Below are positions 1-64,000 of a stretch of DNA of 64,000 nucleotides, piece by piece; within the stretch, counting starts at the first letter, position 1, and every line of letters starts with the position of its first letter. The position numbers were made by a program, and so were the translations under genes. The stretch comes from Tribonema minus (taxonomy: Eukaryota > Sar > Xanthophyceae > Tribonematales > Tribonemataceae): assembly GCA_017506865.1 (NCBI GenBank), contig JAFCMP010000523.1, positions 310,001 to 374,000 on the forward strand. Direction: 5' to 3'. Below the pieces are notes generated by a model. The model was not told where the DNA came from, made no database searches, and saw nothing but the letters and a program-made list of their open reading frames with translations.

Positions 1-566
1 AGGCGGATTCTGTGCCGCTCTAGCTACATACATGCCCATCACCCGGGGCCCGCAGCAGATGGATGGCAGCATGTAAGCAATGCTCAGACTGCCAGCTTGA
101 CAGCCTTGAGCGGTGACAGAGTGGTGCGCGGCATGCAATGGCAGCATCGGCGCAGGCAGGCGCGCCGCACAGCGCGGCAGCGCTCTACAGCATCAGCGCG
201 CGTGCTGCAGTGCACTGCGGCGCCACGACAGCTGCAGTTCACAATGTACCACAGCGCGCCTTTGCACGCACCGCCTGAAATGGTGCGCGCACGCACTTTT
301 GCCCACAACAGAACCCGACAAAGGACTCAAGTGGCAGCGCACCAGCGGCACGTCACTTCAGCACGCCGAGCAATGGCGCTTGACCATCGCAACTGCAATC
401 TGTTCCACATCTATTCACGCTCATACCTTGAAGTGCAACGGGATCAGGGCACTACAGCGCGGCCCGAGCTGAGTTTCCGGCGCCAGCCAACACAGAGTGC
501 AGAACATATGGTGCTGCAACATGCAGCTCCCCCCCCCCCCCCCCCCCCCCCGCGCACACTGCGCAC
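1..566. other. intron sequence of the TOP1 gene; no exon seen
   Basis: This stretch follows the donor of the third topoisomerase exon on the minus strand. I found no continuation of the topoisomerase core in any minus-strand frame, so the next exon must lie left of the window. A pure C run of about 23 bases (529-551) sits just inside the intron. The open frames across the region have the low-complexity look of GC-rich noncoding DNA. Confidence 0.6.
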
Positions 567-2863
567 CTGCGGGCCGTCCAGTGGCACGTCCGCAAAGAAC
601 GTGGCAATCTCCTCGTCCTCCGGCGACAGCTCCATCTCCTCCCCGTCGTACATGAGCGGCACGCCGTGCGGCTCGTACTCGTCCGGGAACGACATGCCGT
701 TGTGCTCCAGGTGGCTCCACTGGCGCCCCGGCGCGAGCGGCGGCTCCTCCCACCATTTGTACGCCTGCAGCACCAGCGGCAGCGGCAGCAGCGGCAGCGG
801 CAGCAGTGGCGCGCGCGGGGGGAGGGGGACGGGGGGGGGCTGAGCCGTGTGCCCTTGCGAGAGTAGGTAGATAGTTTGCGGTGCGGGCGTGCCGCACGCG
901 CTTGGACAAGCGGAGGGCGCCGGCATGAGCGACTGAGCAGCGATGCTGCATACACAGGCAGTTGCAGGAGCGCAGTGTGCGCTGTTTCAAAACGAAGCGG
1001 ATGGAGGGAAAAAGGTGATGACACATGCCGTCAACATTGGTCTCAACAAAGGGGACGGGGGGGGTGACCACACCACATGGCCCGTTGTGCAACTCAAATC
1101 GATGCAACTTTAAGAGAGCACCGCGCCAGACCTCTCCGTTTTCGACGCCAGCATGTCAGGGGGGCCGCAAGCCCCCCACTGCCATCAGAGTCACATCCGA
1201 GCTTCCGACCGCACCTACCGCAAGTGCACACACATCTACTTCAAGTGCCTTCGCGTCGGTGCACCTTCATGGCGTGGTCGAGACGCTCCAGCTGCGTGGA
1301 GTCCTTGAACTTGCCGGCGGGACGCTCCGCCTTCACCTTCGCCGCCGGCTTGCGCGCGCCGTTGGCGGCGCCGCTCGCGCGCTTCTTGGCAGGCGCAGCG
1401 GCCGCCTTCGCCTGCTTCTTCCTGCCGTTGGACGCTGCGGAGGCGGCCGGCTTGGCCTTGGCCTTGCTGCTGCCGCTAGCCCTCTTCTTGGCGTCGGCGG
1501 AGGGGGCGGGCTTCGCTTTGGCCTTCTTTTTGACCTTGGTGTCCTCGAAATCGTCGTCGTCGTCGTCCTCGTCGTCATCGCTGTTTTGGCCGTGCAGCAG
1601 TACGCGGCGGAGCAAGACGTGAGAGACACAGCGGCGCTGTGTCCATTGGAAATGAAGAAAACTGCCCTGCTGTTTGCGCTGGTTCCCGTGGTGTAATTGC
1701 GTGTGTGTTCCCTGAGATGTCAACGGGAAACAACGATTTACCTGTGGATGTATCCCACTCTGTCGTGCAGAGTCATTGTACACTTTCAGGAAGCATTTTG
1801 TTGGTGTAAGTTTCCAGTGTGTCATGCGTGTCATGCGTGCCGCCGAGCCGGCGCGCATGCGATCCTTCCCGCATCGGTGTCAGGAGCACTGCACCGGTGC
1901 CGCGGTAGCACGCAAATGTGTAAATCCGAGAGAAAGCGATGGGTGACAAAGCACGACTCAGCTTTTTTTACATGATTTGGTGGCGCGCTGTGCTTGGCGT
2001 CTGATTTGTCATCGGCGCGCCTCCGCGCATCCCCTGCGAGCGATGCTCGCGCCGCCGCGGCACTGGCACACTGAGCATGCACCATTCGCTGCAGGCCGTG
2101 CTGCAGATGCAGACTAGATCACTGCGCTTACTCCTTTGACAGCTAGACTTGATGGGGTTGCGACGAGGCGAGGACTGTCCCACAACCTGCACTTGTGAGT
2201 TATTGGAAGACCTTGAAGCGCAAACAAAGACACAATCCACAGGAAGCAACAACATATGTCGTTTTCTACACCACGAATTAGCACTGGCAGCAAGGCAGTA
2301 CACAAACTACCGCAGTGGCAACTCTGTGGTGCACATGGTTGCTGATAAGGCTCTGTGAAAGCTCGGTATGTGTATGAATTTCGTTGCACGCTCAAAGAGA
2401 TCGAGCAACAATGTGCGGCAGCTGGTGCACTGTGTCAAGCGTCGCCTTAAATGACCTGCACGTCCAGTTTCTAGTGCACTTCAACAATTCCTGGACAGAC
2501 AACATGCTGCACCGGCGCCGGTGGGCGCTTCGAGCCTCACCTCTCCTCAGCAGGAGACTTTTTCACCACGATCTTGCGTTTCTTGCCGCTCTCCTTGTCC
2601 TCTTTCGTGCTGCTGCCACCGCCGCCGCTGGACTTGACCTTCTTTTTCAGCTTCGGCTCCTCAAAAGCGTCATCGTCATCATCAGAGTTGTCCTCCTTGT
2701 AACTCTTTGGCGCTTTGGCCTTCCTGTCGCCGCTGCTGCTACCGCCATTGGCAGCGGCCTTGACGCCGGCACCGCTTGCCGCACCCTCCGCTGTCGCTTT
2801 GCGCTTTTTGAGAATCGGCTTCATAGCGGCTAGCGGAGTGTCTTCGTCTGAAGAAGACGACAT
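567..2863 (-). CDS. TOP1: DNA topoisomerase I (type IB), first three exons, 3' part outside window
   Basis: Nuclear type IB topoisomerase, which relaxes supercoils through a transient 3'-phosphotyrosyl nick. Exons on the minus strand: 2863-2541, 1580-1265, 764-567, with phases 2, 0, 0 that join cleanly. The first two exons (about 212 residues) are the charged N-terminal region of the family: a D/E block (SDDDEDDDDDDFED) spanning the first junction, then long Lys/Ala-rich stretches resembling nuclear localisation signals. Exon 3 opens the conserved core: AYKWWEEPPLAPGRQW, LEHNGMSFP, YEPHGVPLMYDG and LSPEDEEIATFFA match the start of the eukaryotic core, which in human reads KWKWWEEE and LSPKAEEVATFFA. 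The catalytic tyrosine lies beyond the window edge. The start ATG is the first in frame and lies about 90 bases from a CTTCAA-type palindrome. Confidence 0.93.
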
Positions 2864-5531
2864 GGCTGCTGCCTAGGCCAGCGGTGCTCTGGGCCCGCAG
2901 CACAGCAAACACTTTTCAAAAAGCAAGTCTCATACATACCCAGGTTGAAACCTTGAAGTTCACTCAACTTCAAGTTGGGTAACCTGGGACCTGGGGGTCG
3001 CGCAGCACCTGACAGCACAGAAGGGCTGATGATTTTACGCACATCATCACAAGCAGCAGCAACAGCAACAGGCAGCTTGGCTATAAAAAATGCGGCGCTG
3101 CTTTTATTTATGGGTTCACAGTATCACTCGGACCTGCTGTGCTGGTGGTGCTTCTGCTGCTGATAGTGGTGATTGCAAGACCAGCTTGTGCAGGCGCAGA
3201 CTGAGAACGAACTTGCACGCATCAAGGCGTACATGTCAGCCTGCTTAGACATACTGGCATGGAAGACTTGAGCCTCTGCAGACGGGGCTGACGAAGGCAA
3301 AGCGGGAGTAGTTGCGCTCTGTCAACTCCCAGGCAGAAGGTGGAAGGTGACTGCCAGTGGTGCGCGGATATGTTTGTGTTCACAAAAGCAGTGGCAGGAT
3401 CCTTATACAGAAGTCACACTCTGCTGCCAAGCAGTATGCATTGGCACTCTGCTGCACGCCATGCATAAAGGTAGATGGGACCATGTGGCGTTGCCATGAG
3501 TGCGGTGCATATATAAAAAAGAGCCCCATAGACCTGAATCCGCCGTTGTGTGTAGTGTGTTCTGGGGCTCGAAGAGGGGTTTTTTGCCATAGCACACGGG
3601 GGTCGCTGCAGATGATATGATATCGCTTTATCACAGCATTCTTGCAATTACTCACCCATACTCCTGCTCCGGGTTGCAATGTCTTCTGGTGCTTGCTTCG
3701 CCAAGCATTGAGCGCAGTTGGTGCTTGCCGCTGCATTGTGAAGCATGTGCAAAGCCTCTGCCATGTTGCCACCAGCAATGCGTTTGCACTCGTCAGCCCT
3801 GCAGCGGCACTGTCGCTGGTGATGCAGCACACTTGCGAACCGCTTGCCTCACGCAATTGCATGTCGCTGCGGCACAATGATTACTCAGTAGCTGGCGATG
3901 ATACTGTGCGGGCCCTGAGTCTTTATTGAACTCAGACTAGCTCGGGCGAATGCTGCAGCTGCTTCCCTCAAGACAGCACTGCATTGGGAGATCGTGCCTG
4001 AGGATAAAATGCATGTCCGTTTGGAGAAAACATGGCCACATATCTTTCATCAAGAGCATCATAATGGATACCTAGGGTCATCTTGCTCTTTGTTTGAAGT
4101 AGATGATTATAAATACTGCTGTTTGAGGTTCATTTCACAACACTTGATTCCAAACAGGAACATTCCAAACAGGAACATGCGTATATGCATGCAGGGGAAC
4201 GGTTGATGCACACTACACACGTCATGCCTCGTTGTCATTCAAAAAGCGTGCTGCTGTATGCCAGCAAACAACAAGATTGCCTCCTCGGTGCCCAGGCTCA
4301 CGACTGCCGTGTACATAACTTGTCCCCTCCTCGCTCCATACACAAGCACACACAGGACAAAGAGGGACAAGAGCTACACAATGCACTGCAACGGTAGAGT
4401 GACACGAATCAGCATGAGAGCTGCAACGTGAGCAAGAACTTCTTGTCAGCTGGTGCCTTGGAAAGTCAGCTCAGTCTTGTACTTTTATTGATTTCGCTTG
4501 TACTGCGAAGTATTACTAATGGTGGCAAAGGCTGCCGTGGAGCCTCCATCGCTGCGTCTGGGCTACCGTCTGTCGACATGCACCTGCCGCGTGCTTGAGC
4601 GAACACCACCTCCCATATGTCTGCTGATGCCAAAGCCTCTACTTCAGCACTCATAGAAAGATGAGGTTGACGTGCCCACCGTTAACTTCCTAAGTCCCCT
4701 CCCCCATAGTCCCATTCTGTGTCTGCGCAGAACAGGATTTTCACGCGCAAGGCATGTCACCGGTGCCCTTGCCTCATGCAGAGTGCGCGCCAGGACACAC
4801 TACTGCCTGTGCGAACAGGGCGTCTCAAACATGCAGCCCCACTGATGCTGGACATTTGTAAATGCCACCCCCTCAGGCGCTACTGAGCCCGTGGTGCCGC
4901 ACATGCGGCCTACGATCTCAAACTACAAGTACAATTGCTGCTTGATGCATAGTGTCTACTATATACGCACAATGCCAAATGCGACAACAGCCTATGCTCG
5001 CGACATTGCCGCCAGCAGCGCAGCGGACACCCCTCCCCACCCGCCGACGTGGTTTTGGTCCTGTGCGCGCGGTGTGCCGGCGCTTCTGCTTTCGGCATCC
5101 ACCTGTGCGTTGAGCATTGCTGCCCTTGGCACACGCAGCCGCGCACCCTCAAACTTCCGCTCCTGCTCCGCGCTCGGCTGCAGCACCACCTGCGATGCGC
5201 GCACGCAGGTGAGAGGGAAGGGGTGTGTGTGTGAACTTGTTGCATTGATATCTGCGTGCGTGTGTCAGAGAGCTGGAGACAGCTTCCAACGCGGGTTCAG
5301 CACCCATAGCTTGCCCTGCTGTGGTACGGATGGCAAACACCTACGCAGGATGTGCCAGTGCAGGAACTGATAACTCGGTTACTATCGAGTTCTTAGTGCA
5401 ATTTGGTCACCCGATGGCAGGGCTCAGCACTGATCTTGGTCGCGCAGTGCGTGCATAGCCGTAATGGGGCTTGCCCGTTGGTCCGCAGCGACGTCGCATG
5501 CGGCGACGTGCCTCAGACACACGCCGTCACC
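2864..5531. other. intergenic; no gene recognised
   Basis: About 2.7 kb between the TOP1 start and the 3' end of the next minus-strand gene. GC content is lower than in the genes, open frames are short with no recognisable domain, and I see no chain of exons joined by matching splice sites on either strand. It should hold the TOP1 promoter at the left and the 3' UTR of the phosphatase gene at the right. If the phosphatase uses a GC-AG intron near its end, a further exon could be hidden here. Confidence 0.5.
2953..2977. promoter_or_regulatory. candidate promoter motif, inverted GAAGTT / AACTTC
   Basis: TTGAAGTT at 2953 is followed by CAACTTCAAGTTG at 2965-2977, an inverted repeat around one central base. 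It lies 90-114 bases upstream of the TOP1 start codon. The same sequence family recurs upstream of other genes here. Function is inferred from position and recurrence only. Confidence 0.4.
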
Positions 5532-5982
5532 TCAGTGCTGCAGCAGCCAGACACCAGCCTGCAGATGCTGCTGCTGCCCTGCATAACCCCCACCCAACGA
5601 TGACAACATGCGCTGTTGCAAGCAGTACAAGAGCAGTACAGAGCAGTACACCAGCAGGCAGATGACACACAGCCAGCTTGCCTGCGGTGCGCGCGCCCGC
5701 AGCTGCCGAAACAGTCCACCATCCAGCGAGTCGCGCCGAGTCAGCGCCGCATCGATGGGTGATGGCGGCACCAGCGCAGCAGCACTCAGCGCCGCTGCCG
5801 ACTCCGCCGCCGCCGCCGCAGTGTCGTCCAGATTCAGCAGCGCGGGGCGCGGCCGCATGGTCGCCTTGGGGAAAGGCTCAGAGATCACACGGCTGGTGGA
5901 GCGCTGCTGCTGCTGCTGCTGCTGCTGCTGCACTTGCACCCGCGCTGCGCCGGGATCGCCGCCGCCTGCTCTGCGCGCACCG

Positions 5983-6030
<48 letters not shown>

Positions 6031-9000
6031 ACGGCAGTGGTGCGCTCGCCGGCACCGGCGCCGCCACTGCTGCCGTGTCCGCCATGATCGCAGGCATCGA
6101 GCATATGAGCCTCTGGGAACAAGAACTTCGTTCTGGCTACAGCTGCGGCAGCAGCGGCACTGGCAGCGCCAGCCGCACGATCAGCAGCGGCGCCGGCCTG
6201 ACTGGCAGCAGCTTCAGCGGCGGCGGCGCGTTTGCGGCGGTCTGTTCTTGACTCGTACCCGGGGTCCTTCGTGATGACCTCTATGCAGCCGTCGTCGATC
6301 AGCAGGCAGGCGGAAACGGCACCGCCGCCGAGGTCGTGGTCCTTGGACGTGGAGAACACCGTCAGGACGCGCCCGCCCTGTTGATTTGCCCCAGCGGGAG
6401 GGGTACGCGCGCGGCGGTGCGCGTGCAGGTACGTAGATATCAGTAGATTGCGAGCTCAGTGCTCAGCATGAGGGGGCTTTGCGGAGCGCGTCAAGTGGGA
6501 ACGGCCGGCCAACGTAGCCCGCTGCTACCAAACAGCAAGCAGCTGTCCAGTGGGCTTGAGTCGCGCTGCCTGCGCGTGCGGTGTGCTCACACAACCGCCC
6601 GCTTTGTCAGCTCGTGACGCCCCAGCGTTGCTGCGATCCGCAATTCACCTGCATGCACGCACTGTGTATGCACGTGGTGTATGGTTCGCACACTGCCCTG
6701 CCTAGCGCCATTCGCTCACGAGCGCGATCGGCTTGTTGTGGAAGAGGTTCCGAACCATGAGCAAGAATGAACACAATGTACAACGCACTGGCACGCCATC
6801 GCTGCTTCAACTAGCGCCACTGCAGCTTCACGGTCGCCTTTTTACCAAGCCCTCTTGGTTGCACAATAGCAGCGTCATGACCTCCGCTCGTCGTGATGGC
6901 GGCGTCCCCTGCCGTCCGTTACATGCTACGTAAACACGACGCACAACAGGCTGCAACATCCAAATCAAGCCATCATGCCCCCCTCCCCCCGGGTACACCA
7001 CACCTCTGTGCACCCTGTGCGCCCAGGTGTTGTCGTTGCAACGCATCTCAGTACCTGTAGCAGATGCCTTGTATCGACAACACCCGAGCGTGCACCCCTT
7101 CCTAACCAACCCCCCCCCCGCCCCCCCCACCCCCCCCTCACCTTGCTCAGCGCGACCCCCTCCGCCGTCTTCTCGTGCGCGCGGATGATGTACGACAGGC
7201 CGTGGCGCGCGAGGAACGCCTCCACGGCGGCGCGGCCAAAGCACTGCGCCGTCGCGCCGCGCGGGTTTGCGCCGTAGCCCGCGCCGTCCATCGCGCCCTC
7301 GCGGCTCGCGCTCGCGGGGTCCGACCACAGGCACTCGTACGCGACGCGCGACAGGTCGGGGTCCTCGCAGGGGTACGGCGGCGAAACCGCCGCCGCCGCG
7401 GGGACGCGCTGGATGGCGTCGATCTGGCTGAGAGCGCCGCGCGGACGGGGAATGCCTCCTGGTGGCGGGCGGCGGCGGCGGCGGCAGCGGCAGAGATAAG
7501 TGCTAGTGCTATGCTGCTCTGTGCTGAGCAAAGGACATGCACCACGTCGGACTCGAGTTACAAACGGGGAGTATTGCTATCAGCTCGGGGCTGCCGAGGG
7601 CTGCTGCGCGTGTGTGTGTGGCCTGCCTTCTCATGTACTGCGCGACAGACACGGAGCAGCAACGACTACAGCCTGCAGAACAGTGCAAAGGCGAACACAC
7701 CACCCCCCCCCCCACCATCACAGCATACGATTCCGCACCTGCGCCGCACCGTGAATGCAGAAGAGGTCACCATCCACCACCGCCGCGAGCGGCATGCGGT
7801 CGAACACCGTGTTGACGACCTCCCAGACGTGCGCGCCGCGCTCGCCGCCGAAGCGCGCGCTGCACTGCGCGAGGAACGACCCCGCGCCGTAGTACTCCAC
7901 CCACGAGCTGACGTCGCGCAGCTCGTGGTTGCCGCGCAGCAGGAAGACCTTGCGCGGCGCGGTCAGCTTGAGCGCGAGCAGGTACGCGACGCACTCCAGC
8001 GACGCGGCGCCCCTGTCGACGTAGTCGCCGAGGAAGAGCAGGCGCCCGGGCGCGAGGCGCGCGCCGCGCGGCCACACCGTGTCCGCGAAGAAGTGGAGGT
8101 CGTCGAGGTTGCCTGCTGTCGCGCAGGGGGGGTCAGGTAGGTGAGTGAATGGGGGTAAGTGGAGCGGGGCCCGCGCCGCAGAGACGCAGCGCCCCGCCTG
8201 TACTAGTAGGCGTCAGGAACGGTTTGCCGTGCATGCATGGACGATGTGCGCCGGCAACGGTGGGCGGTGCGGTCCGCTTACGGCGCCGCTAGGGCCTGCA
8301 AAAGCAGCTGTTGGAGTCACAACATGTACTCAAAGTGGCAGCCCGAAAAACTTGAATTGATCAAGGAGAGGAGGAATGCAAGCCCGCCCGGGGTGTCGCA
8401 GGTTGTTCGGGTTGCATGCATCAGGCAATCGCAGCAGTGGCGGTCTGCACAGCAGCAACCGCTTTTCATACGCCATCACCACCTGCGAGTACACCAGAAT
8501 GAGGCGCTGTGATGCAGCCAGGCAGCAGAGTGCCTGCCAATTAACTGATGACCGCCCGCGATGCGCACCGCCGCTGTCTTCAACATTGCGGGGCTGTGCT
8601 CACCGTGTATGTCGCCGAACACGTGGCACGGCGACTGCAGCGTCAGGCAGCGCGCCTCCTGCTCCAGCAGCGCGCTCGCCTGGTCGCAGAGGCCCATGAG
8701 CTCTGCCGCGAACTGCGTGCTGCTGCAGTACGCCGCGTGGCTGCAGGGGTCGTCGAGCTTCTTGAGCAGCCTCTCGGTGACGGTCTCCCTGGGGGTGAAG
8801 AGGCCTTCCAGTACCGCGGCGCTGGCAATGCTGGCGGCGCTCGCCCTCAGGTGCCTCCTGGCCAAGCCCCCCTCATGATCGAGGACGTGATGGGACATCT
8901 TGGAGGCCAGCGTTGTGGCGGTTCCGCCACCGCCATCGCTGCCCAGCTTGTGTCTACGTTTATGTGCTGCCTTCAGTCTGGTGAGCTCGCCGCGCAGGAG

Positions 9001-9246
9001 CTCGTTCTCGCGCTTCAGATTCTCGTAGTCGCTGAGTGTTTGGGCAGCGCGTTTGGCCTTGGCTTCAGGCCCTTCGTACCGCCACTCGTCAAAGCTTTCT
9101 GCTTCATCATCAGCAGCGATGGCAATCCCACTATCTGGCACTGCAGCTTGCGAAGTCATTGTTCCGCGCTGCGACGGCGCCACCGTTGATGTGCGCTCAG
9201 AGCTCTCGTGCGCCTGCGACGGTTCCTTGCTCTGGCGTTGGCTCAT
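5532..9246 (-). CDS. PPP-family Ser/Thr protein phosphatase with coiled coil, polyQ and hydrophobic tail
   Basis: Metal-dependent Ser/Thr phosphatase of the PP1/PP2A/calcineurin superfamily. Exons: 9246-8604, 8112-7750, 7458-7142, 6377-5532 (phases 1, 1, 0), predicting 722 aa. The first 200 residues are non-catalytic and include a Leu/Glu/Lys-rich coiled coil ([20 protein letters not shown]). Catalytic signatures fall across the junctions: GDIHG (211-215), GDYVDRG (243-249), RGNHE (274-278), [11 protein letters not shown] and RAHEKTAEG, then [14 protein letters not shown] where PP1 has SAPNYC. The C-terminal extension has two glutamine runs (15 and 9), a long Ala-rich segment and a final hydrophobic stretch (about 674-696) that could be a membrane anchor. 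The tail after RAPQ begins CAG|GCAAGC, a possible GC-AG donor, so the last 50 residues are uncertain. Start chosen at the first true ATG. Confidence 0.85.
5904..6029. repeat. two CTG/CAG triplet runs coding polyglutamine
   Basis: CTG runs at about 5904-5930 and 5985-6029 on the plus strand are read as CAG on the minus strand and encode glutamine runs of 9 and 15 in the phosphatase C-terminal extension. Such pure triplet runs are likely to vary in length between individuals. Confidence 0.85.
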
Positions 9247-10025
9247 GAGCAAGAGAGGAGAACATAAGTGGGTCTAAGCTTCTTCTCCGCAGAACTCCTG
9301 CAATTGGTTGGCAGTCAACCAATCAACACCTGCGCTTCAACTTCAAGTATCAACTTCATTTCATGAACCGATCATGAAGTTAAGGGCGCTTGCAAAAGTG
9401 ACACTCAAGCTAAAGTCACCGTGCAATGGCATCATGCACTGTCAGCCATTGCAAGCGCGCGACATCAGAACATTTCGATGATGATGCCCCCACAGTGTGC
9501 GCGCGACATCAGTATATTTGATGATGACGTGATGCCCCCACGTGTGCGAGCCAAAAGGCTCGCCTTGTGTATTGCAAGCTCAAAATTGGCACCATCCCCT
9601 ACACGCAATTTGAATTCATGCCACCGCAGCAGCAGTATGCACCGAATGCTGCCACTTGTGATTGTGGCAGCAAAGTTGTGATTGTGGCAGCAAAGCTGTT
9701 GTCGGCGCTGCAAGCTCAAACGCGCAGCAACGCGGAATGATTGCAGCGAGAACATCTGCCACCCTGTTGCAGTGAAGCGTGCACATGATAGCCCATTTGC
9801 CGGGCCGTGCGGGATGACGTGTTCCCGGACAGAGCAGGCACACATCTCTTGAAGCTCGCTGGAAGCCGCGCACATGCGCCACGTCAATCAGCGCACACAA
9901 CACCGTACGAAGCCCGGATGGACCACCTGCACCATCCGCGCATCACGAAAACGAAAGACTCGACACGCCCCCGCCCGGACCGGGGCTGAGACGCGAACGA
10001 CAACTTCACTGACAGCAAGCAGCGC
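9247..10025. other. intergenic, with two short tandem duplications
   Basis: The gap between the phosphatase start and the 3' end of the amidohydrolase gene holds no recognisable gene. A block with CGCGACATCAG and GATGATGCCCCCAC is duplicated at about 9457-9497 and 9501-9545. A 21-base unit, TGTGATTGTGGCAGCAAAG, is repeated in tandem at about 9656-9696. The left end carries the phosphatase promoter motif. Confidence 0.55.
9300..9357. promoter_or_regulatory. candidate promoter: CCAAT-like inverted repeat plus CTTCAACTTCAAG
   Basis: CAATTGGTTGGCAGTCAACC (9301-9320) contains GGTTG and CAACC arms facing each other and is followed by CAATC. Then come CTTCAACTTCAAG (9335-9347) and CAACTTCATTTC (9351). 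All lie 55-111 bases upstream of the phosphatase start codon. Role inferred from position. Confidence 0.4.
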
Positions 10026-13000
10026 TCAACCTTCGCGTGCGTCCGCCTCCCACAGCTCCGCCATGAGAGCGAGGACGGCGTCCGGCAGCGGCGCCTCGCG
10101 GCACAGCGCGAGCTTGGAATTGAGCGCGCCGGCGCGCGCGAGCCGCACCACCGTCGCCGGCGTCGTGGCGCCCACGCACAGGAGCTTGTGCACGACGGCG
10201 CGCTGCTCCGCGGGCGACCACGGCGCTGCTGCCGCCGATGCCGCCGCCGCTGCTGCCGATGGTGTCGCTGCTGCTGCCAAGGCCGCTGGAGCTGCTGGTG
10301 GCGCGTCTGGCGGTGGTAAGGCGGCCTGCTGCCGTGTGCGGCACAGTCGCAGCGGGGGGGGCATCAGAGGGTGGGAATGCATGGAGAGGGGGCTGGTGAT
10401 AGGGAAGGTTGTGCTGGTGCCGGGGCATGAGGGAGGGCCGAAGTGGCGCAAGCTGCAGCTGACAGCAGTGCGGCCAATGCTTTTCATGGTCTGATGCTAT
10501 GGCATGCTGGCGTCACGCCGGTGATGAGCGGTATGTTCGTCTCAAACAGGTTCATGATTGTGATGGCGGCGCGCGATGTTTTCAAAAGTTGCCTCAGGGT
10601 TGGTTCATGCGCAGGGGTTGGTCCACTGCACTAGGTGATTTTATCTACACAGCTGCCCATGGGCTGTTGAGCTGCGAATGCGATTTGAGCTTGGACTGGC
10701 CTGGCATGCACGTCAAAGGGTGCTTGAGGGTGCACGCATACGCCAGTTTTGAGGGCTGATTTGAGTCATCTCAAACGTTTGAAGTGACAAGGTCGCCACA
10801 GCAACAAGACTTCACACTGCAGTGCACGGCATCCGCTACGCGAGCTCTTGATAGAGTAGCGGTGGGATGCATGCTCGCCGCTGGCGCAATTGCAGCGGCG
10901 GCGACCTCCGCCGCCGCAGCAATACACGACACCAGCGGCTACAGCAGGTGCCGACGGATGACCGTGGCCACCAGCGCCACCACATAGCCCTGCGCAGTCT
11001 ACCCAAAACACGACACCCGTCGTTCAGGCGCCAGTCTACAGGCGCAGTGCCCAGCGCACTCACCGGCGGCGCAGCAGCGGCAGCCGCCGCCTCCGCTACC
11101 GCGGCGACAAACGGCACCAGCGGCTGCAGCGCGTTCACGATGGCCGTCGCCACGAGCTCCGCGGCGACGGCGCGCCGCTCCGGCTCCCTGCGCCACGACG
11201 CGCCAAACTCCAGCTGCACGGCGTCAATGCGGAAGCCGCAGTGGCGGTGCACGGTGTAGCCGCCCTGGCACGCGGCGGAGAGAGAGGGAGGGGTGAGAAG
11301 GGCAGTGCACGATTCAGGAAAAGGGGGGGGGGGGGGATCTCAGTGCTCGGGGTTGTCAGAGGGCGGGCCGTCTCTCGGTGACGCGATGATGACTACCGAG
11401 ATGCAGCTGCCTGGGCTTGGCATGCGTGCAGGCCTCCCCAGCCTCACTCCCCTTGCTTCCATGTGGGGGTGGCACTGCGCCACCTTCAAACGGCGCCGCC
11501 AACAGGTGCCCCCCCCCCTTCTGCTCCTGCCAAGCGCGTCTATGGCTCTGCTAGAACGCACATCTCGCGCCGCTGTCTCCCATGCATTCACCACCGCACG
11601 ACGCAACGACCATGCGATTGCAGCGCTCACACCGCGCCTTTGCGCTGCAGCAGCGGGTACACTGGTGCCCGCACCAGACGCTGACGCTGCGCAGCCACCA
11701 AATCGGTGCACGCGCCGGGCAGCGCCGTCCGCGCCACATCTGCAGCATTTCTGGTAGACTTTACGGGCAGTGCGCAGCGACACGTGCACGTTCCACATAT
11801 AGTCCTAAGACGCACTGGTATGTAGCAGTAGCACATGTGCGCTGTGCGTGTGCAGGGTCCTTGCGCGCTTTTGTCCCCTCCCCCCCCTTGCAGGTGGAGC
11901 GCTGCCACACAGACACGCCCACTCTCACCATGTAGTCGGGGAACTCGGGCTGCCCCCTCACGGGCAGCACCGCGTCACCCATAAGCCTCCTTAGATGCCA
12001 CAGGAAGCCCTCGCCGGGCGCGTGCAGGTGCGCCAGGTCCGCTGTCGCGCCGTTGCGCGTGCCGATGAGCACTGACTCGGGGTGCCGCGCCTGCGCCACC
12101 GAGGGGCACGGGGAGGCAAGGGGGGGGGGGGGGGAGGGATTGGTGGGGGCTGCCAGGGGGATGCAGTGTCTTCAGGGGTGTTGTGGGGGGTAGTCTATGC
12201 AGCCCGCCGGCGTGCTGGTGGCATAAGCAGCGACAAGCAGTTCCAGATGCAGACATTCTTGATACGCCGTTCGAACATCGCAACGCTTCTGCATTTAGCA
12301 GAGCATTTGCCCCCCCCCCCCTCTCCCCCCCCCCCGTTCGCCGTGCACAGTAAAAGCAGAGTGCTCGTGCTACTGGCTTTGTGCACGGTGCGCCGGCGCT
12401 CTGAAGCCGCTGACACGTGCACAGCGCTGCAATGCCCTAGTCTATGGTTGGTGAGTCAGTGATGAGGATTCTGAAGCCAAGGAGCGGCGGAAACCCCAGT
12501 ACCTACCAATCAGTCAGTTCAGGCGTTGCGCGGGCCCATACGGCAGAGGGTGACAGTGCACGGCCAGACAGCTTGTGGCGCCGTGACCTGAGCGCTGCGA
12601 CGGAGGACAGCGCTGACGCAGTTCAAATGCGCCTTAAAGAGTGGGGAGCAGGTGGCCACATCTGATTGGCAGCAGCGTGCGGTGCAATTGCGTGCCGGCC
12701 TGCCAGTCCCGGTCCATGCTTAGCGACACGCTGTAAAGTACTGTTTGCGCAGCGACCGGCAAAGTGCTTCACGGTGTGACGCGCCTGGCAACGCATACCA
12801 GTGCTACCAGCGCTTGACAAAGTGCTCATGAAAATATGCGCTCTTTCAGCCAGGGCAGGGCGCCAGTGGGGGCCACTTCTGCAAGCACACGTCCACGAGA
12901 GCAGTACCTGGCCGTGAATGTCGAGCAGCAGCACGCGGCCGTGCCGGTGCCCCCCCGTCAGCCGCGCCAGCGCGGCGGCGACGGCGCGGTGGTAGCGGTC

Positions 13001-14121
13001 GTGCGCGCGCGCCGCGGCGGCGCAGCCCGGCGCCACCGCCACGTCCGCAGGGTCGTCGAGGGAGCGGTTCGCGTCCACGTACATGCGGTGGAAGCGCGCT
13101 ATGACGGAGTGGCACGCCTGCATTGGTGGGCGGCAGCGGTGGCGGCGCTGCGGTGAGCAACGTTGCGGGGCAACGGGAGGGTTGAATGATGCTGGCGTTG
13201 CGGGAGCGGATTTGCGGTGATGGTGGTGAGCACTGCCGCAGCGAGGGGCGCGGTTGTTGGCGACGGTTTGCCGGAATGTAGTGGTGTTGGGGTGTGGTGC
13301 GGTGTGTGAAGCGCAGTGCGTTGGCGCCGAGCTCGCAGTGCCGCGCTGACGACGGTGACACACGGGAACACGGATGCGTTGGCAAAGAGGGTGGCCAGTT
13401 TATCGTACAGCATGGACAATTGTGCTGTCACAAAAGTTGTGGGGTTATGTGTGGGGTCACAGCGGTGCAAGTGGCGGTGGTTGAGGTCCAGCGCTTAAGT
13501 GCAGGCACATTTAAGAGGGGAATATCCGCCCTACAACTGACCAGCTGCACGCAGGGGACTACTGTACAGTAACTGACAGCACCAAATGCCTTTTGGAATT
13601 CGCTTCGGTTGTGGGCGAGCTCGGCAGACGCGGCAGTAAACGTACGCCAGCGCAGCAGCAGCAGCAGCACCATCACCACCACGACAACTGAAGAACCTGG
13701 CCGGCCACACACGCCTCCCACACAAATTGGCCTACAGCCACAACATACTGCACTTTACAGCGTGCAACATGCACCAACACGAGGGGGAAACACACACTTG
13801 CCCAACGCAGGTCAACAGCGCGCGGCATGCACCAACACAAAGGGGGCCACACACTTGCCCCGTGCGCTCGAGCACGCGCGCGTCGATCGCCTCCAGCAGC
13901 GCCGCGGTGCCGTAGTCCTGCAGCGTGCGCACGCCCGGCGCGCCCTCCGGCCGCTCCGCGAACGCCGCCGCCTGGTCCCCGTCCGCCCTGTCGCCGCCGT
14001 GCGCCGCCGTCAGGACCACCGGCAGGAAGGCCTCCGCGCTGCGGCAGCGCACGAGGGTGATGGCGCCGGAGTCGTCGAAGGCGGGCACGCGCAGCGGCGG
14101 CGGCGCCGACCACGCCGCCAT
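10026..14121 (-). CDS. N-formylglutamate amidohydrolase-like protein
   Basis: Related to N-formylglutamate amidohydrolase, a zinc-dependent hydrolase that in bacteria frees glutamate from N-formylglutamate late in histidine breakdown. Exons: 14121-13855, 13117-12908, 12090-11929, 11264-11064, and about 10325-10026; all junctions are phase 0, giving about 379 aa. Family signatures: LTAAHGG (putative metal His41), Tyr-Val-Asp-Ala-Asn-Arg at 102-107 followed by SLDDP, HDRYHRAV, LLLDIHG (His157), LIGTRNG and a late LEFGASWRRE segment. The last acceptor is the least certain because the exon begins in an Ala/Pro-rich stretch. There is no obvious plastid or secretory leader, so a cytosolic enzyme is inferred. 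The true substrate in algae is unknown to me. Confidence 0.8.
13765..13862. repeat. tandem echo of the exon 1 donor region of the amidohydrolase gene
   Basis: The 3' edge of exon 1 plus the start of the intron (CATGCACCAACACAAAGGGG followed by CACACACTTGCCC, 13827-13861) is repeated about 53 bases further into the intron as CATGCACCAACACGAGGGGG followed by CACACACTTGCCC. The copy spans the splice donor and a few exon bases. Confidence 0.7.
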
Positions 14122-15173
14122 GAGCGGGCTATGGCGCGGCGGCGGCGGTGGTGGTGGTGGCGGCGGGAGCGTGGGGCATGCGGGCTGCGGCGGTGGGAGG
14201 AGAGAGTGTGTCGAGGTGGAAGATGAGGTCGGGGGTCAGGCGCGTTGTTGACATTGAATTGGATAGAATGCGTGAAATTGCCATCGCAGCCGAAGGAACT
14301 GATTGGACGCACGCAAGACTGCAGAATGGCTTGCAAGGGTAACGATCAGTCCCCTACAAGCAAGAGCGCATTCTAGGTGTGCAGCCGGGTCAACGTCTGT
14401 CCACTGCAAGCACGGGCAAATGCTTGAATGAATGACACGCCCTTTCAATCTGCCCTCAGCACATCATGTCGATCTGGGCACAGGAGATATGGGCTAGCTC
14501 TTTCAAACTGATATATTGTGAGTGGTACCGATGCTTGTGGACCTCCACTTGACATGCAAATTTAAACGTCATCGGCTACGGCACCACCACCAGTAGCACG
14601 CTCTGCCAATGCTGCCGCAACGCGCACTTGTGGCGAGCCGTGCAGGCACATCAACACTAACACTTAGTTCGGCAGATCCAGGAAATCGCATCTGATACAG
14701 TAGGTGGTGGAGAGAACCGCGTGAAGTATTCAAGGAGTTGGAGCTCACCAGTCCTCTCCTTCGTCGTGGGCACCAGGCAACCAACCACAACGCGTTTTCC
14801 TCCAGCGAAAGCAAACTTCAATCGTAAAGTTGAAGTAGTCTCTCTGTGACACCTGTACATGGTCAAGCAAGTAACTCATTGCCGCCATCCTGCTATTTAA
14901 GCAAACACTTAATTAAAGATAAATATTTTTTTACACAGTTATGTGCACCTTTCAACATGCAAGAGCTGAAATCCATTGTGCTTCATATTACACAAACAGG
15001 TCACAAGTATAGAGCGGAAACTGATGAAAGATGTCTTCCTGCACCAGAATAGATTGACACCGCCATGCGCAAGAGAGTCTCAAACTGTCCAAGCATCCAG
15101 TATGCAGCAGCAGCAAAAGGCGACCAGAACAGTCGTGCTCGCGCCGCGCCCTGATGTAAATATGTCGCATGAA
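14122..15173. other. intergenic; no gene recognised
   Basis: Between the start of the amidohydrolase gene and the 3' end of the b6f assembly gene. It is AT-richer than its surroundings in the middle. Two CTTCAA-like motifs (AACTTCAATCG and AAGTTGAAGTAG) occur at about 14815-14837. No exon chain or RNA gene was recognised. Confidence 0.5.
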
Positions 15174-16350
15174 TTACTCCAGCAGCGCCGTAGCGCGCTC
15201 AGACGCGGCCTTCATCCAGGCAATGTCCCGCGGCGTGTAGGCGCGCGCCTGGCTCGCCCCCACCACCACCGCGCCGCGCCCCCCCAGCACCCCCTGTATT
15301 ACGACCCCCTGGCAGTTGGCCGGCAGGTACGTGAACTCAATCTTGCCGGGCAGGTTCTGCAGAACCGGCAAGTAGACCTCCTTGTCGCTGCGCGCCGCCT
15401 CGCGCAGCGCCTTGGCCATGATCGGCGCGCCCGCATCAACAGTCGTGGCGCCGCCGCCCATGACGCCGTAGCGCGCGCGCGTGCGGCCGTCGACGTGCAC
15501 GAGCACGCTTGCCGTCGCGGGCTTGGCGAGGATGAGCGACTCGCACAGCCAGCGCAGCTGCGCCGCCTGCTCCGCGCTCAGCGTGGGGTCCAGCTCCTGC
15601 TCAAAGGTGCCCACGAGCGTGACTGAGTCGGCCACTTTGATGTCCAGGTCCTGGCGGAGAGGAAGAAAGGCATGGCGGGGAGGGCGGTGGCAGTGTTGGT
15701 GTGTGGTGCGTAGACTTGGTGGGATTGGGTCGTGTCATGTGCCATGGTGCGTCACCGCCGAGCAGCGAAGGGGTGCAGTCATGTGAAGAAACAGGGTTTA
15801 CGTTGAGTCAGCATACATTTCATAGGGAGCTGACCCTTGTGTGGTGCCCCAAGTTCGCATGCTGCCTGGTCGCATGACACAGGAAGTGAGCGAAATGGTC
15901 GCGGACGGCGCTCACCAGCAGATAAACTCCGTTCATGATCAGTCCTCCGCTGGCAATCAATGCCAGTATGTCTGTCCTCGCTTGAGAGTCATATAGGTAG
16001 GGTGTCAGCGCCAGGCGATTGATCAGTATCGCTGCCAACCCCAGCAGGCCTGCAGCGAGGCTGAAGTTGGACCCCGTCAGCTGCCTGATGATACCTCCTG
16101 ACTGCGCTGCGGCTGCTCCACCGTCCTCTGGCGCAGCAGCTAAACGAGATACTTTGCTGCGGTTGCTAGAGGGACGCCAGCCATCGGCAGCAGCAGTCGC
16201 ATGTCGTGTGAGGCAGCTTGGAGTTGGCTGACGACATGACAATGAGGTTGTCAGCTGCCTTGCATTACTGCTGTTGCTGAAGGCTAGACAGCCGCATGAG
16301 CTGCAGTAGTAAGACAGCAACGCCGCAGCTGCCAACGCCCTTCGCGCCAT
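15174..16350 (-). CDS. cytochrome b6f cofactor assembly protein, CCB2/CCB4 type, plastid-targeted
   Basis: Nuclear-encoded plastid protein of the cofactor assembly of complex C subunit B family (CCB2/CCB4), which helps attach haem c' to cytochrome b6. Two exons, 16350-15916 and 15650-15174, phase 0, 303 aa. Residues 1-20 form a signal peptide with Ala/Leu core; CLAF at 21-24 resembles the Phe-containing cleavage motif of secondary red plastids, followed by a Ser/Thr/Arg-rich transit peptide with no acidic residue until about residue 56. Two membrane helices follow (about 98-114 and 127-145), linked by TPYLYDSQARTD. The rest is the soluble domain with LVGTFEQELD, GKIEFTYLPANCQGVVIQ and AVVVGASQARAYTPRDIAW, matching the cyanobacterial and plastid family. 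CCB2 and CCB4 cannot be told apart by eye. It shares its upstream region with RPLP1. Confidence 0.87.
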
Positions 16351-16370
16351 GCTTTTCTCTCGCACCGCGA

Positions 16371-16388
16371 CTTCAACTTCGACTTCAA
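16371..16388. promoter_or_regulatory. CTTCAACTTCGACTTCAA motif in a 106-base divergent promoter
   Basis: The motif lies between the divergent start codons of the b6f assembly gene (16350, minus) and RPLP1 (16457, plus), 21-38 bases from the former and 69-86 from the latter. The whole space between start codons is 106 bases, so both 5' UTRs and the shared promoter must be very compact or overlap. Confidence 0.5.
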
Positions 16389-16456
16389 ACCCGCCGAATC
16401 AGGGCCCTTTTTCAGATGGGTGGAGAGAATTAGGTGCCTTGCAGCAGCAATCCATC

Positions 16457-18468
16457 ATGGCGTTCGCGGAGCTGACGGAGGGGCAGAAGAGCGAGATGGT
16501 CGTCTCACTGGCGGCCCTCCTCTGCGAGGACGCGGGTGAGCAATTCAAGTGTATCATGATGTTTACTGGGTGTGGCACTCAGTTTCCCCTTGCGAGTACT
16601 GCTGCTGGTCATTTTCGTGAAGTTCTGTGCAATACTATGCGCGCTTGCTTTTTTTTTGCAACGCGCTTTGTTGGTGTCTCATGCATGGCCCACGAGTACA
16701 GCAGTATTGCTTGCTGGGGCATGCCTAGATCTGCATAGATCACTGCCGCAGTGCTGCTGTGCTGCTGCTGGTGTTGATTAATACAACGTAATCTTGTTCA
16801 ATTTTCAGGCGTGGAGCTGTCCGCCGAAAACCTGAACTCTGCAGTGAGTGCCTCTGGCAACAAGGTGGCGCCCTACTGGACCTCCCTGTTCGCCTCTTAC
16901 TTGGAAAAGGCCGGGGGCTGTGAGAAGTTCATGGGCAAGCCAGGATCTGGTGGTGGTGGCGGGGGCGGCGGCGCGGCAGCAGGTGAGCTACGCATCTGTG
17001 CAACCCACGCTTCACTTGCAGCACAACGCTCAGTACTCAGCAGCCTGTGTCACGTCACGTCTGCTGCTGCAACATCGTGCTGCACGTGTCAGCTGGCTCA
17101 GGACGAGGCAACAAGACAACAGCTGATGCAAGTCTGTAGCTGCGAAGGTTGCTATTGCTTGCACGGAGTCAGGTTCACAGTTAAACAGGGCCTGCGCACA
17201 AGGCTTGACCTACCGCCGCAGCAGCAGTCAGGCACTTTGCGGTGCTGTGCTCTCCCGCGCTTTACTGGGCGCGACTGCACCCAACTGCAAGGCACAGCTG
17301 CCGCCACCGGCAGAACCTGCTGACGTGTCACATGTACAGCTGCCGGCAGCAACACCGCCGCAGACCTGCTGAAGTCAGCAGCAGACGCCAGTGTGAAGCT
17401 GCGCGTACGTCGCTGCCGCAGCGGTGGCATGTGCGATCACACGCGGGACGCATCATGCATGTGTTGCGACGCGCAACGGTGCTGCGGTCTGCGGCATTGT
17501 GGTCAAGGCAGAGAGGTGTGTCAGTGCACCTCTCGCGGCACCCTGGCTAGGGAGGTTGAGCGGTCGAGCCATTGCAGTAGAGGCCGAGTAGGAATGCAGC
17601 AAAAACGGGGTGCAAACGCGTGCCTCGTCACTGTGACATGCACTTGTGCAGCAGCGCGCTGACCTAGTGTGACATGCGGCAGCTGCAGTCACTTCGTTGG
17701 CATGCCCGTGCAGGCCCGGTGACACGGGCCGCACGCCTGCAGCACAGCGGGGCTAGTGCCGCCTCAGCCGATGCACGAGTGGGCCAGATGCGGATGAGCG
17801 CTGCACGTGCTGCCTCAGCGGTAGCAGGCCTTGCACGCCTGCTGCTAGATGCATTCATTGTGCTATAACAGTCATAAAGACAAGCAGTGCGCGCCGCACC
17901 AGCGCTGCATGACGGCGAATGCTAAGCAAACGGACCTGCCCGGCTCAGATGCGCAGCAGGGGGGGCGGAGGGGGGGTCTGCATGGGCCAGCACATCGCAG
18001 GAAAGGGCCATCATGCGATTTTGATGCAGGAAGCTGCGCCCGTTACGCCGACAGTGCGGTCGAACGACCCGACTGCAGCTGCTGCCACCTGCTACCTCTG
18101 TCACGCTGATACTCTTCGTGCTGCCTGATGCGTACCGTTGTTATGTACCGCTATGCTCACCCCTGTTCTGATATGTGGAATGGCGGTGCCGCGGCGACGG
18201 CGCCCTCGACATGGCACCTCCTACTTCCCTCAACTTCACCGGCAGCTGCCTGCGGCTGGCTTTATCTGCCCACCGTAAATCTCTGCACTGCGTGCTTGTG
18301 TTGTGTGACACCCTTGCTCTGCATCACTGTGCTACGTCACCTGTGTTGCCAGGAGGCGCCGCGGCGGCCGCGCCCGTGGAGGAGAAGAAGGAGGAGGAGG
18401 AGGAGGAGGTGGACATGGGCGGCGGCATGGACATGTTCGGCGGCGGCGGCGACGGCGGCGACTACTAG
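16457..18468 (+). CDS. RPLP1: 60S acidic ribosomal protein P1
   Basis: Stalk protein of the large ribosomal subunit, which pairs with P2 and recruits translation GTPases. Exons 16457-16535, 16809-16982 and 18353-18468 (phases 1, 1) give 122 aa, usual for the family. The N-terminal helical domain (LTEGQKSEMVVSLAALLCED, VAPYWTSLFASYLE) is P1-like, with the aromatic-rich PYW segment of P1. A Gly/Ala hinge and a Lys/Glu block follow. The extreme C-terminus is unusual: instead of the standard SDDDMGFGLFD it reads VDMGGGMDMFGG then a Gly/Asp run ending GDY. Intron 2 is about 1.37 kb, long against a 0.37 kb coding sequence. The ATG is the one whose product matches the usual P1 N-terminus. Confidence 0.92.
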
Positions 18469-19310
18469 GCGCGCTGCTGCCCAGGGCTAGGGCCTCCTGC
18501 TGGAGCGCTGCTGCTGCTGCCGCTGCTGCTGCTGCGGCTGGTGGCGCCGATGCGGGGGCGCCGCGCCGCTATTCATAAACACTTCTGCACCAATCCCCTC
18601 ACGGTGCCGGCGCGTGTCTTGCCCGTGTTTTGACGCTCGTTCTGCGACTGCGTGCGCGGCTCTGCTGGTGCTGGTGCAGTGTTGCGCAGAGGATATGTGG
18701 CAGCAGTGCTCATACATCAGCGCTCAGGCATCAGTGCTGAGAGAGTAACTCTCAAGCGCAACGGCTGCGGCAACTGAAGACACGCGAGAGTGGGCTGTGT
18801 GCAGGTGTTGCTTGATTATAAAGGCCATGCTCTATGTGCTTTGAAGTATGTGTGTTCCACGGCGCAGTTGACAAAATTGATCACATCATGTACAGCAAGC
18901 CCTCCCTGTGCGAAGCCCAGCTCTGCAAGCTTGCCGGACCACGCGTGCGGCAAGCTGTGCCACACCTTTCCGGCGCGTCTGCTGGTCACTCCTGCATCGT
19001 GAGCTCTCATGCAGCCGCGTGCGGTCCCTTACAGTAGTGTACTCATCAGCTAAGCGCCATGCCGATCTTGGAACAAAACTGGGGTTGGCTGCCCAACCGG
19101 CCGAGCCGCCTCCGTCTATACGGACATTTCCCTTTGACCCCCCCCCCCCCCCCCCCCAGTAGGCATTAATGTAGGAGACCCCCCTTCCCCCCTCCCGTGA
19201 TGCATGGCTGCGCGCTGGCAGCACGCGCACCGCAGCGCACGGCATGCCGCTCCGTCGTTGCCCCCCCCCCCGCCTCCCCTTACGCATAGAGCGCTGACGC
19301 GCGGCGCGCA
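18469..19310. other. convergent intergenic region; no gene recognised
   Basis: 3' flanks of RPLP1 (+) and of the CFAP97-domain gene (-). It contains a C run of about 20 bases near 19139-19158 and a second C run near 19261-19270. Open frames here show no domain. Confidence 0.55.
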
Positions 19311-22084
19311 TCAGTCTCGCCGGCTGCGAGTCCCCATCACGATGAGCGCCGGCGCGTGTGTCGCACTCCCCAGGCTGCGGCGCCGCAACGCCACGGCGGT
19401 AGTGCGCAGCAGCTGAGAGGTGCGGCCGTTGCCGCCGCCCGCCGCAACGCTCGCGCGCCGCGGCGGCGGCGGCGACGGCGACGGCACCGGCGGTACGTGC
19501 AGCCGCGCGCGCCACGCGCCCTCCGGTTTTGACGCCGCCACTGCCGCACTCGTGCCGACCGCTATCGCTTTCGGCGTCCGGGCGCTGTCATGCACAGCGC
19601 TGACGAAGGGTGTGGTGAGGTGGGCCCCTGGTGCGGGCAGGTGCGGCGGAGCGTGCCAGGCGGCGGCGGCGGCTGGCGCAGCAGCCGCGCCGCCAGTGAC
19701 ACCCGCAGCCGCTGCGGTGACGTTACCCGGCGGCCTGGTGACATTCGCCGCTAATAAAGATGCGATGGCGGTAGAGGGCATGTCGCCGCCGCCGTGCTTC
19801 TTGGTCGGCCACGGCGCGTGGTGCTGCTGCTGCTGCTGAGGGACGACGCCGCGGTTCGTGCCGCGCCTGACATGCTCTGTGGCAATGTCAGCGGCCCAGG
19901 CGACGGTGCAGTGCTTCGCTTCTGCTGCGGAAGTTGCTGCATTGCTGACGACCGCACCGTGTGCCGCTGCGTTGGTGGCGCTGCAACCAGCGACTGGCAA
20001 CGGCTCCGGGGCTGTGGCGCTGTGGGCGCCGCCTCTGGTGACTGCGCAGTGCGCCGCCGCTGCTGCAGGAGGTGCAGCATCGGCAGCGACACCACAATGC
20101 TGTGACACCGCCGTGGTAGCCGCGCCGCTGCTGCCAACTGCGCACAGCGTCATTGCTGCGGCGTCAAGTGCGCCGCTGCGGTCGGTTTGACAGTGCTGTG
20201 AAGCTGCGTCGTGCGCCGTGCTGTCGCTGGCTTCCAGATCATGCCGAGGTGCTGCGGTGTCGCTTGCACTCGTTTGGTCGACAATGGGTTGCGCCGGTGG
20301 TGCGGCAGCGCCGGCGCCAGTTGTGGTAGACTCTGATGTCGCCGCGTCATCGCTGCGGACTGCAGCGGCAGCAGACAGGCATGGCGTGCCCTGCAATACC
20401 AGCGCCTCCTCGCACGCTGGCCCTGCAGTGGCAGCAGCCGCCACGCCTGCGGCAGTGCGCGCTGGCGCAGCAGCACCGCCGCCCCTTTCTGCAGCCGAGA
20501 CGGCGTCAGACACCTCGTGCACCAGTGGCACGTTCACCGCCATTTTGTGGCTGCACCGCTGCGAGCTGTGCTGCGTGGACACTGCGTGCGTCGGCGCCTT
20601 CGCCTCGTGCCGCCGCAACGGCGCCGGCGCGCGCCCCCCTATGAGGCGAAGGCCAGGAGGGTGCGATGGCGGCTGTGGGTGCCGCGCTCTGTCGCCCTGT
20701 CCTGCTGTGCGCGCGCCCGCGTGCCGCAGCTTGTGCCTCTGCATGCTGCCGATGCGTAATGCGCGCGCGTTGCGCGGCGGCGCCGCCGCTGTGGCGCCGC
20801 GCATCAGCGGCCGCATTGCAGCACCTTCAATCACAAAGCTGCCACCCGTGTGCGGCGCCGGCGGCGTCGGCGCGCACAGCCGGCGGCGCTCCCCTGCGGC
20901 GCGGCGCCGCGCCAGAAAGCCGCGCACCAGCGCCTGCACGCTGACTGCAGCGCGTGCGCGCAGCCGCTGCCGCTCCGCCGCCCACGCCGCCAGCGCCGTG
21001 CGCAGCGGCCGCATGCGCGCCCGCTCGACGGCAGCAGCGCACCTGGCTCTGTGGCCACGGTACGCTGCCTGCACGCGCACCGCAGCGGCGTGCGCCGGCG
21101 GCGGCGGTGCGAGAACGAGCGTGTGCCCGGCGGCGGCGGCGGCCGGCCGCAGGCGCAGCGCGGCGGCGACGCGCAGCCACAGCGCGCGGGCCGTCGGCGC
21201 CGCCGGCTGCAGCAGCGACTGCGCCAGCAGGCGGCTGCCGTCGAGCACGGCGGCGAGCTGCGCGAGCGCAAAGTGCGCCGCGTGCTGCACGCACGAGTCC
21301 GGCGAGTAAGCGTGCACGAGGGCGCTGGCGCTGCTGCCGCTGGGCGCGTGCGCAGGCGCCCTGCAGCGCGCCGTGAGGACCACGACGGTGCCGCAGCTGA
21401 GCCGGACGCACTGCGCGGGTGCGATGGCAGGCAGCAGTTCAGCGTGCAGAAGTGAGATAGGGCTGCTGCTGCCGATGCTTGGCTGCGTGCCTGATCATGA
21501 GCGATGTCGGTAGCTCGAACAGCACAGAACGTGGACCTCTGCCCAGTAGTGAGTGCGACAATTCATACATGCCACGCGCCCGACAAAGCACCTCCACACA
21601 AGCTCCGACGACGCGCTGAAGCGTCTACTAGTCTACCTAAGTGGCGGGTACTCTCCAACGGCAATACATTATAAGCCCCAGCTTCCTGCTACTGTGCAAC
21701 CAAAGCATCAGTAATCAGCATCAAACGCAAGACACCTGCCGCTGCCTCATCAGTCAGCGCGCCCCCCCTCCCCCGCGCCTCCTCACCTCGTGAAACAGCT
21801 GCGCGCCGTCGTCCGCGAACCCCTCCCCGCCGCTGCCGCCGCCGCCACAGCACACCGACGATGCGTGCAGCACAGAGCCCGAGGGCACCCCATGACCATC
21901 CGTGCAGCTGCTCGTCACGCTGCCCACAAACATCCTGGCAGGCCAGCCGCCGCCCGCCGCCCCCGCATTCACGGACCACGCGCTCGCTGCGGACGGCGTG
22001 CACGAGCGCCCGCCGCGCCCGCGCCGCCGCCGCGATGCGCGGCTCGGCGGACGCACGCACGACATGGCAAAGATGTTGGCGTCG

Positions 22085-22115
<31 letters not shown>

Positions 22116-23062
22116 CGCGGCTGCCGCCGTGCCAGACGCTTGCGGTGTCGGCGACGCTGCAGGAGCCGGCGCCGGATGTGCGCCGGCTGCGCGCACTGCG
22201 CGCGGTGCGCGTCGTGCAGACGCTCCGCGCAGCGGACGGGGCGTGCTGGCGGTAGGATGCGCGCGCGTTGCCGAGGCGCGTCGTCATGAGGGAGTTCTCG
22301 TACGCAATTCGCCGCGCCTCCTTGCGGCGCCACGCGGCGTGCGGCGGGTTGAAGAGGTTGGGCGTGTCCACCTGCACCGTATGCGTCGCTGCGTGTCAGG
22401 CGTGTGCGTGTGTGATGGGGTGCTTTGCGACAGCCGAGCGCGCCTGTTGGTGGCCCGTGCAGTGATCCTTGGTGTGCAAGGGTGAATGTGAAGCCACCTT
22501 GCACGAGAACTGACAACCAAATCAGCACATGTGTTTTTGACAACAGAGTGTGCTGGCATTAGTTCCAAACATGTGGTGCACTTGTTCCTAAGTTGCAGAA
22601 GGGAGGAGGCTTGCTCATGCCGTGATGCTGGTTGGCATCTTGAGATCCTGTCTTAAGATCAAGCATGGTACCTTTAAGAAGCCGAAGCAGCGGCTCATAC
22701 TAGCTGCAATAACTTACGCATGCGTAGACTGCTATGGCTTGCTACTGCATATCAACCAGCATGCACGACAAGTTCAAAACAAAACTTCGAACTACAGTAG
22801 GCACTTCGCGCGCCATGCCGCATCAATTCACCTGCACGTTCCGCTTGGCGCGCATGATAGCGGCCAGCCTTGCCACTAGCAGCTGGTTCTCTTTGCCTAT
22901 CGCCTCGCTGGCGATTCGTTGCCGAGAAATGAGCTTGCTGCTGGGCTTGACAGTACTAGTGGCACATGATCGCCTTGTTTTGCTGGAGCATACGCTGCCT
23001 GCGGCATAGCAGTGCAGCGCGTCGGCCTCGGGGGGCAGTTTGCGTTTGAAGGACGCTGCCAT
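19311..23062 (-). CDS. CFAP97 (Hemingway)-domain protein with two IQ motifs
   Basis: Probable ciliary/axonemal protein. Exons: 23062-22832, 22371-21787, 21410-19311, all phase 0, 971 aa. Residues about 45-117 hold the two-part CFAP97 pattern: QRIASEAIGKENQLLVARL, then VDTPNLFNP and RRIAYENSLMTTRL, matching the spacing in CFAP97D1 (IEYENKQLCQKI and RITMENQGILKRL). After a Gly/Ser/Arg-rich linker, residues 273-340 look like a folded beta-rich segment (CGTVVVLTAR, ALVHAYSPDS). Two IQ calmodulin-binding motifs follow (about 380-397, VRVQAAYRGHRAR; 426-444, VSVQALVRGFLARRR). The last 500 residues are Ala/Thr/Pro-rich low complexity in a single open frame, less certain than the rest. The start ATG lies 859 bases from the next plus-strand gene model. 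It signals a flagellated stage. Confidence 0.78.
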
Positions 23063-23920
23063 GATGCCCCCTCGGCGCTCTGCTGAAGCGATAATCCATC
23101 AACTCGCCGCATCAAAGCATTGAACTTCTTACAGTTTCAGAGACCCTGTTGCAGTCGGCTGGTGATCTGGACCCCTTGCGCTGGCTGTTGCAATTGGCTC
23201 GCGCTGAGGGGTGTCGGTATATACAGCGCCTGGAGAGCGAGAGTGACTGCGCAAAACGGCTTGGTTTCACTTCCGGCTGGCAGGAGCAGGGCTCTACAAG
23301 CGCTCTTGCTGCCTCCGGAGGCATGGAGGTCACCGCTGGCCAGGTGGCAGGCGATGGGGGTATTCTTCGCCAGCGACTGCTACACGCTGTGCAGACGGGC
23401 AATATAGTCACAATGGAGCCTAGCTGCTGTCAGGCCCGTCAACTGCGCTGGTTTTATCACCCTGCAGCTGGCGTGGAGCGTGTGACCAGGAGTCCTGCAA
23501 GTTATTCCACCATCCTTATCCCGGCACCGCAAGGTGAGCCAACTGCTGAAACATGCAAAAATGTTCTCGCTGACATTCCAATGAAAATGGTATCCTATGG
23601 AGACCCTGGCAGTGTCTGCGACGACAAGGCAGAAGTTTGCAAACTCCAGTGCTCGAGGTTTATGGAGGCACACTTACGTTCCGGAACATGGAGTTGCTAT
23701 TACGCCTCTCGAAGTTCAGTCCAGCATGAAGCAGCAGCCAGGCTTGTCCATGCTGGCAATGTGGTAGTGCGCTCCTGTGACCTTCACATTTTCTGCATGA
23801 CTGCACATTAGGCGCTCTGAATATGGGTCATATGGGTTTCCGCTGCGGCCAGCGATGTGCTGGGCTGCACCTTAGTCTTGCTTGCTGGAGCCTACAGCTC
23901 AGTTCCGCAAACTGCGACGC
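23063..23920. other. gap with an unassigned plus-strand open frame (23149-23811)
   Basis: A plus-strand open frame runs from about 23137, just after an acceptor-like TTTCAG, to a stop at 23811. Its first 90 residues (DLDPLRWLLQLARAEG, GTGs and a QRLLHAVQTGN end) look more protein-like than random, but there is no ATG, no recognised family, and the second half is Cys-rich and unconvincing. It could be an internal exon of an unmodelled gene or noncoding DNA. The left end should hold the CFAP97-gene promoter. Confidence 0.25.
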
Positions 23921-24991
23921 ATGCACCGGTCATGCCATCGCGCGGGCGCACCGATACGCAGACCATCTGTAGGAAGCGCCAGATGCAGCTCATCGCAAAC
24001 ACCAGCACAGCACCTGCACGGTGACGCGATTGCAGCAGCGCAAGCAGTCTCTGCTGCTCCTTCTCAAGCGCCGCGAAGCCCTCAATTCTACCTCCGCACC
24101 GCAGGCGCTGAACTTCATGCTCACGGGCTGGCCGCGATCATCGCCGCTGCGCTGGTGACGCTGTGCGCGCTGCTCAGCGCGCTGCTGGCAGCGCTCCGCG
24201 CGCTGCTGCGACCGCCACCCGAGCGCTGCGCCTCTCCGTACGGCAGCAGCGCGGTCTGCTTCTCGAGCCCCCCGGCACGGCGCGCGATGCCTGCCCGTGA
24301 CGCGACCCTACGACACCGCGAGCCTTTTGAACATGACGCCAGCGGCGGCAGCTACGATCCCTGCGAGTACGCTGCTTCTGACGGCGGCGACAGCTACGCG
24401 TCATCGCCGCCGCGCAGCAGCTCGCGGCGCAGCGCTGGTGCCGCCGCCACCCCCGGCTCCAAGGGCAGCAGGAACCGTCTCAGCGTGTTCTTCCCGAGGC
24501 ACCGCCTAAGCTGCCTCGCGATGGACATGGTGGAGGGAGCGAGCGCGCACGCGCAGCAGCCGATGCCTCCGCCGCTGCCGCTGCCGCCGTCGCCGTGGCC
24601 CGGCAGCTGCGGCAGCAGCGGCGGCAGCCGGCGGCGCTCCACGCGCAAGTCCATGCGGCGCTCGATCGTGGCGCCGGGCCTCGGCACGGCGTCGCCGCCG
24701 TTCGGCGCAGACGGCAGCAGCGGCGGCGGCGGCGGCGGCGGCGGCGCAGGCGAGGCCGCCGACCCTCTCGGTCGCAAGTGGACGATGGAGGCCGTGCACC
24801 ACGAGTACCCGCACGAGGTGGAGCTGCGGTTCGCGCGCAAGTCGCAGCGGAACACGCCGGGCAGCGGCGGCGGCGGCGGCGGCGGCGGCGCAGCGGCGGC
24901 GCGGCGGAAGGAGACGCGCAAGGCGAGCCACGTCAGCGACCTCGGCACCGCGCAGGTGTGGCTGTCCGGGGTGTCGGTGGATGGTTGTTGA
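23921..24991 (+). CDS. hypothetical single-pass membrane protein
   Basis: One open exon of 356 codons from the first ATG in frame. I recognise no family. A basic N-terminus precedes one strong hydrophobic segment (about 69-93, AAIIAAALVTLCALLSALLA). The remainder is polar: Ser/Arg-rich stretches, poly-Gly runs, and two better-ordered islands, NRLSVFFPRHRLSCLAMDM and KWTMEAVHHEYPHEVELRF. Basic sites such as RRSTRKSMRRS could be phosphorylated. GC at third positions is high, as in neighbouring genes, but antisense frames of similar length overlap, so the strand is not certain. It may have unrecognised upstream exons. Confidence 0.45.
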   Translation: MHRSCHRAGAPIRRPSVGSARCSSSQTPAQHLHGDAIAAAQAVSAAPSQAPRSPQFYLRTAGAELHAHGLAAIIAAALVTLCALLSALLAALRALLRPPPERCASPYGSSAVCFSSPPARRAMPARDATLRHREPFEHDASGGSYDPCEYAASDGGDSYASSPPRSSSRRSAGAAATPGSKGSRNRLSVFFPRHRLSCLAMDMVEGASAHAQQPMPPPLPLPPSPWPGSCGSSGGSRRRSTRKSMRRSIVAPGLGTASPPFGADGSSGGGGGGGGAGEAADPLGRKWTMEAVHHEYPHEVELRFARKSQRNTPGSGGGGGGGGAAAARRKETRKASHVSDLGTAQVWLSGVSVDGC

Positions 24992-27343
24992 GCGGTGCTG
25001 CCCAGACGGCAGCAGCAGCAGCAGCGGCGGCAGTGAGTGCGGCAGCGCATCGCTCCCCCCTCCCGCGTTTGGGACCGCAGACGCGGTATTTGATGGCATG
25101 AACAAGGTGTTTCAGGGCTTGCTTGGCTGCCTCGTATTGAGGCGCCTGGCGGTGACATGCGCCGCACAGGCGGCACGCTGAAGACAAGCAGCCGATGGAG
25201 CCGACCGCCGAGATCGTCAGCGGAGCGGAACAGAGAGGCAGCAGCCACGGAGCGTGTCGCCGCACTTTATGAGCAAGTATCGAGCGCCTGCTATGCGAGC
25301 TGCTCCCGCACCGCTCAGACTGCACATAACTGAACGAGTGTCCTCCTGTACTGCGGTGGTGCTTAGCATCGCTCATTTGTGCAGGCAATGCTTCAAGTAT
25401 TACCCCCGCCCAGCCCCCCTGCCCCCCCTTTGCGGAGCGAGAGCAGGGACACCCATCACATTTACATGTACAGTCAGCCATGCTTGCAGCGCACCACGGC
25501 AGAGCTTCATATTGCTGATGCCTCAGAAGCATTTGCCCCCCCCCTCCCCCCCCCCCCCCCGCCCCCACCCGTGTGTCCCCTGAGTGTACCCGCCTGTACT
25601 TCTAATGTGTAACTGCCGTGAGGGTGCGCTAACGCACACCCACTGTGTCATCATAGCCCGGTGCTCAGGAGAGGTGTGGAGTCTATGATGTTACGTTTTG
25701 CACAGGCGCGCTCCGTTGAAGTTTCACGGGAGGCCTAGCGGGCACTGGGGAGTATGCCGCTTTTATGATTTACTGGCCACGTGTCTGCTTCCGAGCGCAA
25801 GTGCCGTCGACTGGCAAGGTGTTCAATGCAATGTGAAATAGTGTGTGCAGCGGAAATGCAATCTTTGGTGCGCATCGTGTTGCGGGCGTGCAGATGCCTG
25901 TTTGTATGCACGTTTGTCTGTGTACGCGTGCTGCGTGCTGTACATTTGCTCTTGTGCCAATAATGGCTGTGGAAATCCACTGCACTCTACGCAAATCAGC
26001 GCTTGCCCATTGCCTGCAGCGTTTGATGTTGCTGGTGTAGACCCCATTTTTGGATTCAACAGCATGCATCATCTCTTGCTGCTGCTGCATGAAAGAATCG
26101 CTTACCTATCTTTTCGAAAGGGAGAAAAGCTTGTTATACTGGGGGCACTGCTGACGAGCTTGTCAGCTCAGTAAAGGCAGGGCAGGGAGGAGACGCATCG
26201 GTTCTCAAGAGTGGCGATGCTGGTGGTTTACTGGACATGTGGTCTTGTGAATTAATGCGTCCGACATGTACACACAAATTAATACAAGTACGTCACCAAC
26301 AGGCAGGGGCCATGCCATCGTAACGGTTTGTACATTTACGGACAAGGTAACGACTTACCAATGACAATGGTAGCCCGCAGCTCTTACTGCACCTGCGCCC
26401 CTCTGTACCACCTGACCGGCAGAGCCCATCTCACCTTAGAAATAACAGTGGCGCACACCGGCAGATGCATATGCCGTGCACCTGTGTGCTCACTAAAGCG
26501 GTAAGAGATGAGGAGTTGACAGCCATAACGTCCATCATCAGCCATCACCAGTGACGTCGCAGCGCTTGCTGTGCACGCCACGACGTTATCATACGCACAG
26601 CTTCCAGAATGGCTGGCCTCACTGACCCCATGTTTGTTCTCGCGACCTCACGAACGCCCCGATGCTGGACATGACCCATCGTGAGACGGCGCTCTCGGGC
26701 ATGCGCCCTCACTTTCTGCCCGTGTCCATGCTGAAGCAGCATTGCTTTTACCATCAACACTGGCCATTATCGTGGACGCGAGCGCATTGCGGCGGCAGTG
26801 GATGATGCCTGCCTTGGCGGATTTCGCCAGCTAGACGCTGCACCGCGCAGCAGCACCAGCAGCACCAGTGGTGTTGCTGCAGCTGCGTGAAGGCGCATGT
26901 GGCCGCCCTCAAGCTGCGCCGCAGCCAATCTGTCGCCTGGAAACGGCGCTGATGCTGCTGGTGTTGCTGCTGCTGCTGACGCTACTGCTGCTGCCGCCGC
27001 CGCTGCTCCATTGTTGCTGTTGGCTTGGCACCTAAGTATGCTCTTAGGTAGCTAAGGACCAGCTGCAGCTGCTGCTGCTGGGTGTCCTAGGCAACAATGA
27101 CGGATCAGGGCTGATTTGATGTGCACCGCTTCTGCTGCCACACTCTGCAACAGTGCTCAGGGTAGGTGCAGCACTGCCCGGTCACATGCCATCACATCTC
27201 AGCCTCCACGCCGCTCCACTCTCACTCAGTCGCCGCAGCACGGTGCGCCCCCCTACCAATGCTGCCACCGCTGCCGAGCGCGCAGCGCCCCGCTGCAGCC
27301 GCTCCCCGCAACTGCCGACATCCTGCGGTTCCCATCCCGCGCG
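24992..27343. other. intergenic; no gene recognised, CTG-rich patch
   Basis: The segment at 25700-26800 is relatively AT-rich with only short open frames. A C run interrupted by T lies at about 25538-25560. From 26840 to 27090 there are imperfect CTG/CAG runs on both strands. Short minus-strand frames at 26384-26760 have some protein-like character but no domain I can name. Confidence 0.5.
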
Positions 27344-30300
27344 TCATGACTTGGGCCGCACGATGCGCAGCGTCTCCACCAATCGCGTTTCGAAGTCTAC
27401 AATGGCGCGCACGGTATCGGCGCTCTCCCGCGCGCGCGCCGCCGCCGCCGCCTCCGCCCGCGCCGCCGCCGCGCGCTGCCGCGACCGCTGCCGCCGCGCC
27501 GCGCACAGCGCGTCGCCGTAGCGTTCGCGCCGCCACGTGGTGTCGAAGCGCCACGGCGGCGGCGGCGGCGCATCGCGCGCGCTGCGGGTGACGCTGCCGC
27601 AGGCGTCGCCGCCGCCGCCGTCCCACCCGCCGCTGCCGCCACCCTGGAACTGCGGTGACAGCAAGTACTCAGAGAGGCTCTGACATGCGACGACGGTGCT
27701 GCCGCCGCCGCCGCCGCTGCCGCCGCCGCCACCACGTCCGCCGTGGCTGCGGCCACCCACGCTGCCTTGTTTGGCTGCTTGCGCTGCGGACTCTGCGCTG
27801 CGGGGCAGCCTGTGCGCATGCTGCCTGTTGCACGCCAATGCGGCGGTGCCGCCGAGCGCGCGCGCGTTCTTGTGCGTAGCGGGCGCAGTGTGCGCCCTCA
27901 CGAGCGCCGCCGCCGCCGCCGACGCGTCTGCCGCCGACTGCCGCGGCCGATGTTGAAGCGGCGCTAGTGCGCTGCCGCCACCGCCATCAGTGTGGCTGTC
28001 CCGTAAAGAGGCAGAGGTAGCGGCGGCGGCGGTGGCGGCGGCGCTGCGGTGCAGTCTCATGGTGGGAGTTGGACTGAGCGAGCGCACGTGACCGGGGTTG
28101 TAGCCTGCGGGGATGCAAGCGGCGTGCAGCCATAGTGCGGCGTAACTGTTATGTAACTGCCACATGTTGAGCCGTCCCGCGACATGACAAAGTGCGCGAT
28201 GCAGCGGTGGTGGTACGCAGCTGTGAGCGTGCTTGCTGCTGCCCGCACCAGCACGGCGGTCGCGGCGGCGACAGCGCTAGCGCACCGACGCGCCGACAGA
28301 GAGCATGCGCACGTAGACACGCGCTGCAAGAACCAGAGCAAAGGTTGCATGGAACACAATGCAAGAACGTTGAGGGGACCTGCATGTCAGCGTCACCCCA
28401 TCATTACAATCTCTAGGTCAGGGGTTCCTGATATACGCGTGGGGAGGGGGCCTGCACCTGTGCTGAGCGCTGTCGCGCGCACGTGTCGAGCCGTGTTGAC
28501 CCATGCCACGCATGCTAGGACAGCGCGCAGGGGCCCACATGGTCACGGCAGCAGCTGCAAGCGGCTGCGATTGCGCAAGCTACACTCGCAGCAGCAGGCG
28601 CTTGCGGAAACTGGCAAGACGGCAACTACCCCATGAGCACTGCCATCAGTAGAGCCGCAGGCTCTTGTTCAAACATGAAATCAGCCTAAGCTGCTGCGAC
28701 AACGGCTAGTGCCGAGGCAACGGGCATGCAACTTTGATGGCGGCATCTGCAGCTTCACAATGACCGAGTGTGATTATTGCTGAGCGTTATGCCCGCTGAG
28801 CGTCCACACGCCTCAGTCACCGCGCGTGGTGGAGCGCAGAGGCAAGGCTCACATCCGCTGAGCACTGCCGCACGGCCAGAAAGAAAAATGCCCCCCAATT
28901 GTACTCTCTTTCGGAGATGAGTGACCGCGCCGGGTGCAACTTCAAGGCGCAGGCGCAACCTCAAGCCGTGACGCACCTGTCGTGCGCGGGCGCACCGCCG
29001 AGAACTGCACGTCGTAGCACGCCTCCGGCGCCTCGCGCGCGCCGCGCAGCGCCGGCGGCAGGCGCGAGAACGTGTAGCCGGCGCGCGGCAGCGACAGCGC
29101 GCGCGGGTCACGCACGGGGTGGATGTGCCCCGCGCTGTGCCGCAGCGTGTGCTGCTCGAGCGCAATCTGCTGCAGCGAGCCGGGCTCGCACCGCCTGCGG
29201 GCCCGGAGGGGGGGGGGGGGGGGTGCGTGGTGCGTGAGTTTCGAGTTCAGAGGGGGGGGGGGGGGGCGCCCGAGGCGGTGCTGAGCAGCCGAGCATGCAG
29301 ACAGTACATGCGTGTTATATTGAAGAGAGAGGGTGCAGATGATGGAGAGCACGTTGTGCGCCAAGCAAGCAGCTGTCAACGCTAGCAAAAGAACGCTCTC
29401 TTGCCGCCGCGACGCAGCGCACCCGGCTCGCTGCCGTGAGTAATAAAGCAGGCGTGTACCTCGCCTCGTTCACTCCCTGGCGCAGGCGCGCGCGTGCGTT
29501 GCAGCAGCCGCAAGTGAAACCGGCGGTCCGTACAGCGTGCGCACCCGAGGCGGGCTCCGTATGGCAGTGCTCAGCAACGGCGGCTGCCGACCCGGCACTC
29601 TGCGTTGAGGGTAGGTGCAGGATGCTACAGCAGCAACGTATGGACTTCTTCGCATTTAACTCTATTTTATGAGCGCTGACGCGCACGAGCTGAGCAGCCG
29701 AGTGCCTGCATGTTGTACTGAAACGAGAGAGTGCAGATGATTGAGGGCGCATTGTGCGCCGCAGCAGCTGTCAGCGCTCGAAAACAAACGCGCTGTTGCC
29801 GCTGAGACGCAGAGCGCAGCACTCGTTGCCGCCAGTAGTAAAAAAGCAGGCGCTCGCCTCAGCCTCAGCAGCGCCGAGCTGTGAAATGCCGCGGGCCGCG
29901 CGTGCAGCGGCTTGGCAGTGCTCAACAATACCGCCCGTCGACCCAGCACTCCGCATCCGGGGCAGGCGCAGGACGCTAAAGCAACAACAGAGGATCAATG
30001 ACTTCTGTGAATGTCACAATACTTGAAGAGCGCCGACGCGCATGAGCAGCAGCGCTCGCACCTGTGGAACGCCGCGGGCCGCGCGCCCAGCAGCTTGGCG
30101 TGCGCCCTGTCCCATGATTATTGACTACTGCGAATTTCACACCATTTTATGAGCGCTGACGCGCAAGCAGCAGCGCTCGCACCTGTGGAACGCCGCGGGC
30201 CGCACGCGCAGCAGCTTGGCGTGCGCCCTGTCCCTCTCTGTGCGCTCCGCGGCCTCGTCCACGCTCCAGTCGCAGGGCACGGCGGGGTTCTTGTAGGGGC

Positions 30301-30358
30301 GGACCTGCGCGTGGGGGCCGCCGCGCGCGCGCCGCCGCGCCTGCGCATCCCGCACAAA
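27344..30358 (-). CDS. unknown multi-exon protein, 5' end not found
   Basis: Three exons join with consistent phase: 30358-30183 (ending phase 2), 29194-28977 (ending phase 1) and 28104-27344, giving 384 residues without a start. Protein-like segments: VRPYKNPAVPCDWSVDEAAE, AHAKLLRVRPAAFHRRCEPG, LPRAGYTFSRLPPALRG, a Gly/Ala-rich middle, and a basic helical C-terminus (WRFDTTWRRERYGDAL, ADTVRAIVDFETRLVETLRI). I recognise no family; a structural or ciliary role would be a guess. The first intron is unusually repetitive, carrying copies of the exon edge. The first coding exon should lie to the right of 30358 but I could not identify it. Confidence 0.55.
29277..30235. repeat. intronic tandem array including exon-edge copies
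   Basis: Within the first recognised intron of the 27-30 kb gene, a block beginning CTGAGCAGCCGAG occurs at 29281 and 29691 (period about 410), with shared downstream segments. The exon 3' edge with its donor (30170-30235, GCTCGCACCTGTGGAACGCC and the following 50 bases) is copied almost unchanged at 30045-30112 and more loosely at 29877-29925. The first copy retains the donor sequence. Confidence 0.7.
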
Positions 30359-33060
30359 CTGCGCGCGCACGCACGCCAAAAGCGGAAGAGCGTGGGGACT
30401 GCAACAGTGAGCCTCGATCGCCGAGGCACGTGCAAGTGGTGCTTGGGAGAGTAGCTCTGAATGGTCTGCGGCACTTTTCTCGCTCGAATTATGGTCGGCA
30501 GACCAACTATTTCAGGCCCAGACCGCGCCTGCGCGTCCCTCACAAACTGCGCGCGCGCCGGGGGGGGGGGGGGGGGGGACTGCAGAGGTGAAGGTCGGTG
30601 TGGGCGGGGCACGCGCAAGCGGTGCTTGGGAGGGTAGCTCTGAGTGGTCTGTGTCCGTGGTGATGAATCGTGTTGTCGTTGACGGCAGATGGCGCGGGGG
30701 ACAGAGCCTGTGGTTAGGCTGCAGCGTGAGAGAGACCCTAAACCTAACCTTAAGCCGTCGCCACGTCTGCCTCACAGAGTGCGTGCAGGAGAACGGTGCG
30801 CACGGGAGCAGAGTCGCCACCGTCAGCGTGTGACGTTGCGAGTCAGGTCAGTGTGAAACTGCTGGACGTTGAGCATCACCGTCTCAGCGCGAAGAGGGGT
30901 TGAGGGCACTGTTCACATGCTACAATGTGTTGAGCTTGCAACCAGGGATGAAATATGCGACCTGGGATGATTGTAATCCGCGGCGGGTGACATTAAGGAC
31001 CTCTGAAGAATGCCTAAAGGGTTGTGCAGGCGTCTGGCACAGCAGCAGCTGATCAGGGGAGGCGTGCGCGCGGCTGTGCTTGCTGTTGTGTTGCTCAGGG
31101 GGTAGGGGGTTTCCTGACATGTTGCAGTGTGCACCAGGTCTTGGAGAAATGTTCAGAAGCATGAGTGCTTGAAGCATGAAGTGCTGTATGCTGCAGCTTG
31201 TACGTGATGCGCAAGGCGACGGCCCTCTACGGCAGGAGTGCGAAGGAAGCCCTATGATGCGCTGCAGTTCGCGTTCCGCAGATCCGCCGAATGCCTCGAT
31301 GCGCTGCCTGAAACTGGCTTGCTTTGTACAGTGGTTGTCTGGAGTTTGCAGCACCACTTTTCTGATATCATCATCATGCAAGAAGTCAGTCCAACAACCT
31401 TGGGCACGCAGAGCCCACGCATCTTGCTCTGTATCACGCGCACCTACCCTGCGTTATTAGCGCCCATGCAATCCGAAGCTTGGAGAGCGCAAAGCGCGGG
31501 AGTCTACCTTCGCGTAGGACCGGCTCACAGCGCAGCGGTCGCTGAACGCTGTGTTGAGGTCCATGGAGTGACCAAGCATATGATCATCGCATTAGTAGAA
31601 CGAGAAGGGCCAGCCATCGTCTGCTTACCTCTCTCAAGCACAGAGCATCTGCTGGTGGATAGCACGGCATAGCCTCTCCTCTCGCTGGAAGTGGAGCGTA
31701 TTATGTAACATATGTCTCGAGTTCGGATCGTTACATTCAACTTCAACTCAGTTTATTCTCTGATGGGCCTACTACGAAGCAAAGAAAGCTGCTGCTGCTG
31801 CTGTTGCCAGGACGGAGCAACGGCAGTGACTGGGCCATGGTAAATTATGCTTACGCTCGCAAGCGGCATCCGGTTGTCACTGACCCACCAACATGAGCTC
31901 ATCAACAACCTCAATCACCATGTAGGATGCAGCTGGACATTTTGAATACACAAAACAATCTGTACAGATCCTCCGGCTGCCATGGCACATTTTGTATGTT
32001 GCCTCGTGTGGTGCGCGCATTCAGCAAACCACAATTAGGCAACTCATTTCGACAAGGACAAACTGCAAAGCACGAGCGACTCTGTAGACGACAGTGACTG
32101 AAGGAGAGTGGCGACATTGGCCACACGGAGCGCGTGGTGTATTAGATAGAATACATGGAATACCACGGATCAGTCGGACGCGCGGAACACTCTATGCACA
32201 GGTGACAGTGCTGCAGCACCCCACGGCAGCGACCGCCGCCGCCGCCGCCGCGTTGGCGGCAGCAGCTGCTGCCGCCCTCCCGCCACCACACCAGCAGCCG
32301 TGTCGCCTTGGTGCATGGCGCAACTGTGTACACACAGGAGGCTTCCGGTGCGAGAGCGCCGCCGGCAGACGAGGACTCGGCGCAGCACAGCGCCGCCTGC
32401 ATGCCTCCGCTAGACCGCAGAGACGCCGCAAAGTACAACTCTGAATCCCGCGCCGCCGCGGTGCGCACCGGCTCTAGTGGGGGCTGCCTGCGCTGCATGC
32501 AGACATGTAACATTCGTACTTCAAAGAGATTCAAAGAGGGCCTGATAGTTCGCGGATCGCGCGCGGGCCAGCGGGCCTACATACGGCGACACACGTGACG
32601 TCGGCAAACTTGCACGACGCAGCAGGAGTGCACCATGGCCGCCGCCGCCTCATGTCTTGGCGCGCTCTAACACAAGGTGAGAGGTGCGGTGGAAACTGGG
32701 ATGGAAAACCGGGCTGTGCCGCGAGCGTTCTACCCCCCCCCCGCTGCCCCCTCCCCCAGCCAACAGATGTGTGCTGCACCGAGCAGCGGCGATGGCTTGC
32801 GTGCACGCGGGGGGCGTGCGGGCATCTACAACTACAAAGAAGTGCAGCACAGGTGCGCAACCGTTACTGGCGCGCGCCGTCGCCGGGCGGGCGCCGCGGT
32901 TGCGTCGTTCGCTCAACTGCGGGCTTGGTACAAGTGAAGGGGGGGGGGGGGGGGGACTGGGCTACTGAGCCATGAGGCCTACTATTGGTTGTGTTTGTCT
33001 GCGGCGCCGGTGCAGGAGGGGCGGGGCGCCGCGGGCAGCACGGCGCCCACGCCACAACGC
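30359..33060. other. intergenic or unmodelled 5' region; no secure gene
   Basis: A copy of the 5' edge of the exon at 30183-30358 (CACAAACTGCGCGCGCGCC, about 30541-30559) lies 188 bases upstream, next to a G run of about 18. Frames at 31176-31672 on either strand look partly protein-like, but no family or splice chain could be fixed. A G run of about 17 lies at 32939-32955. GCCGCCGCC runs occur at 32230-32280. Confidence 0.4.
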
Positions 33061-36000
33061 TCATTCCGTCTCCACGATACTGTCGTCAAACGAGTCCTCG
33101 GTCGGAAAGGGCACTGCGTGCGCGGGCGGCGGCGGCGATGGCGGCGGCGACGGCGGCGCCGCCGCCGCCGCCAGGCTGGGCAGGTCTACAGGCGCCATGT
33201 CGCCTTGGTCAGAATTCGTGCTGGTGTGCGTGATGGAAGCGTGCGGCGCTGCAGCAGGCGTCGCTTGTGACGGCGCCGGCGGCGGCGGCGGCAGCTCCGT
33301 CAGCGCTTCGGCGGCGGCGGCGCTGGACGGCGCATCGGCCTGGGGCGCTTGCGCGTGCGCGGCTGCCGCCGCCGCGGGCGCAGCAGCGCTTGGCGCAGGC
33401 GCGTCGGCACTCTGCAGGCGGCGAGGGGAGATGCAGCAGCGCACTCTCAGTTATTCATGCACTTGATTGCGAGCTGGATGACCACTTTTTTGGTCGCGTT
33501 CACGTAGCCACGTGCTGCCGCGAGAAGGGGTGGGCGTGTCACGCAGGGCGAGTGGCGGGGGTATAGAAAGGCCTTGTTCGATCTGTAAAAGCCATGCCGC
33601 GCAACCCTCGATGCTCCAGTGACACCCTGCATGCCAGTCACATTGTCGAGAAGCGCCGCGCGCGCAGGCGCCGCTCTCACGGCAGCGCTCCGAGAGCGCA
33701 GAACGCCACGCCAGTGTGCGTCAGCACGCACGCACCCTTAGAGTCCGGATTTGATGATCCAGAATGTATACGTGACCCTTCCCCCCAACTGTCAGCTGTC
33801 AATTCCACACCGCCACTGATAGAGGCTGTCGAAACTTCAAGTATACCCACTGAACAGGCTCTGGCACCAAGCCTGACATCATTCATCTGGGCTTTCTGCC
33901 GCCCTAAGGGAGCATTTACGAGAGTACATGTACTGCAATACAAGAAGTATTGCAGTATGTCGTTGTGTACACGTGTGAAACTGTACCGCACCTTGGCGGC
34001 GCGCTGCTCCGCTGTCCCCCCCCCCTCCGCGTGCTGGCTGTTGGCAATTTCGTAGAACAGCTTGAGGCGCGCGGCAAAGCACAGGAAGTCCATAAGGCCT
34101 ATCTTGCCGTCGCCGTCGACGTCTACCGCCTCTATGCATGCATCCACCTCGCGGGCCTGCAGCACATACAGTGGGGGGGCGGGGGCGAGGGGGGGCAAAA
34201 GCGTTACCTTTCAGATTGGTTTAGCCTGGGATGATGAAGTGTTGGTGGTGCGTGCCCATTGTGCTACAGTGAGCAACAGGAAGGCCTGGTACTGTGAGAT
34301 GATGAGATTCTAGAGAACGCAATGGCGGAGGGATGTGCGCACAAGGAGGCACGAGGCGCGCGCAGCATCATCACTTCAGCGGGCGCGCGCGCGCATTTGC
34401 GCAAAGTCACTCAGCTCGCCAGTGTCCCCCTGTCTTGTGGTTAACGGTTTAGTTGTACAGTGGTACTGCGAAGTAATGCACTTCTGACATATGCCGTATA
34501 CGAGGGATGTGTGCGCACCGAGGCGCGCAGCGTCGTCATCGTTTTCGTACGCGCACCTGCGCAAAGTCGCTGTGCTATGATAAACGATACCTCTTACAGC
34601 AGTACTCAGGAGTAATGCAATTCTGACACACATAGGCCACGTATGAGAGATGTGCGCGTAACGAGGCGCGCATCGTCGTCATCGTTTTCGCAGCAGCGCG
34701 CACCTGCGCAAAGTCGTTCTGCTCGCCGGCGTAGCCCTGCAGGGCCGCGGCGTCGATGAACTGGTTGTTGTTGTAGTCCATAAGTGCAAAGAGGAGCTTT
34801 AGCCCCAGCATCTCCGCCTGCGCGCACAGCAGCAGCAGCAAACGCACCCGCACCGCCGTCAATGTGTGCACCAGAGCACTGCCGAGGCACTCGCACGCAG
34901 CAGGGCCTTTACCCCCCTGGTTTTCTAGACCAGAGAGCTGTGGCGACCAATTGTTGCGTGTGCGTGCATATGTACGCCAGTGTGGAAGCGGGGCTTATGC
35001 GTCAATGAAGTGCGCCTACTACGCGCTGATGGACCCAAGACGCGCAGAGCGCTGGCGCGAGCGCAAGTGGTGAGGCGGTGGCGTGCGCGCGCCGTGTCTC
35101 ATGCCGGCAGGAACTCCACGCAGCGTGTTCGCACCAGGCCACCCATTCCTGCGTACATCCCAGGAGCTGCCGAGTGCAAGTCGATACGCGTGCGCCTGCG
35201 CAAGCCGTGCAGCTCTGTTGCACGCGGCGGAGGCGGCGTTGCACGAGCGGCTGCGCACGCCGCAGCAGGCGCGCAACGGCGGCGTGTGCGGCAAGGCAAG
35301 CGCTCCAACCGCAACTGACCTCCTCGAGTGCTATGCGCAAGCCACGCACCTCGGAGAACGACGCGTCGTCGCTTTCTATGGCCTCGCGTTGCGAGGACCC
35401 CAGGGATGAGCGCTGTCGCACGAGCGCGGGCGTCGAGCCATCCGAGTGTCGTCGCGACAGCACCGGCTCCGACGCCCCCTCGCCCCTTAATGCGGCACCG
35501 CCGCCAGTGCCGCCGCCACCGCCACCACCGCTGCCGGCGCCGGCGCCGCTGCTCCCGCGAGAGTGACCGTTGCTGACACCGCTGCCTCCCCGCGAGTGCC
35601 CATTGCTACTGCTGCTGTCGTTGTGCGGATGCGCAGCGCCGCTTTCGCCGCCTCCGCCGCCGCCGCCGCTGCCGCCGCCATTCAGGCCGGCCTCTGGCAC
35701 CTCGGCGGCGCCGTCCGAGCGCCGCCGCCCGAGCGCGCCGCCGCCATCTGCGCCGCCACCGCCGCCGCGCGTCGGCGACGGCAGCACGCCGCCGCACGTC
35801 AGCGAGTTGCGCGTCGCGCGTGCGCTCGAGTTGCTGCGCTGCATCTCGTCTGTGGGCTTGCGGTTGTGGCTCAGCGCCTCCAGCGGCGTGTAGCGGCGCC
35901 CGTGGCGCGGCGGCGACGCGCCGCGCAGCACCGCCGCCGCCGCCTCCGCCGCCGCCGCCTCCATGCCGCCGCCGCCGCTGCCGCCGCCGTCGCCGCCGCT

Positions 36001-39000
36001 GCTTCCGCTCCCCTCGCGCAGCGGCGATAGCTCCGCATTCCTGGTGGCCCACAGGCGCTGGCTGCCGCCGCCGCCGCCGCCGCTGGTGGTCGGGGAGTGC
36101 GTCGGCGACGGCCACGCCGCCGCGCCGCGCAGCGACGCGCTGCCGCCGCCGCCGCCGCTGCTGCTGCCCGGCTGGCTGCCCATGTAGTTCGCCACGAGCT
36201 TCAGGATGTTGGGGCTGGGCTCCTTGGAGCGGATGACGGCGGGCCTGTCGGGGCGCTGCGGCTGCTTGTTGTGCTCGAACGTGCGCAGCAGCGCGCGGAC
36301 GCTAGCCTTGGGCGCGCCGAGCTCGTTCTGCATGACGCGCGCGCAAAGAGCGGTTTGCGCGAGCACGGCACCCGTAAGCGCGGAGGTTGACGTTCGGAGG
36401 CGCACGGCTTGGGGCGCGCGGGTGTGCGTGAGAGGTGGCAACGCGAGCACACACGCAGGCGCGTCGGCGCGTTGTGGGCCTGTTGCTGCGCCCATTTGCC
36501 ATCCGCATCAGCGCTCCTGAGAGCTGTTGCACCAACGCACCTCACCGCCTCGCCGCCGCGCATGCCTGGCCTGCCTGTCGCCAAATGGGCCATCTCATGC
36601 TTCTCAAAGAAGCCACCCCCCGGGGGGGACAATTTGCGCTGTGCGCCGCAGCGCACAGCTGTGTGCGACACCCACAACTGCACACATGCACACACACATG
36701 CTCATAAATGGAGGTGAATGAATGGACAAATGAATGCATGCGCGCTGCCCCCGCTCGCCGACTCGCCCATGCCTACATGAGGCGCTCCCACTGCGGTTAA
36801 AGCTCACTCACTCATAGACGAATCAATGAATTCATAAATGAGCGCTGCCGCCGCGCACCTGCTCGCCCGCCCCCTCGTACAGCGCCTCCGGGTGGCGCTC
36901 GTTAATCCTATCGTTCGCCGCCATCGTCTGGTACTTGTCGTGGCTCGACATGGGGCCCTCGCTGTGCCGCCCGGTCAGCCGCATGCCAAAGGTGACGGCG
37001 CGCGCCGCGGCGCGCAGGCTCGGCCGCGCGCGCGCCTCGAACACCGCCGCCGCCGCCTGCACGCCGCCGTGCGCCGCCTGCAGCTTGCGCAGCTCGTCTG
37101 GCGCGGGCAGCACGGGCGCGGCGTAGTGCGTCAGCGCTCCGCATATGTGGCAGTGCTCAGCACGTGTTGATGTGAGCGCGCAGAGCAACGTAAGCATATG
37201 AGCGGCGTGAGCACATGGCGCGCGAAAACGCTGGCGCGGTCGCCGCCTGCAGTCTGTCGGCTCGAACAAGGGCAGCAGGCGCGGCGGCGTGCGCGAGCTG
37301 CGGCGCCCTCACCGCGGTTGTCAGCGCTCGGCGCCGTGGTTCATGCCACAGAAGCCCCCCACCCCACACAAACCCTCACCCCCCCCCCCCGCACACCGCA
37401 GCGCATGCAGCAGCAGCGCCGCTCCCGCGCTCGCCGGAGTTGGCGGTGCTCTTGCCGCCCTGCAGCGGCTGCGCGGGGAACACTGCTGCAATGCGTGCAG
37501 CACGACGTCACTTCATCAGCGCGCTCAGCGTCGCGCCTCACGCCACGAAATACCCCCCCCCCTCCCTCCCCCCCCGCGCACCCACACAACGCATGCAGCA
37601 GCAGCAGCAGCAGCGCCGCGCCCGCGCTCACCGGAGTTGGCGGTGCTCTTGCCGCCCTGCAGCGGCTGCGCGGGGCCCATGCGCCCCGCCATGATGACAA
37701 AGTCGCGGAACGTGGACGGCATGTACGGGCACGCCTCGATGAGCTCCGTGACCTGGACGTCCGCGCGCGACGGCGCGCCCTCCTTCGGCGGCGGCGTCGG
37801 CACGCACTCGTACTGCAGCACCGCGGGCTCCAGCTGGTCGCGCTCGAGCGTCAGGATGGCGCCCCTGCGGCGGCGGGCGGCGGCGGGTGTAGGGTTTGGG
37901 TTGGGCTAGGGTAAGAGCCGCAGTAGTTACAGTGGGTCTTAACCTGGGCTTCGAGTGGGGTTGGACACACGCCCGACCTGCGGGGGTAGCGTTGAGGGCT
38001 AGGGTTGAGGTGAAGATTGAGCTAGGGTGAGGTGATGTCAGATTAGGGTTTGATGGTGGATGATCATGGCGCGCCTGCGGCAACGAGGTGGATGAGCACG
38101 GTGCCGGTGTGAATGGCTTGCTGAGCTCTGCTGCAGCAGCAACAGCGCCGTATCGCCTGTGCATGCAATGAGCACCGCGCTGTGCCGCCGGTCATAATGG
38201 CGGTGATGCGCCATTGGCATGGCCCACGCGAGGCGCGGCCATGGACTTTGCTGAGCCATGCTGCAGCAATTTGCTGCGGCCCTCTGGCGGCAGTGCAGCG
38301 GTCCATCCCGAAGCGAGGGGTGTGCAGGGGCGACAACAAGCTTGACACGTGCTGCTGCGTGGTCTGCCATGCAGGAGTCAAGGCAGATGGTGACGGTGAC
38401 GAGCCACCACGGAGTACGTAAAAGTGGCGGCAGGGTGTGCCGAGACTGTGCGATCGCCCAACGGTACGGAAGCAAGCAGCAGCAGCGGCATCGGCACGTG
38501 CTGCCGATTTGCGCACGCGCACGGACATGCAGCAGCAGCGGCGGCAGCACGTCTGCACCACGACTCGCACTGCGTCCCCGTGCAGGACGCGCCGGAGCGC
38601 CAGGGCAAAGACTGGCGCGTCACCTAATTTGGACAGACGCAAAGCCAACTCAAACCCTACCCCTCACCCTCGTCCCTGCTCCTCCTCACCTGTTTCCGTA
38701 TCGACCGCAGTAGTTGGGCGCGCTGAACACGGTAATAACCGCCGGCAGTGGACGCTCGTGCACCCCCGCCAGCATACCCCCGCCGCCCCCCCCCTCCTCC
38801 CCCGCCTCCTGTGCGCTGCTGCCGCCGCCCGCCGCCCGCAGCTGCTCTAGTACGGGCTCAAAGTGGCGGTAGTAGCCGTTCTCCTGCACGGCGTGCGCGC
38901 GCACGATGCACAGCAGGTCGTTCGCCTCCAAAAACTTGACCGCCGCCGAGTAGCCGAACGTCACGCTGCGCGGGGGCAGCAAGGGGGCAGCAGGCGGCGG

Positions 39001-40861
39001 CAGCGGCGGCACACATGCGGGAGCAGCATGAGGGATGACAACACGAGCGGTGATGCGCAGTGTAAGCGAAGATGCGACGATCAATGCTCAGGCGTGGGCG
39101 CACTGTGGTAATCAGGCGCGCACGGAAGATGCGCAGACTGAGTGCACTGCGTGGGGCTCGGGCGCTGGTCGAGTCGCGCGCGCTTCGCCGCGAATGCCTG
39201 CGTTTGCGCGGCGCACTCATGTCGCGCCGGCGTGGCGCATGCGCTGTGCCAAAACGCACGGCAGCAGCACTTCGCCGACAATGGCGCGCTGTGGAATTGC
39301 CGTGCATCAGGCTTGCCGACAGCAGACAAGCGCTTAGCCGTGATTTGCTGATGCTCCATGAGACATGCGGCGACCACTCCTCCTGCGCACACCGTGCGCG
39401 GCGTTTGCCCGGGCACCTGCAAGGCCGCTACCGCGCTGCAGCCCCCCCCCCCCCAGCGAGCGCCAACAGCGTACCCCGCGACGCAGCGCTCAAGAGCCCC
39501 CGCGCAGCTTGTTGAACGCGAACGTGTCGCCGAGGACCGTCTCAAGCGCCGCGGCGTTGAGCGCTGCCGCGGGGGGGAAGGCCGCTACGCCCCCCCCCCC
39601 CCGCGAGCACCCCCCGTGACACAGCGCTCAGGACCCCCCCCCACACACACACACACGCACACACCTGCACCCGCGCAGCTTGTTGAACGCGAACGTGTCG
39701 CCGAGGACCGTCTCGAGCGCCGCAGCATTGAGCGCTGCTGCGGGGGGGCACGTCGAGGGGTCGTCCGAGGGGTCCGCCCACAGCAGGTCGCACAGAGGGC
39801 CGTCCATCGGCGGCTCCGTGCGCCTGTCAAGCGCATCGACGGCGTCTATCGTCGCGAGCTCCGGGGAGAGGCCGCCGTGCGCGCAGAGGTAGCGCCCGTG
39901 GTCGTTGGTGACGAGCGCGGCCAGGGGGAGCTCCTCGAACACGCGCACGAATCTGCGGCGCGGCGGCGGCAGCGGCGTGACGGCGGTTGTTGAAGTTGCG
40001 AGTGGCTGCAGCCGCTGAGGTGTTCAGAGTGGGGTGCGGTGAACCGAATGATTCTCCCATAGACGAGTGGCCATGCCCCGCACCGCACAGCTGTAAGAGC
40101 GGTGCGGTGGTGGCAGTCGCAGAAGCAGCAGCAGCGGCTTCATAGAGACGCTCACGCAGTGGTGACAGTTGAGGTTGAAGTAGTGAAAGTCGTTGAAGCT
40201 ACAAGGCAGGCAGAACGCCGCCGAGGCCGGCTCCGATGCCCATCTAAAATCGGTGCGCGGGAACACAAACGTGCCGCGAACACCGCGCACCTGTAGTACA
40301 CGGGCAGGCCGTACTTGCCCTTTGCAGTCCTCCTTGAAGCCCACACAATAAACTTCGATATGTTACTTCAACTGTGAGCAGCAGCGCTCACCTGTAGTAC
40401 ACGGGCAGGCCGTACTTGCCCTTGCACTCCTCCTTGAAGCCAAAGTGCCCCGTGAGCGCGCGGCACTCGTGGTTGCCGCGCAGCAGGTGCACGTGGTCCG
40501 GGTGCGCGAGCTTCAGCGCCAGCAGGTACAGCATCACCTCGCACGAGTACGCCCCCCTGTCCACATAGTCCCCCAGGAACAGGTACGTGCCCCCCTCCCC
40601 CTCCCCGTCCCCCTCCCCCGGCATCCCGCACATCTCCAGCATGCTCAGGAGGTCGAAGAACTGTCCGTGGAGGTCGCCGACGACGCGGACCGGCGCCTCC
40701 AGCCGCAGAACGTTCCTCTCCTTCGAGATCAGTCGTATCGCCTCGTCTATGAGCCACAGCGCCTCGCCCGTCTCCAGCTGGTCCTGCGCGCTGAAGGTGG
40801 CAGCGAGCCGCGCGGGCGACAGCGTCTCCAGGCTCGGCAGCGGCCCGAGCGCCGCCGTCAT
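33061..40861 (-). CDS. calcineurin A-like phosphatase fused to C-terminal EF-hands
   Basis: Ca2+-linked Ser/Thr phosphatase (PP2B-like). Nine exons: 40861-40392, 39952-39665, 38965-38690, 37864-37632, 37136-36859, 36327-35350, 34817-34704, 34156-33992, 33411-33061; phases 2,2,2,1,0,0,0,0; 1050 aa. Catalytic core: GDLHG (62-66), GDYVDRG (97-103), RGNHECR (128-134), FKEECKGKYG, LAALV, CAHGGLSPE, DLLWADPSDD, RGCS, RAHAVQENGY and SAPNYCGRYGN follow calcineurin A order. The calcineurin-B-binding helix (LPNFMDVFTWSLPF in animals) is not recognisable. DRINERHPE (498-506) matches the autoinhibitory DRINERMPP. Exon 6 is a 326-residue Gly/Ser-rich linker. Exons 7-8 hold two EF-hand loops: DYNNNQFIDAAA (degenerate last position) and DVDGDGKIGLMD. 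An Ala/Pro-rich acidic tail ends the protein. Exon 5's acceptor is the weakest call. Confidence 0.87.
34386..34730. repeat. three copies of the EF-hand exon donor edge
   Basis: The 3' edge of exon 7 of the calcineurin-like gene (GCGCACCTGCGCAAAGTCG, about 34699-34717) recurs at 34551-34569 with the donor intact, and at about 34390-34409 with the donor altered. Flanking CGAGGCGCGC and CGTCGTCATCGTTTTCG are copied too. Periods are about 147 and 160. Confidence 0.8.
36690..36875. repeat. echo of the exon 5 donor edge
   Basis: Sequence around the exon 5 donor (GAATTCATAAATGAGCGCTG followed by CTCGCCCG, about 36826-36870) has a diverged copy about 100 bases further into the intron (GCGCTGCCCCCGCTCGCC, 36742-36759, preceded by an AATGAATG-rich stretch). 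This is the weakest of the echoes. Confidence 0.5.
37424..37682. repeat. echo of the exon 4 donor edge
   Basis: The last 50 bases of exon 4 plus the donor (37620-37678, CGGAGTTGGCGGTGCTCTTG and following) are repeated 197 bases further into the intron at about 37425-37482. The copy carries GC instead of GT at the donor. The upstream GCATGCAGCAGCAG is shared as well. Confidence 0.85.
39421..39752. repeat. tandem echoes of the exon 2 donor edge
   Basis: About 80 bases of the 3' edge of exon 2 (CGCGCAGCTTGTTGAACGCG from 39672 to about 39752) are repeated at 39501-39580 with few changes, period 171. The AAGGCCGCTAC that follows starts again at 39421, showing a third partial unit. Variable C runs and an AC run (39645-39662) separate the units. 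Confidence 0.88.
40286..40445. repeat. echo of the exon 1 donor edge
   Basis: The 3' edge of exon 1 with its donor (CACCTGTAGTACACGGGCAG and on to about 40437) is repeated 101 bases into the intron at 40289-40342, nearly identical, with an intact GT donor. The copy still encodes the Lys-Gly-Lys-Tyr-Gly-Leu-Pro-Val-Tyr-Tyr end of the exon. Confidence 0.9.
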
Positions 40862-41737
40862 CTGGCCGCTCTGCGCAGCGCGGCGCGCGAGGACGCGCAG
40901 AGAGCGGAAGAGTGAGAAAGAGGATGAGAGGGGGAGAGTGGCGCGCGCATGGCGCGTACAGAGTGTACGCGCGAGAGCGGAAGAGTATGCGGGGGGAAGT
41001 GAGGGAGAGGAGCGGATGCCGGTGCGAACATGAATTCACTTCACTGAGTTGTGTGCATGCACTGCTGCGCGCGTTGGTCGAGCGTGCGTGCTACAGCAGT
41101 GGCTGAGTGTCTCTATCCGGGAGGAGCTTGAGTGAGCGCCGCCGTGACGTCTGGAGCTCTGGCGAGCGATGACACGCATGCACGGGGAGCTAGGCGCCCT
41201 CCACCGGTGCCGCGCGTAAGTCGTTGACAGCAGCGGTCACAATCTACTCAACTTCACTTCTTGTGTTGCGTCTGACATGTTGGCGCAGGCCACAGCCTGC
41301 AGCACATCTCAGATGGAGGCTCACCCCGCTGCCTCAAGCAATGGCGCACGCACCGAGGACACTGTCCTTCCACGTTGCAAAACTTGAGGCTGGTCTTGTT
41401 GGGCAGGTGTGTGACATGCAGAACTCCAGTGTGTCCGCACATGACATCCCTAAAGCGGTGACCCCACTTCCTTGCCGTTCACCATATCCTGGTTCATTCG
41501 CCTACCGCGGTGACCAGGCGCTGCCAACAAAATTGCACGTACTGCACAACAGAGCATGGCGATTGGCGGATGCACGATTGCCGAGCCAACGATGCCATGC
41601 AGCAGCAGCATGCCTTGTGCCTGTGCGCGGTCATGGAACGTGCCAGGCGTCTGCCATAGACAAATCCCAGTCACGAGTCCCAGTCACGGTCATCAGGCAC
41701 TGCGGACATGACGGCTGCCCTGCGCCAACGCGCGCGC
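40862..41737. other. intergenic, with candidate promoter motif and a possible extra RING-gene exon
   Basis: Upstream flank of the calcineurin-like gene. CTCAACTTCACTTC lies at 41247-41260. On the minus strand, 41394-41325 reads TSLKFCNVEGQCPRC then VRHCLRQR between an acceptor-like AAG and a good donor; it could be a downstream exon of the RING gene, but no terminal exon was found. Confidence 0.35.
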
Positions 41738-42424
41738 TCATCGGCTCACCTTGTCGCTGACGCCCGTCGCCATGCGGTAGTGAGACACCGTCTCGTAGCG
41801 CTGCACCAGCCGCTCCGCAGACCGCCATGACACCCGCCGCGCCTTGTCCTGGTGCGACTCGCAAAAGTACCTCCCCGCGCTCCTGATCCGCTGGCAGTGC
41901 TCCACGACGCACAGCAGGTGCTGGTGGTGGGAGTCCGAGATGGCGGGGCTGTTGGCGCCCGCCTGACCCGCGTCGAAGGAGCCCCCGCTGGGGATGGAGC
42001 TGAGAAAGTCCAGGAGCTTGCTGCCGCTCCTGCCAACACTGCCCGGGCTGGACGCAGGGGTGGATGCGGAGCTGCCGGAGCCGTCCCGGATGTGCTCGGT
42101 GCTGGCGCTGCTGCCAGAGAACTTGCGCTGCAGCTGGCGAGGAGAGCTGGTCGGCGAGCCCATGGGGGAGGCCACGGGCACCGCGAGCTCCTCCACGCTG
42201 CCGCACATGGAGTCGACAAGGCACGCGGGGCAGCGCAGGCCGGTGGTCTCTAGCCACAGATCTTTGGCGCATGATGTGCACACAAGGTGACCACAGTGGA
42301 GGAGCCTGGGCACCAGGTTGGCATCTCCCTTGAGAGAGAAATCGTAGGCCTCATAGCAGTTGGAGCATTCCTTATAGTTGGCGTCGGCGGCAGGCTCAGT
42401 GGCGAGCGCCGGAGGCGCCGTCAT
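41738..42424 (-). CDS. RING-finger protein with B-box-like motif
   Basis: Likely E3 ubiquitin ligase. The open frame gives 228 aa from the first ATG. Residues 20-68 are a C3HC4 RING finger: Cys20, Cys23, Cys44, His46, Cys49, Cys52, Cys65, Cys68, in CSNC, LHCGHLVCTSC and CPAC. A Ser/Gly-rich linker follows (SPMGSPTSSPRQ, GSSASTPASSPGSVG). A second Cys/His cluster (CVVEHCQRIRSAGRYFCESH) resembles a B-box. The last codons before the stop include AAG|GTGAGC, a good donor, so the real protein may continue in a downstream exon near 41394-41325. The start lies 412 bases from the RAB28 start on the other strand. Confidence 0.75.
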   Translation of the reverse strand: MTAPPALATEPAADANYKECSNCYEAYDFSLKGDANLVPRLLHCGHLVCTSCAKDLWLETTGLRCPACLVDSMCGSVEELAVPVASPMGSPTSSPRQLQRKFSGSSASTEHIRDGSGSSASTPASSPGSVGRSGSKLLDFLSSIPSGGSFDAGQAGANSPAISDSHHQHLLCVVEHCQRIRSAGRYFCESHQDKARRVSWRSAERLVQRYETVSHYRMATGVSDKVSR

Positions 42425-42836
42425 GGCCCACCAGTTCCTATTTTGCACTGGGGCTCTCTCCCCTGCACGCTTCCCTCTCTCTTACTGTCTACTCAGCTGT
42501 TGGTGCATGCACCATCAGAAGCTTGCTTTGCGTCCCTGACTGTGGTGCAGGGTCTCTTCCCCCCAGCGTGCCAGTGATGACGAGGAAAGAATGATGGGGC
42601 CTGTTCTACGCTTGTCCTAGCACCGACACTGGCAGCTCGGCAAACTCCACACGCTGTACAGTAGCGCTGTCCCCCCCGCATCCTTTTCCCCCGAATGTAA
42701 CGTCTTGTCGACGGTCTTGATCAGCCGGCTGAGTACATTATGGCGCCTGCTGCAGACACGGTGTGATCTGCTCGACGGTCTGAGGTACTTGCTGATGTAG
42801 TCCGAGGAAACGAGCACTTGTTGCCTGATAGGTCCT
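42425..42836. promoter_or_regulatory. divergent intergenic space between RING gene and RAB28
   Basis: 412 bases separate the two start codons and must hold both promoters. I see no clear TATA box and no copy of the CTTCAACTTC motif found at other promoters here. Confidence 0.35.
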
Positions 42837-44687
42837 ATGCCGCCTTCGACTGACGTGCAGTGCAAATTGGTCCTAGTGGGCAATGGGTCCGTCGGCAAAA
42901 GCAGCATCATCGCACGCTTTGTGGACGACGGATTTCACTGCGTGTACCGGCAAACAGTTGGCGTCGACTTCTTCGAGAAGCAGGTCACCGTGCGCAACAG
43001 GTGAGCTTGGGGTCGTTTGGCCTCAACACGTATCAGTTCCTTTTTCATGTAAGGTGCTTGTTGTCATTATTGGGATGTGACTGTGCACAAGATAGGCAAT
43101 AACCTCAACTGACACTTGTGAAATATTGAGGTAAACAGCTTCATAATCTCAACCTATCCACTGTGTTTGATGCTAAGTTTAAAGATTAGGCTCGCAAAGA
43201 AGCATTAAGCCTGTATCATCCACCTTGCACAACTGGTACTTGCAATTCAAGGTGCACTGCACTTGCACGCTTGCTGGCTTGCTTGCAGCCTGACACTGAG
43301 CTTGCAAGTCTGGGACATTGGCGGCCAGAGTCTGTCGAGCAACATGCTGGCAAAGTACCTCTACGGCAGCCGAGTGGTGTTCCTGTGCTACGACGTCACG
43401 GATCCAAACTCCTTCAGTGACCTGGTGAGTATGATGACACTTATGACTAGCACACTGTGCAACCTGCACCATACGGCCATGCTCAAGTAGGCTTGAAAGT
43501 TCAACAATGTGATTCAGACATTTGTGCTCTCACATACCTGCGCTGACACGGACACTTGCTCGCTTCTGTTGATCAGGATGACTGGCTGCGCATCGTCCGG
43601 AAACACTTCGGAGGGAGCGGCGCGGAACGCAGTTCAGATCAGCAGTTGAAGCAGGTCGACATTTACCTCGTGGCAAATAAGATAGACTTGCTGGACCTGC
43701 GTCGGGTCAAAGAGGTAAGTAGGCAAGGAGCTCCTCTGTGAACGATTGCTGACGAACATTGAAGAAGTTGCCGAAACTCACCTGTAGAAGTGTACAACTT
43801 GACAGAGAACTGTTCTTGTAAAGCACAACCTGGTACCAGAGGGCAGATATATGCCATCTAGTCTCAAGGGACAGTGCCTCTTCCGATGGACGTTCCGCCT
43901 GCGCTATGCAGCGCTTCATGTTACACTTGCTTGCACGCTAGTTTGGCCATCGTGGGCAACGCTCCATGCACGCGCCGCAACGGCATCAAAAGCACTCGCT
44001 CATTCTAGAATAAGGCTCTGCGCCTGTGGGAATACGGTGATCAGGGTAGCGGATCTAGCGTGGCTTGGTGCACAAGGTGTTGCCACATGCCGCTGATCAG
44101 CTCAGATCAAGTCACTTTGAATGGCTATTCAACACCTGCTTGAGAGTTCTTAAAACCATGCACAGTGTGATTCGGCACCAAGCAGTCCATACTTACCAGA
44201 GTCTCGATGGCGAAATATATGGTAGGCAGAATGAACACGCAGCACTTCGTGTTTTCAGTTTCCGTGCTCGTTCAAAGGGTGACAGTTGTCAACAATCGTT
44301 ACAACAAAGTAATGCTGCCAGCAGTGGCTTCAAACGCTGACCACCTGTTACGCCGTGCGCACGCGCCGCCAGGCCCAGCACTGGAGCTTCGTGTCGGAGC
44401 ACAACCTCTGCGGCGGCATGCTGTGCAGCGCGCAGAGCGGACAGAACGTCGTGCGCGCCTTCAACCACGTCGCCGCGCAGGCCGCGGGCGTGAGGCTCTC
44501 AGAGTACGAGCTCGCGTTCTACGACAGGGTGCTCGACGTGACGCGGCACGACGAGCCGGCGGCTTCAAAGGGCGGCGGCGGCGGCGCGGCGGACAGCGGG
44601 CGCACCGCGATGGCGGACGCCATCGAGGCGGAGGACCTGGCGCTGGAGGCGGCGAAGGCCGCAAAGAGGTCGTGCATGTGCATGTGA
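42837..44687 (+). CDS. RAB28: RAB28-like small GTPase
   Basis: Ras-superfamily GTPase, best matching RAB28, which works in ciliary and intraflagellar traffic in other eukaryotes. Exons 42837-43000, 43289-43424, 43577-43714, 44373-44687 (phases 2, 0, 0), 250 aa. G1 GNGSVGKS (15-22), G2 Thr in RQTVGVDF, G3 WDIGGQ in place of the usual WDTAGQ (RAB28 hallmark), G4 NKID, G5 SAQSG. The exon 3-4 junction aligns without gaps to RAB28 (RRVKEAQHWSFVSEHN against RTIKPEKHLRFCQENG). The C-terminus is extended by a Gly/Ala and acidic helix and ends RSCMCM, a cysteine-four-from-end prenylation box, as RAB28 ends in a CaaX box. It is read divergently from the RING gene. Confidence 0.9.
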
Positions 44688-45230
44688 TGACGGTGTGGCC
44701 GTTGGGCGCTTTTCTGCGTTTTCGTGCTTAAAGGTGCAGTCAGAGATTGGGCATCAGCGGTACAGAGGCCTGCGCCGCAGCACTGAACCATGGTTCACAT
44801 CAGATTCATTGGGCACGCATGCGGGTCAGCAAAGGTGGAAGAAGCATGCAGGAACACGCACCTGTGCAGATGACATGCAAGTGCCGGCGCCATGCAGAGC
44901 GCAGTGCAAATCGCCGTCAATGTGCAGCACATGCAACAACCAGCAGCAGCGACACGCGCAGCGGCAGATGCAAGCACCCACCTGAGCGCGGTGGCAGCAG
45001 GTCAGCAATGTCATCCAAGCCAGATGCAAAGCGCAACTCATGTGGCTTTCATTGACCTTGGGGCATCGATCCGTTAAATCCAGGTCGTTCATGTGCACGG
45101 TCTCGCTAGGTGAGCGACCTGCGCACTTAACAACCGTTGACACATCAAATCTCATAGCCTTGTGGACTGAGGTGTCCACCGGCAGTTCAGCCTTTGCGTA
45201 AACGAGCACGGAGGGGCGGTGCACGCACTA
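44688..45230. other. convergent intergenic region; no gene recognised
   Basis: 3' flanks of RAB28 (+) and the coiled-coil gene (-). Repeated CAGCAG and GTGCAGCACATG-type segments are present but no open frame with a recognisable product. Confidence 0.55.
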
Positions 45231-45644
45231 TCAAATCGCCCCTTGCATGCCAACATCGCTGTTACCATCGACATTCTCAGTGTCCTCCCACAACAGCTCC
45301 CGCTTCACACGCGCAATGAATTGATCGCTCCTTGTGCTGCTGCTCGAGGCTTTCCGCATCTGTGCGCCTTGGGTCCGTTTGCCTGCCGCCTGCGCGCCCC
45401 CCCGTGCCGCTCGCTTGCTCTCCGCCTTCGTGCCCAGTGGTGCCTTGTGCTTTGGCCCCAACTTTGTCCGCTGCGCTGTCGCTGTCGCTGGCGCGCAAGC
45501 CGGCGAGGTGCCGCTCGACAGGCTGAAGAGCCGCAGGTGCGGCGGCACGGTCGCGCTGAGCTCCTTCACTCTCGCCGGCGTGGGAGGCAGCGCCTTGTGC
45601 CGCCAGATGTTCGCGACGCTGATGCAGTCGGCGGCAACGCCCAC

Positions 45645-45679
<35 letters not shown>

Positions 45680-46166
45680 GCCGTAGCGGGGTCACAAACC
45701 CTCCTCCAGCTGAGCAAGAATCCAGCTTGTCGTCTGTGGTGTTGCTGGATGCCTCCACAGTGCACGCAACATCAAGGCTTGGTCCTGGCTCTGCCATGAG
45801 CGACTTCCTGAATTTTTTTATGGCGCGTGGGTCCAGAAGAATCGGAGCCCCCCTGCTCTCGTTCGCCCAGTAGAGCGTCTCGTGCTCCCAGATCCGCTGC
45901 TCACACACTCGTAGCTCCTCGCACAGCTGATGGTGCTGCGCTTCAAGCTGCTGCAGGGCAGTCAATTTGGTTCCACTACCCCTCTTGGCTTCGACAGGCG
46001 CTGCGCTGTCGGCAGTGCCCTCGGTCGCCTTGCCTGTGCCCCGGCCATGCATTGTGCCGCAGTTCGCGCTGGCGGCATTCTTTTTAACTTTGGCTTTGAT
46101 GGAAGGCTTGCCGTTACTTGAGCTGCCGGCGCGCATGGCCGCTGTGGCTTTGCGAACCGGTGCCAT
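45231..46166 (-). CDS. coiled-coil protein with weak Eaf6 resemblance
   Basis: Single open frame, 311 aa, from an ATG in a compact divergent promoter. The N-terminus is Lys/Ala-rich and nuclear-like. Residues about 68-115 form a predicted coiled coil (ALQQLEAQHHQLCEELRVCE, then RIWEHETLYWANESRGAPIL) that resembles the Eaf6/MEAF6 subunit of histone acetyltransferase complexes, which has an L..L..lE.qIy.fE.sYL pattern. The Gly-Asn-Ile-Ile signature of Eaf6 is not present, so the match is suggestive only. A run of ten glutamines, a Thr-Pro motif (PPTPARVKEL) and a basic region rich in Lys/Ala follow, ending in an acidic tail (WEDTENVDGNSD). Chromatin role is inference. Confidence 0.6.
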
Positions 46167-46392
46167 GGATCGGGGAAGATTTCAGCTCCTCCTCTCCGAA
46201 CCGCTTTGTGAGGGAAGCCTGTGGCTCGGCTGGGGTGCAGGTTGCAGACAAACACGGCCGTTGCTCGCCGCCACCGAGGGCCAAGCGCCGGAGCACACTT
46301 CACACGCAACACACACACACTTGCGTCTGAAAAGATCGAACTTGAAGTGTCGCAAATTTGAACTTCAACGCCAAACAGAGGTGAGCTCGAGA
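46167..46392. promoter_or_regulatory. bidirectional promoter with paired CTTCAA-type motifs
   Basis: 226 bases separate two divergent start codons. CGAACTTGAAGTG (46337-46349) and TTTGAACTTCAAC (46357-46369) face each other as an imperfect inverted pair, 24-56 bases upstream of the VMA22 start. An ACACAC run precedes them. Confidence 0.5.
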
Positions 46393-47546
46393 ATGGAAGG
46401 TCAACCTGCTCAGAGCGGGCTTGCAGCAAGCACCAGCAGAAGACAATGCAGCCTCGAGACGTCCCTGACTCTCGCTCTTCTGGAGGCCGCAGACGAGCTG
46501 CACAATGCGAAGGCCGAGCTGAGCTTGTGCCTCAAGCAGGGCTTCTTCAACATGACAAAGGCGAGGCTGGCAGCAGGAGGCGGGGCACACAGCGCCGGCA
46601 TAACAGTGCTGGACACGCGCGAAGAGGTGGGTGAGCGCTCGGGTCTGTGCAGAACTGGGCAGTGACTACGGCAGCAAATTTGCTCCAAGAGCTCTCACAA
46701 GTAGCTATTCGAGCGCAACTGAGCGGGTAGGTGATTGGACAACAGCCGTGACATGAGACATGGTAGAGCATGCTGGGCAGAAATCTTTTCTTGGCTACCG
46801 CCTCTTGGAGACCTGCAGGCCAATCAACTGCAGTGCCGTCCCCGATCAGAAACTCGCACTGTGCCACCAGCTTGCTTGGTGCTGGCCGGCAGCTGCCAGT
46901 GCATTCATGATTCAGCTCCAAAGCCCTGCAACAATATGTCTGTCGCGTGCATCCTCTGCGGCCCCAGTTCCACGCGGCAGTGACCGTGGAGCTACTCGAT
47001 AAGGACCCCGATGCATCGCCGGCGCGGGAGCTGCGCGCCCTCAAGCTGCCCGCAGGCCACGCCTTTCAGCGCGCGGGCAACGACGACGCGCCGCACAGCA
47101 GCGGCGGCAGCGTCAACGGCAGCAGCAGCCTGCGCCAGCGCAATCACGCCGGCTCCGACTCCAGCACCATTGCGGAGGAGGCCGCTGCCGCAAGCGCTGC
47201 TGGCAAGGACTCCATGCAGCTGTTCGGCGGACTGGTGCCGCCTGCTCTGCGCAAGGCCAAGAGGAACTTCTCGTCGGCCCTCGACTATGTATTCTTGGCG
47301 GCGGAGCTCACGCAGCGGGTGGCGCTGCTGTACAGGGCGGTGCTGCAGTGCGTGCCGCCGCCGCCGCCTGCACCGCTGCCGCCGGCGTCAGCAGAACAAC
47401 AACAGCAACCTGCAGCGGCAGCAGATGGAGAGGCCGCACTGAGGGGGGCGGATGGCGCAGATGTCGGTGGCAGTGCGCAGCAAACAGAGGCTGAATCATT
47501 GGCCGCACAATTAGAACAGGTAGAATTGAGTGCGGACTCAGGCTGA
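46393..47546 (+). CDS. VMA22: V-ATPase assembly factor VMA22/CCDC115 homologue
   Basis: ER-resident chaperone for assembly of the proton-pumping V-ATPase membrane sector. Two exons, 46393-46626 and 46968-47546, phase 0, 270 aa. The N-terminal helix with the family hallmark (ELSLCLKQGFFNMTKARLA, about 43-60) is followed by a Ser/Asn-rich loop. The second hallmark, QLFGGLVPPALRKAKRNF at about 162-179, then SALDYVFLAAELTQRVALLY, matches the conserved FG.LVPP.L..AQ..F segment of VMA22. The C-terminus is Pro, Gln and Ala-rich low complexity. No membrane segment, as expected. Intron 1 is 341 bases. The gene is head to head with the coiled-coil gene. Confidence 0.85.
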
Positions 47547-48409
47547 TGCAATACACAGCATGTTTTGTGAAGCTCTGCATGTGAAGGTGAAGCCTCAGTG
47601 CGTCATTGCCTTCGTCACGTCAGGTTTGACTGCGTGTGCTGGTGCGCTTCAGTGTTCTGTTCAGTCCAGCACACAGTGTCGTCGTTTTGGCTTGCGCAGC
47701 TACCTGGCGTGTATTTCATCATACTGTGTGCACTACTGGCTTTCAAGTGGATTGCAGGCGTCTGTGCCCCAGCCTTTGTGTACATTGCACAACATCAGCA
47801 TCCTGCCTTGTTGTGAACGAAGTAGTGCTACTCATGCGTCAGCGCTGCATGTTTGCATGCAGCCCCAGGCCGGACGGATTGCTGGTTGTCATCAGTTGTC
47901 CACAAGATTGCAATGCTGCTGCTTCTAGGCTGTTGGTATTTCACCATAGTTTGCGACTTTTTCCTGGCTGCTGTGCCTGCTGTGCTGCCCAAGCCTTGAA
48001 TCTTTCTCAATGGTGCCAAGATGAGAAGAAAACAACGACAGAGGCTGCTCAGGCATCGGCCTCGCCCATTGTCCCGAGAAAGAATTGGCTCATCAAGTTA
48101 CAGTGTGAAACAAGGGAATTTTGAATCATCTGATGGTGCGCGCTCTATGTATGTTAACCCTCAGCTGCGACACGACGTCACACCTAACCCTAGTTCTCAA
48201 CCCCCCCCCCTGGTGATCAACCCCTCGATCTGTCTGCCACACATGGCCAATCGTATCGTTTCATCGGCTGACACACCGTGTGTCCAAAAAAAAACGTGTG
48301 TGCGCCGGGTTTTGTTCACTAGACTAGAGTGCAAGTGGAAGAGGCAGCGAGAGCAGCACATACGAGGTCCCTGCACCTGCGGCAGCACTAGCTCCGCAGC
48401 CAGCCTGCC
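47547..48409. other. intergenic between VMA22 and desaturase; no gene recognised
   Basis: 863 bases with lower GC. An interstitial CCTAACCCTAG stretch lies at about 48183-48193, followed by CAACCCCCCCCCC. It should contain the VMA22 3' UTR and the desaturase promoter; the CTTCAACTTC motif is not seen. Confidence 0.5.
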
Positions 48410-51400
48410 ATGGCGCCCCGCGATGAAAGCTTTTTACAGCAGGCAGACCCGCCAGGCGTCTTGAAGCGCGATCCCATGGCTGTCAAGGACAAGTTGCGCA
48501 TGGATGTGCTCAAGAGGATAATACCAGACGAGTGAGTGGCCCTTGCCTCGGTAGTAGCTTGTTATTGTCAGCTGTTGTTGCTCAGGCATGCGCCGCTAAA
48601 AGTGCGCACGACGCGTACGGGTGTTGTTAGGTGTTGCCGTTCTCCTACATGCCGTCCATGCAATCGGGTTACTGCAAGGCGAATGTGTTTGCAAGCCCTG
48701 CAGTGCGCTCTGTCGCTCGTTTCTGGCCTTGTAACACTCACGAGGTGTTCTCCCCGCCTCACTCCTCAAAACCACTCTCAGGTGCTTCCACAAAAGCTTG
48801 GTCAAGTCCCTCTTTTACATGGTGCGGGACATGGGGCTGATCTGCGCTCTGTGGAAGGCGTATCCGGTGTATGTGGAGGGCAACTGGCCATTGACATTCG
48901 TCTGGTGGAACGCCATGGGGTTTATGATGTGGGCGCTCTTTGTCGTAGGTGAGTCTCCCTTCATGAGTGCGTAGGCCCGTGCCTGCACTGCTTCTTAACA
49001 TCATTAACATCATTAGATCAGAAGGGCAGATGGTCCTTTCCGTAAATGTCACTGCACTCTGTGTCTGTACTGTTATAGTGACGTAGGCTTGCTGTCCATG
49101 CCCGTGCGGGGCGTGCGCATGCGAATCAGGCTGCGAGCACTCAAATGTATTGTGTCAGCAATCATCAGCTTGCACTGCATTGCACAGTGTACATGCAGAG
49201 TGAATCATGAAATTTCTGACCTTTGCATCACACAGTGATGCTGCACTTGGCTAGATTCACAACAAAGAGATCGAAATCTCGATTTCCACAACTGATAAGT
49301 TTGAGCCTTGAAGAACTGCTCAACACCTAGCTGCAGCGATAGTTCATGCCCCATCTCCTGTTCGGCTGCGAAAATCTGTAGCGTCAGCAAACGCGAGCTG
49401 CAACTAGTGCCGGGCCTTGCGCACGAAGCCTTGTTGCAATTCTCTGGCGTGTGCGCTGCTGAAGTAAAGGGTGCCATGCGCTGATGCCACATGCCTTGAC
49501 CAATTGCATACTCTGCTGTACATGGTATTTTGCACGAACCGTTGCAAGGGCGCGCTGCTAGGCAACGGCGGGAACGCATTGTCAGCAGCAGCAGCGCACA
49601 CGCCAGTGCCCCGCAGCCCTAACTGTTCAAAAACGCCTCATATTTGCATGCCCAAGTATGACGCATTGACAAGCACTGTTGCTCATGTAGCATGTGTCTT
49701 GGTCGGCAGGCAATCCAAAGGACTTGATGCGCAGTTAACGCGGTCCATACTTAGTTTTTATCACATAGCCTTTTATTTGTAAAGTGCGTTCTTGGCTCGG
49801 CGACCTAAACAACGAGAGCAAATGCGTGGCTAGCAGCTGGGTCTGCTGACGTTTGTATAATTTTCATTGCTGCGGAAAAAATCAAATGTTTTGCAACAGC
49901 CTGACCGCATCTGAATAATACGGCAGCAACATATGCTCAGGGAACCCAGGCAGGTCAGCACAACTTTACGGTTGACGCAAGGCGTGCAGCGTACTTCATC
50001 AAAGAATAAAATGCGCACAATGCAGATGACACCAGACTCACATGTGCATATGCTTGTACATGTGTGTAGTAATGGTCCCGTGCAGCCCTTCAATTCACCC
50101 ATTTGTCAGTTGTGCAGAGCTGTCTGCGCATCGCTGTGCTGTACACACCTTTGATTATAGCGGCACGTGGCCTGATTTGTCAGACGATCACACCTTCTGT
50201 TCTCCGCGTCACATGCTGACTTGAAGTTGGAAGCAGTTTTACCAAAATTGACAATTAATTATTTTAATTTACAATAATTTATTATGATTATTGGAACAAT
50301 CACATAGACAATCAATGGGAGCGCTTTCTCAATGCAGTCGTCTTATCAAGAATCGCGCGCCGCGTGCGTCCTCGCCGGTTTCGTTTCGTGTAACTGCCAG
50401 CTCATATCCGCCACTTCACACGCCACGCTCGCGCGCGCGCAGGGCACGACTGCGGGCACACCACCTTCAGCGACCACACGTGGGTCAACGCGTCGGTTTC
50501 GTTTTTCGTAACTGTCACCTTGTAACCGCCACTTCATGCTCCACTCGCGCGCGCGCAGGGCACGACTGCGGGCACACCACCTTCAGCGAGTACACGTGGG
50601 TCAACGCCGTGTGCGGCCACCTGTGCCACGCGCCGCTGCTCGTGCCCTTCTGGCCGTGGGCGCAGTCGCACCACCAGCACCACTCGTACCACAACCACGT
50701 GGAGAAGGACCACTCCTTCCCGTGGTTCCGCAAGGAGCAGTACGCGACGCAGCTATCCGGCGTCGGCCGCACGATCCTCAAGACGCCGCTGCACCCGCTG
50801 TTCTCGTACGGCGTGTCGTACCTGTTCTTCGGGTACTGGGATGGCTCGCACTTCAACCCCTTTGGGAGCCTGTTCAAGAACAGGTGAGGCAGCGGCGGCG
50901 GACCGTGGCAGCCGCGTTGCGCTCGCGCATGCTTCCTTTCTGTAGAGCTGCTTGGCAGTTCAGGCAGCGTATATGCGGCAGTGCTCACAGTGTTTTTAAT
51001 CACGACTGTCATGATCCGTCTCCCTGGGGGGCATTGTGGGTGCATTTCAAGTCAGGTGTCTTATTAGTGGCTTTCTGGCGTGCCGGTTCCGGCAGCATGC
51101 AGTGAATCAACCATCAGACTCACATGGGGCCCTGGTGGCCCGCTGCAGCTCAATGTAGCACCGGCATGGCGTCAATGATCCATTCGCAACCATGGCTGCA
51201 GACTGCCAAATGCTCCGCACTGTCCAGGCCTGCTTGAAAGCGAGACGTGCGTGGCGCACAGCCGTCTGGGCGGCGTGCGACCAACACCTCTAGGTACTCT
51301 ACAGCATGTGCTTTCTCACCCATGCATTCCGAACCACTGGTGAGCATTTCAACTGACACACACACACACCTCCCCCGCCCCCCCCCTCAACCCTAACCCT

Positions 51401-52702
51401 ACCAGGACGCAGCGCGTGCAGTGCGCGGTCTCCTCGCTGGCGGTCGCGCTCTTCCTGGGGCTCTTCCTGCACTATGTCATCGAGTACAGCTGGAGCGCGT
51501 TTGCGGTCAAGTACGCGGCGCCGTGGTGCATCTACAACTACTGGCTCGTGATGGTGACGTACCTGCAGCACCATGAGCCGGACTCGATCACGTACGACGA
51601 CGCCGACTACTCGTTCGCCGTCGCCGCGATGGAGACGGTGGACAGGAAGTACTGCTGGGGCGTGGACGACCTCCACCACAACATTACCGACGGGCACGTC
51701 GTGCACCACCTCTTCTTCACCAAGATCCCGCACTACAACCTCATGAAGGTGAGCAGGATGCACTTATCCTTCGATGGTTTGGGGTTGATCATTGTTTGGG
51801 GTTGTGAAAAATAGTAGTTGACGTTGATCACATCAAAGGGCACGTCGTGCACCTTCTCTTCTTCACCAAGATTCTGCACTACAACCTCATGAAAGTGAGA
51901 GATGGCGTTGATTTCGCGAAGCCCTTGAAGTACAACTTAGAAGTATGTATCTGATCACCGGGCAGGCATCACGTTGTGCACCACCACTTCTTCACCAAGA
52001 TATTGCACTACAAACTCATGCAGGTGAGCAGGCGCATTTGTTGTTTTTAAATAGTGTGAGTTGTGCAAAGTTGAAGTTGCTGTCACGGGTGGGCACGCGG
52101 TGCACCAACTCTTCTTCACCAAGATGTTGCACTACGGGAGCACGTTGAAGTCGTGCAGGCTACAGCCATGTACATGGTGACTCGCTGCACAAACATATGT
52201 ACCCCCGCACTTCAACTTCATTGATTGCCATGTAAATACTCGCGGTTAGGCGTAGGGTTGGAGTTGTGCAGGCTGCGTCCTTGCCCAGCGAATACACTGG
52301 CAGAGTATGTGCAGCTGTGTGCAGCCGCTCAGGCAAACGCTCATGCAGCGCACAGGTGCAGTGGCTCCACCTGCCAGCGCCTGCGCCCATCCCCCTCTTC
52401 GTGCGCGCTTGCATGCCACGACGCCATCCGCGCATGTCTGCAACTGTCATGCCGACGCCGTCCTCCCGTCTCGAACTCTCATCCTCACCCCCGATTCCGT
52501 TGCAATCTGTTACAATCTGCGTAACCGACAGGCCACGGACGCGCTGCGGCCGTACCTGGAGGGCCTGGGCGTGTACCGCTACCAGCGCAACCCGCTATTC
52601 CTGTGGACGTTCGTGCAGTACAACTACAAGTACGGCCTCTTCACGCACAGCAAGGCGGACGAGCCGTGGGCGCCGCCGCAGGAGGTCAAGAAGGTCGCAT
52701 AA
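48410..52702 (+). CDS. membrane fatty-acid desaturase, omega-6/omega-3 type, ER
   Basis: Di-iron acyl-lipid desaturase of the Delta12/omega-3 class. Exons 48410-48531, 48782-48948, 50559-50883, 51406-51748, 52532-52702 (phases 2,1,2,0), 375 aa. Three histidine boxes: HDCGH (98-102), HHQHH in AQSHHQHHSYHNH (134-143), and HVVHH (302-306) in HHNITDGHVVHHLFFTKIPH. Conserved [26 protein letters not shown] and YWLVMVTYLQHHEP are typical. The N-terminus lacks a plastid leader and the protein ends KKVA, a KKXX-type ER retrieval signal, so it should act on ER phospholipids, probably making linoleate or alpha-linolenate. Omega-6 and omega-3 specificity cannot be separated by eye. Introns 2 and 4 carry decayed copies of exon edges. 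The 3' splice site of intron 3 is preceded by CAACCCTAACCCTACCAG. Confidence 0.93.
50382..50612. repeat. tandem duplication spanning the exon 3 acceptor of the desaturase
   Basis: A 116-base unit holding 60 bases of intron, the acceptor CGCGCGCAG and about 48 bases of exon (GGCACGACTGCGGGCACACC and on) occurs twice: 50382-50497 and 50498-50612. The upstream copy has an intact acceptor and still encodes the first histidine box, but continues into intron sequence. Confidence 0.9.
51690..52140. repeat. four-copy decaying echo of the desaturase exon 4 donor edge
   Basis: The exon 4 end (GGGCACGTCGTGCACCACCT, CTTCACCAAGATCCCGCACT, 51690-51755) recurs at about 51838-51898, 51965-52034 and 52092-52138. 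Copies grow more diverged with distance; spacing is about 120-145 bases. The first two copies keep GT or GTGAG-like donors. Confidence 0.88.
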
Positions 52703-54363
52703 ACGGTATGTATCCGCGCGCGCTGCCGCTGCGCAGCCGCCCTAGACACGCGCGAGCAGCGCCGGCGGCGGCGGTGCGCAGCGCGGCTGCGAGCAGGGGC
52801 GATGGCGGGGGGGGGGGGGGGCATCGGCGGCGGGGTGTGTGGCGTGAGTCGCGTTTGGCCGGAGGGGTTGTGGTCACAGCTGCGATAGCCGCTGTGGCGC
52901 AAGAGCCAATTTTGGGGCGTGCAGGAGGAGATGCGTCGTGTACCGTGGACTCGAAGAACATGTGTGGCAACCCCCCTGGCATCCCCTCAACAGGGGGTTT
53001 TGGGGGGGACCCTGGTGTGATGGTGGTGGGGGGGGGGGCAGGGGGAGCCTTCGGCGTACAAAGGGGCAGTCATAGGCGCGAAGCACAGTACGCGCGCCGC
53101 AGCACTTAGTATATGCTGAGGGGCAGGAGGGGGGATCGTGTGACGGGGGGGCCGAGCGCTGCTGCTGCTGCGCACTGCGCCGCTCCCTCCCCCGCATTCG
53201 TCTGATGACAGTAGGGCACATGTGTGACTGGACGAATTCTGTGGGCGCATCTGTTTAGCGGGGGGCGGAGCTTGAGAAGCAGAGAACAAAGACAAGGGAA
53301 AACATTTTCCTCGGGCAACAGAACAGGAAAACAGTTTCCTGCGTTGGCGGCGGCCTCTTCTTGCCGCGTTGTCTCCGGCACAGGCCGCCTTTCGTGCGCT
53401 GTGCGCGCGCGCAGACTTGCTGATCGGTGTTTGATCAGCCCCGCGCAGCGCAAGCGAGAAACAGCATACCTACCAGTAGCACAGACGCGCGCGCACGTGG
53501 CCTGTCTCTTTATGTGAATAAATTTATACTGAAATTTCGTCTGTGTTCGGCAGCGCAGTTCTCTGTGTGTCGCTGATGATTGCATTGTGCGAGAGTTTGC
53601 TGGTCATCTTGTGGTCGCTAGTCATTGAGTGCTCGCGTGCGCAACGGCCGGCGCACGTGCTTCCTGCATATATGTACCACGGGAACTGCAAACCAAGATT
53701 GTGTATTGCGGTCAGGGTTAAGCTGGTCATAGCCCATAATGATTGGTGCCTGAGAGTGCGCATGTGCGGCATTGAGAGTGGGGTTCTGTGGTGTGGATGG
53801 TGTATATGACATGTGCGCTTGTGGCAGAACCGCACACTTTGTCCATGTGTTGCACCCCGATACAACGTGACGGGATGCATCATGATGACAAAATGTCACA
53901 TCATACCACCTGTCCATTGGCCGCAAACAGAGTACAGCTGCCCCAAGTGAGGTAGTGCGGAAGCAACCCTTCCTGATGGATTTGACGGCGAGTGACTAGC
54001 ACCTGAGACATGCGACAGGCACTAGATAGCAAAATGCCATGGCTCAGTCGGCTGCCACAGGTGCAATAGCAATGAGATGACAAAGGCTGTGCACACATTA
54101 AATGGTTCACATGGATGGCAACTGTACACAATACAGCATATCCTGGCCTCAAGTAATGAAGTGCTGATTACTGCACATCAGCTTCACGGAGGGACCGCTT
54201 GTGACGTGTACAGACAATTGCCACTGCCTTGGTATTGCGGCATCGTCTGACGCTCTGGCAGGCATTGAAGCATGTAAAGTGCGCCATTATGCGCGTGCAA
54301 GCGATCAGCGCGCGCGATGAGCCGCAAGCCTCGCAGCATGAGCCACCCCGAAAAGGAATACAT
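52703..54363. other. convergent intergenic region with two small hairpins
   Basis: 3' flanks of the desaturase (+) and ankyrin gene (-). G runs occur at 52807-52820 and around 53027-53040. Two adjacent hairpins, GGAAAACATTTTCC (53297-53310) and AGGAAAACAGTTTCCT (53325-53340), could form in RNA or mark a terminator or processing site. From 53520 to 54300 the DNA is AT-richer with no recognisable gene. Confidence 0.5.
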
Positions 54364-55689
54364 TCAATCATCAGCGTCAGCGTCTGAGTCGTCCGCATCA
54401 CCAAGGTCACCATCCGAAGCGTCAGAAGCGCCGTCACCCGAGCCATCCGAGAGGCCATCATCCGAGGCATCGGAGCTGTCCGAATCGTCCGACTCGCCGG
54501 AGGGAAGCAGCTGCTGCGGGCAGCCGTTGGCACGCGCCCACTCCACCACGTGCGTGTGCCCCTGCTCTGTGGCCTCCTGGTACGTCAGCGCGTCCCAGCG
54601 GCAGCCGTGGGCGCGCGCCCACTGCAGCACCGCGAGGTGCCCGCCGCGCGCAGCGTGCGCGCACGTCCACCGATCCCAGGGGCAGCCGTTGGCGCGCGCC
54701 CACTGCAGGACGTCGAGGTGGCCGTGGTCAGCCGCGAAGGCGCACGTGCGCCCGCTCCACGGGCAGCCGTTGGCGCGCGCCCACTGCAGCACCTCGAGGC
54801 GCCCCTCGCCGGCGGCGACGCAGCACGTGTACTTGTCCCAGGGGCAGCCGTTGGCGCGCGCCCACTGGAGGACGTGGAGGTGCCCGCCGCCGGCCGCGCT
54901 GCTGCATGTCGCCCTGCCCCAGCGGCAGCCGTTGGCGCGCGCCCAGCGCAGCACTTCGAGCTGGCCGCCGGCCGCGGCTTGCGCGCACGCCGAGGCGCTC
55001 CAGGGGCAGCCGTTGGCGCGCAGCCACTGCAGCACCTCCAGGTGCCCGTCCCGCGCGGCGCACATGGTCGTGCGCACGTCCCACCTGCAGCCTTGGCCGC
55101 GCGCCCACTGCAGCACATGCAGATGGCCCTTCGCTGCGGCGAGGCTGCAGGTGTCCGAGTCCCACGGGCACCCGTTCGCTCGGGCCCACTGGAGCACGCC
55201 CAGATGGCCGCCTGACGCCGCTGCAGCGCACGTCCACGACGTCCACGGGCAGCCGTTGGCGCGCGCCCACTGCAGCAGCTCCAGGTGCCCTCCCTGCGCG
55301 GCGCTGCTGCACGTGTCGTCCCCCCAGGGGCACCCCTTCTGCCGCAGCCACTGCAGCAGGCGGAGGTGACCGTGTCGTGCTGCCTGATCCGCATGCTCTG
55401 CCTGCAGAGGCAGACCGTACACTATGTAGAGGAGCCGCGCTGCACGGAAGTCGCCGCTGCGTATGCAGGACGCGTGCGCCAGCTTGGGATCTAGGCCGTT
55501 GTGCATGGCCCAGCGAATGAGCGAAAAACTTACAACAGCCTCTGCCGCCACTGTAATGTGCTTCTGCGGGGCGGCCGCAGAGCGCTCCGTCGCATCGCGG
55601 AACGTGCGGCACGTGCATCTAATCATCAGCGATGGAGCAAGGAGCTCCAGGATGTACGGCGTCACGAAGGCGATTTTATCAAGACCCAT
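54364..55689 (-). CDS. ankyrin-repeat protein with eleven 27-residue repeats
   Basis: Single-exon gene, 441 aa. The N-terminus (ILELLAPSLMIRCTCRTFRD) loosely resembles an F-box. From about residue 107 there are eleven tandem repeats of 27 residues with the pattern GHLxVLQWARANGCPWDxxTCxxAAxx, the Trp/Cys-rich ankyrin variant frequent in brown algae and in some large DNA viruses. The tail is very acidic (ESDDSDSSDASDDG and on). Repeats differ at silent and replacement positions, so they are not recent copies. Likely a protein-binding scaffold, perhaps a substrate adaptor if the F-box is real. There are no introns, unusual in this window. A 19-base palindrome of the CTTCAACT type lies 84 bases upstream of the start. 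Confidence 0.88.
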   Translation of the reverse strand: MGLDKIAFVTPYILELLAPSLMIRCTCRTFRDATERSAAAPQKHITVAAEAVVSFSLIRWAMHNGLDPKLAHASCIRSGDFRAARLLYIVYGLPLQAEHADQAARHGHLRLLQWLRQKGCPWGDDTCSSAAQGGHLELLQWARANGCPWTSWTCAAAASGGHLGVLQWARANGCPWDSDTCSLAAAKGHLHVLQWARGQGCRWDVRTTMCAARDGHLEVLQWLRANGCPWSASACAQAAAGGQLEVLRWARANGCRWGRATCSSAAGGGHLHVLQWARANGCPWDKYTCCVAAGEGRLEVLQWARANGCPWSGRTCAFAADHGHLDVLQWARANGCPWDRWTCAHAARGGHLAVLQWARAHGCRWDALTYQEATEQGHTHVVEWARANGCPQQLLPSGESDDSDSSDASDDGLSDGSGDGASDASDGDLGDADDSDADADD

Positions 55690-56188
55690 ACTTTCTTCTG
55701 ATGTCCTTGGGTAAAGAGGCCGAGGCCGAGGCCGAGGCCAGGCCGGTTGCTGTGACTGCTTCTGAAGTTTTTCTTCAACTCAAAGTTGAAGTCGCTGAAG
55801 TTTGCGGATCTGCAGCGGCACGGATCCTGCTGCTGGCCCCTCGGCAAGCTCACGAAAAGAGCCCGGCAAGCAACACTGGAGCGTCCAGCACGGAGTCGTG
55901 GCCACTGCGCAGGTGAGCGCCCCGGCAGATATAGTTTGAAATGGACGCGGCTGTCAGTGCTGCAGCACGCTCAGCATGCCCTGGGCCCCTTGCACACTGT
56001 GCGCAAGCGGGGTAGAAGTTCGCCGCCAGGCGACCTGTGCAATGACGATACATACATACTGTGTTGGGACACTACCGATGATGATACCAGTAGCAGCACT
56101 GAACTGTACACTGTCCTCCACAGTCTGGTTGTACACAGTTTGGTTGCACGTGTTGCATACGATGTCGCACCTGCGCTGACAGACAACA
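55690..56188. other. divergent intergenic space, ankyrin gene to DNAJC28-like gene
   Basis: 499 bases. The left part holds the palindromic motif and four GAGGCC/CGAGGC units (55719-55741). The right part contains TGTACACTGTCC and TTGTACACAG direct repeats (56106-56140). No gene. Confidence 0.5.
55773..55791. promoter_or_regulatory. palindrome CTTCAACTCAAAGTTGAAG upstream of ankyrin gene
   Basis: Perfect 8-base arms around a 3-base centre, 84-102 bases upstream of the ankyrin gene start (55689). GAAGTTTTTCTTCAA overlaps at its left and GCTGAAGTTTG at its right. It is the clearest instance of the motif family. Confidence 0.5.
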
Positions 56189-57936
56189 ATGCGAGGAGCG
56201 CTCTGCCGCCACGCGACGGTGCTGCGCTGCCGCGGCCGCAGCGCTGCGCCCACTGCAGCAGCAGCAGCAGCAGCGCCAATGCGGCAGTCCAGCGGCGCCG
56301 CTGCGCCATCATCACAAAAGGCGCAGGACTCCGCAGACTCCGGCAGCCACATGCCGACTAGCGAGCAGCAGAGCGAGATGGATTTCGACATCCTCGCGGT
56401 GATGGCCAAGAGCAATGCGCGCTGGAGCAAGCAGCAGCAGCCTGCAGCCACTGCGGATGTGGGGGGCGCGGAAGAGGAGGAGGAGGACGAGAAGAAGCAC
56501 CTGGCGCCGCAGCACCGGCGCTTCCTGTCGCATGCGGAGATCGGGCCAGGTGCGTCACCCTCAACTTCAACTGCTTAAATGTCACGCTTTTTTAACCCAC
56601 ACTGGGCATCCATGGCACTCGGGCACGCGCCGCGCGCAGCGAGCAGAGCTGTCAGCCAAGCGCACAACGCATTCAGGCGAGATCTATGAACGCCTGCACA
56701 GATACAGTACCGTTGCGCCCTAGCACCGTCGTGGTCGCCTGTCACGCATACAGCATCAGTGCGCCCTAGCGCCGTCGTGGTCACTGACACAGCTTCGCTG
56801 CCGCTGCCGCCGCCGCCGCCGCGCGCGCAGGCACGCCGCACAACCGCGAGAAGCGCGCGAGCCGCCTGCGCCTCGCGCTTGCCGTTTCGCGCTCCCACGA
56901 CTACCAGCTCGACAGGGAGGGTCTTGTGTCGGAGGAAGCTGGCGCGAACCGCCTCACGCAGGCCAAGGGGCTGGACGCCATCGTCGAGGACAAGATACAG
57001 GTGCGATGCGTGGCTACGCTCAGCATCGACCCGCCTGCGTGAGTCAGCGGACGTACTGCTTGGTGGTCGGCGCGGACGCTGGTTGTTGTGAGCAACATCA
57101 ACTCTGACTTGACGCCTGCCGCGAGCACAAGGCAGGCGGTTCATTGCGTTGCGCCGCTGCGTTTGCGCTGCGCTAGGGCGGCCGTGCGGGCGAGGTGTGG
57201 ACGGGCACCTGTGAGTGCCCTCGGTTGCATGCGCACGTGCTATCAAGCTTGAGCAGCACAGGTGCGCAAGCACAGGTGCGCAAGCACAGCGGCTGCGCGT
57301 AAGCGGTCGAGGCGAGGTCAAGTGACCTGCATTGAGCGTCTCGGCCTCATTCGACTCCGCTGTTGCCGTCGTAGCAACGGGGGGGGGGCGTGGTCAGTGG
57401 GCAGCACACGATGCGCGCGTATGCCGTTGGCGCTGGAGCTGCAGGCTACATGCTCTCGTTGCGCAGCAACTTTGTGCCTGCCGCACCGCAGGAAGCGTTT
57501 ATAGCCTGATGTCACGCGACGCTGGTGACCACCTCACGGAATCTTGCTACAGTCAGCGTCGCAGGACACCGCTGGCATGATGACAAATGCTGCAAGGTGC
57601 GCCCCGCCCGCCGCCGCCGCCTGCCGCCGCGCGCCGCCGCCGCAGATGGCGATCATGCGCGGCGACTTCGACGCGCTGCGCGGGCGCGGCCAGCCGCTCG
57701 AGACGGAGCGCGAGGGCAGCGTCGTGGACCCCGCGACGGACGTCATCTCGCGCCTCCTCGCGCAGAACGGCATCCTGCCGGGGTGGGTGGAGAAGCAGAA
57801 GGCCGTCAACGCGCTCGGCGCCGCGCTGCGCGCGCGCGTGCGCGGCGACTGGGCCGCCGCTTACCTGGACGCCAACCGCGGCGGCGGCGGCGGCGGCGCT
57901 CCGCACGCGCCCTCGCCGGGCGGTACGCGCAGCGGG

Positions 57937-57970
<34 letters not shown>

Positions 57971-58890
57971 CGCCGGCGTGGGTGCACCCGGACGCGGCGG
58001 CGTTCCGGCGGCGCGCGGAGGGCGCGGCGGACCACGCAGACGTGCTGCGCGAGCTCAACGCGGCGATCGACGCGTACAACCTGGAGGTGCCGTCGTACCA
58101 CCTGCAGCGCGGGCGCGCGCGCATCGCGTGGCTGCTGGAGGCGGTGACCGCGGCGCCGATCCGCGGGCGCGCGGAGGCGGCGGCGCTCGCGGAGGAGGGG
58201 CGGCGCGCGCGGCAGCAGGTGGGGCGCTGAGCGCTGCCTTTGTGGAGCGCTGCTGCTGCGTGCGTGCGCGAGAGCGCTGCTGTGTATGTGTGGGAGGAGA
58301 TGCAGCAGCGTTGCTGCAGTCACATCAATGGAGACTGTACGCTGCGTGAAGGTCTCCACGACGTTGCGTAGTGGCAGCGGGCAACTGGGGCTACTGCATG
58401 GCAGTGCGAGGGCCGCAGGTGCAGCTATTTCCCGATGGCAATGACGACGGACTGCGGTTGAATGGAGTCGAGTGCACGTTGTGCTGCACTCATGCGCCCT
58501 AGTGCGATTGCGTGATGCAGAGAAGCCATGACTGCTCAGGCACACGGCCTGCCTGCTGCATTGCCACGTTGCAGTGCCATGCTCCCCGCATCACAGGCAC
58601 ACCCAGTGCTCAACGCCCTCCCCCGCCCCTTCCCCCCCCATTTGCAGGCCCTCAGCTTCGAAACCCTGCTGCTGGACCCCCCCTCCTACAACACGCCGCC
58701 TGCGCACAGCCACGCCGCTATGCGCAGCACCGGCGGCGGAGGGCGCGCCTGGGCAGCGGACACGGGCTACGGCGCCGGCATGCATGGCGGCGGCGGCGCG
58801 GGCGCTGCGCGCGGCTCCAACGCGCTGCTGCAGGTGTGCATGCTGCCCATCGACGGTCTCGCCGACATGCTGAGGCGCGCCTTCTTCTAG
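56189..58890 (+). CDS. DNAJC28-like protein (DUF1992 domain)
   Basis: Homologue of DnaJ subfamily C member 28, conserved but poorly understood. Exons 56189-56549, 56831-57000, 57646-58218, 58648-58890 (phases 1,0,0), 448 aa. The N-terminus (Arg/Ala/Cys-rich, no acidic residues in the first 45) looks like a mitochondrial presequence. The DUF1992 hallmark straddles the exon 2/3 junction: GLDAIVEDKIQ then MAIMRGDFDALRGRGQPLE (about 178-196), with LAQNGILPGWVEKQKAVN and later LNAAIDAYNLEVPSYHLQRG. No J domain (HPD) is seen, so this is the DUF1992 type without a co-chaperone domain. A Gly-rich insert interrupts the domain. Exon 4 supplies a Gly/Ala-rich tail and is the least certain exon. It is divergent from the ankyrin gene. 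Confidence 0.82.
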
Positions 58891-60432
58891 GCGGCGACTC
58901 GCGTGCGTTTATCGCTCGCTTTCCGGCGAGGCTACCACACGCGCTTGCGCTTGCCAGGGTGAGTCTTTTGGGGTGTCCGGCGCAGCGGCGGCGCGCATGC
59001 GAGGCTCCCGCGAGGGCATTGGACGGGCTTCTCTTGCTCTTGCTGCAGCGAGTTTTATTGGGGGGGAGGGGGGCGCAGCGGTGGCACGCATGCGCGTACT
59101 GCTTTTGCGAGGCTCCCGCGAGGGCATTGGCATGCCCTTTTAGGCAAGTGGTTGGCTTCTGGTAGCGGCCACGGCCGGGGCGACATCGCGCGCGCGCACG
59201 CCACACAGGGTCGGCGCACGCACTTGTGCACTGCTGATCACCGTCCTCACCAACACCTCACCAACATGCAGTAGTGTCCTGGCCCCCATCAGCGGGAGGG
59301 GTGCTGCTACAATCAGGAAGGGTGCGGGAGGGTGCTGCATGCACGTAGGGCCTCAAACTGCAACCGCCACCAGTGTGCCCTGCTGGCTGCTAAGCACTGG
59401 TGCTATTACTGGCTGTACTCTAGTAATTAGGACGCGCAGGTGCCGTGCGAAAACCGGCGCAACAGTAAAGCTCGTCAGTTGCGGAAGGCAACATGTATGA
59501 GCCATGTATGTAAGGGACCATATAGGGGGGCACACCACCACCCGACAGAGATGCCACAGCCAGCGGAGAGCACAAAGCCGATTTGTTGCTTCCAGCACTT
59601 GGCGACATGCAGTGTACAAGATCTAGCAGGCTCGGCATTGTTTCGCAAGGACACATAGCCCAGCGATTCCCGAGCAGCAGCCACGGCACAGCAACCCTCT
59701 CAACGGTAATGCAAGGACTTTCATCAGGTCATGGTGTGCTGAGCGCTGCTGTTGCTGCTGCTGCGATACTTGACATCAGGCATTGCTTGTAACACCTCTG
59801 CACAGGCACGCATCAATAATCATCGCATGACACACTCTTAGCAAACTCTCGACAATCACGTTTGGCTCATTTCACATTCTTGCATCGGATGTTGACTCTG
59901 CTTGAGTGTGCTGCAACATGGAGATACTCCCCTCCCCTCATCAGGGGGAGGAAGGGGTCAAAACGAGGTGCCATTTTTATGAGAGTGGCAGCGAGCAACT
60001 CTAGGCGTCATATTCGCTCGCTGTGTGCCTCAAGGACACACGCAAAAACTATATCATCTCTTTCACAACACTGGGCGCCGGCTGTTACATCCACACCCAT
60101 GCTCCTCGGTGGAGCACAAGTTGTGGATGTCGCAGGGGAAGGAGGGGGCGGGGAGGGGGGGCAGAGAGAAGCTCTGCCCCCCCTGCCGTCCCCCTCCCCC
60201 AGGCTAGAAATAACACGTGTACTTCCTACTGGACGCACGATGTGGCATGCCCAGACCTCCAGCCCTCTGCTGGAGGATAAAACGCAGCGCGCCGCCAGCC
60301 TCGCAGCTGCTGCCGCTCATGCACAACAAGATGCAAATCAGGCACACCCGCAGCTCGCTCCCTAAGCTGCAGGTGCCGCCGCCGCCACTGCCGCCCCCCC
60401 GCGTGCGCAACTGCCGCATGCGAACCTACCCC
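58891..60432. other. convergent intergenic region; one direct repeat, no gene
   Basis: GCGAGGCTCCCGCGAGGGCA (about 58999 and 59108) is a direct repeat with period 109; flanking GGCGCGCATGC and GGCACGCATGC also match, so about 40 bases are duplicated. The right half is AT-richer without domain-bearing frames. GGGGAGGGGGGGCAGAGAGA lies near 60150. Confidence 0.5.
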
Positions 60433-62668
60433 CTACCCTTTCGGCGCGGAGCGCGCCAGCGGCAGCTGCTGCGTGCCGCACTCCGGACAAAACTTGTATG
60501 TGCTCAAAATTGGGTTGGCGCAGTCACGACAGAACTTGGGGCTGGCGGGCCCCGGCGGCGGCGCTCCCGGGCTCGGCAAACCGCCCGCGCGGTGGTGCCC
60601 GTGCAGCGGCGACCGCAGCGCGTGCTGCGCGCTGCCGCCGCCGCCGCTGCGGCCCGGCGTGCTAGCCGCCGCCGCCGCCGCCGGCACCCGCGGCGGCCGC
60701 CGCAGCGGCGGCACCGGCGGTATGAGGCTCGGCGCGGCTTCGTTGAGCGGCGGCGCGACCGCCTCGCGCAGGGTGTCGGCGGCAGCGGCGGCGGAAGCCG
60801 CGCCGATGTGGCGGCGCGGCGCGGCGCTGCGCAGCAGGTCGAGCACCTCGTCGCGCTGCTCGTCGAGGATGAGGGCGTCCTCCACAGTGTCGGCGGGGCA
60901 GCGGCCGTCGCGGTCGCGCGCGAGCGGGTCCGCGCCGTTGTCGAGGAGGATCTTGACGGTCTTGACCGCGCCTGCGGGTAGGGGGAGGGGGGGGGGGGGG
61001 AGGGGTCTGTTAGCACGCGGGGCCTGTGTGCACGTTAATGCGGTGGTGCGTGAAATGCGTGCTGCATGTTGGTGAGTGTTTGGGTGGTGCTGGTGCACCA
61101 AAAGTGTGGGAATTGTGCATATGCGCGTTGCGGTACTCGTGGTGTGGGGGCACGTCCAGCCATGTCAATTGCATTGGAAAGCGCGCGGGTCCAGCTACGC
61201 CAATTGCATTGGAAAGCGCGCGCCACAGACTGCTCTACAGAACACCAACGCATCTGCGAAGAGCGGTACATGGTATTGAGACTGCACAGAAGAAACAAGG
61301 CGTCCATCAACACCGTTTGTATCAAGAAGACCTATTGCTTTGCGCTGCTTGCAGCAATGCAATGCCTAGCAATCAGTTGCACGAGGGCAGGCTATCCACG
61401 CTCAACATGCGGGCAAGCGCGGCGTACCGTTGAAGGCTGCGCAGTGCAGCGGGGTCCTGAGGAAGTACCCGCGCACGTCGCAGGTCGCGCCAGAGTCGAG
61501 CAGCAGCTCCACCACCTTCCAGCGGTTTCGGTACGCTGCCAGGTGCAGCGGAGTCCACTTTGAGAGGCCTCCTCGCACGTTGACCTGCGCAGCATTGCAG
61601 CGCGTGAGAGAGGTTGGGGTTCATAGACGGAAGGGCCTGAGAAGGTGCAGCAGCTGCCGTTGCTGGCACTCTGCGAAGCGCAGTTGTTCTAGCAAAAGCA
61701 GCGGTACAAGGTCTGGCACTGCGTTCCGACGAGATAAGGCGGTGCTCTTGGTGCACTGTATGGGTGCTGCATACTCGCATTGTGCTTCAACCAACCAATG
61801 CACAGCAGACCCATGATAGCGTACATGCTTGTGCTGTTACTACACATGTGATGTGTGTGCATATTTAAACTTGTATGCAATGTAGTTCACTGGCTCGTGT
61901 ACCTGTGCTGAGTAGTCCAGCAGAAGCTCCGCAATCTCATAGTACCCCGCCTCGCAGGCAATGTGCAGCGGTGACCTGCCGCAGCACAAGCAGGGAAGCA
62001 ATCAATAAAGAGCTGCATCCAACCGCAGTGACTTGCTTATTGATGGTGAGCAGACCACCTAGAAAGTGAAAGACAGAGTTCGTAGGTGTTATTGTAGTAT
62101 TGCGGGCGATGGAAACGGCATTGCATCGGCTGAGCAGATGGCAAAGTAGTATTATGCATGCTATTGCTTATTGATGGTGAGCAGACCACCTAGAAAGTGA
62201 AAGACAGAGTTCGTAGATGTTATTGTAGTATTGCGGGCGATGGAAACGGCATTGCATCGGCTGAGCAGATGGCAAAGTAGTATTATGCATGCTATTTCAC
62301 TTCGACTTCCGCAATATTAGCATATTTGAATGGTGCGCGATCATCAGAATTTCACCATAGCGCGGCGACCACGAGCGAGTTTTACGGTACAGTACGACTG
62401 CGACAGCATATTGGAATAACGTGCATTGCTGCGGCTGAGCTGCAGCGTAACGTGGGCATGGACTCACAGCCAGAACTGATATATACTGCCGGCTGATAAT
62501 GTGGTGCAGACTAAACAGAACGGCCGAGCACCAGAACAGTGCTTACCAGTCGTGGTCATCCCTGACGTTCACGTCCCCTCCCGCCTGCAGCCACCTCTCC
62601 ACCATCGCCAAGTCGCCCCGCCTAGCAGCCTCAAAGATTGAGACACCAATTTCCCCTTCAGCCAACAT
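60433..62668 (-). CDS. ankyrin-repeat protein with C-terminal zinc ribbon
   Basis: Four exons: 62668-62547, 61975-61903, 61584-61428, 60971-60433 (phases 2,0,1), 296 aa. About four ankyrin repeats: IFEAARRGDLAMVERWLQAG, SPLHIACEAGYYEIAELLLD, TPLHLAAYRNRWKVVELLLD, TPLHCAAFNGAVKTVKILLD with NGADPLARDRDG. Each exon junction cuts a repeat near DxxW/TPLH. The middle is Ala/Pro-rich. The C-terminus is a four-cysteine zinc ribbon (Cys265, 268, 279, 282; FCRDC and KFCPECG), as in the double-zinc-ribbon family. A protein- or nucleic-acid-binding adaptor is inferred. Intron 1 contains a near-identical 131-base tandem duplication. It is head to head with the lumenal TPR gene (392 bases between starts). 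Confidence 0.85.
62034..62295. repeat. 131-base tandem duplication, nearly identical
   Basis: Unit 62034-62164 is repeated at 62165-62295 with one difference seen (AGGTGTT against AGATGTT). It lies within intron 1 of the ankyrin/zinc-ribbon gene and includes TGATGGTGAGCAG, a donor-like sequence. The high identity means a recent event. Confidence 0.95.
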
Positions 62669-63060
62669 TTCGACTTCTCCGAACCCGGCAAGCAGTGGCT
62701 ACACCCGTGTGAGGGTGCTGCCGTCGCCGCGTGGGCCGCTACTGCTGTCGCACTCTGTTTCCTACCAAAACTCGCATGTCATCATGCGCACGCCACCCGC
62801 GCTGCCGAAATACACACCGTCCAACTGCACGCTGAACAACCAGTGTGCTCCGCTAGACCACTGGCGTCGCGGTGGCTCGCAGCTTTGAAGAGTCTGGACA
62901 GAACATGCTCCTGCCCTGGACCGCTCTGCGCTGCTCCTGCACTCGGGCGCCAGCCACCAGCTTGTGTTCTACACCGAATCAAAAATTGAACAGCCCAGCA
63001 ACCCGCGTGTTGGGGTCCTCCTTTTTAAAAAAACAGATCAGCCGTGAAGTGCAGGAGCGC
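62669..63060. promoter_or_regulatory. divergent intergenic space between ankyrin and TPR genes
   Basis: 392 bases between start codons. TTTCGACTTCTCC begins next to the ankyrin-gene start. An A/T-rich stretch CCTCCTTTTTAAAAAAACAG lies at 63018-63037, about 25-45 bases before the TPR-gene ATG, and could be a TATA-like element. Confidence 0.35.
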
Positions 63061-64000
63061 ATGAGCCGCAGCAGCTGTCGCTGCAGTCTTGGCCTTTGCG
63101 CTGCACTGCTGCTCACGATTCTGCTGCTCGATGTTCCCAGCTCGCAGTGCTTGCGACTGTCAGCCTCGGTCAGGAGGCTACCTCTGGTCAAAGCTCCGTT
63201 GAATGCATTGACAGTTCTGACCTCCGTTGGAGTCTTGTTGGCGCCGCTGGACGCAGAGGGGTTGGCTGCGCAACAGCCAGCGCTTTCGCAGCAGGATTTG
63301 CGCACTATCACCTCGGCTTACGATGCCTACGGTTCCGGGGATTATGTGAGTGAGGTCGCACAAGGCAAGAACTTGATGTGTTGACAAGAATATACATGTT
63401 ACGCAGGCAGCTGACAACTTGTAATGACCAGCATGACCATTCTCGTACATCTACTGCCGACGCACAAATGGCCACTTGCCTGTCATTGATGTCATGTACA
63501 TGTTACATGTTGCGACGTCTGCCGGACGTCAAAAGACTTCGAGGCTTGATATTGCGTCCAGCGTACATATATGCAACACAGGCTGCATCAGGCTTCTCTG
63601 ATGCAAATATCAAGTGTACCAATAATCAACAGCAAAACTGTACGATGCTACATGTAGTTCTGTTAGGTGGACCTCAATGCAGGAATTCATGTTCATGCCA
63701 TCACAAAATGCTGACCACAAGGCTCTGCACCAACGTCCATATGTGTTGCAGCAAGCAGCGACCAGCGCAGCCCAAGTTGGTGTGGTGCTCCTGGTGCGCA
63801 TGACACCTCTACCAGGCACAACGCTGGCAAAGAAGTCCAGCACACTCCCTTCCGCGCTCTACACCCTCCATCAGGCCACTGCGCATGCCCCCCATACCAA
63901 CCCCCCTTTGCGGCGCTCCAACCACCCCCCTGTCAACCCCCTGCAGGCGGCGGCCAACGACCTCTTCTCCCAGGCCCTGCAGGCCTGGGCACGGGCGGGC
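63061..64000 (+). CDS. probable thylakoid-lumen TPR-like protein, 5' end only
   Basis: Exon 63061-63345 and the start of exon 2 at 63947, phase 0, running off the window. The N-terminus looks tripartite: a signal peptide (SLGLCAALLLTILLLDVPSS), a short Ser/Arg/Leu transit region with a twin arginine (SASVRRLPLVK), then a second hydrophobic stretch ending LLAPLDAEGLA, as expected for a twin-arginine-type lumenal signal in a secondary plastid. The mature start (ALSQQDLRTITSAYDAYGSG, DYAAANDLFSQALQAW) reads like a tetratricopeptide helix pair. Lumenal TPR proteins assist photosystem assembly; that role is inference. The start is the ATG directly before the signal peptide. Confidence 0.65.

Follow-up and report, generated by a model that had tools for sequence, protein, structure and literature searches.

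Introns of the alga Tribonema minus contain copies of neighbouring exon edges and were probably lengthened by small duplications hidden by splicing

Introns of Tribonema minus often contain copies of the adjoining exon edge, splice site included, and we consider it likely that these introns were lengthened by small tandem duplications that crossed splice junctions, were hidden by splicing and have since decayed neutrally. Such copies, here called echoes, were found at roughly 20% of the intron-facing edges of model-predicted exons in 264 kb of sequence (donor side, 30 of 152; acceptor side, 31 of 153). The lengthening of introns has so far been inferred mostly from transposons and old sequence. 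Here, introns appear to have been caught while growing via splicing-masked duplications, and the exon provides a built-in, constrained reference that dates each neutral copy. A single genome thereby makes it possible to measure how often small tandem duplications arise, what sizes they take and how far splicing tolerates them.

The window, i.e., the whole 64,000-nucleotide stretch of DNA analyzed, comprises positions 310001-374000 of contig C520 in an assembly of 158 Mb and 554 contigs. The 264-kb sample consisted of the window, 40 kb of flanking sequence on C520, and 40 kb each from contigs C1, C100, C2, and C15. Exon edges were predicted with a small self-trained HMM, for which the sampled sequence alone served as training material; its gene models fuse adjacent genes. 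When 10 predicted exons were checked against Pfam, six scored over the cut-off (two phosphatase exons and one each of desaturase, SET, Rieske, and AAA), one scored below it (EF-hand), and three had no match. There were 92 matches to the chlorophyll-binding family; the best solved relatives of one light-harvesting exon are named fucoxanthin chlorophyll a/c-binding proteins, and the best matches of a second were other light-harvesting chains. The 18S sequence has an ochrophyte-like appearance. In the edge scan, 305 intron-facing edges of strong predicted exons were compared with the 700 bases adjacent to them, and an alignment scoring 36 or more was taken as an echo. Three of the echo edges in the counts (C15 38692, 38806, and 39052) come from a gene whose exons are repeated, and there the match may be due to resemblance between exons. 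Two predicted exons of the window, 37380-37485 and 39506-39563, are probably echoes miscalled by the HMM, which makes edge 37485, also counted among the echo edges, a probable miscalled echo.

A self-BLAST of the window recovered a series of echo pairs on the minus strand, in a region predicted to encode a calcineurin-like phosphatase with EF-hand-like parts. The features of this region, followed by two further minus-strand features at 29993-30358, are as follows.

40392..40870, minus strand: calcineurin-like phosphatase model exon (Pfam Metallophos, 2e-17); donor edge 40391/40392
40281..40341, minus strand: echo of 40382-40441 (self-BLAST); 50 bp of exon end and 10 bp of intron, spacing 100 bp
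39663..40005, minus strand: next phosphatase model exon (Pfam Metallophos, 7e-8); donor edge at about 39662
39496..39577, minus strand: echo of 39667-39748 (self-BLAST); spacing 171 bp
37632..37864, minus strand: exon predicted by the HMM; donor edge 37631
37324..37478, minus strand: echo of 37521-37675 (self-BLAST); spacing 197 bp, 44 bp exonic and about 111 bp intronic
34704..34916, minus strand: exon predicted by the HMM, EF-hand-like by eye and without a Pfam match; donor edge 34703
34456..34576, minus strand: echo of 34595-34723 (self-BLAST); spacing about 139-147 bp
30183..30358, minus strand: exon predicted outside 33061-52702 (HMM and edge scan), with donor-side echoes (spacing 121 and 303 bp) and an acceptor-side echo (188 bp)
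29993..30113, minus strand: echo of 30116-30234 (self-BLAST)

At edge 40391 the exonic part is 98% identical and there is no recognisable tail. In the echo at 39496..39577 the homology picks up again in the intron, past a simple-repeat gap. In the copy at 37324..37478 the donor GT has become GC, and edge 34703 has a second, weaker echo 307 bp away. On the plus strand, the same self-BLAST paired 50363-50491 with 50479-50607, and matched 51692-51748 to copies near 51838, 51970, and 52091, in a predicted fatty acid desaturase gene:

50559..50883, plus strand: fatty acid desaturase exon (Pfam FA_desaturase, 9.5e-10); acceptor edge 50558/50559
50363..50491, plus strand: acceptor-side echo of 50479-50607, head to tail (self-BLAST); spacing 116 bp
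51406..51748, plus strand: next desaturase exon (HMM), by itself without a Pfam match; donor edge 51748
51838..51899, plus strand: first donor-side echo, 92% identity (whole-genome search)
51970..52032, plus strand: second donor-side echo, 89% identity (whole-genome search)
52091..52135, plus strand: third donor-side echo, 87% identity (whole-genome search)
52532..52702, plus strand: predicted last desaturase exon (HMM), closing a 783-bp intron that holds the three echoes

When the desaturase donor edge was searched against the whole genome, it returned the edge itself (100%) and the three copies (92, 89, and 87%), all at a single locus. An earlier sequence-only reading had proposed that introns in this region hold copies of an exon edge with its splice site, donor-side copies lying downstream of the donor and acceptor-side copies upstream of the acceptor; self-BLAST found the echoes where that reading had placed them and in that arrangement. 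Its count of at least four unrelated genes was too high for positions 33061-52702, where only two genes are predicted (the phosphatase with its EF-hand-like parts and the desaturase), or three should the EF-hand part be a gene of its own. Other genes do carry echoes elsewhere in the 264 kb, e.g., flanking SET, Rieske, and AAA-domain exons.

That reading had also called for exon edges to be aligned against their introns. In the 264-kb sample, this yielded the rate of about 20% given above, vs. a chance level of 0.1% (donor) and 0.4% (acceptor) when the same edges were compared with the introns of other genes; against reverse complements, the rates were 0.7% and 0.7%. Exon bases 50-100 from the edge gave a rate of about 3% at the same score, and exon bases 100-150 from it gave no copy (0/105 and 0/107). 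Strong exons enclosed 125 introns of 120-3000 bp; an echo of at least one edge was present in 36 of these introns, and echoes of both edges in six. Orientation was strongly skewed as well, with 153 same-strand pairs within 2.5 kb in a self-BLAST of the sample vs. seven near inverted rows, three of them self-palindromes. The repeat pairs of the 264 kb group into 79 families. No echo edge was found in the 40-kb chunk from C1, so the echo rate varies by region.

For the 68 echoes, the median spacing was 186.5 bp, with a 5th-95th percentile range of 94-626 bp. The range of periods proposed earlier, 53 to about 410 bases, is adjusted accordingly, no 53-bp period having been found in 33061-52702. 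Exonic and intronic parts were both aligned in most of the 68 echoes, indicating that the duplicated segment spans the exon-intron boundary. Two or more echoes (score 32 or more) were present at 26 edges, some as regular arrays (e.g., distances of 102, 218, 310, and 428, or 169, 338, 520, and 682), and the largest array had up to eight echoes beside a Rieske-domain exon (C15 15405). The proposed decay with distance held as a tendency, with the nearest copy also the best at 17 of the 26 multi-echo edges, but there are clear exceptions such as C100 27164, where the copy at +107 is 80% identical and that at +215 is 95% identical.

The youngest contiguous head-to-tail pairs lie at window 62033-62296 (99% identity) and C1 29631 (100%), and the two cleanest units overlap by 1-2 bp, the alignment exceeding the spacing by 1 and 2 bp. 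Among 50 pairs with at least 85% identity (pairs 700 bp or more apart and coding repeats at window 54517-55372 and C2 19502-20087 left out), seven were contiguous within 5 bp and 41 were gapped by over 30 bp. For 37 gapped echoes, the gap was compared with the sequence that follows the echo; in 23 the match outscored every one of 20 shuffles, and in 17 the margin was at least 8 points, counts that simple repeats may have inflated because the shuffles were single-base. Full tandem units could be demonstrated in 17-23 of the 37 gapped cases. In the other 14, e.g., edge 40391, the gap was no better than shuffles and a simple head-to-tail duplication is unsupported; filler or replaced sequence may lie inside.

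Gaps that lack a counterpart after the echo, as in these 14 of 37, would also suit introner-like mobile elements that inserted near junctions and left long target-site duplications. Between some copies, the gap is richer in A+T than intron sequence elsewhere (GC 0.485 vs. 0.552), and it contains the motif TTGAAGT seven times in 2290 bp, although these are small numbers. We nevertheless find mobile elements a very unlikely source. The 220 copies of TTGAAGT have no conserved flank, and the motif is frequent in other noncoding sequence too. Furthermore, distant repeats were few, the self-BLAST of the 264 kb, counted within chunks only, giving 15 same-strand and six inverted pairs at least 10 kb apart.

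Introns with an echo were longer than those without (median 785.5 vs. 540 bp, p = 0.008; 125 introns). This difference, together with the direct orientation, the regular arrays and the divergence pattern described below, supports the growth of introns by repeated tandem duplication across splice sites, as had been suggested from the sequence alone.

The divergence of the copies distinguishes exonic from intronic sequence. Where 20 or more bases were aligned on each side of the junction (31 echoes), divergence was 7.9% in the exonic part and 15.2% in the intronic part, a ratio of 1.92. A roughly two-fold higher intronic divergence would follow from drift in both intron copies combined with drift in just one of the two exon copies. 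Differences by codon position, counted in 57 of the 68 echoes (left out were echoes whose exonic part measured less than 15 bp or more than 100 bp, or exceeded the exon in length), amounted to 51/824, 46/833, and 110/829 at positions 1, 2, and 3, i.e., 6.2, 5.5, and 13.3%. Equal values at positions 1 and 2 and an approximately doubled value at position 3 fit a neutral echo lying beside an exon that changes mainly at silent sites.

These counts also bear on the possibility that the copies are functional, serving as decoy splice sites, alternative exon ends or alternative exons under selection. Of 17 donor echoes aligned over a long intronic stretch, 16 retained the splice dinucleotide, which would favor a function, but the neutral expectation is 12.6 (p = 0.09), and acceptor dinucleotides were kept in 16 of 21 against a neutral expectation of 14.4. 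Differences at codon positions 1 and 2 are equally frequent rather than rare, and the spacings modulo 3 (23/15/20) show no clear bias to multiples of three. With no selection for the copies seen in the codon-position, splice-dinucleotide or spacing counts, a functional role is highly improbable. Judged by their sequence, the copies behave like neutral relics of duplications that ran across splice junctions.

The main alternative named in the sequence-only reading was an assembly artefact. A few pairs are indeed 99-100% identical (62033-62296; C1 29631). The echoes in general, however, diverge by several per cent in a pattern that depends on codon position and on exonic or intronic origin, which an artefact does not fit, and we give this explanation almost no credence.

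The exonic part of the echoes is short, with a median of 43 bp at donors and 39 bp at acceptors. In a filtered set of 22 echoes (exon no shorter than the unit, unit length capped at 200 bp, alignment reaching the junction, exonic part at least 10 bp and not longer than the exon), it made up on average 35% of the unit and at most 55%. None of the 22 had an exonic fraction above 0.65, vs. 7.7 expected for random breakpoints (p = 8e-5). Before filtering there were 29 rows, one with a ratio of 0.6-0.7 and one with a ratio over 1 that stems from an alignment fault. The gene models may be biased against long copies, since a predicted exon might simply be extended through a long in-frame copy. Tentatively, splicing itself could act as a filter, although we hold this to be the less probable case: longer exonic copies would be spliced as pseudo-exons and such duplications lost, so that only those with exonic parts too short for exon recognition survive. 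If true, the limits that exon definition sets on random duplications could be read from the introns of this alga. The shortness of the exonic part makes it possible to test whether duplications are screened by exon recognition.

The concentration at exon edges could alternatively mean that duplications are aimed at splice junctions, e.g., by breaks or template switches linked to transcription or splicing. In agreement with this, 51 duplication families overlap a strong exon vs. 25 without overlap (families containing a pair over 1200 bp, and the coding repeats named above, were left out of the family counts), the position of the junction within the duplicated unit is non-random, and, counted by windows, non-exonic direct copies occurred in 110/1833 within 500 bp of exons vs. 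7/501 beyond 2 kb. The window-level gradient is unreliable, however, because windows of one array are not independent. Counted by families, purely non-exonic duplications were as dense close to exons (10 in 108.9 kb, up to 500 bp away) as far from them (2 in 27.7 kb, more than 2 kb away; p = 0.55), and the gene-specific duplication that the gradient had implied was not upheld. An intergenic contrast of 421 overlapping windows (0.7% at score 36 and 0 at score 42) is open to the same doubt, as is a second intergenic contrast from which those coding repeats and pairs 700 bp or more apart had been removed; the intergenic sequence of C100 is as rich as introns. Moreover, a constrained exon keeps an echo recognisable about twice as long, which alone enriches edges. 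The excess at exon edges is therefore at least partly a matter of preservation, and targeting of junctions appears unlikely.

Growth of introns by hidden duplications would proceed as follows. Small direct tandem duplications would arise in the genome, mostly with spacings of about 95-300 bp, plausibly from staggered breaks repaired by fill-in and end-joining, by analogy with small tandem duplications in other organisms. Those within exons would presumably be purged by selection. Where a duplication straddles a junction, the original edge would still be spliced, leaving the protein unchanged while the extra exon edge and splice motif become intron; coding potential and protein families suggest that the original edge is indeed the one in use. 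The trapped copy would then drift neutrally beside an exon that remains constrained. An existing repeat would tend to expand into an array, perhaps by unequal exchange or slippage, and the intron would grow stepwise. The gapped pairs, the short exonic part, and far copies that are sometimes younger than near ones sit less easily with this account.

Tandem duplication is an established source of new introns, and the birth of introns by duplication of an AGGT-containing exon piece (the Rogers or Rogers/Hellsten model) involves the same type of mutation (PMC4974935 and PMC2891723). Under that model homologous AGGT sites would bound the intron, and the period would equal the intron length. As an explanation of the echoes we regard it as extremely improbable, since none of 176 introns aligned its donor and acceptor windows in register at a score of 30 or more. 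The high-scoring introns in that comparison aligned in other registers and look like echoes miscalled as exons.

One report describes a tandem duplication in a potato RdRp gene that takes in the 3′ portion of an intron together with the 5′ portion of the following exon and the splice site between them (PMC4974935). In the alga, too, the duplicated segment crosses an exon-intron boundary in direct orientation; the potato case concerns one gene and a new intron, whereas in the alga existing introns grow, at about one-fifth of the edges tested. Intron gain via tandem duplication of coding sequence has been described in Drosophila, likewise by partial exon duplication with splice motifs, but there exonic proto-splice sites gave rise to new intron positions (PMC2891723), for which the alga provided 0/176. 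In mouse and human cells, engineered staggered breaks yield small tandem duplications through fill-in and end-joining (PMC8355091). Repair of this kind would be expected to leave little or no microhomology at the junction, a point on which the 1-2 bp overlap of the two cleanest units bears. Short, local and direct, they are compatible with the youngest contiguous units of the alga, whose sizes are often larger than 100 bp and whose cause would be the same only by inference. A survey reports that the two borders of an intron can share direct repeats of 4-30 bp, which it reads as insertion marks (PMC11782384); the echoes are also direct repeats around intron borders, but they are longer, derive from one border, and lie inside the intron. 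Among the matches listed from the open-licence literature, there was no genome-wide report of exon-edge copies at about one-fifth of edges. Taken as a whole, the duplication event is known, and what is new is its density, a rate drawn from 264 kb of one alga, and its use as a record of intron growth.

In the 264-kb sample (the window plus 200 kb of other sequence), 30 of 279 model donors carried GC instead of GT, and the preferred acceptor, likewise model-based, was GCAG|G. The introns of this sample were also enriched in the word TTGAAGT and its complement, which occurred on both strands at ~8-10 times the order-2 expectation. When the flanks of its 220 intronic and intergenic copies were compared, no conservation was found past about three bases.

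Interstitial telomere-type runs of at least 12 bp were found 18 times as TTAGGG and 30 times as CCCTAA in the same sample; 36 fell in predicted introns, 12 were intergenic and none lay in predicted exons. Such short runs may be traces of break repair. One example and two repeats from the window (contig C520) are as follows:

51389-51401, telomere-type run
54517-55372, minus strand, coding repeat array with a period of 81 bp
62033-62296, 131-bp head-to-tail tandem duplication with 99% identity, not in predicted exons

Judged by eye, the coding array is probably ankyrin-like. On sampled contig C100, two loci share near-identical coding stretches (L013:1302-1916 and L014:2729-3094), and the region contains an exact 311-bp repeat with copies 1284 bp apart, which together suggest a mobile or duplicated element. 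A gene on contig C15 (L024, at ~34-40 kb of the sampled chunk) has many similar exons, each encoding about 38-45 residues and most ending in Lys/Gln; the gene looks like the product of repeated exon duplication. By eye, its exons appeared coiled-coil-like.
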